Positions 1 through 64,000 of a DNA stretch of 64,000 nucleotides are shown one piece after another. Position numbers and translations under genes: made by a program. Under the pieces are notes generated by a model that was not told the DNA's origin, did no database searches, and worked only from the letters and a program-made list of their open reading frames with translations. Origin of the DNA: an uncultured Candidatus Thioglobus sp. (lineage in GTDB: Bacteria; Pseudomonadota; Gammaproteobacteria; PS1; Pseudothioglobaceae). The stretch is from contig CAJQTG010000001.1 in assembly GCA_905618925.1 (NCBI GenBank), forward strand, positions 1 to 64,000, read 5' to 3'. Every line of letters starts with the position of its first letter. Within the stretch, counting starts at the first letter, position 1.

Positions 1-1
1 T

Positions 2-592
2 AAGGCAGAAGCTTCTTTATCTGAAGCATTAGATGCAAAAGGAATTAACTGGGAGCTTCAAGAGGGTGAAGGGGCTTTTTATGGGCCCAAAGTAGAATTT
101 GTGTTGAAAGACTGTTTGGATCGTGAATGGCAGTGCGGCACAATTCAGGCTGATTTTTCTATGCCAGGTAGGCTTGATGCGCAGTTTATTGCTGAAGATG
201 GGTCTAAACAAGTCCCTGTTATGCTTCATAGAGTAATCGTTGGCTCAATTGAGCGATTTACAGGAATGCTGATTGAACATTACGAAGGCGCATTTCCATC
301 TTGGCTTGCTCCAATTCAAGCGGTTATTCTTAATATTTCTCAAAAACAAGAAGAATTTAGTAAAAATGTAGAGAGTAATCTAAAAAAACAAGGACTTAGA
401 GTCATTTCTGACTTGCGTAATGAGAAGATAGGCTTTAAAATACGCGAGCACTCAATGCAACGCTATCCTTATATTTTAGTTGTTGGTGATCGAGAAGTAG
501 AAAATAACCAGGTGTCTGTTCGCCGAAGGGGCGGAGAGGATCTTGGTTCAATGTCTTTAGAGGCGTTGATTGAATTAATAAATCAGGAGTAA
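2..592 (+). CDS. thrS: Threonyl-tRNA synthetase, C-terminal part (5' end outside window)
   Basis: Class II aminoacyl-tRNA synthetase that charges tRNA-Thr in the cytoplasm. Only the last 196 codons are present; the frame is open from base 2, so the gene starts upstream of the window. The visible part holds the class II core stretch [12 protein letters not shown], then QCGTIQADF, the motif 3 region around [16 protein letters not shown], and a C-terminal anticodon-binding domain from about base 310 ([29 protein letters not shown]). It leads the thrS-infC-rpmI-rplT-pheST-ihfA order typical of gammaproteobacteria. Its TAA stop lies 2 nt before the infC start, and the infC ribosome binding site is inside its last codons. 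Identification is secure. Confidence 0.97.
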
Positions 593-594
593 TT

Positions 595-1197
595 ATTAAA
601 AGACCAAATAAGGTAACAACAAGGATTAATGAAAAAATTATTTCACCAACACTCAGAGTCATCAATGATAGAGGTGAACAAATGGGAGTCCTTAGTAACG
701 TTGAAGCTCTTGAATTAGCAGTAAGCGTAGGTTTAGACTTAGTTGAAGTTTCACCAAGTGCAGATCCACCAGTTTGTCGTGTTATGGACTTTGGAAAGTT
801 TCAATATGAGTTAAAGAAGCAAAAGAACGACGCTAAGAAGAAACAGAAAAAAACTCAAGTGAAGATGATTAAGTATCGTCCAGGAACTGAGGAAGGAGAT
901 TATCAGATCAAGTTTAGAAACTTGACAAAATTTTTAGAAAACGGAGACAAAGTTAAGGTAGTTATTTGGTTTCGTGGACGAGAAGTGCAGCATAGAGAGA
1001 TTGGTGCGCTTATGTTAGATAGAATTGAAAAGGATACTGAAGAATTTGCCGTTGTTGAGCAACGTGCAAAAATGGAGGGTCGCCAGCTTGGCATGATGCT
1101 AGCACCCATATCGAAGAAAAGTAAGGCGCCTGTCGCCCGAAAAATTGAACCCGAAAAGGGTGAAGGAGTAAATGATGCCGAAGTTAAAGACAAATAG
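595..1197 (+). CDS. infC: Translation initiation factor IF-3, AUU start
   Basis: IF-3 binds the 30S subunit, prevents premature 50S joining and proofreads initiator tRNA and start codon. The family core is seen throughout: [44 protein letters not shown]. The first ATG (682) would delete the conserved N-terminal stretch that reads in frame upstream as TTRINEKI...[12 protein letters not shown]. No ATG, GTG or TTG supports that extension. An ATT at 595 lies 5 nt after AGGAG (585-589); a second ATT at 592 is too close to the site. AUU is the known autoregulatory start of infC, because IF-3 discriminates against it. The 200-residue product has a charged C-terminal tail of about 30 residues beyond the usual end. 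The 3' end overlaps rpmI. Confidence 0.95.
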
Positions 1198-1372
1198 AGG
1201 TGCTGCAAAGCGCTTCAAAAAGACCGCTAGCGGTCAGTACAAAAGTAAACACTCGCACTTGAGGCATATTCTGACCAAGAAGAGTACTTCTAGAAAACGC
1301 TCATTGCGTTCACCAGACTTTATTGAGAAGGCTGATGTTCCAATGGTCAAAAGAATGTTACCGTACAGCTAA
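1175..1372 (+). CDS. rpmI: 50S ribosomal protein L35
   Basis: Small basic protein of the large ribosomal subunit, 65 residues. The sequence begins [17 protein letters not shown], the family hallmark. Two ATG codons are adjacent (1172 and 1175). The second gives the canonical MPKLK start and sits 6 nt after AAGGAG (1163-1168), so it is preferred. The gene overlaps the last 23 bases of infC in another frame, which suggests translational coupling within the operon. rplT follows after 15 nt. Identification is certain; only the choice between two adjacent starts is open. Confidence 0.97.
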
Positions 1373-1387
1373 ACTAGGAGTATTACT

Positions 1388-1747
1388 ATGGCAAGAGTTT
1401 CAAGAGGTGTGCAGGCGCACGCTAAACATAAAAAAATATTAAAGAAAGCCAAAGGTTACTATGGCGCTCGTTCAAAAGTTTATCGTGTTGCTAAGCAGGC
1501 GGTAATTAAAGCTGGACAGTATGCTTATCGTGATCGTCGTCAACGTCGTCGTCAGTTCCGTAGATTATGGATCGTACGTATCAACGCTGAGGCAAGGAAT
1601 AATGGCTTAAGCTACTCACAATTTATCAATGGCCTTAACAAAGCTGGTGTTGAGATTGATCGTAAAGTTCTTTCTGATATTGCCATCTTTGATAAAGATG
1701 CCTTTGCAAAAATTGCGGATCAGGCAAAAACTGGTTTAACTGAGTAG
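1388..1747 (+). CDS. rplT: 50S ribosomal protein L20
   Basis: 119-residue basic protein needed early in 50S assembly; it binds 23S rRNA through a long basic N-terminal helix. [19 protein letters not shown] and the arginine-rich [16 protein letters not shown] are diagnostic, and length is normal for the family. Known in E. coli to repress rpmI-rplT translation by binding the infC-rpmI mRNA; whether that control exists here cannot be read from sequence. A GGAG site lies upstream of the ATG. A strong hairpin follows the stop and separates rplT from pheS. Confidence 0.98.
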
Positions 1748-1759
1748 TAAAATCTTACT

Positions 1760-2824
<1,065 letters not shown>

Positions 2825-2840
2825 TGCAAAGGAATAAAGC

Positions 2841-5204
2841 ATGAATATTTCAACTAGATGGATAAGAGAGTGGGTTAACCCAGACGTTAGCGATAGCGAT
2901 CTTTCTGAAAAGCTAACTATGGCAGGTCTCGAAGTAGACAGAATTGCCCCAGTTGCGCCTCCATTTGAAGGCCTAGTTGTTGGCCATGTTGTTAACTGTG
3001 ATAAACATCCAAATGCAGATAAGCTTAGCCTATGTGAAATTGATATTGGTGCTGACAGTAATCTCCAAATAATTTGCGGTGCGCCTAATGTAAGAAAAGA
3101 CTTAAAGGTAGTTGTTGCAACGGTTGGCTCAGTACTCCCAAGTAAACTTAAAATTAAACGCGCAAAGCTTAGAGGCGTTGAATCCAATGGTATGCTTTGC
3201 TCAGAATCAGAGATTGGCCTTTCAGAGAGCCATGAAGGGATTATAGAGCTTGATATGGCTTCTACTCTGGGTCAGAATATTCGATCTGTTCTTGATCTTG
3301 ATGATCATATCATTGAGCTGGATATCACTCCTAATAGGGGTGACTGTTTCAGTGTGCTTGGTGTTGCAAGAGAGGTTTGTGTCAACTATAACCTTTCAAT
3401 GCCATCAATAAACTATAAGGCAGAGCAAAAAGGTACTAGATTATTTAGTTCAAAAGTCACAAATCCTAGTGAGTGTGCAAAATATCTAACAAGAGTTATT
3501 GAGGGTGTTGATAATAGCGTGGAAACTCCAAAATGGATGGCTCAAAAACTATTAAGGGCTTCCCAGCAGTTGCACTCGCCAATAGTAGATATTACAAATT
3601 ATGTTTTATTAGAGCTTGGGCAGCCGATGCATGCCTTTGATTTAAAAACAATTAACGGCGGTATTGAAGTTAGATCTGCGCTTAAAGGTGAAACACTTGA
3701 GCTCTTAAATGGACAAACGGTTTCATTAACTGAAAAAACGCTAGTAATAGCTGATAAAAAGTCAGCAATTGCAATTGCTGGAGTTATGGGTGGAATGAAG
3801 ACTGCAACTCTAGAAAATTCATCAGAAATTTTACTTGAGAGTGCCTTTTTTGACCAAATATCTATCGCGGGTATAGCAAGGTCATATGGGCTTCACACTG
3901 AAGCCTCTCTTCGCTTTGAAAGAGGAGTTGACTTTAATATAACTCGCCAGGCTATGGAAAGAGCAACTGAGTTAGTTCTTGAGATTTGTGGTGGCAATGC
4001 TTCAGTAATTAATGAATGTATTGACCCGCAGTCACTGCCAGCGCTTGAGCCAATTGAAATTTCTAATGATAAAATTTCAAGAGTTTTGGGTTTTGATTTA
4101 GAGCCATCTTGGATTGAATCCAAGTTTAAATTTCTTGAATTTGAATTCACAATTAATAGCACTAATTCATGGACAATTAAACCGCCAAGTTTTCGTTTTG
4201 ATATTCGAATTCCAGCGGACATAATTGAAGAGCTAGCGAGGCTTTATGGTTATGACAAAATTCCTGTACAAAGACTCTCCATTAATGCCAATATATCAAA
4301 GTCATCTCAGGCAAAAATAAGTTCAAATGACCTTTCAAGTTCTCTAGTTAATAGAGGCTATAAAGAAGTTATTACTTACAGCTTTATCTCTAATGAGATG
4401 CATGAACTGGTTGATCCAAACTCAACAAAAATATTATTAAAGAATCCAATCTCTGACGATATGGCAGTTATGCGCTCAAGCTTATGGTCTGGATTAATTC
4501 AATCTGCCAAATCAAATATTAGAAGAGGGCACAATAACGCTAGATTCTTTGAATTAGGGCAGTGCTTTACAGGGACTTTGGTTGAAGACCAAGTTCAAAA
4601 AATTGCTGGAATTGTTTGTGGTAACCGTCATGACTCTCAGTGGAGCGGAAGTGAGAGGGAGGTAGATTTTTTTGATGCAAAATCTGACGTAGAGGCATTA
4701 TTATTTCTCAGTAAGAATGAGTATACCTTTGAGGCAGCAGAGCATCCTGCACTTCAAATGGGACAGACAGCCAAAATCATTAAAGGCAATAAAGTTATTG
4801 GATGGGTTGGAGCATTATCTCCAAAACTTCAAAAAACTTTATCAATGCCAAACTCTTTTCTTTTTGAGATAAATCAGAAGGAGATTGAGCAGGGTGAAAT
4901 TTCATGCTACGAACCTTTTTCATCTTTTCAAGCATCCCAAAGGGATATTGCAATAGTGGTATCAAAACAGATTACTGCAGATCAGCTCATCAATTCAATT
5001 CGGTCTCTAAAACAAGACGATCTTGTTGATATTAACTTGTTTGATGTTTATGAAGGTGAGCATATTGATGAGGGCAGTAAGAGCATCGCTTTGAATCTAA
5101 CTTATCAATCAATAGAAGTTACATTAACTGATGAACAATTAGCCGAAAAAGTTAGTAAAATAGTGGCTCATTTAGAATTAAAATTTTCCGCTAAACTAAG
5201 ATAA
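2841..5204 (+). CDS. pheT: Phenylalanyl-tRNA synthetase beta subunit
   Basis: 787-residue beta subunit that handles tRNA binding and editing of Tyr-tRNA-Phe. Domains in order: N-terminal tRNA-binding EMAP-like fold (VVGHVVNCDKHPNADKLSLCEID, residues about 46-70), B3/B4 editing domain (SPIVDITNYVLLELGQPMHAFD), the B5 region, a class II-like inactive core, and the C-terminal anticodon-binding FDX-ACB domain (PFSSFQASQRDIAIVV to the end). AAAGGA (2827-2832) precedes the ATG. Length is normal. ihfA starts 4 nt after the stop, so this is one transcription unit. Confidence 0.97.
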   Translation: MNISTRWIREWVNPDVSDSDLSEKLTMAGLEVDRIAPVAPPFEGLVVGHVVNCDKHPNADKLSLCEIDIGADSNLQIICGAPNVRKDLKVVVATVGSVLPSKLKIKRAKLRGVESNGMLCSESEIGLSESHEGIIELDMASTLGQNIRSVLDLDDHIIELDITPNRGDCFSVLGVAREVCVNYNLSMPSINYKAEQKGTRLFSSKVTNPSECAKYLTRVIEGVDNSVETPKWMAQKLLRASQQLHSPIVDITNYVLLELGQPMHAFDLKTINGGIEVRSALKGETLELLNGQTVSLTEKTLVIADKKSAIAIAGVMGGMKTATLENSSEILLESAFFDQISIAGIARSYGLHTEASLRFERGVDFNITRQAMERATELVLEICGGNASVINECIDPQSLPALEPIEISNDKISRVLGFDLEPSWIESKFKFLEFEFTINSTNSWTIKPPSFRFDIRIPADIIEELARLYGYDKIPVQRLSINANISKSSQAKISSNDLSSSLVNRGYKEVITYSFISNEMHELVDPNSTKILLKNPISDDMAVMRSSLWSGLIQSAKSNIRRGHNNARFFELGQCFTGTLVEDQVQKIAGIVCGNRHDSQWSGSEREVDFFDAKSDVEALLFLSKNEYTFEAAEHPALQMGQTAKIIKGNKVIGWVGALSPKLQKTLSMPNSFLFEINQKEIEQGEISCYEPFSSFQASQRDIAIVVSKQITADQLINSIRSLKQDDLVDINLFDVYEGEHIDEGSKSIALNLTYQSIEVTLTDEQLAEKVSKIVAHLELKFSAKLR

Positions 5205-5208
5205 ATAT

Positions 5209-5499
5209 ATGTCTCTTACAAAACAAGATATTGCAAACACGCTCGTTAAGAAAACTGAGCTTACACAAACTCAAGCATTGGCATTAACGAATCAGTTTTT
5301 TGACCAAATAATTGAGACTCTTAAGACTGGTGAAGAGATTAAATTATCAAGCTTTGGTAATTTTGTAGTTAGAGAGAAAACGTCTCGACCTGGAAGAAAT
5401 CCAAAAACCGGTGAAGAGGTTATGATTAGCGCTAGAAAAGTAGTAACCTTTAAGGCTGGTCCGAAGCTAAAGTTAGCAACGCAATTAGGTAAAAAGTAA
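5209..5499 (+). CDS. ihfA: Integration host factor alpha subunit
   Basis: Histone-like DNA-bending protein, 96 residues, that pairs with IhfB to kink DNA by about 160 degrees at specific sites. It shows the HU/IHF fold: MSLTKQDIANTLVKKTELTQTQA helices, then the beta-arm core FGNFVVREKTSRPGRNPKTGEE with the proline that intercalates into DNA. Position directly after pheT, the usual gammaproteobacterial place of ihfA (himA), separates it from ihfB and hupA/B. No strong ribosome binding site is seen, so translation is probably coupled to pheT. Confidence 0.95.
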   Translation: MSLTKQDIANTLVKKTELTQTQALALTNQFFDQIIETLKTGEEIKLSSFGNFVVREKTSRPGRNPKTGEEVMISARKVVTFKAGPKLKLATQLGKK

Positions 5500-5501
5500 G
5501 T

Positions 5502-5948
5502 CTAGTCGCTTATCGCGACCATAAATCCTTTTAATATTGGTATGACACTAAGCATTACAAGTTGCTGAAGATTCTCATCAGCTGTTTTGCCGCTTGCAAC
5601 TCTTTTCTTAAGTGAGGGAACATAGTCATCATCTAGAGAAAAGGATATAAATAATAGCTCCTTATCTTCCTCTGAGTCACCCTCATTTTGAATCATCTCA
5701 ACGTCATAAATTGAATTTGGCTCTTCAGCTAACTTATTAACAAAAAGAATAGTTTCATTGAAGTGCAGAAAAAATCTTTCCGCAGGACAGCTTGAAGATT
5801 TTTTAAGCTCTAATTCGCCTTGAGACATAGCCCCAGCTATCTGGTCATAGTGTTGCTCGGTTAGTCTTACATATCTGGTATCAAGATAATCACCAAGATC
5901 ATTATCACCCTCGTATACTTTTATATATTGAATTAACTCTTTAAGCAT
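5502..5948 (-). CDS. Uncharacterised acidic protein
   Basis: I do not recognise this 148-residue protein. The frame could be extended to a TTG at 6011, but the ATG at 5948 (MLKELIQYIKVYEGDN) removes an implausible hydrophobic leader, so I prefer it. It is strongly acidic in the middle (NEGDSEEDKELLF), has no signal peptide or clear membrane segment, and ends in a hydrophobic helix (LVMLSVIPILKGFMVAI). It is convergent with ihfA, with only 2 nt between the stops. No functional claim is made; reading frame and codon use look like a real gene. Confidence 0.6.
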   Translation of the reverse strand: MLKELIQYIKVYEGDNDLGDYLDTRYVRLTEQHYDQIAGAMSQGELELKKSSSCPAERFFLHFNETILFVNKLAEEPNSIYDVEMIQNEGDSEEDKELLFISFSLDDDYVPSLKKRVASGKTADENLQQLVMLSVIPILKGFMVAISD

Positions 5949-6082
5949 AAAGTAGTAAATGAGAAAAGTTAGTAGGAATTTTATCGAAAAACAACTACAA
6001 AGGTTAGTCAATAGTATATTAATTGACTGATTTTTAACTAATTTAAATTAGATACTTTCTAATTATTCCCCTAAGTATATTT

Positions 6083-6111
6083 TTGTCATACTGTATCCTA
6101 CTCGTTAGATT
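6083..6111 (+). promoter_or_regulatory. Possible sigma70 promoter for the gene at 6132
   Basis: TTGTCA (6083-6088), a 17 bp spacer and TAGATT (6106-6111). This puts the start of transcription about 15 nt before the ATG at 6132, a very short leader. Match is moderate and untested. Confidence 0.4.
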
Positions 6112-6131
6112 AATTATAGAAGAACAAAAAA

Positions 6132-6557
6132 ATGGCAGATCAAAAATACTTTTATCAAGATGGATATTCAGCACAAGAAGAAAAGAAATTAAAGCGTTAT
6201 GAAGAGTGGGCTGGTAAGACTCTAGAGGAGGTTAAAGAGGGGATCGTTAATGACTCATTAAATGAAGAGCAGTATGGCGCTTTTTCAATTGAATTTTGGA
6301 AGGATGAATCTCTTGTATTTGCATGTTTAAAAGCAGAGCATGATATTGAATTAATTTTTAATAATGTTCGTAAGTTTTTATGGCGTGATAAAGACTTTGT
6401 TCTAAGTGTAATGAGTGAAAGATGGTATTACCCTTTGACAAGTATAGAATTTCAAGATCAAGAATTTAATTATTTTGACTACATTCATGAATCTCTAAAG
6501 AATGATGAGGACGTTGTTATTGCTATAGGTAAATTAAAGAATCTTGAGACTTCATGA
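6132..6557 (+). CDS. Uncharacterised protein, possible weak DUF4116-like repeats
   Basis: 141 residues, acidic and rich in aromatic residues, without signal peptide or membrane segments. Two segments, DESLVFACLKAEHDIELIFNN and KDFVLSVMSERWYYPLTS, have the spacing of the D-x-x-FVL-x-x-V helical units of DUF4116-type repeats, but the resemblance is weak and made by eye. It stands alone on the plus strand between minus-strand unknown genes. No function can be assigned. Confidence 0.6.
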   Translation: MADQKYFYQDGYSAQEEKKLKRYEEWAGKTLEEVKEGIVNDSLNEEQYGAFSIEFWKDESLVFACLKAEHDIELIFNNVRKFLWRDKDFVLSVMSERWYYPLTSIEFQDQEFNYFDYIHESLKNDEDVVIAIGKLKNLETS

Positions 6558-6589
6558 TGTCAAAAAGCCAGAAGCGCGTGGTACTTCTT

Positions 6590-6847
6590 CTAACTTAGGC
6601 TTTTAACGTGCTCTACAGTTTTCTTGTAAAGATATTCTAGGTTGTCTTTATGGGTTCGATCAATAATTCTTTGGTCATTATCAATATGATGAAGAATGTC
6701 ATGAATAAGGCCATATACTGATTTCATATTTTTACGATCTTTGCTCTTGAGATTGTAGTCAGATACTTCCAGCCATCTGCCATCTTTTGATGCAATTATC
6801 TTATCTATCTGCGTGATAACTTCACTAATGTCTGTATTTAATCCCAT
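6590..6847 (-). CDS. Small uncharacterised protein
   Basis: 85 residues, soluble, helical and charged, with no motif I recognise (KSVYGLIHDILHHIDNDQRIIDRTHKDN). The ATG at 6847 is the only sensible start. It is one of several short orphan genes between ihfA and the AI-2E-type permease. It may be a lineage-specific protein; coding status is likely but not certain. Confidence 0.5.
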   Translation of the reverse strand: MGLNTDISEVITQIDKIIASKDGRWLEVSDYNLKSKDRKNMKSVYGLIHDILHHIDNDQRIIDRTHKDNLEYLYKKTVEHVKSLS

Positions 6848-6925
6848 GCGATTATTTTACTGTTATAGTAAAATTTTAGTTGGCTGTTTTAAAAAATATC
6901 CAACCTTTAGATAGGGTTATTGATA

Positions 6926-7120
6926 TTAAACTTTAAGGTATTTCTTTTGCTTTTCTTTTATCCAGCGCACTCGTTTACGCCATAGTTTATAAGATCCTGG
7001 CTTTAGATTACTTTGCATGATGCGTTTGACTTCAGGCTCTTTGATGTCAAATTCTCTTTCAATATCTGAAAAGGTTGCCTCATCGCTCCAAGCCATTTCT
7101 ATTAATCCATTTACATTCAT
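6926..7120 (-). CDS. DUF2805 (TIGR03643) family protein
   Basis: 64-residue protein matching the small DUF2805/TIGR03643 family: IEMAWSDEATFSDIEREFDIKEPEVKRIMQSNLKPGSYKLWRKRV. The conserved ending S-(F/Y)-KLWRKRV is diagnostic. The region looks like a helix-turn-helix (residues about 14-35) followed by a basic tail, so DNA or RNA binding is possible, but the family has no known function. It is followed on the same strand, toward higher coordinates, by the permease gene. Confidence 0.8.
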   Translation of the reverse strand: MNVNGLIEMAWSDEATFSDIEREFDIKEPEVKRIMQSNLKPGSYKLWRKRVRWIKEKQKKYLKV

Positions 7121-7136
7121 ATTTTAGAGATATTTA

Positions 7137-8219
7137 TTAAGAGGCTTTATCGAAGCTACCAAATTGAATTTGATAAATCTCAAATATAGTAATCGACATT
7201 GCAGCAATGATTGGGCCAATAAAGAGGCCCAAAATACCAAACTTGATAATTCCAGCAAAAGTTGAAAGGACGGTAATCAGAGTATGGTTTAAAGCACTTT
7301 GATGATTCATAGAACTTGATAACTTCTTAATAATAATAGGTCTTAGAAAATTATCAATGAGTGTGCCCGCTAAAATTGCCCCAAAAAAGACGATGATTAA
7401 TGCATTAACTGTCTCGCCTGTTGCAAATAAATAGATTGATAACGGAAGCCATACCAGTATTCCGCCAAGTACTGGAATAAAGCTTGCAAGAGCCATTGCG
7501 ACGCCAAAAAATAAAGCTGGAAGGCCGACAATCATTACTCCTATTGCAAAAGCAACTCCTTGCGTTAACGAAACTAAAAAGACGCTACCTACAAGCGTTA
7601 AAGATAATCCTGAGAATTGATTAAGAAGTAAGTTGTCAATTTTTTTATCAAGAGGGGATGCTTTTTTAATTTTCTCAATGAATGATGGTCCATCAACATA
7701 AAAGTAGTAAAGAGAAAAGATTGTGATAATAACAAAAAAGATAAACTGACTAGACAGCGTTGTAATGCTTTTTAAAATTACGATCGAGAAATCTTTGACC
7801 GCTATAGCAATCGATTCAAGATTGTTACGAAGAGAGCTATCAAGAAACTCACGAATCGAATCAGATAAAGGCAATCCCATAATTATTTCGTCTGTTATTC
7901 TACTAATTTCACCCATCTTGAAGTCACTTTGTAACTTATTAATAAGGGTCGTAAATTCAATACCGCTAACCAGTAAGATGTATCCAAGGGGCAGTATTAG
8001 AAGGGTAGTTACAAGAAGCGTCATTATTATTGCAGCACGATTTTTTGAGTATCTCTGAGATAAATTAAGAAAGCTGCTGTAAGTTGATATGCAAATCAAT
8101 AGGGACAAGAAAAGGTAGGCAATAAAGGGAGTAAATAACCAAACTAAGGCAAGAATAGAGAGGGCTAAAAGAATTAATACCAGGCCGTTCCCATGACTTT
8201 TATTGATGCTTCCTTCCAA
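7137..8219 (-). CDS. AI-2E family transporter (PerM/YdiK-like permease)
   Basis: 360-residue integral inner-membrane protein of the AI-2E transporter superfamily. Members export autoinducer-2, exchange Na+ for H+, or are unassigned. The pattern is right: hydrophobic N-terminal pairs (LVLILLALSILALVWLFTPFIAYLFLSLL), a soluble central segment (residues about 90-150), then a C-terminal bundle with the signature GLPALFFGVAMALASFIPVLGGILVWLP and a GPIIAAM motif near the end. The start is TTG at 8219, placed by AAGGAG a few bases upstream. Substrate cannot be predicted. Confidence 0.85.
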   Translation of the reverse strand: MEGSINKSHGNGLVLILLALSILALVWLFTPFIAYLFLSLLICISTYSSFLNLSQRYSKNRAAIIMTLLVTTLLILPLGYILLVSGIEFTTLINKLQSDFKMGEISRITDEIIMGLPLSDSIREFLDSSLRNNLESIAIAVKDFSIVILKSITTLSSQFIFFVIITIFSLYYFYVDGPSFIEKIKKASPLDKKIDNLLLNQFSGLSLTLVGSVFLVSLTQGVAFAIGVMIVGLPALFFGVAMALASFIPVLGGILVWLPLSIYLFATGETVNALIIVFFGAILAGTLIDNFLRPIIIKKLSSSMNHQSALNHTLITVLSTFAGIIKFGILGLFIGPIIAAMSITIFEIYQIQFGSFDKAS

Positions 8220-8430
8220 AACTTCTCCTTAAGGTTGTATAACTAGTTGAGAATTATAGAGACTCAATTGCATATCTTAAAGTAGTTCTAGGAATTTGTG
8301 CGGAGATTTAATTTGAAAAGACTTGACATTAGTCATCACAATTAGAAGATTGCTAAGATTTTAAGCTCATTTATTACTTCTTTTGCCATCATAAGATATA
8401 CTATATTCTTTTGATAAATGGCAGTTATAT

Positions 8431-8916
8431 ATGCAGACAGCTTATCTAGCAGGCGGTTGCTTTTGGTGCGTAGAAGCAATCTTTCAGCGAGTTAACGGCG
8501 TTAAAGAATTAAAAAATGGCTATTGTAATGGCTCTACGCAAAGCCCAACTTATGAAGCAATATGTACGGGCCAAACTGGACACGCAGAAGTCTTAAAAAT
8601 TGAGTACGATGAGAGCGTAGTTAGCTATGTATCTTTACTAGAGGTTTTTGTTGAGACTCATAATCCAATGAGCCTAAATCAGCAGGGTGCAGACAAAGGA
8701 ACGCAGTACCGATCAGCTATCTTTTATACCAATGATTCACAGAAGCAAATTGCAACTTCAGTTATTGGAGACATAAAGGGCGCAGTAACTGAAATTACAG
8801 AGCTTGATGTATTCTATCCTGCAGAAGCTTATCACCAAGATTACTTCAATAACAATGCTAATCAGCCATACTGCCAAATGGTTATTTTGCCAAAAATTAA
8901 TAAGTACTTTAAGTAA
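8431..8916 (+). CDS. msrA: Peptide methionine-S-sulfoxide reductase A
   Basis: Repairs oxidised proteins by reducing methionine S-sulfoxide, with thioredoxin as reductant. 161 residues. The catalytic motif GGCFWC lies at residues 8-13; Cys10 is the nucleophile. GHAEVLKIEYD, NPMSLNQQGADKGTQYRSAIFY and YHQDYFNNNANQPYC are all family-conserved. It lacks an MsrB fusion. The next gene, a ThiF/MoeB-like E1, begins 7 nt after the stop, so the two are probably co-transcribed. Confidence 0.96.
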   Translation: MQTAYLAGGCFWCVEAIFQRVNGVKELKNGYCNGSTQSPTYEAICTGQTGHAEVLKIEYDESVVSYVSLLEVFVETHNPMSLNQQGADKGTQYRSAIFYTNDSQKQIATSVIGDIKGAVTEITELDVFYPAEAYHQDYFNNNANQPYCQMVILPKINKYFK

Positions 8917-8923
8917 TAAATCA

Positions 8924-9670
8924 ATGAAAGATCAAGAACTATTAAGATACTCTAAACAAATTATGTTGCCTCAGATTGATATTGAGGGGCAACAGAAAAT
9001 TATGGACTCTACAATACTAATTATTGGTATGGGCGGTCTTGGATCTCCTACAGCTCTTTATTTAGCAGCTGCGGGAGTAGGTCATATAATAATTGCTGAT
9101 TTTGATCAGGTAGAGCTTTCAAATCTCCAACGTCAAATCATTCACCAAACTAAAGACATCGGTGAAGACAAGGTAAACTCTGCTAAAAATAAATTGATTG
9201 AGCTTAACCCAGAAATTAAAGTAACGATTGCAAATGAGCTAGTTCATACGGGCAATCTTTCTTCATTAGTCAAAGATGTTGATCTGGTTTTGGACGGTAC
9301 TGATAACTTTGAAAGTCGCTTTGAAATTAATAAGGCATGTGTTGAATTTGAAAAACCTCTTGTTTCAGCTGCGGTAATTCGCTTTGAAGGCCAGGTCTCT
9401 GTTTTTAAGGGTTATGAGAAAGATCAGCCATGCTACCAGTGCCTCTATTCTGAAGAAGGAGATGACAATGAGAGTTGTGTTCAAAATGGCGTTTTAGCGC
9501 CAGTAGCTGGACTCATTGGAACTATTCAGGCTCTCCAAGCTATCAAGGTTATATTGAGCTTAGGGGATGAGCTATGCGGAACACTTCTATTGGTTGACGG
9601 ACTGGATTTAAGTTTTAGAAAGGTTAAAATTGGTAAAGATTTAAAGTGCCCAATATGTAACGCTAGTTAG
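8924..9670 (+). CDS. moeB: HesA/MoeB/ThiF family adenylyltransferase
   Basis: E1-like enzyme that adenylates the C-terminal glycine of a sulfur-carrier protein (MoaD or ThiS). 248 residues from the ATG at 8924 (MKDQELLRYSKQIMLPQ, the family start); a longer frame reaching 8804 lies inside msrA and is rejected. Nucleotide-binding GMGGLGSP is at residues 35-42, DFDQVELSNLQRQI follows, and DGTDNFESR is the substrate-contact stretch. Two CxxC pairs (CYQC and CPIC near the end) form the structural zinc site. No rhodanese domain is present. MoeB versus ThiF cannot be separated because no moa or thi gene is next to it. Confidence 0.85.
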   Translation: MKDQELLRYSKQIMLPQIDIEGQQKIMDSTILIIGMGGLGSPTALYLAAAGVGHIIIADFDQVELSNLQRQIIHQTKDIGEDKVNSAKNKLIELNPEIKVTIANELVHTGNLSSLVKDVDLVLDGTDNFESRFEINKACVEFEKPLVSAAVIRFEGQVSVFKGYEKDQPCYQCLYSEEGDDNESCVQNGVLAPVAGLIGTIQALQAIKVILSLGDELCGTLLLVDGLDLSFRKVKIGKDLKCPICNAS

Positions 9671-9701
9671 ATCTAAATTTATATTTTCGGAGGGTTAAAA
9701 A

Positions 9702-9971
9702 ATGATTAATTTTATAAGTATTCTTGTGTCAGTTGGCTTTGGGTATCTTTTCTTTAAGATTGCAAGACCTAAGGTGCAATCTGGATCTAAATCTATTTAT
9801 TACGCACGAACTTTTCTTGCTTGGAGTCTTTTTGCTTCGACTTCGTTTTATGTCCGTCCTTTTGTTGTTGACCAGAGTATCAATAATATAATTTACTGGC
9901 TAATGATGTCAGCTCCATTTGCTATTTTTGCAGCAATCGCTGGTTATCTTTATGGAAAGTTTAGTAAGTAA
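9702..9971 (+). CDS. Small membrane protein, uncharacterised
   Basis: 89 residues with three hydrophobic segments (about 3-20, 33-50 and 64-84). A strong GGAGG site sits upstream of the ATG, supporting expression. I do not recognise a family. It lies between the MoeB-like gene and a DUF393 gene on the same strand, and may be in one unit with them. Confidence 0.65.
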   Translation: MINFISILVSVGFGYLFFKIARPKVQSGSKSIYYARTFLAWSLFASTSFYVRPFVVDQSINNIIYWLMMSAPFAIFAAIAGYLYGKFSK

Positions 9972-10007
9972 TTACTAACAGCAGCGTAATAACTAATTAA
10001 TAGAATT

Positions 10008-10358
10008 ATGAAAACTGAGTCAGAGGGAAAGGTTTTGTTTAATGAAGAATGCGGTATCTGTAACTTTGAAATTAAACACTACAAAAAACGCTCAGAGCTG
10101 GAATATGAAAACTGCAGTCAGAAGGGTGATAAGTACTTGAAAGCTCTTTATGTTGAATTTCCAGATGGCTCTGAAATAAAAGGCGTTGAAGCTTTTATCT
10201 ATGTGTGGAGTAATACCAAAGGCTATAACTGGCTCGCAAAATTTGTAAGCACTCCAGGAGTCTTTAGTATTGCTAAGCTAGTCTATGCTTTCCTTGCATT
10301 TATACTTTACTGGCGATTTAAGTTCTTTAATCAAAAATTTAAAAGAAACGCTCTTTAA
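10008..10358 (+). CDS. DUF393 (DCC) family thiol-disulfide protein
   Basis: 116 residues. It opens with VLFNEECGICNFEI, the DUF393/DCC signature, giving a CxxC at residues 15-18 in a thioredoxin-like context. GVEAFIYVWSNTKGYNWLAKFV matches the second conserved block, and the C-terminus carries one hydrophobic segment. The family is annotated as predicted thiol-disulfide oxidoreductase without a known substrate. The ATG has no clear ribosome binding site. Confidence 0.8.
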   Translation: MKTESEGKVLFNEECGICNFEIKHYKKRSELEYENCSQKGDKYLKALYVEFPDGSEIKGVEAFIYVWSNTKGYNWLAKFVSTPGVFSIAKLVYAFLAFILYWRFKFFNQKFKRNAL

Positions 10359-10380
10359 GGGCATCAATTAAGCCATAAAA

Positions 10381-11703
10381 ATGCAAACTAATTCTACAAG
10401 CCTTTCACACAAGAGAGTCTTAGGTGTTGCTATTCCAATAGTATTGGCTAACGCTACGATCCCAATTTTAGGCGCAGTAGATACTGCAGTTGTAGGGCAA
10501 TTGGGTCTGGCTGTTCCAATTGGCGCTGTTGGAATCGGCGCAATCATCATCACTGCAATTTATTGGCTGTTTGGTTTTTTACGAATGGGCACAACAGGTC
10601 TAACCGCACAGGCAATCGGGTCTGGCGATAAACCTGAAACTTCTGCTTTACTGGTAAGAGGAATCATTATTGGTCTCGTAGCTGGCTTGATATTAATTAC
10701 TGCCCAGATACCTGTATTTCTAGGAGCTCTCCAGTTATCTCCAGCCTCTATGGAGGTAGAAAGCTTAGCACAAAAATATTTACAGATTAGAGTTTATAGT
10801 GCTCCCGCTGCGATAGCTCTTTTTGGTATTACTGGCTGGCTTATCGCTAAAGAAAAAACACGAGAAGTTTTGCTGCTTCAGTTGGCGCTCAATGGAATCA
10901 ACATTATATTGGATTTAGTGTTTGTTTTGAAACTTGGATGGGGCGTTGAAGGGGTCGCTATTGCAACTCTGATAGCCGAATGGTCAGGCCTTATATTTGG
11001 ATTCTGGCTTGCAAGAGAGGGTTTTAATAATGGTTACTGGAAAAACTGGGTTCAGATATTTGATAGAGTCCGTCTACTTCAAATGGCTAAAGTAAATGGT
11101 GACATAATGATCCGCTCAATTTTGCTAGAAATTGGTTTTGTCAGTTTCTTGTTTCTAGGCTCAAGTTTTGATGATGCAACATTAGCTGCCAACCAAGTGT
11201 TGATTCAATTTTTAAACATTACTGCTTATGCTCTTGATGGATTTGCATTTGCAGCAGAGGCTTTGGTAGGCCAGGCTCTTGGCGCTAAAAATAGGCCTCT
11301 TTTTCGAAGAGCAGTTGTATTGACAAGTCAATGGGGTCTTGGCTCAGTAATTCTAATGGCGCTAGCATTTTTTGTTTTTGGCAATAGCATCATTAATGTC
11401 ATGACAACAGCAGAGGATGTCAGGGCTGTTAGTTATGAATATTTACCTTGGATGGTTGCAGCGCCTCTAGCTGGCGTTGCTGCATGGATGTTAGATGGTA
11501 TCTTTATCGGTGCTACTCGAACGGCTGATATGCGCAATATGATGTTTATTTCTTTTTGTATATATTTGATTGCATTAGCGCTTCTTCTTCCTAGTTATGG
11601 CAATCATGGGCTTTGGGCTTCGTTGATTATATTTTCAATAGCTAGGGGAGTTACATTGGGATTTAAATATCCAGCCCTAGAGGCATCTGCAGATTTAAAA
11701 TAA
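10381..11703 (+). CDS. MATE family efflux transporter (DinF-like)
   Basis: 440-residue transporter with about twelve membrane segments; MATE proteins export cationic compounds in exchange for Na+ or H+. Helix 1 shows VAIPIVLANATIPILGAVDTA, close to the DinF branch; the second half repeats the fold (QVLIQFLNITAYALDGFAFAAEALVGQALG). This last stretch is a MATE hallmark. It is encoded alone, convergent with the pirin gene (7 nt between stops). Substrate unknown. Confidence 0.9.
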   Translation: MQTNSTSLSHKRVLGVAIPIVLANATIPILGAVDTAVVGQLGLAVPIGAVGIGAIIITAIYWLFGFLRMGTTGLTAQAIGSGDKPETSALLVRGIIIGLVAGLILITAQIPVFLGALQLSPASMEVESLAQKYLQIRVYSAPAAIALFGITGWLIAKEKTREVLLLQLALNGINIILDLVFVLKLGWGVEGVAIATLIAEWSGLIFGFWLAREGFNNGYWKNWVQIFDRVRLLQMAKVNGDIMIRSILLEIGFVSFLFLGSSFDDATLAANQVLIQFLNITAYALDGFAFAAEALVGQALGAKNRPLFRRAVVLTSQWGLGSVILMALAFFVFGNSIINVMTTAEDVRAVSYEYLPWMVAAPLAGVAAWMLDGIFIGATRTADMRNMMFISFCIYLIALALLLPSYGNHGLWASLIIFSIARGVTLGFKYPALEASADLK

Positions 11704-11710
11704 TATACAG

Positions 11711-12589
11711 TTAGTCTAAGTATCCAAACTTACCACTATTAAAGTCATCAATTGTTTGTTTTATCTCTTCATTGGTATTCATAACGAATGGTCCATATGA
11801 AGCAATAGGCTCATCTAAAGGTTTACCACTTAGAACAAGAATGGTTGTATCCTCATCTGCTCTAACTGTGAATTCTTTGCCATCATTTTCAAAAAGTACA
11901 AAGTGGTTCGTAGGAGCCTTTTCAATGTTATTAACGGTGATGCTACCTTTGATAACTAAGAGACCAGTATTATGATTTTTATCAAAACTGAAACTTGTTC
12001 CCTTGCCTTTATTGAGATGAACATTAAAAAGAGTTAAGGGGCTAAATGTAGAGGCAGGTCCTTTATTTTTTTCAAATGTTCCAGCAATAATGTCAATTGA
12101 CCCTATGTTATTTTCTAGCTCAACTTTGGTGAGATCATTCTTATTAAGATTTTGATATTTAGGAGTTGTCATTTTATCTTTAGCAGGTAGGTTAACCCAT
12201 AGCTGAACCATCTGCATTTCGCCGCCTTTTTTACCAAAGTTTTTCTCATGATATTCTTTATGAAGAATCCCAGAGCCTGAAGTCATCCACTGAACATCAC
12301 CTTCACCAATAATTCCGCCTCCGCCACTACTATCATGATGCTCAACCTTGCCTTTGTAAGCAATCGTGACTGTTTCAATTCCTCTATGAGGATGGGAATC
12401 CACACCCCTTGGAGCTCCATTGTTTGGCGGGAAGTAATGAGTTGGGCCATAGTCCATCAATAGAAATGGACTCATACGTTTCATAGTCAGAGGCTCCTCT
12501 CTTCCAAGAATTCCATGAACCCTAAAACCATCCCCTACAAAATGAAGGTTACCTGGAGATATTACCGCCTCTATTGTTCTAAATGCCAT
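11711..12589 (-). CDS. Pirin family protein
   Basis: 292-residue bicupin. The N-terminal cupin holds the metal-ligand region HPHRGIETVTI and the downstream GGGGIIGEGDVQWMTSGSGILHKE, which are the pirin signatures. The second cupin (residues about 170-290) ends with GKPLDEPIASYGPFVMNT, also family-typical. Some pirins have quercetinase activity; others modulate transcription. Neither can be chosen here. Confidence 0.9.
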   Translation of the reverse strand: MAFRTIEAVISPGNLHFVGDGFRVHGILGREEPLTMKRMSPFLLMDYGPTHYFPPNNGAPRGVDSHPHRGIETVTIAYKGKVEHHDSSGGGGIIGEGDVQWMTSGSGILHKEYHEKNFGKKGGEMQMVQLWVNLPAKDKMTTPKYQNLNKNDLTKVELENNIGSIDIIAGTFEKNKGPASTFSPLTLFNVHLNKGKGTSFSFDKNHNTGLLVIKGSITVNNIEKAPTNHFVLFENDGKEFTVRADEDTTILVLSGKPLDEPIASYGPFVMNTNEEIKQTIDDFNSGKFGYLD

Positions 12590-12800
12590 TATGTTAGCTA
12601 TGTTCTTAAAAGGTAAAATTATAGTTGTATTCTATTAATCACTCTGTTTATTTATTAAAACACTATTTTTTATCTGACAGAAGAGCTCTGAGATTATGAA
12701 GACCTAATTGAATTTTAATAAATCTAATCATTAAAATAATAACTGATAACTTCAAAGTTCATAAATTAGAATATAAGCTTTAGGTTAATAATAATTTATT

Positions 12801-13520
12801 TTGAAAAAAAATATTCTTGTCTTTAAACATATGACATCTCAAAATCCTGGGATTTTTCGTGATTTTGCTGATTCTCAAAACATTAGTTTTCATGAGATTG
12901 ATCTTCATGCCGGTGACAAGATTCCAAATTTAGAAAAGTTTGATGGTCTCTGGGTAATGGGAGGATCAATGAATGTTTGGGAAGAAGAAGAATTTTCTTG
13001 GCTAGTTGAAGAAAAACAAACAATTCGTCATGCGGTTAAAGATCTAAATATGCCATTTCTAGGGATCTGTCTTGGGCACCAGCTGCTTGCAGAGGCAATG
13101 GGAGGAAAGGCTTCTAATACTGGGCAATATGAGGTAGGATTATTTGAAATTAAGCCCACTAAAGAAGGTTTAAATCATCCACTTCTAAATAACCTTAAAG
13201 ACTCTGAAAAATGGGTTAATGCTCACTTAGTTGAGGTTATAAAGGCGCCTAAAAATGCTGTAGTGCTAGCAACCTCGGATAATTGTAAAAATCATATTAT
13301 GCAGCTAGGAGAGAATGCTTATTCTTGTCAGTTTCATCCAGAGGTATGTAGTCACACTTTAGATGGATGGATGAAAATTCCTGGCGTTCCTGATTTTTTT
13401 GAAAAGTTAAGCGTTAATGGTCTTAAAGATTTAACGAGCAGTATTACAGATAATTTAGAGGTTAACAATAAGGCTTCATTTACGCTGTTTAAGAATTGGT
13501 GTGATTTAGTATTTGACTAA
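12801..13520 (+). CDS. Class I glutamine amidotransferase-like protein
   Basis: 239 residues from a TTG start (MKKNILVFKH). It has the triad of class I amidotransferases: Cys90 in GICLGHQLLAEAMGG, His179 and Glu181 in CQFHPEV. It resembles stand-alone GMP-synthase-like GATase domains of unknown substrate. No synthetase partner is adjacent, so it may act as a glutamine or gamma-glutamyl hydrolase. The 211 bp upstream hold no other gene that I can see. Confidence 0.8.
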   Translation: MKKNILVFKHMTSQNPGIFRDFADSQNISFHEIDLHAGDKIPNLEKFDGLWVMGGSMNVWEEEEFSWLVEEKQTIRHAVKDLNMPFLGICLGHQLLAEAMGGKASNTGQYEVGLFEIKPTKEGLNHPLLNNLKDSEKWVNAHLVEVIKAPKNAVVLATSDNCKNHIMQLGENAYSCQFHPEVCSHTLDGWMKIPGVPDFFEKLSVNGLKDLTSSITDNLEVNNKASFTLFKNWCDLVFD

Positions 13521-13612
13521 GACAGCTTATTATTTAATGCGATAAGAATATTGTTGTTGCATTGCAATAGAATCAATGTCAAAATCTAGAATCAATTAAA
13601 TTTTCTAAAACT

Positions 13613-13957
13613 ATGACTGCTAAATATTGCTCTGAGTGTAATCAATCATTTGGCTGCGGCGCTGGGACAGGTAATTGTTGGTGTATGAGTTTTCCGCCTA
13701 TTATGTCTCCCAAACTTGAGCAAGACTGTTTTTGTCCGTCTTGTCTTGGCAGCGCTATTAATAATAAAATTGATGCCCTTGTCATGGAGAGCGGTATGGA
13801 GAGTTTTCAAAAACTTGCTGAGCCATATCGCGCTCAACCTAAGCTAATTAATAATGTGGACTTCACTATTGAAGACGAATTGTATGTATTTAGTAAATGG
13901 TATCTAATTAAGCAGGGAAACTGCTGTAAAAATGGCTGTAAGAACTGCCCTTATTAA
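13613..13957 (+). CDS. Cysteine-rich CWC domain fused to DUF5522
   Basis: 114 residues with two cysteine clusters. The N-terminal third (YCSECNQSFGCGAGTGNCWC) is the cysteine-rich CWC domain, likely zinc-binding. The C-terminal part (EDELYVFSKWYLIKQGNCCKNGCKNCPY) matches DUF5522, whose CCxNGCxxCPY ending is characteristic. In many bacteria these are separate small genes. No function is known for either. The PLP decarboxylase gene begins 11 nt later. Confidence 0.8.
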   Translation: MTAKYCSECNQSFGCGAGTGNCWCMSFPPIMSPKLEQDCFCPSCLGSAINNKIDALVMESGMESFQKLAEPYRAQPKLINNVDFTIEDELYVFSKWYLIKQGNCCKNGCKNCPY

Positions 13958-13968
13958 AAACTTAAACT

Positions 13969-15333
13969 ATGCATAAATTTGATGATAAAGCCTCTAAGAT
14001 ATTATTAAACGTCCTTTCTCATACCATTGAGCGCTTAAGTATGGATCCGCCAACTTTAGATTATCCAAAGTCGGTTAATTTTTTTGAAAAAAATGCCAAA
14101 AGCCTTATCTCAGAAATGGGAAACTCTATTGACACTGTTTTTGATCAATATAAAAACACAATAGAGCAAAGCATTATTTCAGTTGACTCACCAAGGAACT
14201 TGGCCTTTATACCTGCCGCGCCTACCAAAGCATCTATGATTTTTGATTTAGTAGTTTCTGCTGGATCCCTTTGCGGAGTTTCTTGGCAAGAAGCTAGCGG
14301 GGCGGTTTGGGCAGAAAACCAAGTCATAAGATGGATCGCTGATCTTGTTGGATTGCCTGAGAATGCTGGAGGCTGCTTTGTTGCTGGAGGGACTAACGGA
14401 AACTTATCTTCGTTGGTCGTTGCAAGAGAGGAGTTTCGTAAAAAGAATCCAGGTAAGTTAAAACGCTTGGCTATTTTGTGCTCTGATCAAACCCACTCTT
14501 CAGTTAAAAGTACAGCTCTTGTTATGGACTGCGAGGTAATAGTTATTGCTACAACTGATACATATCAATTAACGCGTGAGCTTATCGAAAATGAACTTAA
14601 AGAGCATTCAAAAAAGTATGAGAGTCTTGATATATTTGCAGTTGTTGCGACAGCAGGTACGACGAATTTAGGGGTAATAGACGACATCAATGGTATATCT
14701 GATTTTGCAAAAAAGAACAAAATATGGCTTCATGTCGATGGCGCTTATGGAGGTGCAGGCTTGCTTTCAGATAACGTCAAAGATTTTTTCAATGGAGTCG
14801 AAAATGCGGACTCATTTATCGTTGATCCCCATAAGTGGCTTTTTGCTCCACTAGACTGCGCTGCGGTTATTTATAGAGATAAAAGTTTAGCAGCAGAAGT
14901 GCACGCTCAAAAGGCGAGTTATTTGGATATTCTTCATGACGATGAGGAGGGTGATAACCCTTCAGATTATGCCTTTCATTTATCAAGGAGAGCTAGAGGT
15001 TTGCCGCTATGGTTTTCTTTATCTGTATATGGAGTAGAGGCATATCGAAATGCTGTAGAGAGTTCACTTAATATTGCGAGCTACACGTCGGGCGTAATTA
15101 AGAAATCATCACATTTATCATTGTTGATTGAGCCTACGCTTTCAATCGTTGCTTTTGAGCGTGTAGGTTGGGACTGGTCAGATTATAAGAGTTGGTCAAA
15201 AAAGCAACTTAAAAAACAAATCTGTTTTGTTGTTCCATCTTCCGTTAGAGGCAGCCCAGTTTTGCGGTTTGCTTTTGTAAACCCAGGAACAACAGAGGCA
15301 ATCGTAGATGAAATCTTATCAAGCCTAGAGTAA
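13969..15333 (+). CDS. PLP-dependent aromatic-L-amino-acid-type decarboxylase
   Basis: 454-residue group II decarboxylase. The catalytic Lys289 lies in VDPHKWLFAP, where it forms the Schiff base with PLP; HVDGAYGGAG holds the aspartate that contacts the pyridine nitrogen; GGTNGNL and WQEASGAV are family-conserved. The substrate may be an aromatic amino acid, glutamate-like or diaminobutyrate-like, and sequence by eye does not settle it. It is probably co-transcribed with the upstream CWC-DUF5522 gene. Confidence 0.85.
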   Translation: MHKFDDKASKILLNVLSHTIERLSMDPPTLDYPKSVNFFEKNAKSLISEMGNSIDTVFDQYKNTIEQSIISVDSPRNLAFIPAAPTKASMIFDLVVSAGSLCGVSWQEASGAVWAENQVIRWIADLVGLPENAGGCFVAGGTNGNLSSLVVAREEFRKKNPGKLKRLAILCSDQTHSSVKSTALVMDCEVIVIATTDTYQLTRELIENELKEHSKKYESLDIFAVVATAGTTNLGVIDDINGISDFAKKNKIWLHVDGAYGGAGLLSDNVKDFFNGVENADSFIVDPHKWLFAPLDCAAVIYRDKSLAAEVHAQKASYLDILHDDEEGDNPSDYAFHLSRRARGLPLWFSLSVYGVEAYRNAVESSLNIASYTSGVIKKSSHLSLLIEPTLSIVAFERVGWDWSDYKSWSKKQLKKQICFVVPSSVRGSPVLRFAFVNPGTTEAIVDEILSSLE

Positions 15334-15374
15334 GGCGGATTTAAAAGAATCTTGCGAGGTATACCCAATAATAT

Positions 15375-15440
15375 TTACTTTATTGGTTTGTCTTTTTTTG
15401 GTTTTTTTGTTTCTTTTCTAGAATCTTTTCCCTTAGCCAT
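15375..15440 (-). CDS. Very short lysine-rich protein (21 residues)
   Basis: ATG at 15440 preceded by AAGGAG at a suitable distance. The 21 codons read MAKGKDSRKETKKPKKDKP followed by IK and a TAA stop. More than half the residues are charged and there is no hydrophobic residue cluster. Short MAKG-starting lysine-rich proteins are annotated in other proteobacteria from similar positions; I say that from memory and cannot check it. The good ribosome binding site is the main evidence. Function unknown; nucleic-acid or ribosome contact is a guess. Confidence 0.55.
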   Translation of the reverse strand: MAKGKDSRKETKKPKKDKPIK

Positions 15441-15541
15441 GTTTTCTCCTTTTAATGGTAATTATCTTACAGTATTTTCCATTGCATCTTCAGTGCCTTA
15501 TTAATATAATAGTGGCATGATAAAAACCAATTCTAAAAAAT

Positions 15542-16468
15542 ATGAGAGATAAATCTGAGATCGTTATTGTTAATGAGCGGCTCTACCACTTAGGAATAAA
15601 AAAAGGTGACCTTGCGGATAACGTCTTTATTGTTGGAGATCCAGCGCGCGCTATTCGCGTTTCTAAAGAATTTGACACGATTGAGCGGGAGATTTCAAAT
15701 AGAGAATTTTTAACGTTTACAGGAACATATAAGGGTATTCCAGTTTCTGTAATTGGAACAGGTATTGGCACAGACAACGTCGAAATTGCGTTGGTTGAAG
15801 CCTACATTGCCCATGAGTTTGATCTTGAAGATAACACACGTAAAAGTGACTGCCCGCCGATGACATTCATAAGGCTTGGAACGTCTGGCGGTGTTCACCC
15901 AGATATAGCTCCTGAAACACTTGCAATCTCATCATATGCGCTTGGCCTTGATAATACTGGGCTTTACTATGATCAGAGTCCAGATGATGAAATAGTTGAA
16001 AGAATTGAGATTAAAGCAAAACAAATTTTGACTGGTGCAGCGCTCAGTCCATCAAGATTTAAGGGGAAAATTATTCCCTATGCATCAAAAGCATCTACTG
16101 AAATTACTGACGCGCTGGCAAAACAAGCAGCAAAGCATAATGTTGCATTTGAAGTTGGAATAACAGTTTCTTCCCCAGGTTTTTATGGACCATCTTCACG
16201 CTTCATTGAGGGGCTGAAGAACACGTTTCCTGATATTAAGGGCAGCCTTTCAAAGCTTGAAGTTGATGGTCTTCGGGTGCTCAATATGGAAATGGAGTCT
16301 AGTTTATTTTTTCACTTATGCAGTCAAATGGGGTATCGAGCTGGGACAATTTGTACAGTAATTAGCGCCTCAACATCAAGCGACGATGTAGTTGACTATG
16401 ATGCCGCTATTGGAAACACAATCCAGATTGGCCTGAAGACGTTAGTTGACCTTAACAAAGCAAACTAA
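15542..16468 (+). CDS. Nucleoside phosphorylase (uridine phosphorylase-like)
   Basis: 308-residue NP-I family enzyme that splits nucleosides with phosphate to base and (deoxy)ribose-1-phosphate. GDPARA near residue 32 is the phosphate-binding motif, VIGTGIGTDNVEIAL and FIRLGTSGGVHPDI follow, and VLNMEMESS carries the ribose-binding Met-Glu pair. The protein is larger than E. coli Udp (about 253 residues) because of internal insertions. Uridine phosphorylase is the closest call; purine substrates are not excluded. Confidence 0.85.
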   Translation: MRDKSEIVIVNERLYHLGIKKGDLADNVFIVGDPARAIRVSKEFDTIEREISNREFLTFTGTYKGIPVSVIGTGIGTDNVEIALVEAYIAHEFDLEDNTRKSDCPPMTFIRLGTSGGVHPDIAPETLAISSYALGLDNTGLYYDQSPDDEIVERIEIKAKQILTGAALSPSRFKGKIIPYASKASTEITDALAKQAAKHNVAFEVGITVSSPGFYGPSSRFIEGLKNTFPDIKGSLSKLEVDGLRVLNMEMESSLFFHLCSQMGYRAGTICTVISASTSSDDVVDYDAAIGNTIQIGLKTLVDLNKAN

Positions 16469-16535
16469 TTTACAAGTCTGATAAATACCTTTAAACTCCA
16501 TCTAATTTTAATTTCTATAGAGTAGACTCACTAAG

Positions 16536-16937
16536 ATGAAAATATTAACTATTACAATAATTGCGCTTTTAACCAGTTGTAGTTCTGGAGACAAAGAGAA
16601 GAGTTCAGAATCAAATATAGCTCTAGGAGAAAACGTTTTTAATCAAAACTGCGTCAGTTGTCACGGCTCAAAAGGACGTGGCCTTGCAGAAAATTGGAAG
16701 GTCAAAGATGAGAATGGTAACTTCCCAGCGCCGCCGCTAAATGGCACAGCGCATACTTGGCATCATTCACCTTCTCAGTTGCTTTATACAATTAATAAGG
16801 GTGGGGTAGATATGGGCGGTCAGATGCCTGGATTTGAAGGGCGCCTTAATGAAGAAGAAAAGCAAGCCCTAATAGATTATATTTATAGTTTATGGCCAAG
16901 TGAAATTCAATCAAAATACGACGAGAGATTTAAATAA
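16536..16937 (+). CDS. Cytochrome c lipoprotein
   Basis: 133 residues. A short hydrophobic leader ends in a lipobox, LTSC (Cys15), so the protein should be lipid-anchored in the periplasm. One haem c site, CVSCH, is at residues 39-43; an axial Met probably lies in GGQMPGF. The fold is class I cytochrome c (cytochrome_C/CBB3-like). It likely shuttles electrons to a terminal oxidase or accepts them from a dehydrogenase. No redox partner is adjacent. Confidence 0.85.
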   Translation: MKILTITIIALLTSCSSGDKEKSSESNIALGENVFNQNCVSCHGSKGRGLAENWKVKDENGNFPAPPLNGTAHTWHHSPSQLLYTINKGGVDMGGQMPGFEGRLNEEEKQALIDYIYSLWPSEIQSKYDERFK

Positions 16938-16997
16938 AAATTAAGCAGATTTGGACTTTATACTAATACACTTTTTAAACCTTTACTTATAAGGAGT

Positions 16998-17135
16998 ATG
17001 AAATTGAATGATGACCAAGTAGAAAAAATACTAAAAGAGCTTAGAGATATTCGCGGGGTTATGAATAAGGCCTATCAATTATTTTGGGGCGCAAGCATAT
17101 TGCTTTTATTAATTCTTGTTGTGGATTTTATTTAA
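16998..17135 (+). CDS. 45-residue single-span membrane protein upstream of def
   Basis: ATG at 16998 follows AAGGAG (16991-16996) closely. The product starts MKLNDDQVEKILKELRDIRG, a charged amphipathic helix, and ends in one membrane span (WGASILLLLILVVDFI). The stop at 17133-17135 lies 4 nt before the preferred def start, which itself has no ribosome binding site, so def may be translated by coupling to this gene. I do not recognise the protein. Confidence 0.6.
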   Translation: MKLNDDQVEKILKELRDIRGVMNKAYQLFWGASILLLLILVVDFI

Positions 17136-17139
17136 ACAA

Positions 17140-17712
17140 ATGATTAGACAAATAGTACAAATTGGAAACCCAGCTTTACGTGAAATTGCTAGTAGAGTTA
17201 AAGAGAGCGAAATTACTTCAAATGAAATTCAAAGTCTTATTGATGATCTTATTGAAACAATGAGGGATGCTAATGGCGCTGGCTTAGCGGCTACGCAAAT
17301 TGCTGTTCCTTATCGAATATGCGTTATAGAAGTTAATAAAAATCCTCGTTATCCATACAAGCCAGATATTCCCTTAACGGTTTTGATTAACCCTAAAGTA
17401 ACCTTTTTAACAGAGGAAAGAATTAATGTTTATGAGGGCTGCTTGTCCGTTCCAAACTTAAGAGGAAGGGTTGATAGGTGCCCTGAAGTTTTAATTGAGG
17501 GCTTTGATAGAGTCGGTAAAAGTCTTAATTTTATTGCAAAAGGAATAAGCGCTGGAACCTTCCAGCATGAGCTTGATCATCTCGATGGACTTGTTTTTAC
17601 CGATCGAATGAATGATGCCAGCTCACTGACAACTATTGATGAGTTTGCAGTGAATAACGAAGAAGAATTTAAGCAGCAGGTGATCAGTATTGTTAAGAAT
17701 TACGGCAGTTAA
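17140..17712 (+). CDS. def: Peptide deformylase
   Basis: Removes the N-formyl group from new proteins. 190 residues from the ATG at 17140 (MIRQIVQIGNPALREIA); an upstream in-frame ATG at 17116 lies inside the preceding short gene and is rejected. All three family motifs are present: GAGLAATQ (46-53), EGCLS (99-103) and QHELDH (142-147). Cys101, His143 and His147 bind the metal and Glu144 is catalytic. It is not next to fmt here, unlike in many bacteria; it may be a second copy or simply relocated. Confidence 0.95.
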   Translation: MIRQIVQIGNPALREIASRVKESEITSNEIQSLIDDLIETMRDANGAGLAATQIAVPYRICVIEVNKNPRYPYKPDIPLTVLINPKVTFLTEERINVYEGCLSVPNLRGRVDRCPEVLIEGFDRVGKSLNFIAKGISAGTFQHELDHLDGLVFTDRMNDASSLTTIDEFAVNNEEEFKQQVISIVKNYGS

Positions 17713-17958
17713 GTTAAGCCATAGATCACTATGACCTTAAACTAAATTAAATTTACTAAACTTATTAAATTAATTATCTTCCGTAAGTATTTGTTATTTA
17801 ATAACTTACTTCAAAAACCTTCTGTAATTGCCTTAATTTAGAGATAAATTTGGTAGATTTGTCGTTTTGAATTGTTTATACTAAATTTCGTAGGAACAAA
17901 AAGTTCTTATAAGTAAAAAGGAGAGAGTTTACTTTAACAAAAAAAAGGAGAAATTGTT

Positions 17959-19368
17959 TTGGAAGATCAAATCTTAGCTTTAACAGCAGAGTTAGCTGCT
18001 GTCAAAAGTGCGGCTCAGGTCACAAACACCATGTTTGCTGAAGCGTACTATTACTTAACAATTCCTTTGATGGTTATTATTCATGCTGGCTTCCTTCTCT
18101 ATGAGATGGGTCAAACTCGTGTGAAAAACGTACTTTCATCAGGAATCAAAAACTTACTCGCGTTTGCGTTTACAATTATCACGTTTTATCTGTTTGGTTG
18201 GTGGTTCTATTGGGCCTTACCAACGTTTCCAGTTACGTCACTCACAGCTGCTGCGGGTTACATGGAAATTTCAGGTTTAGCGTATGCAAGTGCTATAGCA
18301 TTACCATGGGGCGATTCAGCTCAGTATATGGGTCCAAATATGGCTGACCACGCGTCAGGTGTATTCTGGGGTGCTTTTGCTTTATTTGCTGCAACTACTG
18401 CGTCTATTGCTTCTGGCGCACTAATCGAGAGAATACAAACTGTAGGTTTTGTAATCTGTGCGATTGTCCTTGGCTCTTTTGCCTGGGTTGTAGCTGCTGC
18501 TTGGGGTTGGCATGCGGATGGCTGGTTAGTAACAGAGTTCGGTTTTCATGACTTTGGTGCTGCTGGGCTTGTTCACGCGGTTGCTGGTTTCTTCGCTCTA
18601 GGTATTCTAGTTAATCTAGGTCCTCGTGTTGGGAAATTCAATGCTGACGGTTCTGCAAATAAAATTTCTGGTCACAACTTACCACTTACAGTAACTGGCT
18701 TAATGCTAATTATTGTTGGTTTCTTTGGCTTTTTAATGGCATGTATCATTCTGCCTGGTGAAGGTTGGAGTTGGTACGCTGATCAAGGAACTACTATTTA
18801 TGGAACTCCAATGACGCTTTCGGCTTTAGCCTTTAATGTATGTCTAGCTGCATCAGGCGGTATTATCGGTGCATGGGTATTTACTAAAGACCCTTTCTGG
18901 ATGATGTCTGGCTGTCTAGCAGGTATTATTTCAGTCGCTTCTGGCCTTGATGTTTACTTCGGTTCACACGTAATTATTATTTCGCTTGTTGCGGGTATGA
19001 TTTTAAAACCATGTGCAGACTGGGTAGAGAGCTTGGGTATTGATGATGCTGTTGGCGCTGTTACGGTTCATGGAACAATTGGCCTATTTGGCGTTGTTGT
19101 TCTTGGTGTGTTCGGTTCTGGTATTCCAGGACTTGGTGCATTCGCTCCAGAAGGCACAGTTGCAATAAGCCTATATGGCCAGATTGTCGGTGCTGTCGTT
19201 ATGTTCTTGCTTGGATTCGTACCTGGATATATTGTATCTTGGTTGGTTCACAAAGCTGGAATGTTACGTATCCCAGAAGCTGTCCAAATCAGAGGACTTG
19301 ACGTAGTCAAGGTTCCTGCTCAGGCTTATCCTGAGTCAATGGTTAGTGACGAATCTGATTCTAAATAA
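17959..19368 (+). CDS. amt: Ammonium transporter (Amt family)
   Basis: 469-residue channel-like protein with eleven or so membrane helices that moves NH4+/NH3 into the cell. Family marks include the twin-histidine helices (GAAGLVHAVAGFFALG and AVTVHGTIGLFGVV). The start is TTG at 17959 after AAGGAG. No glnK gene is adjacent; instead a 58-residue membrane gene follows after 11 nt. The 246 bp upstream carry a TATACT-like -10 and a hairpin (GTAAGT 17783-17788 with ACTTAC 17804-17809) but no clear sigma54 site. Confidence 0.93.
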   Translation: MEDQILALTAELAAVKSAAQVTNTMFAEAYYYLTIPLMVIIHAGFLLYEMGQTRVKNVLSSGIKNLLAFAFTIITFYLFGWWFYWALPTFPVTSLTAAAGYMEISGLAYASAIALPWGDSAQYMGPNMADHASGVFWGAFALFAATTASIASGALIERIQTVGFVICAIVLGSFAWVVAAAWGWHADGWLVTEFGFHDFGAAGLVHAVAGFFALGILVNLGPRVGKFNADGSANKISGHNLPLTVTGLMLIIVGFFGFLMACIILPGEGWSWYADQGTTIYGTPMTLSALAFNVCLAASGGIIGAWVFTKDPFWMMSGCLAGIISVASGLDVYFGSHVIIISLVAGMILKPCADWVESLGIDDAVGAVTVHGTIGLFGVVVLGVFGSGIPGLGAFAPEGTVAISLYGQIVGAVVMFLLGFVPGYIVSWLVHKAGMLRIPEAVQIRGLDVVKVPAQAYPESMVSDESDSK

Positions 19369-19379
19369 GGAGGAATAAT

Positions 19380-19556
19380 ATGGGATATTTTGCTGAATCT
19401 TTTTCAGAGCTCTATAATGCCGAAGGTTGGATTGATATGGGTATGTATATTGGTGCGGGCAGTTCAATGCCTGGATGGTATACGGTCATAGCCTCGGTTA
19501 TGTTAGTAGCGATTTTAGTCAAAGGAAACAATGACGAACAAGATCACTACAAATAG
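19380..19556 (+). CDS. 58-residue membrane protein paired with amt
   Basis: ATG at 19380 lies 5 nt after a near-perfect ribosome binding site, AAGGAGGA (19367-19374). The product begins MGYFAESFSELYNAEGWID, has one membrane span (WYTVIASVMLVAILV) and a hydrophilic tail ending NDEQDHYK. It lies between amt and the shared terminator, so it belongs to the amt transcript. I do not recognise a family. A small accessory subunit or stability factor for Amt is an inference from position only. Confidence 0.65.
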   Translation: MGYFAESFSELYNAEGWIDMGMYIGAGSSMPGWYTVIASVMLVAILVKGNNDEQDHYK

Positions 19557-19580
19557 TAACCTGTAAAAGTAATAAACTAA

Positions 19581-19613
19581 AAAGGGCGGTATGAAAATAC
19601 CGCCCTTTTTTTA
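19581..19613 (+). terminator. Rho-independent terminator after amt
   Basis: AAAGGGCGGTAT (19581-19592) pairs with ATACCGCCCTTT (19597-19608) around a GAAA loop, followed by a T-run. The run of A before the stem lets it also serve sucB on the other strand, whose stop is at 19631. Confidence 0.92.
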
Positions 19614-19630
19614 TCTGAAATAGTTGATTT

Positions 19631-20746
19631 TTAAACTTTTAGTAATAGTCTAGCAGGATCCTCTAAAGCGTCTTTGATTGAAATTAAAAATTGAACAGCT
19701 TCTTTGCCATCAATAATTCTATGGTCATAAGATAAGGCAAGATACATCATAGGTCTTATTACTATTTCGCCGTTAACTACAACAGCGCGCTCTTGAGTTT
19801 TGTGCATACCCAAAATAGCGCTTTGAGGTGAGTTGAGGATTGGCGTTGATAAAAGAGAGCCAAACACGCCGCCATTGGATATAGTGAACGTGCCACCACT
19901 CATCTCCTCAATTCCTAGGGTTCCGTCTTGCGCTCTACCTGCATAGTCAACGATACCTTTCTCTATGTCGTGCATGCCCATCTTGTGAGCATCACGAAGA
20001 ACAGGAACAACTAGGCCACGATCCGATGAGACAGCTACTGAAACGTCGCAGTATGCGTGATAGACAATATCATCTCCATCAAGATATGCGTTTACTGTTG
20101 GAAATTTTTTGAGTGACTCGACTGCTGCTTTAACAAAGAATGACATAAAGCCCAATTTAACCGAGTACTTTTTCTCAAAAGCCTCTTTATAGCTTTTTCT
20201 CATAGCCAGTATCTCAGTCATATCAACTTCATTAAATGTCGTCAGCATGGCTGTATTTTGAGTCGCAGAGTGAAGTCTTTTAGCTATTGTTTTGCGAATG
20301 CGATTCATTGGAACTCTTTCTTCCATTCGATTACTCGTTGGCTTAGATGAGTTAGTTTCAGGATAGCTTATAGGCTCCTCTTGAACATTCTCTTGAAGGT
20401 TTATTTCAGGAGGCTCTTGAGTCACTTCACTTGGAGATTCTATTGCTATCCCTTTTGGAACTTCTTTAATAGTTTCTTTAGGCGCCTCTGTCTTTTCAGA
20501 AGCTTTTTCAGCGTCATCATCTAAAAGAGCAAGAACTTGCTGAGCATTTACCGTTTCACCTTCTTCAGCTAAAATTTCAGTTAGGATACCTGCCTCTTCA
20601 GCGGGAACCTCTAAAACAACTTTGTCTGTTTCAATTTCAACAATTACGTCATCAACCTCTACATAATCTCCAGGCTTTTTATGCCATAAAGCTACAGTCG
20701 CTTCGTTGATAGATTCTGGAAGGATGGGAACTTTTACTTCTTTCAT
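19631..20746 (-). CDS. sucB: Dihydrolipoamide succinyltransferase (E2 of 2-oxoglutarate dehydrogenase)
   Basis: E2 core of the TCA-cycle 2-oxoglutarate dehydrogenase complex; transfers succinyl from lipoamide to CoA. 371 residues. The lipoyl domain is at residues 1-76 with the modified lysine in [14 protein letters not shown] Glu/Pro-rich linker spans about 77-140, a peripheral-subunit-binding segment is reduced or missing, and the acyltransferase domain runs from [15 protein letters not shown] to the end. The catalytic His is in SYDHRIIDG. It overlaps sucA by 4 bases (ATGA). No E3 (lpd) follows. The short length matches loss of the typical E3-binding domain, which deserves checking. Confidence 0.93.
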
Positions 20747-23445
20747 TTTTTAATGCTCCTAGCTGTATTCATAGTTTGAATACCTAACGCTTTTTCAATA
20801 ATGTAGCTCTGGTTAATGTTGTGCTGTCTAATGCTTCCTTCAGCAGGCGCTGAGTAAAGATCTCGCGCAACGACATGAAGAGTTTGGCCTTTAACTATAC
20901 TTTCCATAAAATTATGCCTTGAAGTGTACCACGCGCCCTGATTAATTGGCTCTTCTTGGCACCAAACTATATCTTTTGCATTTGGAAATTTTACGAGTTC
21001 TTTTATAAGCTGCTCTTCTGGAAATGGGTAGAGCTGCTCAAGTCTTAGTATTGCGACGTTATTAATCTGATCGTCTTGGCGGCGCGTTAATAATTCATAA
21101 AATAGCTTGCCACTACAAATAATAACGCGGCCAACTTTCTTGGGTTTGATGTTGTCATACTGCTCTTCGTAAACATTTCTAAATTTACCTTCAGTAAATT
21201 TATGCAGTGGTGAGGCTGCTAGAGGATTTCTTAGCAGACTTTTTGGTGACATGATAATTAGAGGTGATCTAAACTTTCTTAATATTTGACGTCTCATCAA
21301 ATGAAATATTTGGGATGCAGTTGAAGGAACACAGACCTGCATATTGTGACTCGCACAAAGTTGAAGAAAGCGCTCAATTCTAGCAGAAGAGTGCTCTGGC
21401 CCTTGGCCCTCAAGTCCATGAGGAAGAAGCATAACTAGATTTGAAAGACGTCCCCATTTAGCTTCAGCCGAGGCAATAAATTGATCAATAATTGCTTGCG
21501 CGCCATTAACGAAATCTCCAAACTGAGCTTCCCAGATAACGAGTGATTCAGGGTTCGCAGTTGCGTAACCATATTCAAACCCTAGCGCTGCTTCTTCAGA
21601 TAATATTGAGTCAAATATTTGAACTCTACCTTGCTTTTCACTAATATTTTGAAGCGGCGTGTAATCTTCGTTTGCTAGTTGATTATGAAGCACTGCATTA
21701 CGGTGAAAAAATGTCCCTCTTCCAGTGTCCTGACCTGTAAGCCTAATAGGTGTTCCGAAGTCTGCAAGACTTGCGTATGCTAGAGTCTCAGCAAAACCCC
21801 AATCTGCATTAATTTTTCCATCAGCCATTTTTTGTCTTTCTGACATCATCTTCTTAACGCGTGGATGGATTTCAAAGTGATCTGGAGCTTTTTGAAGTTT
21901 TTTGTTTAAATCTTTAATTTGCTTTTTACTGATAGCGGACTCATATGGGTCAAGCCAAGTAGCATCGAAGTAATCTTCCCATAGCATTTCCCAGGCTCTT
22001 TTGTTTTTATCTTTAGGCTGAATAATATTGTAAGCAACCCTCTCACCTTCTTTTAGCTCTTGCCGGTAATCACTGATCATCGCATCAACTTCTTTTTGCT
22101 CAATAACGCCTTGCTTCATTAGGGAGGTTGCGTAGTTTGCTCGAGTCGTTGGTTTTTTTCGAATTGCCTCATACATTAAAGGCTGAGTTACTGCAGGCTC
22201 ATCAGCTTCATTATGGCCATGTCTTCGATAGCACATAAGGTCAATAACCACATCTTTTTTATACCTCATACGATAATCAAGTGCTAGCTTAGTGATAAAA
22301 CTAACCATTTCTGGGTCTTCAGCATTCACATGAAATACAGGCGCATTGATCATCTTAACAACGTCAGTACAATAATCCGTTGACCTTGCATCATCCTGCT
22401 TAGAGGTAGTAAAGCCAATTTGATTATTAATAATAATATGAACTGTCCCCATAGTTCTATAGCCTCTTGATTGAGACATGTTTAATGTCTCCATCACGAT
22501 TCCTTGGCCAGAAAAAGCTGCGTCTCCATGAATAAGGACTGGGAGAATCTGTTGACGCTCTCCATCCTCAATCTTATCTTGGTGATAACGTGCATAACCC
22601 TCGATCACAGGATTTACTAATTCAAGATGGGACGGATTAAACATAAGCGCAAGATGCACATCCTTTTTTTCTGTTTTAATGTCTGATGAAAAACCTTGGT
22701 GATATTTAACGTCACCTGTTTGGTTCTTTCCAAGTCCAAGCTCTCCTGCAAACTCTTTAAACAGGCTTTCAGCTCTCTTACCCATAATATTGATTAGAAC
22801 ATTAAGGCGTCCCCTATGAGCCATGCCTAAACATATCCTTTTCATTGAGTGCTCGCCTGAGTGCTCAATTAAAACGTTTAATAACGGAACTAAGGTATCA
22901 CTTCCTTCTAAAGAAAAGCGTTTTTGACCAACATACTTATTATGTAGAAATTTTTCGAACACTTCGGCCGCAGTAAGTCTTTGAAGTAACCACTTTTTAT
23001 AGTCCGCTGAATTTTCTTTTTCAAGAGACATGGTTTCAATTTTAGTCTGAACCCACTTTCTCTCTTCGAGATTAGGAATGTGCATATATTCAGCACCAAG
23101 ACTATTGCAATATGTTTTATTAAGGGAGATAAAAAGATCTCTTAAGGTGTTACAGTTTGGGCCTTGGTAAGAGCCCATATCAAAAGTCTTATCAAGGTCT
23201 TCATCACTTAGTCCAAACTCTTCAATAGTGAATGGAGGAGTTGAGTGGTGTCTAGGTCTTTGCAAAGGGTCTAGTCTTGCTCTTAAGTGACCCGAGAATC
23301 GAAAGGCATAAATTAAACGAAGAACTCCAAGCTGAGCAGCACTTTGACTTACAATTTTAGTATTCGAAGTTGACTCAAAATTGTTTTCACCATAATCAAT
23401 AAAGCGATTAATCACATCGTCATGTGAGCTCGAATTTTTATTCAT
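20743..23445 (-). CDS. sucA: 2-oxoglutarate dehydrogenase E1 component
   Basis: 900-residue thiamine diphosphate enzyme that decarboxylates 2-oxoglutarate. It starts [12 protein letters not shown]. Visible family blocks: [36 protein letters not shown], the ThDP motif region [15 protein letters not shown] with [28 protein letters not shown], and the second-half [15 protein letters not shown] and [15 protein letters not shown]. Length is close to E. coli SucA. Presence of sucAB implies an oxidative TCA cycle, which obligate autotrophic relatives often lack; this supports a heterotrophic or mixed lifestyle. The promoter should lie in the 415 bp upstream. Confidence 0.97.
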
Positions 23446-23860
23446 TATTCTGAAGAATTAAGGGAGGGAAGAAGAGGAGGGTTGAATTTATTTTTGACTG
23501 AGCAAGGTCAGTTAAGTTGCTAATTAATAGCATGCAATTTGGAACTTGCTTTGACATCAAAATATTCACAATTTGTGACTTAAATATTTAACTTGAAATT
23601 ATATAGAGAATGGGGCCTGAGAGTGATTAATTATTAAAATTAATAATTATTATTATCGTAATAAATTTTTAGGATTCAAAATGAAATTTAGTTTTAAAAA
23701 CAGATAATTTTCTAATAAATAAGCAATTCCTAAAATATTATTATATGAATGACAATAAATCTAGGTTGAATTTATTAAAATCGAAATTACATAAGGCATT
23801 GTATAATCATAATTAGAATGCTTTCCAGGTGTTTATTGTTTAATTTACCATTGAGCTAAA
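23446..23860. other. Divergent intergenic region, sucA / betaine-homocysteine methyltransferase
   Basis: 415 bp, very AT-rich, without an open frame I trust. It must contain promoters for both flanking genes. A 13-base perfect palindrome, TCACAATTTGTGA, lies at 23566-23578, just after TTGACA (23551-23556). I looked for SAM-II/SAM-V riboswitch elements before the plus-strand gene and could not build the pseudoknot. Confidence 0.5.
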
Positions 23861-24877
23861 ATGAATAATTTTTTAAAAATCCTACAAGACAAAGATCATA
23901 TTCTTGCTGATGGCGCTACGGGTACGAACTTATTTGCAATGGGACTTGAAACTGGAGATCCGCCTGAGCCTTGGAACTTAGAGCATAGAAGTAGAATTCG
24001 CTCTCTTCATCAGGGATTTGTTGATGCAGGTTCTGACTTATTTTTAACTAATAGTTTTGGCGGCACTTCTTATAGACTGAAATTGCATAATCTTGAAAGC
24101 AGAGTATTTGAATTAAATAAAGCTGCCGGAACTGTTGCACGAGAAGTTGCAGATAGTGCAGACCGGTTAGTTATTGTTGCAGGATCAATGGGTCCAACGG
24201 GTGAAATGATAGAGCCTCATGGGCTAATGACCCCAGCTGAAGCAACTGAGGCTTTTAAGGCTCAAGCAGAAGGCCTTGTGGAGGGCGGCGTAGATGTTTT
24301 ATGGCTAGAAACTATGTACTCAATGGAAGAGTTAGAGGCTGCTCTTGATGCTGTTAAAGATTTTGGTTTACCGGTTTGCGCGACTATGAGTTTTGATACT
24401 GCAGGTAAAACTATGATGGGTATTACGCCTGCAAATCTTGCGCTTAGAGCAAAAGAGTTTAACCTTTCAGGGTTTGGTGCTAATTGTGGTGTTGGAGCGC
24501 CTGATCTTTTGGCAACAATTAATGATATATCTCGAAACGTTGAATCAGACACGGTTGTAATTTCAAAAGCAAACTGCGGCATTCCTGAATTTCATAATGG
24601 GGAAATTCTTTATTCTGGAACAGAAAAATTAATGGCTGAGTACGTTCAAATTGCAATGAACTCTGGCGCAAAAATTATTGGTGGTTGCTGCGGAACAAGT
24701 TTTGAGCATGTAAGAGCAATGCGTAAAGCAATGGATGAACATCAAGTAACTTCGCCACCAACTTTAGCTGAAATTGAGAAGAGGGTTGGAGTTATGTCAG
24801 ATGGCTCTAAAGCTATCTTTAAAGGTGATGATTCAAAACCTACTAAAGAGCGTAGAAATAGACGCTCAAGGCCGTAA
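23861..24877 (+). CDS. Betaine--homocysteine S-methyltransferase-like enzyme
   Basis: 338-residue zinc-dependent homocysteine methyltransferase of the BHMT/MmuM/MetH-N family. It starts with DGATGTNLFAMG, and the zinc ligands are Cys209 (FGANCG) and Cys276-Cys277 (GGCCGT). It is a single domain without B12-binding modules, so it probably takes the methyl group from a small donor. Glycine betaine fits the adjacent methylated-amine genes and would give dimethylglycine plus methionine; S-methylmethionine is the alternative. A lysine/arginine-rich tail of about 25 residues follows the domain. The XRE-cupin regulator is next, 93 bp on. Confidence 0.85.
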   Translation: MNNFLKILQDKDHILADGATGTNLFAMGLETGDPPEPWNLEHRSRIRSLHQGFVDAGSDLFLTNSFGGTSYRLKLHNLESRVFELNKAAGTVAREVADSADRLVIVAGSMGPTGEMIEPHGLMTPAEATEAFKAQAEGLVEGGVDVLWLETMYSMEELEAALDAVKDFGLPVCATMSFDTAGKTMMGITPANLALRAKEFNLSGFGANCGVGAPDLLATINDISRNVESDTVVISKANCGIPEFHNGEILYSGTEKLMAEYVQIAMNSGAKIIGGCCGTSFEHVRAMRKAMDEHQVTSPPTLAEIEKRVGVMSDGSKAIFKGDDSKPTKERRNRRSRP

Positions 24878-24970
24878 AAGCACTAATTCATTCGATTGAT
24901 TAGTTATTTTTGTGATAAGATAATTTTCTTTATAGTGTAATTTTATTTATTCTAAGTAAATTATTAATTC

Positions 24971-25621
24971 ATGGCTTCAATTAAAAATAGTACGCAAAAA
25001 GAGCAAAGCGTATCCATAGTAAATAAAAATCTCCCCAGTTTTGGCACTGATAAACAGCTAGAAGCGTCGATTGGAAAGCAGGTTAGAATCTCTAGAAAAA
25101 GTGCTGGCGTTACTTTGCAACAACTCTCAAAGCAGTCGCTATTATCTGCAAGTATGCTTTCAAAAATTGAGAATGGTCAAATTAGTGCCTCCTTAAAAAC
25201 AATTCAACTAATCTGCCACGCACTTAATATTTCAATTACGTCATTATTCAAGCAACACGATAAAGACGTAGAGCCAACCTTTATTAAATCAGGCAATGGT
25301 TTGACTATCGAGAGAGCGGGATCGGATGAAAGTAGGCATTATCAATTACTTGGCCATAACGTAAGTGGGTCTCTTAAGGTAGAGCCTTGCCTTATTACGG
25401 TAACTTCAAGAGATTATGATTTTCCTGACTTTCAGCATAAAGGGGTAGAGTTTATTTATATGCTTAAAGGTGAAATGGATTATTACTATGGAACTGAGAT
25501 CTATCACTTTCAGAAGGGCGACTCTATATACTTTGATTCAGATAAACCTCACGGACCTAAAAAAATAATTAGTGATGAGTGTCAGTTTCTAACCGTTATC
25601 TGTTCAAATAATTCTGATTAG
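24971..25621 (+). CDS. XRE-family regulator with C-terminal cupin
   Basis: 216 residues. A helix-turn-helix lies at about 36-92 (IGKQVRISRKSAGVTLQQLSK...LSASMLSKIENGQISASLKTI) and a sensory cupin at about 140-210 (FQHKGVEFIYMLKGEMDYYYG, FQKGDSIYFDSDKPHGPK). XRE-cupin proteins usually sense a small metabolite and control an adjacent catabolic or transport operon. Facing gmaS-mgs from 381 bp upstream, it is the best candidate regulator for methylamine assimilation. Ligand and DNA site are unknown. Confidence 0.88.
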   Translation: MASIKNSTQKEQSVSIVNKNLPSFGTDKQLEASIGKQVRISRKSAGVTLQQLSKQSLLSASMLSKIENGQISASLKTIQLICHALNISITSLFKQHDKDVEPTFIKSGNGLTIERAGSDESRHYQLLGHNVSGSLKVEPCLITVTSRDYDFPDFQHKGVEFIYMLKGEMDYYYGTEIYHFQKGDSIYFDSDKPHGPKKIISDECQFLTVICSNNSD

Positions 25622-25772
25622 ATTGATTATAAGTCCTAATAATTTAGACTCCTTTTCCAAAATAATCCTTCCTTAAACGCTTCCTAAATTCAAGTTTTTT
25701 TTCTTGTTTCAATGCAATTAATTAGAAGAAAATTAATGCTTTATTATATTTCTTTAAAATCAATAAAATTTC

Positions 25773-25802
25773 TTGACAATGGAATATCATTAGGCGTATA
25801 CT
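25773..25802 (+). promoter_or_regulatory. Strong sigma70-type promoter for gmaS
   Basis: TTGACA (25773-25778), 18 bp spacer, TATACT (25797-25802). It is the best -35/-10 pair in the 381 bp gap. Transcription from it would give an mRNA leader of about 190 nt before gmaS. Confidence 0.65.
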
Positions 25803-25809
25803 CGAACAT

Positions 25810-26002
25810 TAATTTGCTGTAACTCCGTTTTTTGGAGTCAAAAAAAGTCATTTATATAGTAATTTATTTGGCTTCTATAACTAAGACAGCAGCAAATTCA
25901 ATAGTGCTTCTGTTTTGGTTTATATCTTACGAATCAAAATAAAAGCATGCTAAGGGGGTAAATCTTTAATAGAGATTTTTTTTATTTTTTCGGAGAGATT
26001 AA
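25810..26002 (+). promoter_or_regulatory. Long 5' leader of gmaS with small hairpins
   Basis: Predicted untranslated leader. ACTCC (25822-25826) pairs with GGAGT (25834-25838); AAATCT (25960-25965) pairs with AGATTT (25973-25978) and runs into a T-rich stretch ending just before the CGGAGAG ribosome binding site. The last hairpin resembles a weak terminator. I could not match a known riboswitch, including the glutamine (glnA) motif. Confidence 0.4.
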
Positions 26003-27478
26003 ATGACAGATCTAGAACAGCACGTTAACGAGCCCGGTCGCGACAAACTTGTAAAAGAAGTTAAGGCTAAGATCGAAGCATTGGGCGTTACATATGTATA
26101 TTATCAATTTGTTTCAGTTACTGGCCGCATTGTAGGAAAAGGTATTCCTGCGCGCCATTGGGAAAGGTTAGCTGAAAAAGGATTTCAACTAGTATATGGC
26201 TCAACAGCCAACTTATTCGTAGACCGTCATGGTGATTATATTGGTTATGGCCCTGAAGCTTCAGAGCTTGTAGGTCTTCCAGATCCTGACACTTTTTGTC
26301 AGCTTCCATGGGACAAGAGAGTAGCGCGCGTTTTCTGTAGACTTTATAGAAACCGTGAAGAGCGTGAAAATCCAGGTGAAGCCCTTACGTCAGATTGTCG
26401 TGGTAACTTATATAGACAACACAAAGAATTTCAAGATCAGTATGGATTAGATATGCGCTGTGGCACAGAGCCAGAGATGATGTGGCTTAAGCGTGGTGAA
26501 GATGGTAAGCCAAATGGTGGAGTAACAAAGCCTAACTGTTACCACATTGATCAGTTTGAAGAGTTACGTCCTGTGTTTATGAAAGTTATTGAATATTCAG
26601 AGCAAATGGGTCTTGATATTATTCAAGGTGACCACGAAGATGCGCCGGGTCAATTAGAACTTAATACACAATTTGATGACGTATTAAGAAATGCTGACCG
26701 CTTGACGACTTATCGTCAAATTTGTGCCCAAGTTGCTCGTGAGTTTGGATTAATTGCTTGCTTCATGAGTAAACCTTTTATGGGAGTATCTGCATCAGGT
26801 TGTCACCATAATATGTCTTTATGGAAAGGCGGTAAAGATGTATTCCATCCAGAAATTGCTGGCGAAGGAGAGCTTCCTGGTATGCCTGGTAACTTTATGT
26901 ATAAAGAGGGTGGTGAAAATACATTTATGCCTGACCCTTCAATCGATGAAAAGATGCCTGGTCCAATTGGCCTTCAGTCAATCGGTGGTGTTATTAAGCA
27001 TTTACCAGCATTAACTTCAATTGGTTCTTCTACAGTTAACTCTTATCGCCGTCTTTGGGATACTGGTTTTTGGGCACCAATCTTTGCAGATTGGGGTTAT
27101 CAAAACCGTACTTGTGCGCTTCGTGTTTCTGCGCCAGGTCGTTTTGAATATCGTTCAGTTGACTCAATGGTTAATCCTTACTTAATGGGATCAGCACTAT
27201 TAAAGGCAATGGGTGATGGTATTGATAATAATCTTGATGCAGGTGAGCCTGAAGAGCGCAATATCTATGCAGCGATGGAGGCAGGAAAGCAGGTTAAGAA
27301 GCTTCCTATGTCTCTAGGTGATGCATTGAATGAGCTTGAGAATGATGAAGTAATTAAATCATCGATGCCAAATGAAATGTATAAAGTTTTTCATCATTAT
27401 AAGACAGATGAATGGGAAAAATTTAATGCCACAGTTACAGATTGGGATTTAGAGACTTATATAGATTGCTTGCCGTAG
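26003..27478 (+). CDS. gmaS: Gamma-glutamylmethylamide synthetase (glutamine synthetase-like)
   Basis: ATP-dependent ligase of the glutamine synthetase fold that joins glutamate and methylamine to gamma-glutamylmethylamide. 491 residues. Conserved GS parts are visible: GTEPEMMW (metal-binding Glu), GDHEDAPGQLELN (the GMAS/GS-III form of this motif), SGCHHNMSLW and SYRRL. It is placed directly before mgsABC, the classical gene set of the N-methylglutamate pathway, which is the main reason to prefer methylamine over ammonia. A GlnT-type type III glutamine synthetase is the alternative. A strong promoter and long leader precede it; a partial terminator follows. Confidence 0.8.
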   Translation: MTDLEQHVNEPGRDKLVKEVKAKIEALGVTYVYYQFVSVTGRIVGKGIPARHWERLAEKGFQLVYGSTANLFVDRHGDYIGYGPEASELVGLPDPDTFCQLPWDKRVARVFCRLYRNREERENPGEALTSDCRGNLYRQHKEFQDQYGLDMRCGTEPEMMWLKRGEDGKPNGGVTKPNCYHIDQFEELRPVFMKVIEYSEQMGLDIIQGDHEDAPGQLELNTQFDDVLRNADRLTTYRQICAQVAREFGLIACFMSKPFMGVSASGCHHNMSLWKGGKDVFHPEIAGEGELPGMPGNFMYKEGGENTFMPDPSIDEKMPGPIGLQSIGGVIKHLPALTSIGSSTVNSYRRLWDTGFWAPIFADWGYQNRTCALRVSAPGRFEYRSVDSMVNPYLMGSALLKAMGDGIDNNLDAGEPEERNIYAAMEAGKQVKKLPMSLGDALNELENDEVIKSSMPNEMYKVFHHYKTDEWEKFNATVTDWDLETYIDCLP

Positions 27479-27508
27479 GGCTAAGTTTTCTTTAGGTTTG
27501 TTTTAGAG

Positions 27509-27534
27509 TGCCCACTTAACGGTGGGCAATTTTT
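27509..27534 (+). terminator. Intrinsic terminator between gmaS and mgsA
   Basis: TGCCCAC (27509-27515), loop TTAACG, GTGGGCA (27522-27528), then ATTTTT. It lies inside what otherwise looks like one operon, so it probably sets gmaS expression above mgsABC rather than ending all transcripts. Confidence 0.75.
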
Positions 27535-27555
27535 CGGGAAAGGGAGATTATACTT

Positions 27556-28494
27556 ATGTGCGGAATAGCAGGAATTATTCATAAAAAAGCTGGAAAAGGC
27601 GTAAACATTGGTCAGCAAATGACATCAATGCTTCAGGCTTTAAAGCATAGAGGTCCAGACTCAACTGGATATGCAATGTATGGTAAAGACAATGGAAATC
27701 AAATATTAAGATTTAAAGTTGCTGAAGCCGCTGACCTAGAAGGTAGTTATGATATTCATGCTACTATCAAAGATCGTATGGAAACAGTGAATTCAAGACT
27801 TACTGAGTTAGGTGTTAAGGTTGTAAAGAAAGAAAGCCCAACTGAATACGCCCATCGTTATGAAGTTCAATTTTCAGGTGATATGAAAAAAGTTGCCGAC
27901 TTTGTTGAAGATGTTGAAGGTGTTGAGATTTTATCTATTGGTAACTCACTAGAGTTAGTTAAAGATTTGGGAGACGCATCAGTTGTTTCTGATCAATATG
28001 GCTTAAATGACTTTAATGGTACTCACGGAATTGGACATACCAGAATGGCAACAGAGTCTGACGTTGATATTCGCTCTGCCCATCCTTACTGGGCTTATCC
28101 TTTTAGTGACGTTGCAGTTGTTCATAACGGACAGTTGACAAACTACTGGACAAATAGACGCTCACTTGAGCGCTCTGGCCATCGTTTTTCATCTAACTGT
28201 GACTCAGAACTAATTGCTGTTTATCTTGCTGATAGAATGAGTCAAGGTGACGATTTAGAAACTGCTATGAAGGGTTCAATAGACTACCTTGATGGTGTTT
28301 TCACGTATTTGGTTGCAACAAAAGATCAACTTGGTATGGCCAAGGATGTTATGGCTGCTAAACCAATGGTTGTATACGAAGGCGAAGATATGATTGCGCT
28401 AGCTTCTGAAGAGGTAGCAATTAGAACTTTATTTGATCATCGTATTGAAACATTTGACCCATATCACGGAGAGGTAAAAGTATGGCAGAACTAA
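27556..28494 (+). CDS. mgsA: N-methylglutamate synthase subunit A (class II amidotransferase domain)
   Basis: 312 residues, related to the amidotransferase part of glutamate synthase. It begins MCGIAG, so Cys2 becomes the N-terminal nucleophile. RGPDSTGYAMYG, GIGHTRMATES and SAHPYWAYPFSDVAVVHNGQLTNY match the class II fold. With MgsB and MgsC it makes N-methylglutamate from gamma-glutamylmethylamide and 2-oxoglutarate; subunit A releases the methylamine. Homologous GlxB of rhizobia is the alternative name. It overlaps mgsB by 13 bases in another frame, so the subunits are translationally linked. Confidence 0.85.
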   Translation: MCGIAGIIHKKAGKGVNIGQQMTSMLQALKHRGPDSTGYAMYGKDNGNQILRFKVAEAADLEGSYDIHATIKDRMETVNSRLTELGVKVVKKESPTEYAHRYEVQFSGDMKKVADFVEDVEGVEILSIGNSLELVKDLGDASVVSDQYGLNDFNGTHGIGHTRMATESDVDIRSAHPYWAYPFSDVAVVHNGQLTNYWTNRRSLERSGHRFSSNCDSELIAVYLADRMSQGDDLETAMKGSIDYLDGVFTYLVATKDQLGMAKDVMAAKPMVVYEGEDMIALASEEVAIRTLFDHRIETFDPYHGEVKVWQN

Positions 28495-29324
28495 GGAAGG
28501 AAACGTCCCAAGAGATGGGACTTCACGAAGAAACGTTAAAAGGAAGAACTCAGAAAAAATTCTTCTCTATTGACGAAAGTGAAAATTTAACATATTTCCA
28601 CTCATTTGATGTTGACACTAGTAAGAGTGCAACGATTGATGCGCTTGACATGACGCCAAGAGAAATTAATCGTGAAATCAGAGAGTTAATGGAAAAAGGT
28701 ATTGGTGATATTACTGTTGATAATCCTATGTCTAGGCATGGTGTTGGTGTTGGTATCTTAAATAGACTTAACTTAACTTTCTCGGATAGCTTGGGTTATT
28801 TTGGTTGTGGCTTAATTGATGGACCTAATGTTCATATTAAAGGTCGTGTCGGTTGGTCATGTGCAGAAAATATGATGGCTGGAACTGTTGTTATTGATAA
28901 AAATGCTGGGTCTACTTTTGGCGCTGCTATTCGTGGTGGTGATCTTGTCTGTAAAGGCAGTGTTGGTGCACGAACTGGTATTGATCAGAAGGGTGGCACA
29001 ATTATTGTTGGCGGCAAGACAGGCGCATTTTCTGGATTCATGATGCAGCGTGGACGCATGATTGTTTTGGGTGATGCTGGAATGAATTTAGGTGACTCAA
29101 TGTATGACGGTACTATCTATGTCGGTGGTGAAGTTGAAGAACTAGGTGTTGACTGCGTGCAAGCTGATATGACAGAACTTGATGTTCGTTACTTAACAGA
29201 GAAATTAGCCCTTTATGGTATGAAGACTCCTAGAGGCGTTGAGAAAATGCAAAAGCATATTTCTGGAAAAATGTTATGGAACTACGCTAACTTAGAGCCT
29301 AATGAGAAAAAACTAATTCTTTAA
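28482..29324 (+). CDS. mgsB: N-methylglutamate synthase subunit B (GXGXG domain)
   Basis: 280 residues matching the C-terminal GXGXG beta-helix of glutamate synthase as a free subunit. Repeated short glycine units are seen from about residue 120: LGYFGCGLIDG, GTVVIDKNAGSTFGAAIRGGDL, KGGTIIVGGKTGAFSGFMMQRGRMIVLGD, DGTIYVGGEV. The helix is thought to be structural and to hold subunits together. The N-terminal 40 residues (KETSQEMGLHEETLKGRT) are extra and charged. It sits between mgsA (overlap) and mgsC (36 nt gap). Confidence 0.85.
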   Translation: MAELRKETSQEMGLHEETLKGRTQKKFFSIDESENLTYFHSFDVDTSKSATIDALDMTPREINREIRELMEKGIGDITVDNPMSRHGVGVGILNRLNLTFSDSLGYFGCGLIDGPNVHIKGRVGWSCAENMMAGTVVIDKNAGSTFGAAIRGGDLVCKGSVGARTGIDQKGGTIIVGGKTGAFSGFMMQRGRMIVLGDAGMNLGDSMYDGTIYVGGEVEELGVDCVQADMTELDVRYLTEKLALYGMKTPRGVEKMQKHISGKMLWNYANLEPNEKKLIL

Positions 29325-29359
29325 TAGTGCTTTTAACAAATTAATAAAAAGGAAATATT

Positions 29360-30694
29360 ATGAGTGATTCAGAAAACCATAGACTAGGTAAAAGTTTTAT
29401 CTTCCCTAAAACAGTGATGGATGATATCCATATTAAGTCTGATTTGGGTAGATACAGAATGAGAGGGTTCTCTTTATTTAAAAAAATTCCAACATGGGAT
29501 GATTTAACTTTTATGCCAGGAACGTTAACTCGTTTTGTCATTGAAGGTTACAGAGAAAAATGTTTAACTAAAACAATTATTGGGCCAGAGGCTCCTAGAC
29601 CATTAGAGCTAGATATTCCAATTTATATTACTGGAATGAGTTTTGGTGCATTGAGTTATGAGGCTAAAACGGCTTTAGCTCGCGGCGCTACGATGGCTGG
29701 AACTGCTACTTGTTCTGGTGAAGGCGGAATGATTCCAGATGAGAGGCGTTATTCAAGTAAGTGGTTTTATCAGTGCATCCAGTCTCGTTATGGCTTTAAT
29801 CCTCAACATTTACGTTTAGCTGATAGTGTTGAGTTTTTTATTGGTCAAGGTTGTAAGGTTGGTTTAGGTGGACACCTAATGGGTCAAAAAGTTACAGACC
29901 AGGTTGCTGAAATGCGTTCTTTGCCTGCTGGTATTGATCAGCGCTCTCCTGCGAGACATCCAGACTGGCTTGGGCCAGATGACTTGGCACTTAAAATTGA
30001 AGAAATTCGTGAAGCGACAGATGGTCAGATTCCTATTCAACTGAAACTTGGTGCTGCACGTGTATACGATGACGTTCGTATGGCTGCTAAAACTGGTTGT
30101 GATAGTATTTATATTGATGGTATGGAAGGTGGGACTGCTGCTGGACCACATATTGCAACAGAAGAAACTGGAGTTCCAGGAATTGCGGCAATTCGTCAAG
30201 CTCGCAGAGCAATTGATGATGTTGGTATGAGCGGAAGAATTTCTTTAGTTTATGCGGGTGGTATTAGAAATGGTGGTGACGTTGCTAAAGCTGTTGCACT
30301 TGGTGCTGATGCAGTTGCGATTGGTCACTCATCTCTTATGGCGCTTAACTGTAATAGAGACATTCCTGAGGCTGATTATGAAGCAGAAATGGGCGTTAAA
30401 GCCGGTGAATGTTATCACTGTCATACTGGACGTTGTCCGGTTGGTGTTGCAACTCAAGATCCTGAGCTTAGAAAGCGTCTTGATCCTGATGAAGCATCAG
30501 AGCGTGTATACAACTTCTTACATACGCTAGCAATCGAAACTCAAATGATGGCTCGTGCATGTGGTAAGACAAATATACACTCATTAGAGCCAGAAGATCT
30601 AGCTGCTCTTACTATGGAAGCTTCAGCTTGTGCACAAGTTCCTATTGCAGGTTCACAGCACACGGTTGGTCGTCCTGATATGACACGTTTTTAA
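29360..30694 (+). CDS. mgsC: N-methylglutamate synthase subunit C (FMN glutamate-synthase domain)
   Basis: 444-residue catalytic subunit with the FMN/Fe-S barrel of glutamate synthase. ITGMSFGALSYEAKTALARGA, SGEGGM, IQLKLGAARVYDDVRMAAKTGCDSIYIDGMEGGTAAGP and the C-terminal CHTGRCPVGVATQDPELRKRL are typical. The last block holds cysteines for the iron-sulfur cluster (CYHCHTGRCPVG). It would add the methylamine released by MgsA to 2-oxoglutarate and reduce the imine. AAAAGGA precedes the ATG. An unknown 128-residue gene follows after 15 nt. Confidence 0.87.
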   Translation: MSDSENHRLGKSFIFPKTVMDDIHIKSDLGRYRMRGFSLFKKIPTWDDLTFMPGTLTRFVIEGYREKCLTKTIIGPEAPRPLELDIPIYITGMSFGALSYEAKTALARGATMAGTATCSGEGGMIPDERRYSSKWFYQCIQSRYGFNPQHLRLADSVEFFIGQGCKVGLGGHLMGQKVTDQVAEMRSLPAGIDQRSPARHPDWLGPDDLALKIEEIREATDGQIPIQLKLGAARVYDDVRMAAKTGCDSIYIDGMEGGTAAGPHIATEETGVPGIAAIRQARRAIDDVGMSGRISLVYAGGIRNGGDVAKAVALGADAVAIGHSSLMALNCNRDIPEADYEAEMGVKAGECYHCHTGRCPVGVATQDPELRKRLDPDEASERVYNFLHTLAIETQMMARACGKTNIHSLEPEDLAALTMEASACAQVPIAGSQHTVGRPDMTRF

Positions 30695-30709
30695 GATAAG
30701 GAGTTTATT

Positions 30710-31096
30710 ATGAGTAAAAATGATGAAACATTTGTAGTTGGCGCTGATGGCTTAGATACTGATCGTGAGCAAATGATTGGACAACATATTGGTTATAGAT
30801 ATGATGTAAACCTTGTTCCTGATCTTAAGTTCATAACGCCTTTTTTACAAAAATATATTGAAAAAATGGGTTGGAAAGATCTTAACTGGTTAGAAGATAT
30901 TCATATGGGTTATGAGGGCGATCAAGCTGCTGTTTTTGATAGGAATATTAATGGCTGGGTCACTATTCCAGATAATATAAAACTTCCTGATAATCAACAA
31001 GAGCGAGATATGATTGCTCGTGAATTATTAGTTAAGTTTCAAATGTCAGAAAACCATCCAATGGTCGATCTTAATAATGCTTACCGTAAATTCTAA
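30710..31096 (+). CDS. Unknown 128-residue protein in the mgs operon
   Basis: I do not recognise this protein. It lies 15 nt behind mgsC, has AAGGAG before its ATG, and ends just before a strong hairpin, so it is the last gene of the gmaS-mgsABC unit. It is soluble and acidic with many aromatic residues: IGQHIGYRYDVNLVPDLKFITPFLQKYIEKMGWKDLNW when read through, then an HMGYEGDQAAVFD block and a C-terminal helix. No cysteine and no metal motif is seen. A helper or small subunit of the GmaS/Mgs enzymes, or a part of the missing dimethylamine step, are both only possibilities. Confidence 0.75.
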   Translation: MSKNDETFVVGADGLDTDREQMIGQHIGYRYDVNLVPDLKFITPFLQKYIEKMGWKDLNWLEDIHMGYEGDQAAVFDRNINGWVTIPDNIKLPDNQQERDMIARELLVKFQMSENHPMVDLNNAYRKF

Positions 31097-31163
31097 CTAC
31101 TGTAAGTGATTTAAAAAGGTGTTGGATTAGAGTAAAAACTCTACATCTTTACTCCTTAGTTTG

Positions 31164-31190
31164 TCGGCATTCCACCCCCTGGAATGCCGA
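31164..31190 (+). terminator. Strong hairpin after the mgs operon
   Basis: TCGGCATTCCA (31164-31174), loop CCCCC, TGGAATGCCGA (31180-31190): 11 perfect pairs. No T-run follows, so it may act as an RNA 3' end stabiliser or bidirectional barrier as well as, or instead of, an intrinsic terminator. Confidence 0.6.
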
Positions 31191-31246
31191 ATAAACTATT
31201 TATTCTTAAATTCTAATTTATTTCATCAGCACATGAATTTTTCAAA

Positions 31247-31274
31247 TTGACCTATAAATTATTATATGTATACT
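31247..31274 (+). promoter_or_regulatory. Sigma70-type promoter for tdm
   Basis: TTGACC (31247-31252), 16 bp spacer, TATACT (31269-31274). The leader to the ATG at 31303 would be about 20 nt and contains no Shine-Dalgarno sequence. The -10 context GTATACTC is shared with the gmaS promoter. Confidence 0.55.
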
Positions 31275-31302
31275 CAAAATATCTGTTAACTTAGTCTACT
31301 AA

Positions 31303-33603
31303 ATGAGAGTTTCTAATATTAAATATAACGGTGATTGTGAAACCTACCAAATACTTGGAGGTGAGGCAATTTCAATTGATTTAAAGAGTGGTGATTCAGT
31401 AGAAATAGTCGATGTAGAGGGTGATCAGCAATGCAGTGTTCTTGCTTTTGACTCTAAGAAATTATCAGTGTTGTCAGCATTGAACTGGAATACAAAACCT
31501 AAAAGCAATACATCTGAAATAAATACAGATGATTGTTCAGATATGCTCAAGGCAATTCTAGAGCATAACCAAATAGACTCCAAAAAACTAAATGGCACTG
31601 AGCTTTTCTCATCCTCTAATCCGGCAGATTCACGCCAGTCTTTTGATATTAAAAATGATACCTTATGCGTTTTTGATGCAAAAGGTGGCCCAATGATAGT
31701 AAATCAACAGAATTCTCCCACTGAAATTTTGATTAATGTATCACGCTTAAATCCATCAAACCCTTCTGAGAGACTACCTGAACCCCTAGCTAAAACATCT
31801 AAAGAGATTCGAATTAGCAATAGCTCTGCAGTTGCCTATAAAGTAAAGGCCGGCGAGTATATTCAAATTATTGATGTTGAAGGTCAGCAATGTTCTGATT
31901 TTCAAGCTTTCTTAGAAGAAGATTTAAAAAATAATTTAGAGTTGTGCCTCGATCCAACGGTTACAAGATCACAAATGCAGGCAAGCTATCCAGCACCAGG
32001 CACTCATGATAAGTTCTACAACCAAAACTCAGCACCACTTGTTGAGGTCATTCAAGACACCGTATGTAGGCATGACACCTTTGGTCTTGCATGTAATTCC
32101 AAGTATTATGACGATAGAGGATTTCCTGGGCATATTAGTTGTACTGATAATTTTAATAAATCCCTTTCTAAACATGGAGTTACGCCAAGACAAAATTGGG
32201 CGGCAGTTAACCTCTTTTTTAATACTGCAATTGAAGAATGTCATACATTAAGCTCAGATGTTTCCTGGTCTAGGCCTGGTGACTATGTCTTATTTAGAGC
32301 TATTGATGATCTAGTATGTGTTTCATCAGCTTGTCCGGATGACACAACTTCTGCTAATGGCTGGAATCCAACAGATATTCACGTTAGAATTTACAATAAA
32401 TCCAATAATTTCTCATCGGCTACGGCTTTTAGGCCTGATCCACAATCAATACCTACTATGACTAAAGAAACTGGTTTTCATAAAAATACCTCTAAGCTAA
32501 CTAAAAACTTTGATAACTATAATGGTTATTGGTTGCCACTTGAGTACACTAATTTAGGTGCAATTAAAGAGTATTGGCAGTGCCGTGAAGGCGTAGCAAT
32601 GATTGATCTTGCTCCTCTTAGAAAGTTTGAAGTTTACGGTCAGGATGCTGAAGCATTAATGCAGTTCGCTATTACGAAAGATGTTCGAAAGCTTGCTATT
32701 GGCCAGGTTGTCTATTCTGCCATGTGCTATGACAATGGCTGTATGGTTGATGATGGCACTCTTTTTCGTCTTGATGAAAATAATTTTAGATGGATTGGTG
32801 GATCAGATGATGGTGGAAAACTACTTAGAAAAATTGCAGATGAAAAAGGTTTTGATGTGCGCGTTAAATCATCAACAGATCAGCTTCATAATGTGGCTGT
32901 TCAGGGACCAAAGAGTCGCGAAACTTTAGAGAAAATTATTTGGACTCCAAAACTACAAACTAGTCTTGAAGATCTCAAATGGTTCCGTTTTACTATTGGC
33001 CGAATTGGCGGTGAGTTCGGAATTCCTGTTATGGTTTCTAGAACTGGTTACTCGGGAGAGCTTGGGTATGAAGTTTTTGCCCACCCAAAAGATTGCGAGT
33101 CTGTTTGGGATTCAATTGCAGAGGCTGGAGAAGAATTTGGCATATGCCCTTTAGGATTAAATGCTCTAGATATGCTAAGAATAGAGGCAGGATTAATTTT
33201 TGCAGGCTATGAATTTTGTGATCAAACTGACCCATTTGAGGCAGGCATTGCGTTTACGGTTCCACTGAAAACAAAAGAGGAAGATTTTTCCGGAAAAGAA
33301 GCATTAATTCTTCGTAAGAATTCTCCACAAAGAGTTCTTGTTGGGTTAGAATTAACTTCAAATGAGGTTGCACTCCATGGCGATGGGGTGTATATTGGAA
33401 AGCAACAGGTTGGAGTAGTAACAAGTGCAACACGCTCTCCAATATTAAAAAAGAATATTGCACTTTGTAGAATTTCAGTATCAGAGTCAGAAATTGGTAA
33501 TGATGTTGAAGTAGGAAAATTAGATGGACACCAAAAGCGCCTTTCAGCAAAAATTGTTCGCTTTCCGTTTTATGATCCTGAAAAGACTCGAGTAAGAATG
33601 TAG
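31303..33603 (+). CDS. tdm: Trimethylamine N-oxide demethylase (DUF1989-GcvT fusion)
   Basis: 766-residue fusion. Residues about 170-375 are a DUF1989 metal-binding domain (GEYIQIIDVEGQQCSDFQAF, then CRHDTFGLAC at 255-264, Cys280, and LVCVSSACPDDTTSANGWNPTDI with Cys339 and Cys344). Residues about 405-760 are a GcvT-type tetrahydrofolate-binding aminomethyltransferase (YSAMCYDNGCMVDDGT, SRTGYSGELGYEVF, ALDMLRIEAGL). This architecture is that of TMAO demethylase, which forms dimethylamine and formaldehyde and passes the latter to THF. Residues 1-165 look like a second, degenerate DUF1989 copy (GDSVEIVDVEGDQQCSVLAF). It stands directly before a TMAO-type ABC importer, which supports the call. 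Confidence 0.82.
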   Translation: MRVSNIKYNGDCETYQILGGEAISIDLKSGDSVEIVDVEGDQQCSVLAFDSKKLSVLSALNWNTKPKSNTSEINTDDCSDMLKAILEHNQIDSKKLNGTELFSSSNPADSRQSFDIKNDTLCVFDAKGGPMIVNQQNSPTEILINVSRLNPSNPSERLPEPLAKTSKEIRISNSSAVAYKVKAGEYIQIIDVEGQQCSDFQAFLEEDLKNNLELCLDPTVTRSQMQASYPAPGTHDKFYNQNSAPLVEVIQDTVCRHDTFGLACNSKYYDDRGFPGHISCTDNFNKSLSKHGVTPRQNWAAVNLFFNTAIEECHTLSSDVSWSRPGDYVLFRAIDDLVCVSSACPDDTTSANGWNPTDIHVRIYNKSNNFSSATAFRPDPQSIPTMTKETGFHKNTSKLTKNFDNYNGYWLPLEYTNLGAIKEYWQCREGVAMIDLAPLRKFEVYGQDAEALMQFAITKDVRKLAIGQVVYSAMCYDNGCMVDDGTLFRLDENNFRWIGGSDDGGKLLRKIADEKGFDVRVKSSTDQLHNVAVQGPKSRETLEKIIWTPKLQTSLEDLKWFRFTIGRIGGEFGIPVMVSRTGYSGELGYEVFAHPKDCESVWDSIAEAGEEFGICPLGLNALDMLRIEAGLIFAGYEFCDQTDPFEAGIAFTVPLKTKEEDFSGKEALILRKNSPQRVLVGLELTSNEVALHGDGVYIGKQQVGVVTSATRSPILKKNIALCRISVSESEIGNDVEVGKLDGHQKRLSAKIVRFPFYDPEKTRVRM

Positions 33604-33767
33604 TTATTTTCAGGCAAAAGAATGTTTTAGATTAGTAATTAAGTCTAAAGCTGTAAGTATGGTTTTTAAGGCAGTATTTGTTAAAAAAATCATTTTAAGG
33701 TTGAATTTTTTGAGATTTTTTTTAATTATCTTAAATATATTTGATTAAACAATAAAAGGAGAAATAA

Positions 33768-34724
33768 ATGAATAAGTTTACAAGTAAGGTGGCTGCTGCT
33801 GCTTTAGCGATGTCTTTAGCTTCTGTTTCAGGTCAAGCGCTTGCGGCAGACTCTTCAAAGCCAATCGTTATACCAATTCACAACTGGTCAAGCCAAGTGG
33901 TTATGTCCTACGTTATTGGTGGTATTTTTGAGTCTATGGGTAACAACGTATCTTACGTTCCTGCTGACTCGTCAGGTGTATATGAATCGGTTCGTCTTGG
34001 AGACGTTACTATATCTCACGAAGTTTGGGAAGGAGCCTTTGGCAACGCTTACTATACAGCCATGCAGAAGGGCGGTCTAATAGAAGCTGGTACCCATTCT
34101 GCCTTGACTATTGAAGATATGGGCGTTCCTAACTTCGTAATAGAGAAAAATCTATGTCCTGGACTTCCAAATTGGGAAGCTCTTAAAGGTTGTGGATCAG
34201 TTTTTGCCACTGCCGATTCTGGTGGTAAAGGTGTTTTCTTAGACGGTCCTTGGCACGTTGATGCTGCAACCGGAAAGAATCTATTTGAAGATCGTATTGG
34301 AGCTCTTGGTTTAGATGATGAATACACTTATAAACAAACTGGTAGTGCAGACGCCCTTTGGGCCGCTATTGATTCTGCAGAAGCTGCTGGAGAAGGTGTA
34401 ATTATATTTAACTGGACACCTAACTTTACGGATAGTGATGGTTTTTACTTCATAGAGTTTCCTCCATACTTCAAGGGTTGCCGTGAAACAGAAGGTGGTG
34501 ACGGGGCTTGTGGTTCTCCTAGAGGCTGGTTGAAGAAAGCGGCGAACTATAAGTTCCCTAAGACTCATCCAAGTGCGTATACAGCCTACACTAAGATGGA
34601 CTTCTCGACTGGAATGATCGGTCAGATGGCTGCTCTAGTTGATATTGATAAGATGTCTCATGAAGATGCTGCAGCTAAGTGGCTTGCAGATAACGCGGAT
34701 GTTTGGGCGGCTTTCACAAAGTAA
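33768..34724 (+). CDS. tmoX: TMAO/betaine ABC transporter, periplasmic binding protein
   Basis: 318 residues with a clear signal peptide (MNKFTSKVAAAALAMSLASV, cleavage after ALA, about residue 27). It belongs to the glycine betaine/proline (OpuAC) binding fold. Four tryptophans sit at loop positions: Trp40 (HNW), Trp87 (EVW), Trp162 (GPW) and Trp216 (FNW), fitting an aromatic box for a quaternary or N-oxide head group as in TmoX. Location between tdm and the two other transporter genes favours TMAO; glycine betaine or choline remain possible. AAAAGGAG precedes the ATG. A GC-rich hairpin after it separates it from the ATPase gene. Confidence 0.8.
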   Translation: MNKFTSKVAAAALAMSLASVSGQALAADSSKPIVIPIHNWSSQVVMSYVIGGIFESMGNNVSYVPADSSGVYESVRLGDVTISHEVWEGAFGNAYYTAMQKGGLIEAGTHSALTIEDMGVPNFVIEKNLCPGLPNWEALKGCGSVFATADSGGKGVFLDGPWHVDAATGKNLFEDRIGALGLDDEYTYKQTGSADALWAAIDSAEAAGEGVIIFNWTPNFTDSDGFYFIEFPPYFKGCRETEGGDGACGSPRGWLKKAANYKFPKTHPSAYTAYTKMDFSTGMIGQMAALVDIDKMSHEDAAAKWLADNADVWAAFTK

Positions 34725-34775
34725 CCCTTTAATCTAGAGCACTCTTTATTCAAATAGAATAAAGGATGTTTGTCA

Positions 34776-34825
34776 AATACCCTTGCCCCCTCAATTAATA
34801 ATAAGGGGGGGTAGGGGTATTTTTA
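34776..34825 (+). terminator. GC-rich hairpin between tmoX and tmoW
   Basis: AAATACCC...CCCCCT (from 34776) pairs with AGGGGG...GGGGTATTT (to about 34823), with one internal mismatch region, and is followed by T-rich sequence. It likely terminates part of the transcripts so that the binding protein is made in excess of the membrane parts. Confidence 0.7.
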
Positions 34826-34873
34826 TATATACTTGTAGTGTTTTATTTGTTTCAAAGAATTTAGGAAGATATT

Positions 34874-35923
34874 ATGTCTGATCAGCAACCTGTAATTAAA
34901 TGCGATTCTGTTTATAAAATATTTGGCAAAAATGCCGAAAAAATGCTTCAAAATGCAAATGGCAAGGTTGTTGCTGAAGAATTTCAAAAAGCTGGCTGTG
35001 TAGTCGGAGTTAATAATGCCTCTTTCGAGGTTAATAAGGGTGAGATGCTTGTGGTTATGGGTCTTTCAGGCTCGGGCAAGTCGACCTTGCTTCGTTGTAT
35101 TTCAAGACTAACCGATGCCACTGCAGGGAATATTTATATTGAGGGCGAGGACTTATTGGCTTTAAACAGTAAAGAGCTTATCGAGCTTAGACGAAACAAA
35201 ATGGGTATGGTATTCCAGAGTTTCGCATTACTTCCACATAAAACGGTTTTAGAGAATATAGCGTTTCCTTTACAGGTTAAAGGTAGTAGTACAAAAGATA
35301 GTATTTCAAGAGCCATGGAGATGGTTGACCTTGTTGGTCTTACAGGCCGTGAAAACTACTTTCCTAGAGAGCTCTCAGGTGGTCAGCAGCAACGAGTTGG
35401 AATCGCACGCTCTCTAGCTGTTGAACCCGATATTTGGTTCTTGGATGAGCCTTTTTCGGCGCTAGATCCGCTAATTCGTAAAGAGATGCAGGATGAATTC
35501 TTGCGTCTTCAAGCAGTATTGAACAAAACTATTTTGTTTGTTACTCATGATTTTGATGAAGCCATTCGGCTTGCTGATCGTGTGGCTATTATGAAAGATG
35601 GCATTATCGAGCAATTGGATACACCAGCCAATATTGTCCTTAACCCTGCCACCGAATACGTGCGCAAGTTTACAGAGGATGTTCCAAGGGAGAAGGTTCT
35701 TAAAATTAAATCAGTGATGGAGCCTGTTGGCGATGAAACAGACTTTAGTGATTTAAGGGTCTCCGAAGATGCCCTTATTGAAACTGTTGCCGAAGCTGTG
35801 CTCGGCGACCCTAAATCAGTTCCCGTACTCAATGCAAATGATGATATTGTTGGTGTTGTACATTCATCTAAAGTAATTCATGTGTTATTTGGTGAAAATT
35901 CAACACTAGAAAGCAACGCTTAA
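34874..35923 (+). CDS. tmoW: TMAO/betaine ABC transporter, ATP-binding protein
   Basis: 349-residue ProV/OpuAA-type ATPase. Walker [12 protein letters not shown], the ABC signature [14 protein letters not shown], Walker B IWFLDEP and the H-loop FVTHDFDEA are all visible. The C-terminal 80 residues ([43 protein letters not shown]) form a CBS-like regulatory segment. An insertion [18 protein letters not shown] near the N-terminus is typical of osmoprotectant importers. The gene letter follows TmoXVW usage recalled from Ruegeria and could be swapped with the permease. Confidence 0.8.
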
Positions 35924-35933
35924 GGCTAGCACC

Positions 35934-38378
35934 ATGAGCTTTATCAATTATTTATCTGAACGCCCTAAACTGACGCAATTGGGCATTGTCCTCATTGTGT
36001 TTTTTATTCTCATGTCAATGACAGGTCAGTACCATGATTTGATAGTAGAGCGTCATTTATTTGCCAAGTCTGTTGTTAAGGGAGAAATACAATCTTCGGC
36101 TGGTTTTGCTGAATCCATGTCAATGATTCTGAATTGGCAACTTCCTCCTCAACTCGTTAGAATTCCTGAGCTGACTTTTTATCACCCTGTCATTAACACT
36201 TCCGCCACCTATGTTCTAATAGCTTTATTGGTAACTGCTGGGCTCTTATACAAAAGCTTTGCAGAGAGTGTCAATAAATCACAGTGGTTAAGTGTCAATT
36301 GGTTTCAAATTATTAGCAAGGGCTTTGTTGGCATTATTGTGGGTCTTCTGTTTATACCTACTTTGTATAACTGGTTTTTTGGTGAGGTGACAAGCAGTAC
36401 GTTTTGGGAAATACCAACAATGTTGGAAAATTTTTCTCAGTACCTCATGTTTGAATTTTGGTTGACACCAGTTTACGACCCAGAAATTGATGACTATGAA
36501 GACTATGGTCGAGTTCGATTATTTACCCGAGCTATTGGCGCCTCTTTATTGTTTTTAATTACTTTAATTCGGGAATTATTGATTGGTGGTTTTGAGACAG
36601 TCGTTTCACTTGCCAATGTTTTTAGTGATCAATCCGGCTGGGATTGGCTCGGTGAAAATAAGGATAAGTGGTACTCCAGTATCCCTGCTATTCCTTGGAC
36701 AGTATTAACTGCCGGTGCTTTTATTTTGGGTTATAAACTTAAAGGTGTGGGTCTTTCTATATTGGCTGGTTTTAGTTGTATTTACTTGGCTGTATTCGGC
36801 CAATGGGAACCCGCAATGGAGACACTCTCTTTGGTGTTGGTTGCTGCGCCGGTCTCTGTTTTATTAGGTGTTATCTGGGGTGTGCTTGCCTACAAGAGTA
36901 GAACGGTTGAGAGAGTAATAACGCCATTGCTCCTCGTTGCACAAACGATGCCACATTTCTCGTATTTGATACCAGTACTTGTGTTCTTTGGTATTGGTGA
37001 CCATGCGGGTGCGATTGCAACAATAATTTTTGCAACACCTCCGATGATTCGACTCACCTTGCTAGGTCTCAAAAGAGTCTCTCCAGAGGTTTTAGATGCA
37101 GGCATGATGAGTGGTTGCCATAATTATCAACTGATGTTTAAAGTTTTGATACCTACTGCAAGGCGCGACATTTTAATTGGCGTCAACCAGGTAATTATGC
37201 AGTGCTTGGCTATGGTGGTGATTGCTTCTTTTATTGGAGCTAAGGGCCTGGGTTTTAACTTATTACTCGCTCTAAACCAACTAAGGGTAGGTCAAGCGCT
37301 AGAATTAGGAGTATGTATTGTCCTGATTGCTGTAGTGTTAGATAAATTATCTTTAGCTTGGGCCAATAAGCAAACCGACTACTTTGCCGACCTTTCTTTT
37401 GTTGAGAGAAATAAAACAGCTCTTTTGTTTGTTGCAGTTTTCTTTGCCGCTCTTTTGTTTGCTTGGTTTGGTAACTGGATGTTTGCTGATACTGCAAAAG
37501 GTATTAACTATTTTTACACGATACCCCACAACAAAGGTATTACCACTGAGCCATTTTGGCAGGCAGGCGTTGACTTCATGGTTTCAACTTGGAGAGCGGA
37601 TATTAAAATATTTAACAAGTGGTTACTGGTGGAAGTGTTGATGCCAATGAAAGCGTCTTATCTGGCCATGCCAGCAATAGCAACTTTTGTTCTAACAATG
37701 GGTGTTGGTTACATTATCGGTGGCATTCGTTCTGCGATTGTCATTGGTTTGTTTATGTTGTTTATTGCTCTAACACCCTGGTGGGAAAGAGCCTTGATAA
37801 CTATGTATATGCTGACGTTTGCAGTCATTGTTTCTGTTGTTATTGGTACGATTGTTGGTGCAATCTGTGTGCAAAATAAGAGGGCAACCAAATTCATTCT
37901 TTTAGTTTGTGACACTTTTCAAACTTTTCCGTCGTTCATTTATCTTATTCCGGTGATTATGCTCTTTGGTGTGACTGACACTTCAGTGTTAATTGCGGTC
38001 ATTGTCTACGCTGTTATTCCGCCTACTCGCTACACCGTAGAAGGCCTGAGAAATGTACCGGAATCTTTGCTTGAAGCGGGGGATATGTCGGGCGCAACAA
38101 AACTTCAGCGTCTGGTTAAAATCGAGTTCCCATTAGCTTTCCCACATATTATGCTGGGCGTCAATCAGTGCGTTGTTTTTTCATTGTTTATGATTATTAT
38201 AGGTGCGTTTATTGGTACTACAGGTTTAGGCCAAGAAATAATGCAACAACTTTTTTCTGGAGGCAATATTGGAAGTGGTCTAATTCTTGGTTTATGCGTG
38301 GCGTTTATCGGTCTTGCAGTGGATCATTTAATCCAGACCTGGGCAACTAAGAGAAGAAAGTTACTAGGAATTGACTAG
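35934..38378 (+). CDS. tmoV: TMAO/betaine ABC transporter, double-domain permease
   Basis: 814-residue inner-membrane protein with two ProW-type permease domains in one chain. The EAA loops are visible in both: AGMMSGCHNYQLMFKVLIPTARRDILIG in the first (about 395-420) and AGDMSGATKLQRLVKIEFPLAFPHIMLG in the second (about 715-745). A soluble or membrane-peripheral stretch (residues about 165-250) and an N-terminal span precede the first domain. Such a fused permease replaces the usual homodimer and is known from TMAO/betaine importers of marine bacteria. It starts 10 nt after the ATPase gene. Confidence 0.82.
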   Translation: MSFINYLSERPKLTQLGIVLIVFFILMSMTGQYHDLIVERHLFAKSVVKGEIQSSAGFAESMSMILNWQLPPQLVRIPELTFYHPVINTSATYVLIALLVTAGLLYKSFAESVNKSQWLSVNWFQIISKGFVGIIVGLLFIPTLYNWFFGEVTSSTFWEIPTMLENFSQYLMFEFWLTPVYDPEIDDYEDYGRVRLFTRAIGASLLFLITLIRELLIGGFETVVSLANVFSDQSGWDWLGENKDKWYSSIPAIPWTVLTAGAFILGYKLKGVGLSILAGFSCIYLAVFGQWEPAMETLSLVLVAAPVSVLLGVIWGVLAYKSRTVERVITPLLLVAQTMPHFSYLIPVLVFFGIGDHAGAIATIIFATPPMIRLTLLGLKRVSPEVLDAGMMSGCHNYQLMFKVLIPTARRDILIGVNQVIMQCLAMVVIASFIGAKGLGFNLLLALNQLRVGQALELGVCIVLIAVVLDKLSLAWANKQTDYFADLSFVERNKTALLFVAVFFAALLFAWFGNWMFADTAKGINYFYTIPHNKGITTEPFWQAGVDFMVSTWRADIKIFNKWLLVEVLMPMKASYLAMPAIATFVLTMGVGYIIGGIRSAIVIGLFMLFIALTPWWERALITMYMLTFAVIVSVVIGTIVGAICVQNKRATKFILLVCDTFQTFPSFIYLIPVIMLFGVTDTSVLIAVIVYAVIPPTRYTVEGLRNVPESLLEAGDMSGATKLQRLVKIEFPLAFPHIMLGVNQCVVFSLFMIIIGAFIGTTGLGQEIMQQLFSGGNIGSGLILGLCVAFIGLAVDHLIQTWATKRRKLLGID

Positions 38379-38498
38379 ATTCTATCCATTTCTAATAGAA
38401 CCCTTCTAAATTCAAATCTAAGTGAAATTAATTAATAATTTACTTTTTTTTACTATGATAATATTTGTAGTATAAAAAGAGTTCAAAAGGAAATATAA

Positions 38499-39332
38499 AT
38501 GAAAATAATTAATGGTAAGGTTCTTGCTGAAAATCTTAGAAAAAATATTGCTAATGATGTCAAGCAATATTCTAGGCCCCCTGGTCTAGCAGTCATTTTA
38601 GTTGGTGATGATGAAGCTTCTAAGGTTTATGTAAGAAACAAGTCTAAAGCTTGTGTCCAGGTTGGATTTTATTCAGACCAAATTCATAAATCATCAAACA
38701 TTACTCAAGATGAGTTATTGTCTGAAGTTAAAAGGCTGAATGAAAATAATAATATTGATGGCATCTTAGTTCAGCTTCCTTTGCCTGCTCATATTGATGC
38801 CAATGTAATAATTGAGTCGATTGTTCCCGAAAAAGATGTTGACGGTTTTAGTAGTGAAAATATTGGTAAGCTAAGTTTAAATAAACCGTTCATTAGTCCT
38901 TGCACTCCAAGAGGGGTGATGAAAATGTTAGCCTCTATCAAGTGTGACTTAAGGGGTAAGGATTGCGTAGTCATTGGTGCCTCAAATATCGTTGGAAGGC
39001 CAATGGCGATGGAGTTTCTTAATGCTGGTGCTACAGTTCAAGTTTGCCACAAGGGGACAAAAGATATAAAGCTTAAAACTAAGTCAGCAGATGTTATTGT
39101 TGCTGCTGCTGGAGTTCCAAACTTAGTTAATGCTGACTGGATAAAAGAAGGCGCTATTATTATTGATGTTGGTATTAATAGACTTGAAGATGGATCTTTA
39201 ACTGGTGACGTGGATTATGAATCAGTAAAAGGGATGGTTTCTGCTATCTCTCCTGTTCCTGGTGGAGTTGGTCCAATGACTATTGCAGTGTTACTTGAGA
39301 ATACATTAACAGCTTATAAAGCAAGACTATAA
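38499..39332 (+). CDS. folD: Methylenetetrahydrofolate dehydrogenase / cyclohydrolase
   Basis: 277-residue bifunctional enzyme that oxidises 5,10-methylene-THF to methenyl-THF with NADP+ and hydrolyses it to 10-formyl-THF. YVRNKSKACVQVGF holds the catalytic lysine region; GILVQLPLPAHID, the Rossmann VVIGASNIVGRPMA and SPVPGGVGPMTIAVL are signatures. The active-site Asp lies in EKDVDGFSS. Placed after tdm-tmoXWV, it probably carries C1 units from demethylation to biosynthesis and to formate. AAAAGGAAA precedes the ATG. Convergent with the Rieske gene, 6 nt apart. Confidence 0.95.
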   Translation: MKIINGKVLAENLRKNIANDVKQYSRPPGLAVILVGDDEASKVYVRNKSKACVQVGFYSDQIHKSSNITQDELLSEVKRLNENNNIDGILVQLPLPAHIDANVIIESIVPEKDVDGFSSENIGKLSLNKPFISPCTPRGVMKMLASIKCDLRGKDCVVIGASNIVGRPMAMEFLNAGATVQVCHKGTKDIKLKTKSADVIVAAAGVPNLVNADWIKEGAIIIDVGINRLEDGSLTGDVDYESVKGMVSAISPVPGGVGPMTIAVLLENTLTAYKARL

Positions 39333-39338
39333 ATTAGC

Positions 39339-40499
39339 TTACTGCTTTATCCTAAAGTTTTTTAAAAGTTTAGCTACCCATTGATGAAAGCAGTGCGTAG
39401 CGCTATCCATAACTGGTGAGAATTTTCCGCCATCAAACATTAGACCATTTCTTCCGCGCTGCATTCCTTCTACAACTCCAATATCTTCTTTAAATACAGT
39501 CTTCCAAAAGGAAGCATTAGAGTCTATGAGTGTCTTTAGTCCTGGCATTTCAGAAGGTTTTTTTGCGTAATAAAGTGAAACGTGCTCAATTGTTTCATTG
39601 GTGGAGATTGGCTCTATAATTATTGAAAAAAAATGATCTCTATGGATTCCTAGAAGTACATTTGGATATAAGGCTATGTATTCACTTTTAGTGTTCCATT
39701 CATCTGTCAAATCTGCAAAATCTGGAAATACTTTACCGTCATCACTTTTCATTTGATTGTAGACATGAGAGCCTTGACCAGAGAAGTGCCCCATTTCTTC
39801 AATATGATAATGATCCTCAATACTTGAGTTAATATTAAGCTCAGGGTGAACCCAAGGTAAGTGGTAGCTTTCACAGTAGTTTTCAACTGCTAGCTTCCAG
39901 TTAGTTTTAAGATGAAGTTTGAATGAAGAGCTTTCGCCTCCATGATAAAGAGGTTTGTCAAACTCAGACCATCTCTTAATTGCTCTTGAGGCATAATCAG
40001 CAAACTCTTTAGCAGTATTAGAAATGTTTACAAAGACGACATCTTGCCAAACTGAAGATCTAATTTTAAAGAGACTAAGTTCTTCATTTTTAATAGACTC
40101 ATGAGTATTTATATCCGTACCTCCAACCATTGGTGTTGCGCACAAATTGCCATCAAGGCTGTAACACCAGCTGTGATATGGACAACTTATAACGCCTTTT
40201 ATGTTTGTTGGCTTATCAATTAAAATCATTCCTCTATGACGACAAGTATTTTGAAATACATTGATATCTCCATTCGAGTTACGAACCAACATCAAAGGCA
40301 TTCCAACAAAGTTCAATGGCTTTACATCGCCTGGATTAGGTATGTCATTCCCAGTGCCAATTGCTGACCAATTATCAAATAAAATTGCTTTTTTTTCTTC
40401 ATCAAAAACAGCCTCACTCACATAATGCTCATTAGGCAAACCTTTTGCTTGATCAGTTGATGTTAGAACAGAGTCTAAGTTACTTAGAGGAATGGACAT
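39339..40499 (-). CDS. Rieske non-haem iron oxygenase, alpha subunit
   Basis: 386 residues. The Rieske [2Fe-2S] motif is CRHRG with CPYHSWCYSLDG (Cys-x-His...Cys-x-x-His). The catalytic domain has NWKLAVENYCESYHLPWVHPEL, giving the bridging Asn/Glu and the two iron His residues. It belongs to the GbcA-like branch, in which members hydroxylate N-methyl groups of glycine betaine, stachydrine or carnitine-like substrates. No reductase gene (GbcB-like) is beside it, so it must borrow one. In this island, glycine betaine or a methylated amine is the likely substrate. A LysR gene lies upstream on the same strand. Confidence 0.8.
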   Translation of the reverse strand: MSIPLSNLDSVLTSTDQAKGLPNEHYVSEAVFDEEKKAILFDNWSAIGTGNDIPNPGDVKPLNFVGMPLMLVRNSNGDINVFQNTCRHRGMILIDKPTNIKGVISCPYHSWCYSLDGNLCATPMVGGTDINTHESIKNEELSLFKIRSSVWQDVVFVNISNTAKEFADYASRAIKRWSEFDKPLYHGGESSSFKLHLKTNWKLAVENYCESYHLPWVHPELNINSSIEDHYHIEEMGHFSGQGSHVYNQMKSDDGKVFPDFADLTDEWNTKSEYIALYPNVLLGIHRDHFFSIIIEPISTNETIEHVSLYYAKKPSEMPGLKTLIDSNASFWKTVFKEDIGVVEGMQRGRNGLMFDGGKFSPVMDSATHCFHQWVAKLLKNFRIKQ

Positions 40500-40726
40500 G
40501 AAGATAAAGTTGGAGTAAAAAAAGCTATGATACTATTAGTGTAAAGTGATTATTCTTAATAAAATTACTTAAAAAAATTGAATATATTTCAATTAATAAA
40601 AGTACTCACTCAATTTGTATGTACAAAATTCGTTATCTCTCCCTTGAACCAATTTCATTAATTCCAACTAATGTAGGTATTGAATAAAAACAAATTATAA
40701 CTATCAGAAAGACAGCTTTCATAGAA

Positions 40727-41617
40727 TTATGCTTTTGAAATTAGAAAATCTCTAAGAATTTTGACATTTTCAGGGAGTAAGTCTTCTTTTTCACTCATAA
40801 TATATATGGCTGAAGGCGCGGGTATTGATGTGTCGCCAAGTACAACAAGCTCACCACTATCAATTTTAGGTTTACACAAATGTTTCCATCCTAAGACAAT
40901 TCCCATTCCATCGGAAGCAGCCTGAAGCGCAATCATATAATTGTTGACGTGAGTTCCTGGTGAGATTTTCCCCTTATAACCTAGAGCATTAAACCATGAG
41001 AACCAATTAGACCAATTTTTATCTTTAGCCCGAAGATGAATAAGAGGGGCCTGCGCTAAATCTTCAATAGAAGCATTAGGAAATTCTTTAGCAAAAGCTG
41101 GGCTACATACCGGAACAAGTTCATCTTGAAAGAGTGTGTGCTTCTGGTTTGATTCATTTTCAACAAAACCATAGCAAATTTTTAAATCAACAGCAATGCC
41201 CTGGGAGTCCGGATTGTCAGTTACATGCTGATTGACTGGAATTTCTGGATGTTGTTTCCAGAATTCAGCTAAATGAGGTGGAAGCCAAAGAAAAGAGATT
41301 GCAGTAGTAGCACTAATAATTACCTCTTTGTCTGTAGCAGAGCGCCTAAGATTTGCAAGTGTTGAAGAAATAGCTGTAAAGCTACTTTGAAGAACAGCAA
41401 ATAGAGATTCTCCTTGATCGGTCAAATTATTACCATGGTGCTTCCTATCAAATAATGAAAGTCCAAGTTCGGTCTCTAAAAACTTAATTTGATGGCTTAC
41501 TGCACCTGGAGTAACCCCAAGTTCTTCAGCAGCTCCCTTAAAGCTTCTATGGCGAGCAGCTGTCTCAAACGTTGCAAGAGAGGTTAAGGGCGGTAATTTA
41601 TAGTATCTACGAGACAT
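40727..41617 (-). CDS. LysR-family regulator (GcvA-like)
   Basis: 296 residues. The N-terminal winged helix-turn-helix is LPPLTSLATFETAARHRSFKGAAEELGVTPGAVSHQIKFLETELG, close to GcvA and related LysR proteins. The effector domain runs from about residue 90 (EVIISATTAISFLWLPPHLAEF). It is divergent from the flavoprotein-mgdABCD operon across 392 bp, and is followed on its own strand by the Rieske gene. It is therefore well placed to control one or both. The effector is unknown. Confidence 0.88.
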   Translation of the reverse strand: MSRRYYKLPPLTSLATFETAARHRSFKGAAEELGVTPGAVSHQIKFLETELGLSLFDRKHHGNNLTDQGESLFAVLQSSFTAISSTLANLRRSATDKEVIISATTAISFLWLPPHLAEFWKQHPEIPVNQHVTDNPDSQGIAVDLKICYGFVENESNQKHTLFQDELVPVCSPAFAKEFPNASIEDLAQAPLIHLRAKDKNWSNWFSWFNALGYKGKISPGTHVNNYMIALQAASDGMGIVLGWKHLCKPKIDSGELVVLGDTSIPAPSAIYIMSEKEDLLPENVKILRDFLISKA

Positions 41618-42009
41618 AATTGCTTCCTAAATGTTGAATCCAAGTATACTTACTTCTTGTGTAAATAGTATCCATAATAGACCTTTTTTAACTATATAAG
41701 AGCAAATATTCACTTTTAAATAAAACTTAGACTATTTTATATATCATTTATTTTTTCTTTATTTAGTAGCTTATATGGCACAATTAGCCAGATATATTTA
41801 AAATAATATAGTACTAGACTTAATTATAAAAATTTAAATCAAGTATATAATTTTTTTTTATAGTGCCATAGAATTATTTTCACTTTAGTTCGAATTTTTT
41901 AACCACTTAGTGCTTTCAATTTAAAGATAATAATGATAACTAAAAAACTAGATTTTATTTAAATTTAAGCTTTCATTTCTATAAACAAAAAAATACAAGG
42001 AGTTTTAGT
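41618..42009. other. Divergent regulatory region, LysR / flavoprotein-mgd operon
   Basis: 392 bp without a credible gene. It is extremely AT-rich with many T-runs, for example 41854-41862. It must carry the promoter of the plus-strand operon and the LysR binding site. AAGGAG lies right before the ATG at 42010. I could not choose one -35/-10 pair by eye. Confidence 0.5.
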
Positions 42010-43356
42010 ATGTCTTTACCAAGTCAAGCCGAATATGTTATTGCTGGTGCAGGAATTCATGGATTATCAACTGCATGGAGATTAGCTGAGCGACTAACTG
42101 CAGATGGAAAGGGTGTTAATGGTCGTATTGTCATAATAGATAAAGCAAACAGAATTGCAGCTGGAGCGACTGGAATTGCTTGTGGTGTTGTTCGCAATAA
42201 TTATTTTCAACCTGCTATGAGAAAGTTGATGGCTCATTCAGTTAGTATTTGGGAAAGTGATCCAGATGCTTTTAGTTATCATCCAAACGGATACATGCAA
42301 ATTTCATGCGAAAAAATGCGTGAAGATGTTAAGCAAATCCATGCTGAACAAGCTGCAATTGGCTATGAAAGTGTATTTATTGAAGGTGAAGAAGAGTCGC
42401 GTGACTACATGCTAAGTATGTTTGATGATTGGCAAGCGCAAGGAATTACATCAGTTCTTCATGAAAAGCCTGGTGGCTATGCTAATAATGTTAAAGCAAT
42501 GGAAGGCCTTTCTAAAAAAGTATTAGATTTAGGCGTTACTGTAGTTCTTGAAACTGAGATAACAGGTTTTGTTTCTGAAGGTAATGGTCAAAGAGTTACT
42601 GCGGTTGAGACAGATAAAGGAACGATTGCATGTGACAACCTAATTATTGGAGCGGGACCTTGGGTGCGTGATTTTTGGAATATGCTTGGTCTACCATCTC
42701 AAATTGAATTAAAGGATCTTGAAGGCGAGGTTCATCAAGATATAGATATGTGGCGTTTTTGGCAGCTAGAAGAAGGTGTTTTAGAAATCGATCCTGAAAC
42801 TTTAGTAACCAATGATGGTAAGATTCCGCCAGTTCTTCATATAGATACTGATGCGCCTTTGTACTCAACTGTCGATGGCTCACTTATTACTGATGAACTA
42901 TGGGGAATATATTATAAGCCTGATTGGAGCTTTGGTGGTATCCAAGGCGGCGCTTCACCTTATACAGTTGATACACCTGTAAATGAAGTTGCTATTGATC
43001 CATATGGCCCTGAAAGTAAAGAATTTACAGCGAGTAAAGATTTTCCTGAAATGTGGGTTTCTGCTCTTGCGCATTGTCATAAAAGATTTGAAGGGATGAT
43101 GCCTTATTATCATAAAGAGCCATCGGGCGGTATTGGCTGCTTTACTCCAGACAGCTTTCCTGTTATTGATACTTATAATGAAAATGTAACAATCATTGCA
43201 GATAGTAATCATGGATATAAAATGTTAGGAGTTGGCTGTCTAGTGGCTGAAGAGTTATTAGGTGAAAAACAGGAACTCTTAGAGCCATTTAGATTTAGCC
43301 GCTTTAAAGCGGGCAAGTTACATCCAGTTTCTAATAGTCCTTATCCTTGGAGCTAA
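42010..43356 (+). CDS. DAO-family FAD-dependent oxidoreductase
   Basis: 448 residues. FAD-binding YVIAGAGIHGLSTAWRLAERL is at residues 9-29 and IIGAGPWVRD lies mid-protein. The C-terminal TPDSFPVIDTYN...DSNHGYKMLGVG is the usual closing FAD contact of this family. It resembles the flavin subunits of sarcosine, dimethylglycine and N-methyl amino acid oxidases, but differs clearly from the MgdA/SoxB gene that follows. The operon order (this gene, then mgdABCD, 3 nt gap) suggests it supplies or shares a substrate. Oxidation of dimethylglycine or another secondary or tertiary N-methyl compound is plausible; the substrate is not shown by sequence. Confidence 0.8.
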   Translation: MSLPSQAEYVIAGAGIHGLSTAWRLAERLTADGKGVNGRIVIIDKANRIAAGATGIACGVVRNNYFQPAMRKLMAHSVSIWESDPDAFSYHPNGYMQISCEKMREDVKQIHAEQAAIGYESVFIEGEEESRDYMLSMFDDWQAQGITSVLHEKPGGYANNVKAMEGLSKKVLDLGVTVVLETEITGFVSEGNGQRVTAVETDKGTIACDNLIIGAGPWVRDFWNMLGLPSQIELKDLEGEVHQDIDMWRFWQLEEGVLEIDPETLVTNDGKIPPVLHIDTDAPLYSTVDGSLITDELWGIYYKPDWSFGGIQGGASPYTVDTPVNEVAIDPYGPESKEFTASKDFPEMWVSALAHCHKRFEGMMPYYHKEPSGGIGCFTPDSFPVIDTYNENVTIIADSNHGYKMLGVGCLVAEELLGEKQELLEPFRFSRFKAGKLHPVSNSPYPWS

Positions 43357-43359
43357 ATA

Positions 43360-44622
43360 GTGAGTAAAACACGTTATTCTGGTTTTAAGGTATTCAAAGA
43401 AGCACTAACTGGTCATAAAGGCTGGGAGCCAACTTGGCGTGATGCTGAGCCAAAAGCTGATGGCTATGATGTTGTCATTGTTGGTGGTGGTGGTCATGGT
43501 CTAGCGACTGCTTACTACTTAGCAAAAAATCATGGTATTACAAATGTAGCTGTTGTTGAAAAAGGCTGGATAGGTGGTGGTAATGTGGGTAGAAATACGA
43601 CCATTATAAGATCAAATTATTTGCTGCCTGGTAACGAGCCTTTTTACGAATTTTCAATGAAGCTTTGGGAGAATCTTGAGCAAGATTTAAACTATAACGC
43701 CATGGTTTCTCAGCGTGGTATTATGAATCTAATTCATTCTGATGCCCAGCGTGATGCATTTATTCGAAGAGGTAATGGTATGTTATTCGCTGATGCGGGC
43801 TGCGAATTCATAGAAGCAAAAGAAGTAAAAGAAAGGTATCCATTTTTAGATATGGATAACCCAAGATTTCCAATTAAAGCAGCCTTAGCGCAGCCTCGTG
43901 GAGGCACTGTCCGTCATGATGCTGTAGCTTGGGGATACGCAAGAGGCGCTAGTGATCTTGGAGTTGATATTATTCAAAATTGTGAAGTTACAGGTTTCAA
44001 TATTGAAAATGGTAAATGTTTAGGTGTTCAAACAACTAAGGGTGAAATTAAAGCTGGAAGAGTTGGTGTTTGCGTTGCAGGCTCATCTGGAAGAGTTATG
44101 GCGAAAGCTGGAATTAAACTACCTATTGAAAGTCATGTTCTTCAAGCTTTTGTAACTGAAGGCCTTAAACCAGTAATGGATAATGTAATTACTTTTGGAG
44201 CTGGACATTTTTACTGTTCTCAATCTGACAAAGGTGGCCTTGTATTTGGTGGTGATATTGATGGTTATAACACATATGCTCAACGAGGAAATTTACCCGT
44301 TGTAGAAGATGTTTGCTCAGGTGGTATGGCTATTATGCCAATGATTGGCCGAGCTAGATTACTTAGAATGTGGGGAGGAGTTATGGACATGTCAATGGAT
44401 GGCTCTCCGTTTATAGATAGTACTGAAATTGATGAATTATTTTTTAATGGTGGTTGGTGTTATGGCGGCTTTAAGGCAACGCCTGCTAGTGGATATTGTT
44501 ATGCTCACTTGCTTGCAACAAACTCTCCACACGAAGTAGCAACAGCATATAAGCTTGATCGATTTAGGCGTGGCGCAATGATTGATGAGAAAGGTGTTGG
44601 CGCTCAACCAAATCTGCATTAG
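43360..44622 (+). CDS. mgdA: N-methylglutamate dehydrogenase / sarcosine oxidase, beta-like subunit
   Basis: 420 residues from a GTG start. FAD-binding DVVIVGGGGHGLATAYYLAKNHG is near residue 37-60. GGNVGRNTTIIRSNYL is the SoxB hallmark. His186 in GGTVRHDAVAWGYARGA sits where heterotetrameric sarcosine oxidase attaches FMN covalently. The flavoprotein oxidises the N-methyl group of a secondary amino acid. With gmaS and mgsABC in the same island, N-methylglutamate is the preferred substrate; sarcosine from betaine breakdown is the alternative. The order soxB-D-A-G equals mgdA-B-C-D. Confidence 0.8.
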   Translation: MSKTRYSGFKVFKEALTGHKGWEPTWRDAEPKADGYDVVIVGGGGHGLATAYYLAKNHGITNVAVVEKGWIGGGNVGRNTTIIRSNYLLPGNEPFYEFSMKLWENLEQDLNYNAMVSQRGIMNLIHSDAQRDAFIRRGNGMLFADAGCEFIEAKEVKERYPFLDMDNPRFPIKAALAQPRGGTVRHDAVAWGYARGASDLGVDIIQNCEVTGFNIENGKCLGVQTTKGEIKAGRVGVCVAGSSGRVMAKAGIKLPIESHVLQAFVTEGLKPVMDNVITFGAGHFYCSQSDKGGLVFGGDIDGYNTYAQRGNLPVVEDVCSGGMAIMPMIGRARLLRMWGGVMDMSMDGSPFIDSTEIDELFFNGGWCYGGFKATPASGYCYAHLLATNSPHEVATAYKLDRFRRGAMIDEKGVGAQPNLH

Positions 44623-44633
44623 GAAGACATAAT

Positions 44634-44924
44634 ATGATAATAAATCATCCATTACTTGGTCCTCGTGATTCTGAAGAATTTGTTTACTTAGGTTCAGCTG
44701 ATCTTATAAAGCGCCCCAATAATTGGGAGGAAGATGCATCCGCTGAAGACTTTTATCAATACCAATATATTAGAGAAAATATTGCTGGTGATCATCGTGA
44801 GCTTTGGTACCATGAGCAGGGCGATCAGTCTTGGCTAGTTGTTACTAGAAATACTTTATCGCATGAAATTCTTAATGTTGAGTTAGCTCAAGATGTCTCA
44901 AGAGAAATAGGTAGAGGAAAATGA
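44634..44924 (+). CDS. mgdB: N-methylglutamate dehydrogenase / sarcosine oxidase, delta-like subunit
   Basis: 96 residues. LGPRDSEEFVYLGSADLIKRP and YQYQYIRENIAGDHRELWYHEQGDQSWLVVTRNT match the delta subunit. Classical delta subunits bind zinc through a CxxC-type pair near the start and a His plus Cys about 60 residues in. Here the N-terminus reads MIINHPLLGPRD; the protein has no cysteine at all, and the second-site Cys is Asp64 next to His60. Zinc binding in the known manner is therefore excluded. ATGA overlap with the next gene. Confidence 0.8.
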   Translation: MIINHPLLGPRDSEEFVYLGSADLIKRPNNWEEDASAEDFYQYQYIRENIAGDHRELWYHEQGDQSWLVVTRNTLSHEILNVELAQDVSREIGRGK

Positions 44925-47869
44925 GTCAAATTAATAGAATAAAAGGTGGCTTAGTAAACCAAAAAAAATCTATAAGCTTTACTTTTAACGGCCAAATATT
45001 AACTGGATACGAAGGTGATACACTTGCATCAGCTTTACTTGCAAATAATAAAAAATTAGTTGGACGCTCTTTTAAGTACCATCGTCCACGTGGGATAGTT
45101 ACTGCTGGCTCTGAGGAGCCAAACGCAATTATGGAGATTGGAAATGGCCCTTATAAAGAGCCAAATACTAGGGCAACTATTACAGAGTTATATAATGGAT
45201 TAGAGGCAAATAGTCAAAACCATAGAGGTCCATTGGGCTTTGATCTTATGGCTATAACAGATTTTTTATCTCCACTTCTTGGCGCTGGTTTTTATTACAA
45301 AACTTTTATGTGGCCAAAAGCTTTTTGGGAAAAGTTTTATGAACCTGCAATTCGAAATGCTGCTGGACTAGGTACTCTTTCTACTGAGCCTGATCCAGAT
45401 ACTTACGATAAAGGTTTTCGCTATTGTGATATTTTAATTATTGGTGCTGGTGCAACAGGATTATCTGCTGCCATAACAGTTGCGAGTTCTGGAGCAAAAG
45501 TTATACTTGCTGATGAAGATTTTTTAATGGGTGGAAGGCTAAACATTGAGTCCATAAAAATTAATGGTGTTTCTGGAAGCAAATGGGCAAAAGATACAGT
45601 TGCCGCATTGAGTGCTATGGAGAATGTTACATTAATGTCAGATACGACTATTTTTGGCGTTTATGATCATGGCATTTATGGCGCAATTGAAAATAGGTCT
45701 TCAGAAGCTCGAGAGGATAAAGATAAGCCGCGCCAAGTTAATTGGAGAATTTATGCCAAACGTTCGATTCTTTGCGCTGGTGCAATTGAAAGATCAATAG
45801 CTTTTGGAAACAATGACCGTCCAGGAATAATGCTTGCAAGCGCAGTTAGGTCCTATGCAAATAGGTTTGCAGTTGCTACAGGCGATAAAGTTTCAGTTTA
45901 CACAAATAATGATGATGGTTGGAATACTGCAAGAGACTTAGGTTTAAAGAATGTAAGGGTTGTGGCTGTAATTGATTCTCGTTCAATTAGTCCAGTATTA
46001 AGAGTTCCAGGTGCTGAAATTTTTATGGGTGTTGATGTTGTGGATACTTCAGGTCGAAGAGCAATTAAATCGATAAAGCTCTCCAATGGTAAAACAATAG
46101 ATACTGATTGCCTAGCTGTTTCAGGTGGATGGAATCCAAACTTACATTTAACTTGTCATCACCGCGGGATTCCAAAGTGGAACGAAGAAATTGCATCTTT
46201 CATTCCAGATGAGTCAAATCCACCTGGTATGTCAGTTGCAGGAAGAGCTAAAGGAACAATGGTCTTGTCTGATGCAATTATCGAAGGCCATAATGTGGGT
46301 TCATCTGTCGCTTTAGATCTTAGCTATAATGTTAAAAAAATAAATCCAGCTGAAACTCCTTCAGTTTCATATAGCGTAACTGCAAACTGGGGCGTTCCAA
46401 GTGGAAAAAATCGTGCTTGGGTTGACCTTCAAAACGACGTTACTGCAAAAGATATTAAGCTTGCAAACCAAGAGGGATTTAAATCAGTTGAACATGTTAA
46501 GCGTTATACAACTTTAGGTATGGCTACAGACCAAGGTAAAACTGCTAATGTTCTTGGAATTGGTATTATGGCTGATAATATGGGCCAAACCATGGAAGAG
46601 ACTGGGACTACAATATTTAGGCCTCCATATTCTCCAGTTGCAATTGGAGCATTTGCTGGAAGAAGGCGTGGAATGGAATTTTATCCAACACGGTATACTC
46701 CAAGTCATAAATGGTCTGTTGAGCAGGATGCTATCTTTGTAGAGGTTGGAATGTGGTATCGCTCTCAATGGTTCCCATTACCAGGAGAAACCCATTGGCG
46801 TGAATCTGTTGACCGTGAGGTAAAACAAACAAGAGCATCAGTTGGCATTTGTGATGTGACTACTCTTGGCAAGATTGATATTAAAGGCGCTGACGTTTCA
46901 GAGTTCCTTAATAAAGTCTATGTAAATGCTTTTGCAAAAGTACCAGTAGGTAAAACTCGTTATGGCTTGATGCTGCGTGAAGACGGGATGGTAATGGATG
47001 ATGGAACAACTGCAAGGCTTTCTGAAAATCATTTTGTAATGACTACTACTACTGCCAATGCTGTAAACGTTTATCGCCATTTACAATTTTGTCATCAATG
47101 CTTATGGCCTGATCTAGATGTTCACATGATCTCAGTTACGGAGCAGTTTGCACAGTATGCAGTTGCTGGTCCAAACTCGCGTAAATTGCTTCAAAAAGTT
47201 ATTGATTCTGATTGTGATATCTCAAATGAAGTTTTCCCTTATATGGGTGCTGGAGAGATTACAATTTGTGGTGGAATACCTGCAAGACTCTTTAGAATCT
47301 CATTTTCAGGTGAATTGGCTTACGAAATTGCCGTTCAAACCCGCTATGGTGATTCCCTCATGAGAGCTCTAATGGAAGCTGGTAAAGAGTTTAATGTTGT
47401 GCCTTATGGGACTGAAGCTTTAGGCGTAATGCGAATTGAAAAAGGCCATGCTGCTGGTCCAGAGCTTAATGGCCAAACTAGCGCCTATGATTTAGGAATG
47501 GGTGGGATGATTTCTGGCAAGAAAGACTTTATAGGTTATAAACTTGGAATGCGTGAAGACCTTCTTCGTGACGATCGTATGCAGATGGTTGGTTTTAAGC
47601 CAGTTAATGCTCAAGATCTTCTTCAAGCAGGGTCACATCTTCTTAATTTAAGAGATAAACCATCGACTGAATCAGATCAGGGTTGGATTTCATCTTGCAT
47701 TTATTCGCCAATATTAGGACACTATATCGGTATTGGTTTTATTAAGAGTGGACATAGCCGTAAAGGCGAATTTGTTCGTGCAGTTGATTTAGTGAGAGGC
47801 AATGATATTGAGGTTGAGATATGTAGCCCTCACTTTTTAGATCCAGAAGGAGAACGTTTACGTGTCTGA
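44921..47869 (+). CDS. mgdC: N-methylglutamate dehydrogenase / sarcosine oxidase, alpha-like subunit
   Basis: 982 residues. N-terminal domain (about 1-110) with GYEGDTLASALLANNKKLVGRSFKYHRPRG, a ferredoxin-like fold without cluster cysteines. A dinucleotide-binding domain follows (DILIIGAGATGLSAAI, about 170-185), then the FAD/NAD region ending near AGRAKGTMVLSDAIIEGHNVG. The C-terminal third (about 600-970) is a GcvT-like THF domain (DVTTLGKIDIKGADVSEFLNK, RISFSGELAYEIAV, GVMRIEKGHAAGPELNGQTSA). The THF domain captures the methyl carbon as methylene-THF, feeding FolD. Overlaps mgdB by 4 and mgdD by 8 bases. Confidence 0.87.
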   Translation: MSQINRIKGGLVNQKKSISFTFNGQILTGYEGDTLASALLANNKKLVGRSFKYHRPRGIVTAGSEEPNAIMEIGNGPYKEPNTRATITELYNGLEANSQNHRGPLGFDLMAITDFLSPLLGAGFYYKTFMWPKAFWEKFYEPAIRNAAGLGTLSTEPDPDTYDKGFRYCDILIIGAGATGLSAAITVASSGAKVILADEDFLMGGRLNIESIKINGVSGSKWAKDTVAALSAMENVTLMSDTTIFGVYDHGIYGAIENRSSEAREDKDKPRQVNWRIYAKRSILCAGAIERSIAFGNNDRPGIMLASAVRSYANRFAVATGDKVSVYTNNDDGWNTARDLGLKNVRVVAVIDSRSISPVLRVPGAEIFMGVDVVDTSGRRAIKSIKLSNGKTIDTDCLAVSGGWNPNLHLTCHHRGIPKWNEEIASFIPDESNPPGMSVAGRAKGTMVLSDAIIEGHNVGSSVALDLSYNVKKINPAETPSVSYSVTANWGVPSGKNRAWVDLQNDVTAKDIKLANQEGFKSVEHVKRYTTLGMATDQGKTANVLGIGIMADNMGQTMEETGTTIFRPPYSPVAIGAFAGRRRGMEFYPTRYTPSHKWSVEQDAIFVEVGMWYRSQWFPLPGETHWRESVDREVKQTRASVGICDVTTLGKIDIKGADVSEFLNKVYVNAFAKVPVGKTRYGLMLREDGMVMDDGTTARLSENHFVMTTTTANAVNVYRHLQFCHQCLWPDLDVHMISVTEQFAQYAVAGPNSRKLLQKVIDSDCDISNEVFPYMGAGEITICGGIPARLFRISFSGELAYEIAVQTRYGDSLMRALMEAGKEFNVVPYGTEALGVMRIEKGHAAGPELNGQTSAYDLGMGGMISGKKDFIGYKLGMREDLLRDDRMQMVGFKPVNAQDLLQAGSHLLNLRDKPSTESDQGWISSCIYSPILGHYIGIGFIKSGHSRKGEFVRAVDLVRGNDIEVEICSPHFLDPEGERLRV

Positions 47870-48431
47870 TTATGAATTAGTAGTAGAATCCGCACTTGAT
47901 GGTGTTGAGCATGAGTTTGAGGGAGTAACTGTCTCAGAAGTTATTGGCAAGTCATTAGTTATGGTTGCATTGCCAAGGTCAAAATTTGAAGAAATTGAGT
48001 CATCAATGACAAAGTCTTGTGGCTTATTGTTACCTGAAATGGAGCAGTCAACTCAATCTAAAGATTCAGCTATAACGCTTTGGCGTTTACAGAAAAATCA
48101 AGTTCTAGCATATTTTTCTTATGAAGGGAATGATGCAGAAGTAAATATTGCAAATAGATTAAATGCTCCTGCTTACTATACTGATCAATCTGATACATGG
48201 GCGATGATTAGAGTTAGTGGCCCTAGAAGTAGAGATGTTCTTGAGCGAATTTGCCCAATCGATCTAAGTAAAAATGTGTTTTCTGTTGGCAGTGTATCAA
48301 GAACAATAATGGAACACATTGGTACAATTATCTATAGAGATGGGGAAAATTCATATGTGTTGCTTACAATGCGATCTTTTGGTGTCTCTATGCTTCATGC
48401 TATAGAAGTATCAGTTAAGAATGTTTTGTAA
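47862..48431 (+). CDS. mgdD: N-methylglutamate dehydrogenase / sarcosine oxidase, gamma-like subunit
   Basis: 189 residues from a GTG start that overlaps the end of mgdC by 8 bases. It resembles SoxG (ITLWRLQKNQVLAYF, TDQSDTWAMIRVSGPRSRDVLERICPIDL, IMEHIGTIIYRDGENSYVLLTMRSFGVSM), a folate-binding-like domain without catalytic residues that holds the complex together. Last gene of the plus-strand operon, convergent with hutC. Confidence 0.85.
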   Translation: MSDYELVVESALDGVEHEFEGVTVSEVIGKSLVMVALPRSKFEEIESSMTKSCGLLLPEMEQSTQSKDSAITLWRLQKNQVLAYFSYEGNDAEVNIANRLNAPAYYTDQSDTWAMIRVSGPRSRDVLERICPIDLSKNVFSVGSVSRTIMEHIGTIIYRDGENSYVLLTMRSFGVSMLHAIEVSVKNVL

Positions 48432-48494
48432 AAAATAACCCTATTAACCATCCTTCTGGCACGAAGAGTGGCGTCTTACAATCAGTAGTAAAAT

Positions 48495-49190
48495 TTAAGT
48501 TTCTAAGCGATAGCGGTTGCCTGGATGTGTTAATCGGCTATAGGTTACTGGTATATTGTCACTCCATGTCACTCTAGAAATTAAGATACAAGGCATTTGA
48601 GGTTCAATTTGTAAGTATTTTGCAGTTATTTTATCTGCAGCAATAGCTTCAACAATATGCTGAGCCCCAGAGAGAGGAAGCACTTTTTTGAGATAGTGAT
48701 TTGCTGTTACTTTACTTAGATCAATATCTAAATAGCCAGGAGCAGACTCTTTATTAATGTAGCGCTCTTCTAATTGAATAGGCTGGTCATTTTCAAAATG
48801 CAGAACTAGTGAATAAAATATGTGAGACTCAGACTTAAGACTAAGATGATGACAGGCCTGTAATGGCGCAATAATTTCTTTTTGTTGAAGCGCTATAGAG
48901 TGAAAACGATTTCCACGTGACTTAACCTCTTTAGCAATATCTCTAATTTGTAAGGCAGATTTAATGGGCTTGTTTTCGTTAACAAAGGTGCCTAATCCTT
49001 GGATACGATATAACACGCCTTCTTCAGTAAGCTCCCTTAAAGCTCTATTGGCTGTCATTCGACTTACTCCGAACTGCTCACAAAGTTTGTTTTCAGAGGG
49101 TACTTGGCTGTGCTCAAGCCATTGTTGGCTATTTATGCCTTCAATAATATGACGTTTTAAAGCTTGATAATGGGGAATATTTTCTTGCAT
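48495..49190 (-). CDS. hutC: Histidine utilisation repressor
   Basis: 231-residue GntR-family regulator of the HutC subfamily. The winged helix is at about residues 10-75 (HIIEGINSQQWLEHSQVPSENKLCEQFGVSRMTANRALRELTEEGVLYRIQGLGTFV); the UTRA effector domain follows (about 90-228; QLEERYINKESAPGYL, SRVTWSDNIPVTYSRLTHPG). It is divergent from hutUHIFD and a perfect palindrome sits between them. Urocanate is the inducer in characterised members. Confidence 0.92.
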   Translation of the reverse strand: MQENIPHYQALKRHIIEGINSQQWLEHSQVPSENKLCEQFGVSRMTANRALRELTEEGVLYRIQGLGTFVNENKPIKSALQIRDIAKEVKSRGNRFHSIALQQKEIIAPLQACHHLSLKSESHIFYSLVLHFENDQPIQLEERYINKESAPGYLDIDLSKVTANHYLKKVLPLSGAQHIVEAIAADKITAKYLQIEPQMPCILISRVTWSDNIPVTYSRLTHPGNRYRLET

Positions 49191-49227
49191 ATTTCTATTA
49201 TACGCAACTCTTAAAAAATTGATTGTC

Positions 49228-49249
49228 TATACTTGTATATACAAGTATA
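49228..49249. promoter_or_regulatory. HutC operator, 22 bp perfect palindrome
   Basis: The half-site TATACTTGTAT and its exact complement form a 22 bp palindrome centred at 49238/49239. Its core, CTTGTATATACAAG, is close to the CTTGT...ACAAG sites bound by HutC repressors of enteric bacteria and pseudomonads (recalled). It lies between hutC and hutU, near where both promoters must be, so one repressor can silence both. Confidence 0.8.
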
Positions 49250-49285
49250 CTTTTGTTTATAGATAATTCAATAATAGGCACAATA

Positions 49286-50929
49286 ATGATTAAAGCACCA
49301 CATGGTAATAAATTAAGCTGCAAAGGATGGCATCAAGAGGCTGCTATGCGTATGTTGATGAATAATTTAGATCCTGATGTGGCAGAACACCCAGAAGATC
49401 TTATTGTGTATGGAGGCAATGGAAAAGCTGCTCGTAATTGGGATTGTTATCATAAAATTATATCTACATTACAACGGTTAGAAAATGATGAAACACTTTT
49501 AATTCAGTCGGGCAAGCCTGTTGGCGTTTTTAGAACGCACGAAGAGTCACCTCGAGTTATTATTGCAAACTCACATCTGGTACCTAGATGGGGTACTTGG
49601 GATAAGTTTCGAGAATATGAACAAGCTGGCTTAACTATGTATGGACAGATGACTGCTGGTTCATGGATATATATTGGCTCTCAAGGTATTTTACAAGGCA
49701 CTTACGAAACCTTTGCTGAGTGTGCTAAACAGAATTTTGGTGGTGAGTTGGTTGGTCGATTAATCGTAACAGCTGGTCTTGGCGGTATGGGCGGAGCTCA
49801 GCCATTGGCTGCAACCATGAATGGTGCTTCTTGCCTAGCAATTGAAGTTGATGAGTCACGCGCACAGAAGCGTTTGGAGAAAGGCTATGTTGATGAAATA
49901 TGCTACAACCTAGATGAGGCATTAGAAAAAGTACTTAAAGCGAAAGAGCAAAAACAACCTTTATCAGTAGCAATTGTTGCCAATGTTGCAGACGTTTTGC
50001 CTGAAATGTTAAAACGAGGCATTATTCCAGATGTCTTGACAGATCAAACATCTGCTCATGACTTGCTATTGGGTTATCTTCCATCGGGATATGGCGTTAA
50101 AGAGTCTGAAGAATTTCGCACTAAAGATCCAAAAGGTTATCAAGAGGCTGTATTGGATTCGATGCAAGTTCATATAGGCGCGATGCTGGAGATGCAAAAA
50201 CAAGGTGCTATTACTTTTGATTATGGTAATAACATACGCGGTCAAGTTGCTGATCATCGTGGAATGCATGAGGCTTTTGATATTAAAGGTTTTGTACCAC
50301 TCTACATTCGTCCATTGTTTTGTGAGGGCTCTGGGCCTTTTAGATGGGCTGCACTCTCAGGTGATCCTAAAGATATTCATGTTACTGACAAGGCTATTTT
50401 AGAGACTTTTCCACAAAATGAGTCTCTTGCCAAATGGATTCATAAGGCACAAAATCAAATTCAATTTCAAGGCCTTCCCGCTAGAATTTGTTGGCTCAAG
50501 TATGGAGAGCGAGAAGAAATGGGACTTAAATTTAATTGGCTAGTCAAAAAAGGGAAGGTTGCTGCACCAATTGTAATTGGAAGGGATCATTTAGATTGTG
50601 GATCAGTTGCGTCTCCAAATCGAGAAACAGAAGGTATGAAAGATGGTTCAGATGCTATTGCAGACTGGCCACTACTAAACGCTATGCTTAATACTGCTTG
50701 CGGTGCGAGCTGGGTTTCTATTCACCATGGCGGTGGCGTAGGTATTGGTTATTCAATACATTCAGGTATGGTAAGTGTTGCTGACGGAACCGCAATGGCT
50801 GACCGACGATTATCACGAGTTCTTTCAGCGGATCCAGGAACTGGTGTGATGCGTCATGCAGATGCAGGTTATGATGTGGCTATTAAAACTGCGAAAAACA
50901 AAGGCGTTGATTTGCCAATGATAGGGTGA
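49286..50929 (+). CDS. hutU: Urocanate hydratase
   Basis: Converts urocanate to imidazolonepropionate with tightly bound NAD+. 547 residues from the ATG at 49286 ([20 protein letters not shown]); the frame could extend to 49223, but that would cover the operator. [14 protein letters not shown] and the NAD site [19 protein letters not shown] are characteristic, and [18 protein letters not shown] marks the C-terminal end. First gene of hutUHIFD. Confidence 0.96.
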
Positions 50930-50933
50930 AAAA

Positions 50934-52430
50934 TTGATTACTTTAGATAATATTTACCAAGACCTTGAGCGAACGATTGATGCGCTATACCATGATAAGA
51001 GTGCACTAGAAAAATCACGCGCTATAGTTGATCGTGTTCTTGATGATGGTAATAGTTATTATGGAATAAATACTGGATTTGGTTTTTTAGCAAATAAAAA
51101 AATTGACGCAGAGCAGCTGGAAAAATTACAGCATAACTTGTTATTAAGTCACGCTGTTGGCCTTGGGGATTCAATACCAAAAAATATTACGAGATTAATG
51201 TTACAACTTAAAATTGTTGCTCTTAGTTTGGGTTATTCAGGTGTTTCAGTTGAGGTTGTAGAACGCCTCATGCTATTTTTGAAAAATGACTGGATACCAG
51301 TTGTACCTAGCAAAGGTAGTTTAGGCGCTTCGGGAGATTTAGCTCCTTTGGCGCATTTAGCTTTACCATTATTGGGAAAGGGCTACTTTTGGAGCGCTAA
51401 AGACAACGAACAACTTAGGGCACAAACTGTCCTTAAAACTGCAAATTTAGAGCCAATTAATCTTAAGGCAAAGGATGGCCTTGCTCTTATTAATGGCACT
51501 CAAATGATGACAGCTTATGGCGCTCATATTTTAGAGAGAGCTAACAGTTTATTAAAAAATGCCGATATTTTAGCGGCTATTTCTTTAGAAGCATTGATGG
51601 GAAGTGCTCGCCCTTTTGATGAGCGCATTCAAGCTATAAGGCCTCATCCAGGGCAAAAGGCTGTAGCTTCCAATATTCGCCTACTTTTAACCGACTCAGC
51701 AATATTGGAAAGCCATAAAAATTGTGATAAAGTGCAAGATCCTTATTCGCTTCGCTGTATTCCTCAAGTGCATGGGGCTACTCGTGATTTATTAGAGTAC
51801 GCATCCGGAGTAATTGAGCGAGAACTTAACTCAGTAACGGACAACCCTTTGGTTTTTAGTGATGGCGACATAATTAGTGGAGGAAATTTTCATGGACAAC
51901 CATTAGCTCTAGCTATGGATTCTGCGGCTATTGCAATAGCTGAGATTGCTAGTATTGCAGAGCGTCGGATTTATTTATTATTACGTGGTCTTGATGGTCT
52001 CCCAACTGTATTAGTAAATGATTCTGGCATTAATTCTGGGTTTATGATTCCGCAATATACAGCTGCCTCATTAGTTTCACACAACAAGGTACTTTGTCAT
52101 CCTGCGTCTGTTGATTCTATTCCCTCTTGTTTGGGACAAGAAGATCATGTGAGTATGGGAAGTATTTCTGCTATTAAGTTATTAGAGGTGTTAAATAATG
52201 TTGAGCAAGTATTGGCAATTGAAGCTTTTACTGCAGCTCAAGCACTCGATTTTCGTAAACCTTTAAAAGCTGGAAGAGGAGTTGAAGCAGCGCATCAGGA
52301 GATTCGCAAAAGAGTATCTCATAAAGATGCAGATGAGTTTTTTGGAGATGATATTGACGCTTGTATTGATATGCTTAGAGGTAATCATATCCTTAAAGAG
52401 GTAGAAAAACAAATAGGCAAACTTCAATGA
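50934..52430 (+). CDS. hutH: Histidine ammonia-lyase
   Basis: Removes ammonia from histidine to give trans-urocanate. 498 residues from a TTG start 4 nt after hutU. The self-forming MIO cofactor comes from Ala132-Ser133-Gly134 in GSLGASGDLAPLAH. YGINTGFGFLA and TDNPLVF are family-conserved. Ammonia released can be re-used by glutamine synthetase or imported if lost via Amt. Overlaps hutI by ATGA. Confidence 0.96.
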   Translation: MITLDNIYQDLERTIDALYHDKSALEKSRAIVDRVLDDGNSYYGINTGFGFLANKKIDAEQLEKLQHNLLLSHAVGLGDSIPKNITRLMLQLKIVALSLGYSGVSVEVVERLMLFLKNDWIPVVPSKGSLGASGDLAPLAHLALPLLGKGYFWSAKDNEQLRAQTVLKTANLEPINLKAKDGLALINGTQMMTAYGAHILERANSLLKNADILAAISLEALMGSARPFDERIQAIRPHPGQKAVASNIRLLLTDSAILESHKNCDKVQDPYSLRCIPQVHGATRDLLEYASGVIERELNSVTDNPLVFSDGDIISGGNFHGQPLALAMDSAAIAIAEIASIAERRIYLLLRGLDGLPTVLVNDSGINSGFMIPQYTAASLVSHNKVLCHPASVDSIPSCLGQEDHVSMGSISAIKLLEVLNNVEQVLAIEAFTAAQALDFRKPLKAGRGVEAAHQEIRKRVSHKDADEFFGDDIDACIDMLRGNHILKEVEKQIGKLQ

Positions 52431-53638
52431 ATCGGATTGAAAATATTACAATAGCGCAATGCTTAGATCAAGGTGTTCAAACTGATGTTCATTTGCTTGA
52501 AAATGCCACAATTGTCTGGCAAGAAGACACCATTATCTGGGTTGGAAAAACAAAAGAGATGCCAGAGCAATATGAACATAGTAACGTTGTCTTTCAAAAT
52601 GGAGGTTTTTTAGTTCCAGGATTGATTGATTGCCATACTCATTTAGCTTTTGGTGGTTGGCGGGCAGATGAGTTTGGTGAACGAGTTTCTGGCACTCCTT
52701 ATGCTGAAATTACTAAGCGAGGTGGTGGTATTTCCTCAACAGTTGCCGAAACACGAGCAGCCAGTAAAGATGAATTGATTGAAAAAGCGAATGGGTTTTT
52801 AACTGAAATGGCAGCTTTAGGAGTGACAACGGTTGAATGTAAAAGTGGCTATGGACTTAATATTAATGATGAATTTAAGATTTTAAGTGTTTATGATGAT
52901 CTAAAAAAAATTACTCCTTTAACATTAGTTTCGACATTTTTGGGTGCGCATTTAGTTCCAAAAGAAACGCCAAGAGAGGATTATTGTCGAATGATAATTG
53001 AAGAAATGATTCCTAAAATTTATGATCAGAAATTGGCAGAATTTTGTGATATTTTTATTGATGATCATGCCTTTACTCAGGCTGAAGCACGACCAATTGT
53101 TGAATGTGCCAAAGCACATGGTTTAAAAATAAAACTGCATGTTGACCAACTTAGTGGAGATGGCGGCGCTGAATTTGCTGCAGATTGTGGAGCCTTTTCA
53201 GCTGATCATTTGGAATATGTGTCTGAAGAGGGCATCAAAGCACTAAAAAAATCAGGCACTATTGCTGTTACCCTTCCTTTAGCTAGTCTTTATACCTTTC
53301 AAAAATCTCTTGATGCAAGAATGCTCATCGATGCTGGGGTAGAGGTTGCTTTGGCAACAGATTTTAATCCCGGCTCTGCGCCAAGTAATCACTTACCATT
53401 AGCTATGATGTTGGGTTGTACGCTTAACCGAATGAGCCCTAAAGAAGTGCTAAAGGCAGTAACTCTTTATGCAGCTAAAGCTTTAGATAAGGCTGATAAA
53501 ATTGGTTCTATAGAAGTTGGAAAGCGCGCAGATTTTGCGTTAATTGACACACCATCAATTGAGCATTGGATGTATCATTTTAAAGCTAATGCCAATTGTT
53601 TGACTGTGAAAAATGGACATATCATTTATCAACAGTAA
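52427..53638 (+). CDS. hutI: Imidazolonepropionase
   Basis: 403-residue metal hydrolase of the amidohydrolase superfamily that opens imidazolonepropionate to formiminoglutamate. CHTHLAFGGWRADEF holds the first metal His pair; KSGYGLN, LHVDQLSGDGGAEFAA and ATDFNPGSAPSNHLPLAM (metal Asp) follow in order. The start overlaps hutH by 4 bases. Normal length. Confidence 0.96.
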   Translation: MNRIENITIAQCLDQGVQTDVHLLENATIVWQEDTIIWVGKTKEMPEQYEHSNVVFQNGGFLVPGLIDCHTHLAFGGWRADEFGERVSGTPYAEITKRGGGISSTVAETRAASKDELIEKANGFLTEMAALGVTTVECKSGYGLNINDEFKILSVYDDLKKITPLTLVSTFLGAHLVPKETPREDYCRMIIEEMIPKIYDQKLAEFCDIFIDDHAFTQAEARPIVECAKAHGLKIKLHVDQLSGDGGAEFAADCGAFSADHLEYVSEEGIKALKKSGTIAVTLPLASLYTFQKSLDARMLIDAGVEVALATDFNPGSAPSNHLPLAMMLGCTLNRMSPKEVLKAVTLYAAKALDKADKIGSIEVGKRADFALIDTPSIEHWMYHFKANANCLTVKNGHIIYQQ

Positions 53639-53659
53639 TACCAATAAAAGGATTTTTAG

Positions 53660-55027
53660 ATGAAAAACTGGAAATTTAAAGGATTGTATCTTAAAAAGGG
53701 GTGGATTTCACCAGCCTATGTCAGTACAGATGATAATGGTAAAATTTTAAGTATTGACTCTCAATCTTCTTTAGAGGTCGATGAATCTGTTGATGGTTTT
53801 GCAATTGCTCCTATTCCTAATGCTCATTCACATGCCTTTCAGTATGTGATGGCTGGCCTGACTGAGAATATTCCAAAAGGACATCAGGGAGATAACTTCT
53901 GGTCTTGGCGTGAGCGAATGTATGCAGTTGCAGACCAAGTTAGCCCTGAACAAATGGAAGTTATTGCTTCAATGCTTTATGCTGAAATGTTAAGGTTAGG
54001 ATACGATCAAGTAGTGGAATTTCACTATTTAAATAAAGATTCAAATGGACAAACCTATAATAATCCAAATGAAATGGCTGAGCGATTAATTAGCGCTGCA
54101 AAACGAGTGGGCATGAAAATTACAATGACCCCTGTTTACTACCGTACAGCAGGTTTTAATCAAGGACCTTCTGAAGCACAGAGGCGCTTTCAGTATGACT
54201 CAACGGATACTTATCTTTCTCAGATTGAGGACTTAAAAAGCAAGTACCAACATGATTCTGAAGTCAAAATTGGTTATGGACAACATTCTTTAAGAGCAGC
54301 CAACGTCGAAGAGACAAAGGAAATTTTTGCTTATAGTTCAGAAATGCCTTGCCATATTCATATTTCAGAGCAAACTCAGGAAGTTGAGGGCTCTTTAAAG
54401 CATCTTGGCGCTCGTCCAGTTGAGTGGTTAGCGAATGAAGCAGGTATTGGCCAAAATACCAATTTAATCCATAGTACCCATATAACTGAAAATGAAATGC
54501 AAAGCATAATTAAAGCAAAAGCTAATGTAGTCATTTGTCCAAGTACTGAAGGTAACTTAGGTGATGGGTATTTCCCAATTTCAGATTTTATTGAGGCAGG
54601 TGGTCGTTGGTGTATTGGCTCTGATTCTCACATTGGTATTAATCCTTTTGAAGATTTAAGATTATTAGATTATGGCCAGCGAATGAGTAAGCAGAAACGA
54701 AATGTTATGCTTAATGGCAAGCCAGGTGATAGTTCTGCAATTTCTTATGATGCTATTTTTGATAATGGCCATTTGGCTGCAGGTGAAAGAAAAAGTGATT
54801 ATTTTCAAGTGGGAGATGATCTAGATGTGTTAATTATTAATTCTCATTCGCCTTTAATGACCCGAGAGGCAAATGAAGGAAGGTTGGCAACAATTGTCTA
54901 TGCGCTCGATAATTCTGCTATTTATGGTCGACTAAAGTCTGGTGAATGGCTGGTTAAGGATGGTATACATATCATTCATGACGAAATTATTCAAAATTTT
55001 AGCACAACTGTAAATGATATTAATTAA
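53660..55027 (+). CDS. hutF: Formimidoylglutamate deiminase
   Basis: 455-residue amidohydrolase-superfamily enzyme that turns N-formimino-glutamate into N-formylglutamate and ammonia. PNAHSHAFQYVMAGL carries the metal His pair, HIHISEQTQEVE the third His, and IGSDSHIGINPFEDLRLLDYGQR the metal Asp. A HutF route needs a formylglutamate deformylase (HutG) to release formate and glutamate; none is found in this window, so it must be elsewhere. AAAGGA precedes the ATG. Confidence 0.93.
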   Translation: MKNWKFKGLYLKKGWISPAYVSTDDNGKILSIDSQSSLEVDESVDGFAIAPIPNAHSHAFQYVMAGLTENIPKGHQGDNFWSWRERMYAVADQVSPEQMEVIASMLYAEMLRLGYDQVVEFHYLNKDSNGQTYNNPNEMAERLISAAKRVGMKITMTPVYYRTAGFNQGPSEAQRRFQYDSTDTYLSQIEDLKSKYQHDSEVKIGYGQHSLRAANVEETKEIFAYSSEMPCHIHISEQTQEVEGSLKHLGARPVEWLANEAGIGQNTNLIHSTHITENEMQSIIKAKANVVICPSTEGNLGDGYFPISDFIEAGGRWCIGSDSHIGINPFEDLRLLDYGQRMSKQKRNVMLNGKPGDSSAISYDAIFDNGHLAAGERKSDYFQVGDDLDVLIINSHSPLMTREANEGRLATIVYALDNSAIYGRLKSGEWLVKDGIHIIHDEIIQNFSTTVNDIN

Positions 55028-55120
55028 TTCTGAGACATTAGCATATGATCAGATTTATTGTGAAAATTAGCTTGAAGTGATTTATTTTGAGGTAAGAGCT
55101 CTCATTGCTTATAAGAAATC

Positions 55121-55705
55121 ATGATGAAGCCATTTAAAATATATTCACCTAAGAGTTTTCAGACGCTCCCCTGGAGAAATGGTTTAGGCTCAACTGTTGA
55201 ATTATTGGCTGAAACCCCAAATAAAAATGAGGCCTTTTCTTGGCGCTTAAGTATTGCATCAGTTGCCAACGATGGCCCTTTTTCTGATTTCAGTGGTTAT
55301 GATCGTACTTTGATATTACTCGAAGGCTCCGGGATAACTCTCAATAAGCCTAATGGAATCTTTAAAGTGCTAAATTCATCACTTGATTATGCCAATTTTA
55401 AAGGCGAGGATTTGATTGATGCTGCTTTGCATGATGGCCCCATTAAAGATTTTAATGTTATGACTTTACGCTCGATTTGTAAGTCAAGTGTCACAGCTAT
55501 TGATGAAACTAGCGAGTCTTTACTTAATATTAATGCTGATAAATTACTTGTTTACAGTATCAAGCCAGTCAATATTCAATTTGGGTTAGAGGCAAGTATT
55601 AGTCTTGAGGCTAATCATTTGTTGCAATTTAATTACTATATAAACAACACAATGAGATTAGACAAAACTCAGGCAATTGTGATTCAAATTAACTACAATA
55701 AATAA
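55121..55705 (+). CDS. hutD: HutD family protein
   Basis: 194 residues, bicupin HutD family: FQTLPWRNGLGSTVELLAE and FSWRLSIASVANDGPFSDFSGYDRTLILLEGSGI are the diagnostic first half. HutD is a conserved hut-operon protein, thought to moderate hut expression, perhaps by binding formylglutamate or a related metabolite. Two ATG codons are adjacent (55121, 55124); no clear ribosome binding site. 93 bp separate it from hutF. Confidence 0.9.
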   Translation: MMKPFKIYSPKSFQTLPWRNGLGSTVELLAETPNKNEAFSWRLSIASVANDGPFSDFSGYDRTLILLEGSGITLNKPNGIFKVLNSSLDYANFKGEDLIDAALHDGPIKDFNVMTLRSICKSSVTAIDETSESLLNINADKLLVYSIKPVNIQFGLEASISLEANHLLQFNYYINNTMRLDKTQAIVIQINYNK

Positions 55706-55729
55706 GATATCAATTTGTTTATTTTATTT

Positions 55730-56434
55730 CTACCCCTTCTTGTAATGCGCCATATAATTAACGCTTACATCATCACCTAGTTTGTATTTTTTAGTAATTG
55801 GGTTGTAAGTCATTCCAATCATTGAGCTAATTGATAAATCACAAGTTCTAGCCCAACCATCAATCTCACTTGGGCGTATAAACTTCTCGTAGTTATGAGT
55901 CCCTTTAGGCAGGAGGTTTAAAATATATTCTGCACCAACAATTGCAAAGAAATATGATTTTGGATTTCTATTTATTGTCGAGAAAAAAACCCTTCCATTT
56001 GACTTAACTAATTTAGAGCAAGCTTCGATAACTAATGATGGGTCTGGAACATGCTCTAGCATTTCAAGACATGCTATAACATCAAAAGAATCTTGTTCAG
56101 ATTCTACTAATTCTTCTGCAGATATAAATTTATAGTCAATATCAAGGCCAGACTCTAGCAAATGAAGTTTAGCAACTTCAAGGCCTGCTTCAGCTAGATC
56201 AATACCAACCACAGTAGCTCCTTCAAGGGCTAAGGATTCACTTAAAATACCACCACCACATCCTATATCAAGAATACGCTTTCCATGGAGGGAGCCTCCA
56301 CATTGCTCTTTGATGTAGTTAAGACGAAGTGGATTAATATCATGTAAAGGTTTAAATTCTGAGTTTTTGTCCCACCAGCGCGCCGCTAGTACTGCAAATT
56401 TTTCTACTTCGTCTTTATCAACGTTAGAATTCAT
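55730..56434 (-). CDS. ubiG: Ubiquinone biosynthesis O-methyltransferase
   Basis: SAM-dependent O-methyltransferase that acts twice in ubiquinone synthesis. 234 residues. FAVLAARWWDKNSEFKPLHDINPLR is the UbiG opening, SAM-binding ILDIGCGGGILSESLA is at about 52-67, VIACLEMLEHVPDP follows, and FSTINRNPKSY is typical. Overlaps the upstream bcp by 4 bases (ATGA). Confidence 0.95.
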   Translation of the reverse strand: MNSNVDKDEVEKFAVLAARWWDKNSEFKPLHDINPLRLNYIKEQCGGSLHGKRILDIGCGGGILSESLALEGATVVGIDLAEAGLEVAKLHLLESGLDIDYKFISAEELVESEQDSFDVIACLEMLEHVPDPSLVIEACSKLVKSNGRVFFSTINRNPKSYFFAIVGAEYILNLLPKGTHNYEKFIRPSEIDGWARTCDLSISSMIGMTYNPITKKYKLGDDVSVNYMAHYKKG

Positions 56435-56880
56435 AGTTCTTTAACAAATTCTAGAACTTCTTGAGCATGCTCTGCAACCTTAACTTTATCCCACTGCTTA
56501 AGAATTTCTCCAGTTGGACTAATTACAAAAGTTGATCGAACAATTCCCATATGCTCTTTGCCATAAAGTTTTTTTAACTTAATGACATCAAACTGATTAC
56601 ATAAGGACTCATCTTCATCAGAAATTAAATCAATAGTGTAATTAAATTTTTGTTTAAATTTTTCATGAGATGCTATGCTGTCTCTTGAAACTCCATATAT
56701 GACAGTATTATTTTCAGTAAAAGCTTCGTTTAACTGGGTAAAATCATTACCTTCAATTGTGCATCCTGGGGTGTCATCTTTTGGATAAAAATAAAGAACA
56801 ATATTCCTTCCTTGGTTGTCAGGAATGTCAATTTTTAGATTACTTGTGGCGACACATGTAGTGGGGTTTATTTTATTCAT
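56431..56880 (-). CDS. bcp: Thioredoxin-dependent thiol peroxidase (Bcp/PrxQ)
   Basis: 149-residue peroxiredoxin. YFYPKDDTPGCTIEGNDF holds the peroxidatic Cys; the position five residues on, where many PrxQ proteins have the resolving Cys, is Asn/Asp here, so this is a one-cysteine or distant-resolving type. SRDSIASHEKFKQKF and RSTFVISPTGEI are family-conserved. Operon with ubiG. Confidence 0.92.
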   Translation of the reverse strand: MNKINPTTCVATSNLKIDIPDNQGRNIVLYFYPKDDTPGCTIEGNDFTQLNEAFTENNTVIYGVSRDSIASHEKFKQKFNYTIDLISDEDESLCNQFDVIKLKKLYGKEHMGIVRSTFVISPTGEILKQWDKVKVAEHAQEVLEFVKEL

Positions 56881-56932
56881 ATACGATATAATCTCATGGC
56901 TTTAATTTTAAAGCAGTCATTTTATCATTGAT

Positions 56933-58720
56933 ATGCAAAACATCCGAAATTTTTCTATCATTGCGCATATAGATCATGGGAAGTCAACAATTGCTGATCG
57001 TTTTATTCAGCATTGCGGCGGACTAAGTGATCGTGAGATGTCGTCACAAGTTCTTGACTCAATGGATATTGAGAAAGAGCGAGGGATTACAATTAAATCA
57101 CAAAGCGTTTCTTTGCAATATGATGCAAAAGATGGTCAAACATACCAATTTAATTTAATTGACACCCCTGGCCATGTTGATTTTTCATATGAAGTCTCAA
57201 GATCTCTTTCTGCTTGCGAAGGAGCATTGTTAATTGTTGATGCCTCTCAAGGAGTTGAAGCTCAAACAGTAGCTAATTGCTATACTGCTTTAGATCAAGG
57301 CCTCGAAGTAGTTGCAGTTCTTAATAAAATTGATTTACCAGCTGCAGAGCCAGAAAGAGTTGTAGATGAGATCGAAGATGTGATTGGTGTAGAGGCTCAT
57401 GATGCGGTCCATGCAAGTGCTAAATCTGGCATTGGAATTGAAGAGATTCTTGAGCAGATTGTTGAAAAAATTCCTGCTCCAGAAGGCGAAATAGATGCCC
57501 CAATTAAAGCGCTCATAATTGATTCATGGTTTGATAATTATTTAGGTGTTGTTTCTTTAATCAGGGTCATTGATGGAGAAATTAAAGCTAAAACAAAGAT
57601 TAAAATATTCTCCAATAAAAATGAACACTTAGTTGATGAAGTCGGTATTTTTACACCCAAAAGAACTAAAACTGATAGTTTAAAGGCTGGGGAGGTTGGC
57701 TACTTAATTGCGAGTATCAAAAATATTGATGGAGCTCCAGTTGGCGACACAATAACTAGTAATAAAAACCCTGTGGAACATCCTTTAGAGGGTTTTAAGC
57801 CTGTACAGCCAAGAGTTTTTGCAGGTCTTTTTCCTACTTCCGGTGAAGACTATGAGAAATTTAGAGATGCACTAGCCAAGCTTCGCTTAAATGATGCTGC
57901 TTTACAGTATGAACCTGAAAACTCCGATGCACTTGGATTTGGCTTTAGGATTGGTTTTTTAGGGCTTCTTCATATGGAGATTGTTCAGGAACGTCTTGAG
58001 CGTGAGTATGACTTAGATTTAATAACGACAGCACCAACTGTAATATATGAAATTCTTGACACTAAAGGCAAGGTATCAAAAATTGATAGCCCATCAAAGC
58101 TACCTCTTGTGCAAACTATAGCTGAATTTAGAGAGCCAATTATTACTGCAAATATTTTGGTAACCAGCGAGTATGTTGGGCCAGTAATTAGCTTGTGTGT
58201 TGAAAAGAGAGGCGTTCAAAAAAATATTAACTATATGGGCAGGCAAGTTTCTATTGTCTATGAGCTTCCATTAAATGAAGTGGTTTTAGATTTCTTTGAT
58301 AAACTTAAATCTGCATCAAGAGGTTTTGCATCTATGGACTATCATTTTGAGCGTTATCAGACTGCTGATTTGATCCGTTTAGATATATTGATAAATAATG
58401 AGAGTGTTGATGCTTTGGCTTTAATTATTCACCGTGATAACTCTACTTATAAAGGCCGCGAAATTGCTGAAAAAATGAAAGAACTAATTCCTAGGCAGAT
58501 GTTTGATGTTGCAATTCAAGCATGCATTGGTGTTAAGATAATTTCAAGAACAAATGTTAAGGCGCTTAGAAAAAATGTTACTGCAAAGTGTTATGGTGGC
58601 GATATAACTCGAAAGAAGAAGTTACTTGAAAAGCAGAAGAAAGGTAAGAAGAGGATGCGCTCAATTGGGAGGGTAGATATTCCTCAAGAGGCTTTTCTAG
58701 CTGTGCTTCATATTGATTAA
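56933..58720 (+). CDS. lepA: Elongation factor 4 (LepA)
   Basis: 595-residue translational GTPase that acts in initiation/back-translocation on stalled ribosomes. G1 [10 protein letters not shown]2 RGITI, G3 DTPGHVDF and G4 NKID are present, and the unique C-terminal domain ends [17 protein letters not shown]. Length matches the family. Usually followed by lepB in gammaproteobacteria; here a convergent GFA-family gene follows instead. Confidence 0.97.
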
Positions 58721-58727
58721 AAGATTT

Positions 58728-59129
58728 TTATTGTTCTTTCTTTAAGATTTTTTCAAGGCCATTAAACCATTCAGTATGGTCTTCAGGACAAACCATTGTT
58801 GGTTCAATATCAGGCAATTCCATGGTGCTACCTAAGGGTGCTAGCATCCACCCACGTGCCGTTTGTCTTGGTACTCTAGAGCCACAATTATTACAAAATG
58901 CATTGCCAAAGGTGTTGGGTGGTGAAAGAATATATTCACCTCTTTTATTCTGACCTGAGAGCCATGAAAATTGATCAGGCTTTACAAAAAGATTGGTTGC
59001 AAAGGCTGCTCCAGTTACTTTACGGCATCTTGAGCACTGACACATTCCAAAAAACTCATAAGGCCCATGCATTTCCCATGATACTTTTCCACAAAGGCAT
59101 TCTCCATTTAATATATTTTTAGTTTGCAT
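58728..59129 (-). CDS. GFA-family zinc protein (CENP-V/GFA)
   Basis: 133 residues. Zinc-binding cysteines lie at 11 and 13 (GECLCG), 30, 32 and 35 (CQCSRC) and 79 and 82 (CNNC), the GFA layout. The family is named for glutathione-dependent formaldehyde activation, but most members have no shown enzyme activity. Because TMAO demethylation can release formaldehyde, a detox role is conceivable; it lies 10 kb from the island, so this is weak. Confidence 0.85.
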   Translation of the reverse strand: MQTKNILNGECLCGKVSWEMHGPYEFFGMCQCSRCRKVTGAAFATNLFVKPDQFSWLSGQNKRGEYILSPPNTFGNAFCNNCGSRVPRQTARGWMLAPLGSTMELPDIEPTMVCPEDHTEWFNGLEKILKKEQ

Positions 59130-59156
59130 AATAAAATATTTCCATAGCTTGTGTTT

Positions 59157-59945
59157 TTATATTGACAGTACCTCTAAAAAAAACTTAGTACCAAAGTAAG
59201 ATAAAACCAAAATGGCAAAAGCAATTTGAGTAGATATGGCTACTAGTTTTCCTCTCCAGCCAAAAATCTTATGCCCAAACAAAATTCCGGCAAAACCAAT
59301 CCAGGCAATAATTGAAAGGATGGTTTTATAGGTAAGTTTTTGTGTAAAAAAATCATCGATATAGAGATAACCTGAGACTAAAGAGAGAGTAAGAAGCAAA
59401 AACCCCATCTTTAAGGTTTGATAAAGGAAAGCTTCCATAGTTTGAAGTGCTGGAAGCTTATCGACAAAAGTATTAAAGTTATGCTCATGTAAAAAACGCT
59501 CTTGGATGCTTAATAGTATCGACTGACCAACTGCAATGGCAAGAAGAGCATATGCACCAATAGACAGAAAAGCATGAGCTGCAATTGACATAGAAATAAG
59601 CTTGCCTTGTGCCCCTGGAAATAAAAAAGCAATAATGACTGCAATTGCGCTTAGAGGATATACAAGAATTCCTAAAGAGTGAATAGGCTTAGTGAAAGAG
59701 GTTAGAAATAAAAGCGTAGCTACAACCCATGCAACAAAGGACATACTCACAGTTAGTCCAAAAAATACCCCATCATGTTGCCATAACTCAAACAAAATAT
59801 AGCCATGTGAAGAGCAGGCTATTAGAAGCATTAAATTAACAATTGTTCGGTGTTGATTTGTTACTGAATCTAAAACAAAATATCTTGTTAGTAACAGCCC
59901 AGAAAGTAGATAAGCGATAAATGGCAGGGCGTGAAGTAAAGGCAT
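59157..59945 (-). CDS. Cytochrome c assembly-like membrane protein (YpjD/CcsA family)
   Basis: 262 residues with about eight membrane segments (LLLTRYFVLD, LIACSSHGYILFELW, MSIAAHAFLSIGAYALLAIAVGQSILL, IIAWIGFAGILFGHKIFGWRGKLVAI). It belongs to the CcsA/HemX-like family. In gammaproteobacteria a gene of this kind (ypjD) is divergent from ffh, exactly as here. A haem-handling role is possible but not established for YpjD. Confidence 0.85.
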   Translation of the reverse strand: MPLLHALPFIAYLLSGLLLTRYFVLDSVTNQHRTIVNLMLLIACSSHGYILFELWQHDGVFFGLTVSMSFVAWVVATLLFLTSFTKPIHSLGILVYPLSAIAVIIAFLFPGAQGKLISMSIAAHAFLSIGAYALLAIAVGQSILLSIQERFLHEHNFNTFVDKLPALQTMEAFLYQTLKMGFLLLTLSLVSGYLYIDDFFTQKLTYKTILSIIAWIGFAGILFGHKIFGWRGKLVAISTQIAFAILVLSYFGTKFFLEVLSI

Positions 59946-60004
59946 TTCTAGCTTTGTCTTTGCAAAAGATTATATAATACGATATTTCACTCAAGTAGAA
60001 CGTA

Positions 60005-61408
60005 ATGTTTGATAATTTAACGGAACGACTTTCCAATAGCTTCAAGGCCATTCAAGGTAAAAATAAGCTATCCGATGAAAACATTAAAAAAGCCATAAGA
60101 GAAGTCAGAAGATCTCTACTGGAAGCTGACGTTGCGCTTGATGTAATTAAGTTTTTTATAGGGAGAGTTCAAGATAAAGCAATTGGACTTAAAGTAGGGG
60201 AGGGGCTGAGCCCGTCTCAAGCTTTTATTAAGCTAGTTGAATCTGAGTTAACAGAAGTGATAGGTGGTCAGAATGAATCTCTAAACCTTGCAACTCAACC
60301 ACCAGCAGTTGTAATGGTTGCGGGCCTTCAAGGCTCAGGTAAGACTACTTCGATTGCCAAGCTAGCTCGTTATTTAAAAGAAGAGCAGAAAAAGAAAGTC
60401 CTTGTGGTCAGTGCAGATGTATATAGACCTGCTGCTATTGAGCAGCTTAAAATTCTTGCAGAGCAGATAGGCGTTGATTTTTTTCCTTCAAGTGTTGATG
60501 AGAAGCCTGAAAAAATAGTTTTTGATGCAAAAAAACAAGCCCAATCCCAGTTTCATGATGTTCTTCTAGTTGATACAGCGGGAAGGCTTCATGTTGATGA
60601 GCAAATGATGTCTGAAATTCAAATTCTTCAGAAACAAGTCAATCCAATAGAAACGTTATTTGTTGTTGATTCAATGACAGGACAAGATGCTGCGCATACT
60701 GCGAAAACATTCTCAGATATGCTTCCACTGACTGGAATCATTTTAACAAAGACTGATGGTGATGCTAGAGGCGGCGCTGCTCTATCTGTAAAACATATAA
60801 CTGGAAAGCCTATCAAATTTATGGGTGTTGGAGAAAAGACTGACGCTTTAGAGCCATTTTATCCAGAAAGACTTGTTTCTCGTATTCTTGGTATGGGTGA
60901 TGTTCTTTCTTTAGTTGAAGAGATTTCAAAAAAAGTTGATCATAAAAAAGCTCAGAAGAATGTTCAAAAAATGGCAAAAGGCAGATTTGATCTTGATGAT
61001 ATGAGAGATCAGTTAATGCAGATGCAACAAATGGGCGGAATGGGCGCTTTAATGGATAAAATGCCTGGAATGGGGCAGATACCTCAAAGTGTTAAAAATC
61101 AAGTAATTGGTGATACTGAAAGCAGTCGAATGGTTGCAATTATTAATTCAATGACTCCAAAAGAAAGAAATCATGTTAATTTAATCAAAGGTTCTCGTAA
61201 GAAAAGGATTGCTGATGGCTCTGGTACTGATGTTCAGCAAGTAAATAAATTGTTAAAGCAATTTGAAAAAATGCAAAAAACAATGAAAAAGATGAAGGGT
61301 GGAAAAATGAAAAAAATGATGCAGCAAATGGGTGATATGCAAGGCGAAGGGGGGATGCCTGATTTTTCAAAGATGCTTGGACTAGGAAATAAAAAATTTC
61401 CATTCTAA
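60005..61408 (+). CDS. ffh: Signal recognition particle protein Ffh
   Basis: 467-residue GTPase that binds 4.5S RNA and signal sequences of membrane proteins. N domain at about 1-90, G domain with GLQGSGKTTSIAKLA, DVYRPAAIEQL, DTAGRLHVDEQM and TKTDGDARGG, and methionine-rich M domain from about 325 (MRDQLMQMQQMGGMGALMDKMPGM; RNA-binding SRKKRIADGSG). Start at 60005 is an ATG. Normal length. Confidence 0.98.
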   Translation: MFDNLTERLSNSFKAIQGKNKLSDENIKKAIREVRRSLLEADVALDVIKFFIGRVQDKAIGLKVGEGLSPSQAFIKLVESELTEVIGGQNESLNLATQPPAVVMVAGLQGSGKTTSIAKLARYLKEEQKKKVLVVSADVYRPAAIEQLKILAEQIGVDFFPSSVDEKPEKIVFDAKKQAQSQFHDVLLVDTAGRLHVDEQMMSEIQILQKQVNPIETLFVVDSMTGQDAAHTAKTFSDMLPLTGIILTKTDGDARGGAALSVKHITGKPIKFMGVGEKTDALEPFYPERLVSRILGMGDVLSLVEEISKKVDHKKAQKNVQKMAKGRFDLDDMRDQLMQMQQMGGMGALMDKMPGMGQIPQSVKNQVIGDTESSRMVAIINSMTPKERNHVNLIKGSRKKRIADGSGTDVQQVNKLLKQFEKMQKTMKKMKGGKMKKMMQQMGDMQGEGGMPDFSKMLGLGNKKFPF

Positions 61409-61496
61409 ACAAATTGCTTATTTTTGCTTGATGACTATTGCACTTTGCTATTTTTGATATAAAATCCGAACTTTTATACAGCCATATTTAATTGAA

Positions 61497-61871
61497 ATGA
61501 AATTTAATCTTAAACTTCTAGCCATAGTTTTGTTTGGCTTTCTCTTTCTTCAGCCTTCGTTATCTTTTGCTGATGATTCAATTGAGACTATTCAGCTTTC
61601 ATTAGTTATTACTTCTGCAGACGAGATTAGTTTAACGGCAATTAAACAAGTTGAAATAGGACTTAATTCTTATGAGGCTATTAGTCAATTAGTTACTGTT
61701 GGCGTAAAAGATACCAGTTTTGGTCCTCAGATTATGTCTTTGGGTGGGATTGAGGCAGTTGGAAATACCTACTGGGCATTGTACGTTAATGGCTTAATGT
61801 CAATGGTTGGGGTGCAAGATGTTATACTTTTAAAAGATACATTTATTCGCTTGAATATGGAAGCATTTTAA
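61497..61871 (+). CDS. Secreted DUF4430 protein (transcobalamin-like C-terminal domain)
   Basis: 124 residues with a signal peptide (MKFNLKLLAIVLFGFLFLQP, cleavage near SFA). The mature part matches DUF4430: SYEAISQLVTVGVK, GPQIMSLGGIEAVGNTYWALYVNG and VILLKDTFIRLNMEAF. In eukaryotic transcobalamin the related fold contacts cobalamin; in bacteria such domains occur beside vitamin transport genes. The following membrane protein is encoded 34 nt away. Confidence 0.72.
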   Translation: MKFNLKLLAIVLFGFLFLQPSLSFADDSIETIQLSLVITSADEISLTAIKQVEIGLNSYEAISQLVTVGVKDTSFGPQIMSLGGIEAVGNTYWALYVNGLMSMVGVQDVILLKDTFIRLNMEAF

Positions 61872-61905
61872 TATATTATTGTTTAAAAATTTTTGGAGAG
61901 AAATG

Positions 61906-62493
61906 ATGAGCAATCAAGAGTACAAGCTTAACTCAAGTTTTAGTTATTTAGTTATTTTAGCAGTGTTAATTGTCTTGGGTGTTGCGGGCAGATTATTACC
62001 CCATCCACCTAACTTTACGCCAATGGCTGCAATAGCATTATTTGCAGGGTTTATTTTTGTAAAAAGGTATATGGCCATAGTTGCAGTTATTGTTACTATG
62101 CTACTTTGTGATTATTTTGCTTTTGGATCACTTTCTGCAAACTGGTTTGGCTCGAAATCAATGTTTGTTGTCTATCTTGCGCTCCTATTTCCAATTGTCT
62201 TTAAAAATTACCTACAAAAGAAACTTGGTGTATTAAAAATTGCAGGAACTGCTTTAGCAAGTTCTATTGTTTTTTTCTTGGCAACTAATTTTGCAGTCTG
62301 GGCATTTTCACCAATGTACGCAAAAACTCTTGAAGGTTTGGTGCTGTGCTATACGATGGCAATTCCGTTTTTCCAGAATACAGTTGCAGGGAATTTAGTG
62401 TGGTCAGGTGTTATATTTGGTGCCTACTTTGCTTTACGTAACTTCTCAAACTTAAGAATTTTGAATCAAAAAGACAAATCAATCTTTAGTTAG
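61906..62493 (+). CDS. DUF6580 membrane protein (ECF S-component-like)
   Basis: 195 residues from the ATG at 61906, 7 nt after GGAG (61895-61898); another ATG at 61903 and a TTG at 61879 are less likely. About six membrane segments. GRLLPHPPNFTPMAAIALFAGF and LATNFAVWAFSPMYAKTLEGLVLCYTMAIPFFQNTVAGNLVWSG are DUF6580 signatures. The family looks like ECF transporter S components. With the DUF4430 gene it suggests a small vitamin or cofactor uptake pair; no energising ATPase is nearby. Confidence 0.75.
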   Translation: MSNQEYKLNSSFSYLVILAVLIVLGVAGRLLPHPPNFTPMAAIALFAGFIFVKRYMAIVAVIVTMLLCDYFAFGSLSANWFGSKSMFVVYLALLFPIVFKNYLQKKLGVLKIAGTALASSIVFFLATNFAVWAFSPMYAKTLEGLVLCYTMAIPFFQNTVAGNLVWSGVIFGAYFALRNFSNLRILNQKDKSIFS

Positions 62494-62552
62494 ATTATAT
62501 TTTTACCTGGTAATTCATCTAATGTTAATTTTTCAACGTGAATTGATAGCTT

Positions 62553-63431
62553 ATGTCTAGGCATCTAAAAGGGCTTTTAATGACCGTTTTTGCGGTAATT
62601 CTATTAAGTCCAGACTCTGTTCTTATTAGATTAGTTGAAGAAGTTTCTCCAGAGGTTGATAGCTGGACAGTTCTTTTTTGGAGGGGGCTCTTATATGCTG
62701 TAGGAGTTTCTTTATTAGTCTTTCTAAAATACCGGTTAAAGACACTCGAAGAATTCAAAAAAATTGGAAAAGGGGGTTTATTAATAGGTTTTTTTTCCGG
62801 AATTAGTACAGGAACATTTGTTTTCGCAATTGTTTATACATCAATTGCAAATGCTCTTGTTATTATAAGTACTGGCCCAATAATGATAGCAATTGTCTCT
62901 TGGTTTTTACTTAAAGAAAAATCCAGTCTTGTGACTTGGGTTTCTATGATAATTGTTTTTATTGGAATTTATATTGTTATGAGTGGAAGTCTTGGGGGAG
63001 AAAACCTTGTTGGTGACTTTTTTGCTTTGATTACAGCTGTAATGATGGGGTTCACCTTTACTTTGACTCGTAAATATAAAGATGTAAATATGGTCCCTGT
63101 AAATGCAATTGGTGGTGTGATTGCTGCGCTTATAGCCTATGTAATGGCTAGTAAAATTTCAGTTCCACCTGAGGTAATAAAATACATAATCGCTATGGGG
63201 GCAATACTTTCAATTTCGTTTAGTCTGATTACAATTGCGCCAAGATATATGCCTGCAGCTGAAGTTGGAATGATAATGCCTCTAGAAACAGTCTTGGGAA
63301 CTTTGATAGCTTGGTACGTAATTCATGAAGAGCCATCGATGAATGCTTTAATTGGTGGAACTATTGTTATTGTAACTTTATTCTGTCACTCTTGGTACAG
63401 CACTAAGCTTGCAAGAAACCAGCTAAGCTGA
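62553..63431 (+). CDS. EamA-family (DMT) transporter, copy 1
   Basis: 292 residues, ten predicted membrane helices in two EamA halves: LLSPDSVLIRLVEE...WTVLFWRG in the first, and AITAVMMGFTFTLTRKYKD...PLETVLGTLIAWYVIHEEPS in the second. Members export amino acids, nucleotide-sugars or other metabolites. A close paralogue begins 44 nt downstream. Substrate unknown. Confidence 0.88.
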   Translation: MSRHLKGLLMTVFAVILLSPDSVLIRLVEEVSPEVDSWTVLFWRGLLYAVGVSLLVFLKYRLKTLEEFKKIGKGGLLIGFFSGISTGTFVFAIVYTSIANALVIISTGPIMIAIVSWFLLKEKSSLVTWVSMIIVFIGIYIVMSGSLGGENLVGDFFALITAVMMGFTFTLTRKYKDVNMVPVNAIGGVIAALIAYVMASKISVPPEVIKYIIAMGAILSISFSLITIAPRYMPAAEVGMIMPLETVLGTLIAWYVIHEEPSMNALIGGTIVIVTLFCHSWYSTKLARNQLS

Positions 63432-63474
63432 CTTATCATAATTTTACTTACCTAAACCTTTACAAGCTTTAAAT

Positions 63475-64000
63475 ATGAATAATCATTTAAAAGGACTACT
63501 AATTGCTTTTTTTGGGGTAGTAATGTTGACTCCAGATCCAGTATTAGTAAGACTTGCAGATGCAGATACCTTCACCATTCTTTTTTGGCGTGGGATATTC
63601 TATGCGCTTGGCGTATTGGCAATTTTGTATGCTACCTACCGTAAAAATACATTTAAAGAGCTAAAAAATATAGGTAGGCCTGGAATCTGGATTGGTCTCC
63701 TTTCAGGGATTGGTGGTGTCACATTTATTGCTGCGATTCAATACACTTCGATTGCTAAAGTATTGGTTATTATTAGTACAGCGCCAATGGTTGTTGCAAT
63801 TATTTCATGGGCAATAATAAATGAAAGGCCTAAGCTTTATACGTGGATATCAATGCTAATTATTGTTACTGGTATCTACATAGTAATGAAAGGGGACACA
63901 GCAGTTATAATTAATCCAGAAGATACTGCTTACCAGCATCTCATTGGAAGTTCATTGGCAGTTATATCAATAATTGCTGGTGGCTATTCATTTGCACTAA
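63475..64000 (+). CDS. EamA-family (DMT) transporter, copy 2 (3' end outside window)
   Basis: The ATG at 63475 opens a frame that runs to the window end (175 codons), beginning MNNHLKGLLIAFFGVVMLTP. It aligns by eye along its length with the gene before it: LVRLAD...TFTILFWRGIFYALGV, GLLSGIGGVTFIAAIQYTSIAKVLVIISTAPM, WISMLIIVTGIYIVMKG. This is a tandem duplication that has diverged. Partial because the window stops. Confidence 0.88.
   Translation, partial: MNNHLKGLLIAFFGVVMLTPDPVLVRLADADTFTILFWRGIFYALGVLAILYATYRKNTFKELKNIGRPGIWIGLLSGIGGVTFIAAIQYTSIAKVLVIISTAPMVVAIISWAIINERPKLYTWISMLIIVTGIYIVMKGDTAVIINPEDTAYQHLIGSSLAVISIIAGGYSFAL

Follow-up and report, generated by a model that had tools for sequence, protein, structure and literature searches.

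On the forward strand of the 64,000-nucleotide stretch of DNA analysed here (the window), an operon whose genes resemble gmaS and mgsABC ends in an open reading frame for a 128-residue protein, to which we give the working name X128. The kind of operon found in the window, accompanied by X128, will be called type A, and the kind that has been characterised genetically will be called type B (PMC6237917; PMC5023235). The features of the locus are as follows.

24971..25621, + strand: regulator with HTH and cupin parts, 5' of gmaS (so assigned by reading the sequence)
26003..27478, + strand: gmaS-like ligase of the glutamine synthetase family, type A, with the GmaS amine-pocket residues kept
27556..28494, + strand: mgsA-like class-II glutamine amidotransferase subunit, type A, with Cys2 kept
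28482..29324, + strand: mgsB-like GXGXG subunit, type A
29360..30694, + strand: mgsC-like FMN / Fe-S synthase subunit, type A, with a Glu_synthase domain and the motif CYHCHTGRC
30710..31096, + strand: X128, ORF from ATG to TAA, 128 aa, conserved and linked to mgsC; proposed MgsC-bound accessory subunit
about 31157-31198, + strand: hairpin 3' of X128, -24.2 kcal/mol, z -9.4, with 0 of 200 shuffles as stable
31303..33603, + strand: TMAO demethylase Tdm (DUF1989-GcvT), dimethylamine-making; 1112 bits to NF053776, cut-off 1100
33768..38378, + strand: ABC importer, with ORFs for a binding protein (33768), an ATPase (34874) and a permease (35934)
42010..43356, + strand: FAD-dependent dehydrogenase of the DAO type, conserved with type A; candidate N,N-dimethylglutamate dehydrogenase
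43360..48431, + strand: soxB (43360), soxA (44921) and a soxG-like gene (47862), for an MgdABCD-like N-methylglutamate / sarcosine dehydrogenase

The names TmoX/W/V for the importer are inferred from the SAR11 context (PMC8918994), and the interval between soxB and soxA leaves a gap of the size of soxD. A terminator-like hairpin with a T-run lies between gmaS and mgsA (27509-27528) and possibly sets differing transcript levels within the operon. Genes for a glycine-betaine-monooxygenase-like Rieske protein (39339-40499) and a betaine-homocysteine methyltransferase (23861-24877) flank the TMAO cluster, and hut genes lie beyond it (49223-55027).

The start codon of X128 follows the mgsC stop, which ends at 30694, by 15 nt and is preceded by AAGGAG; the hairpin downstream, which has no clear T-tract, is likely to mark a transcript end or a processing site. 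The spacing, ribosome binding site and hairpin described in the original prediction are thus all present in the sequence. X128 occurs as a single copy in the genome to which the window belongs (1.25 Mb, about 70% complete), and the closest relatives are SUP05 / Candidatus Thioglobus genomes. When X128 was compared with six relatives, the differences at codon positions 1/2/3 ranged from 3/2/32 to 13/8/61; because they concentrate at third positions, the reading frame is real and under selection at the protein level. The protein had been described as matching no family, and this was borne out: X128 has zero matches in Pfam and NCBIfam even at an E-value of 1, and a scan of 52 homologues against Pfam returned one stray family only, in 2 members and with a best E-value of 0.15. 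X128 is a member of a new protein family.

One scan of 84,980 species genomes gave 150 homologues; 80 were retained for analysis, and identity within this set goes down to about 68%. In 79 of the 80 loci kept, X128 lies directly behind an mgsC-like gene on the same strand, and the remaining one starts at a contig edge. Moreover, the mgsC-X128 pair and gmaS-mgsAB stand on different contigs in three Gemmatimonadota genomes, and the adjacency and these separated pairs together indicate that X128 tracks MgsC. In another Gemmatimonadota genome a permease gene is inserted between mgsC and X128 in an otherwise intact operon. The original prediction, which had staked itself on homologues keeping company with mgs genes and had raised the question of whether X128 always follows mgsC, therefore withstands the neighbourhood survey. 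Across 52 sequences, 60 of the 128 positions are invariant, and these sequences span SAR11, Gammaproteobacteria, Rhodospirillaceae, Acidobacteriota and Gemmatimonadota. That X128 is a spurious or decaying frame carried along by the operon has for these reasons next to no probability: missing annotation and nothing further speaks for it, and the codon-position bias, together with so many invariant residues over several phyla, already refutes it. Three further observations may be noted, the latter two read from the sequence. Lysine-rich N-terminal tails, missing in the other taxa seen, occur on both MgsC-A and X128 in a SAR11 locus (L156, 10303-12147), and the two proteins look as if they had changed together in SAR11. 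An acyl-CoA-dehydrogenase-like gene directly follows X128 in two Gemmatimonadota loci (L096, 8425-9819; L163, 90-1517), and a flavin monooxygenase resembling trimethylamine monooxygenase follows it in a locus of Arenicellales (L055, 8681-10021).

Structural comparison bears on what X128 might do. Single-sequence and profile searches of the PDB returned only a chance-level match to an apicomplexan protein, and comparison of a model of 75 pLDDT with the PDB by Foldseek and VIA-align gave a best E-value of 0.42 and a best Z of 2.3, which should not be taken as evidence of a new fold. Residues 24-34 are highly conserved and lack order when X128 is modelled alone, which an interface might well show; the stretch would suit a protein that binds a partner more than the core of an enzyme. 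MgsC and X128 were also modelled jointly by reading through the mgsC stop, as both genes are in frame; this model reached a pLDDT of 48.6 and says nothing on the interface. X128 alone is unlikely to be an electron or Fe-S carrier, having no conserved cysteine. We hold with high confidence that X128 belongs functionally to type A, and lean towards its being an MgsC-bound subunit; the genetic linkage is strong. Some of the evidence would also suit a separate small enzyme or chaperone on the pathway, concerned for example with amide release, imine handling or Fe-S / FMN loading, and no subunit at all: many of the invariant residues are charged or aromatic, His65 and His116 among them, and could form an active site, and a permease gene can come between mgsC and X128. 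We regard this as improbable, given that X128 has neither a fold nor a family match and that the conserved stretch 24-34 is unstructured in the lone model.

The partners of X128 differ from the classical enzyme. The window operon joins the GATase, GXGXG and FMN glutamate-synthase-domain subunits as classical MgsABC does, yet its MgsC falls outside the clade of the studied enzymes of the Paracoccus aminophilus type and keeps Fe-S cysteines, unlike sequences of the studied type. Among 398 genomes sampled from the phylum, MgsC relatives of at least 87% identity occur in two, exactly the two with X128, whereas a large set near 51% identity, to which the plasmid operons of Paracoccus aminophilus and Methylobacterium sp. 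DM1 belong, never occurs with it. The idea that X128 is an unnoticed subunit of the classical enzyme was overturned by this clade and these plasmid operons; indeed, among the records searched, type-B operons are never accompanied by X128. In the MgsC tree, types A and B, which share about 51% identity, are split by a branch with full support (100/100). Where glutamate synthase has its Fe-S ligands, the listed MgsC variants of type A carry C-x2-C-x4-C (CYHCHTGRC), and typical type-B sequences read YDDWHEG.DPAG, the cysteines being lost. The ligases diverge further still, GmaS-A sharing 27-30% identity with type-B GmaS in the loci compared and falling below the TIGR03105 cut-off. With reference to the amine pocket of the solved GmaS (PMC7948447), all 68 of 68 GmaS-A sequences keep Tyr147, Gln175, Asp177, Glu179, Glu186 and Asn188, have lost the ammonia-binding Asp50 of GS and carry Trp at the Glu304 position.

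Both kinds can occur in one genome. That of the window also has a type-B mgsABC-gmaS operon (L142, 6888-11150, on contig C12 of G000), G101 likewise carries one (L144), and in some SAR11 genomes, L156 being an example, the A operon and the B operon follow one another, separated by an ammonium transporter. A further GS-like gene lies just upstream of the type-B operon in L142 (5348-6766). Judged by its sequences, the window operon represents a new form of the machinery for N-methylglutamate, in a clade separate from classical gmaS-mgsABC. The original prediction that X128 is built into a gmaS-mgsABC operon accordingly stands as regards conservation and operon membership, but the operon is not the standard N-methylglutamate one. 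Co-production with N-methylglutamate synthase does not stand, as the classical operon is elsewhere in the genome and differs in MgsC cysteines, GmaS and partners; X128 is predicted instead to be made with a paralogous GmaS/Mgs system whose putative substrate is possibly dimethylamine. A third kind of mgsABC adjoins sox genes in two Gemmatimonadota loci (L154, 5796-8896; L155, 16282-19001), with X128 not beside it; its MgsC is 56-57% identical to type A and 55% to type B, and has the Fe-S motif.

Gene content was compared between 47 type-A genomes and 33 type-B-only genomes, which differ in lineage and size, so that the association tests rest on non-independent samples. The DAO-type FAD dehydrogenase occurs in 43 of the 47 type-A genomes against 2 of the 33 type-B-only ones; in dozens of loci gmaS-A comes immediately after it, and none of the type-B loci examined has it. 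Sox/mgd genes follow X128 in nine loci, and two demethylating enzymes would fit the two methyl groups of dimethylamine. Conversely, DmmA (PF11927) is present in 3/47 type-A genomes, two of them having type A plus a clear DmmA, and in 27/33 type-B-only genomes; it was not found in the window's genome (G000, 70% complete) or, likewise, in 44 of the 47 type-A genomes. Because tdm alone (35/47 against 17/33, about a quarter of type-A genomes being without it) fails to separate the two groups, it is informative only in combination with DmmA: among tdm-positive genomes, DmmA occurs in all 17 of the type-B-only set but in 3 of the 35 with type A, the other 32 having none. In a sample of 198 genomes of the SAR11 order, picked regardless of X128, both tdm and X128 are present in 103, just one of them in 9 and neither in 86, and the two genes lie 6.1-6.6 kb apart in seven of ten examples checked. 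Three SAR11 genomes have a type-B gmaS nearby and no type-B MgsC was seen in them; in L098 (10318-11643), for instance, none was found in the genome, and in such genomes MgsABC-A may serve both amides, and so methylamine as well.

These associations bear on a gap. The genes dmmDABC are missing from SAR11 and other abundant marine bacteria, which has been termed a bottleneck affecting the release of amines to the atmosphere, and tmm/tdm sequences related to Candidatus Thioglobus singularis have been described (PMC5520151). The SAR11 strain HTCC1062 has no dmmDABC and nevertheless grows with TMAO as its only source of nitrogen, for which the authors suggest an unknown isoenzyme (PMC8918994). Its published locus tags include 1302 (tmoX-type binding protein), 1303 (aminomethyltransferase), 1304 (sarcosine-oxidase-like), 1305 (glnT), 1309 (hypothetical), 1310 (amt) and 1313-1316 (glxBCD-glnT) (PMC3160333; PMC5069961; PMC2704228). 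Since the order of 1302-1310, compared via these tags, agrees with that of the type-A genes in L156, SAR11_1309 is very probably X128.

What the sequence shows directly is which genes are present, how they are linked, that the Fe-S cysteines and the GmaS pocket are kept, and that DmmA is nearly excluded; from here we infer the substrate of type A, the intermediates, the direction of electron flow and the binding of X128 to MgsC. In the proposed pathway, Tdm would convert TMAO to dimethylamine and formaldehyde, and GmaS-A would join dimethylamine to glutamate as gamma-glutamyl-dimethylamide. MgsABC-A with X128 would then free the amine from the amide and condense it reductively with 2-oxoglutarate on FMN, giving N,N-dimethylglutamate, with electrons entering via the Fe-S cluster of MgsC in the manner of glutamate synthase. 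The FAD dehydrogenase would remove one methyl group to leave N-methylglutamate, and MgdABCD the second, returning glutamate. X128 would most likely be attached to MgsC and there influence how the complex is shaped, how electrons enter or how a secondary amine is accepted. We see an even chance that type A serves the use of TMAO and dimethylamine, and judge equally balanced the proposal that a type-A GmaS/MgsABC acts on dimethylamine in place of DmmABC and has in X128 a small subunit of its own. The broader claim, that SAR11, SUP05 and other abundant marine bacteria possess an undescribed glutamate-carrier pathway for dimethylamine with an Fe-S synthase needing X128 (probably SAR11_1309), is put forward tentatively, at somewhat below even confidence.

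Several observations pull against dimethylamine. The pocket of GmaS-A holds every known methylamine-binding residue, so that methylamine may itself be the substrate; about a quarter of type-A genomes are without tdm, and two have a clear DmmA; and the third kind of MgsC has the Fe-S motif with X128 not adjoining. The main rival explanation is that type A handles monomethylamine, as an alternative N-methylglutamate system in which an Fe-S isoenzyme has X128 as accessory subunit; it would be employed at low methylamine or in nitrogen assimilation and have no role in dimethylamine use. The unchanged pocket residues, the lack of a visible type-B MgsC in some SAR11 genomes and the oxidation of methylamine by HTCC1062 are consistent with such a system. 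Many streamlined genomes nonetheless keep both types, HTCC1062 has a classical candidate in SAR11_1313-1316, and a methylamine isoenzyme would leave unexplained both the near-exclusion of DmmA among tdm-positive genomes and the extra FAD dehydrogenase; we consider it unlikely, if by no means negligible. The operon adds an undescribed protein family, present in roughly half of the SAR11-order genomes sampled, and marine 'gmaS' and 'mgs' matches may mix two differing systems. An operon that tracks tdm and is rarely found together with DmmA makes the missing dimethylamine step directly testable.

Among the closest known systems is classical gmaS-mgsABC (Paracoccus aminophilus pAMI6, Methylobacterium DM4/DM1, Methyloversatilis FAM5), with which type A shares the GS-like ligase, class-II GATase, GXGXG and FMN synthase-domain subunits, the GmaS pocket residues and an Mgd-type dehydrogenase nearby. 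It departs from the classical system in its 27-53% identity and separate MgsC clade (the FAM5 and DM4 sequences lying outside this comparison), and in possessing the MgsC Fe-S cysteines, X128 and the extra FAD dehydrogenase. MgsC-A also aligns to the FMN domain of the NADPH- or ferredoxin-dependent glutamate synthase GltB, and the alignment takes in CPVGVATQ and the final two of the Fe-S cysteines; unlike GltB, type A has its domains split into subunits, no central domain and a Cx2Cx4C spacing, and no GltD-like beta subunit was noted in its cluster. With the dimethylamine monooxygenase DmmDABC, type A would share the step after Tdm, the two being nearly mutually exclusive in tdm-positive genomes, yet DmmDABC is an oxygenase built of unrelated proteins, and the proposed glutamate route would bypass free methylamine.
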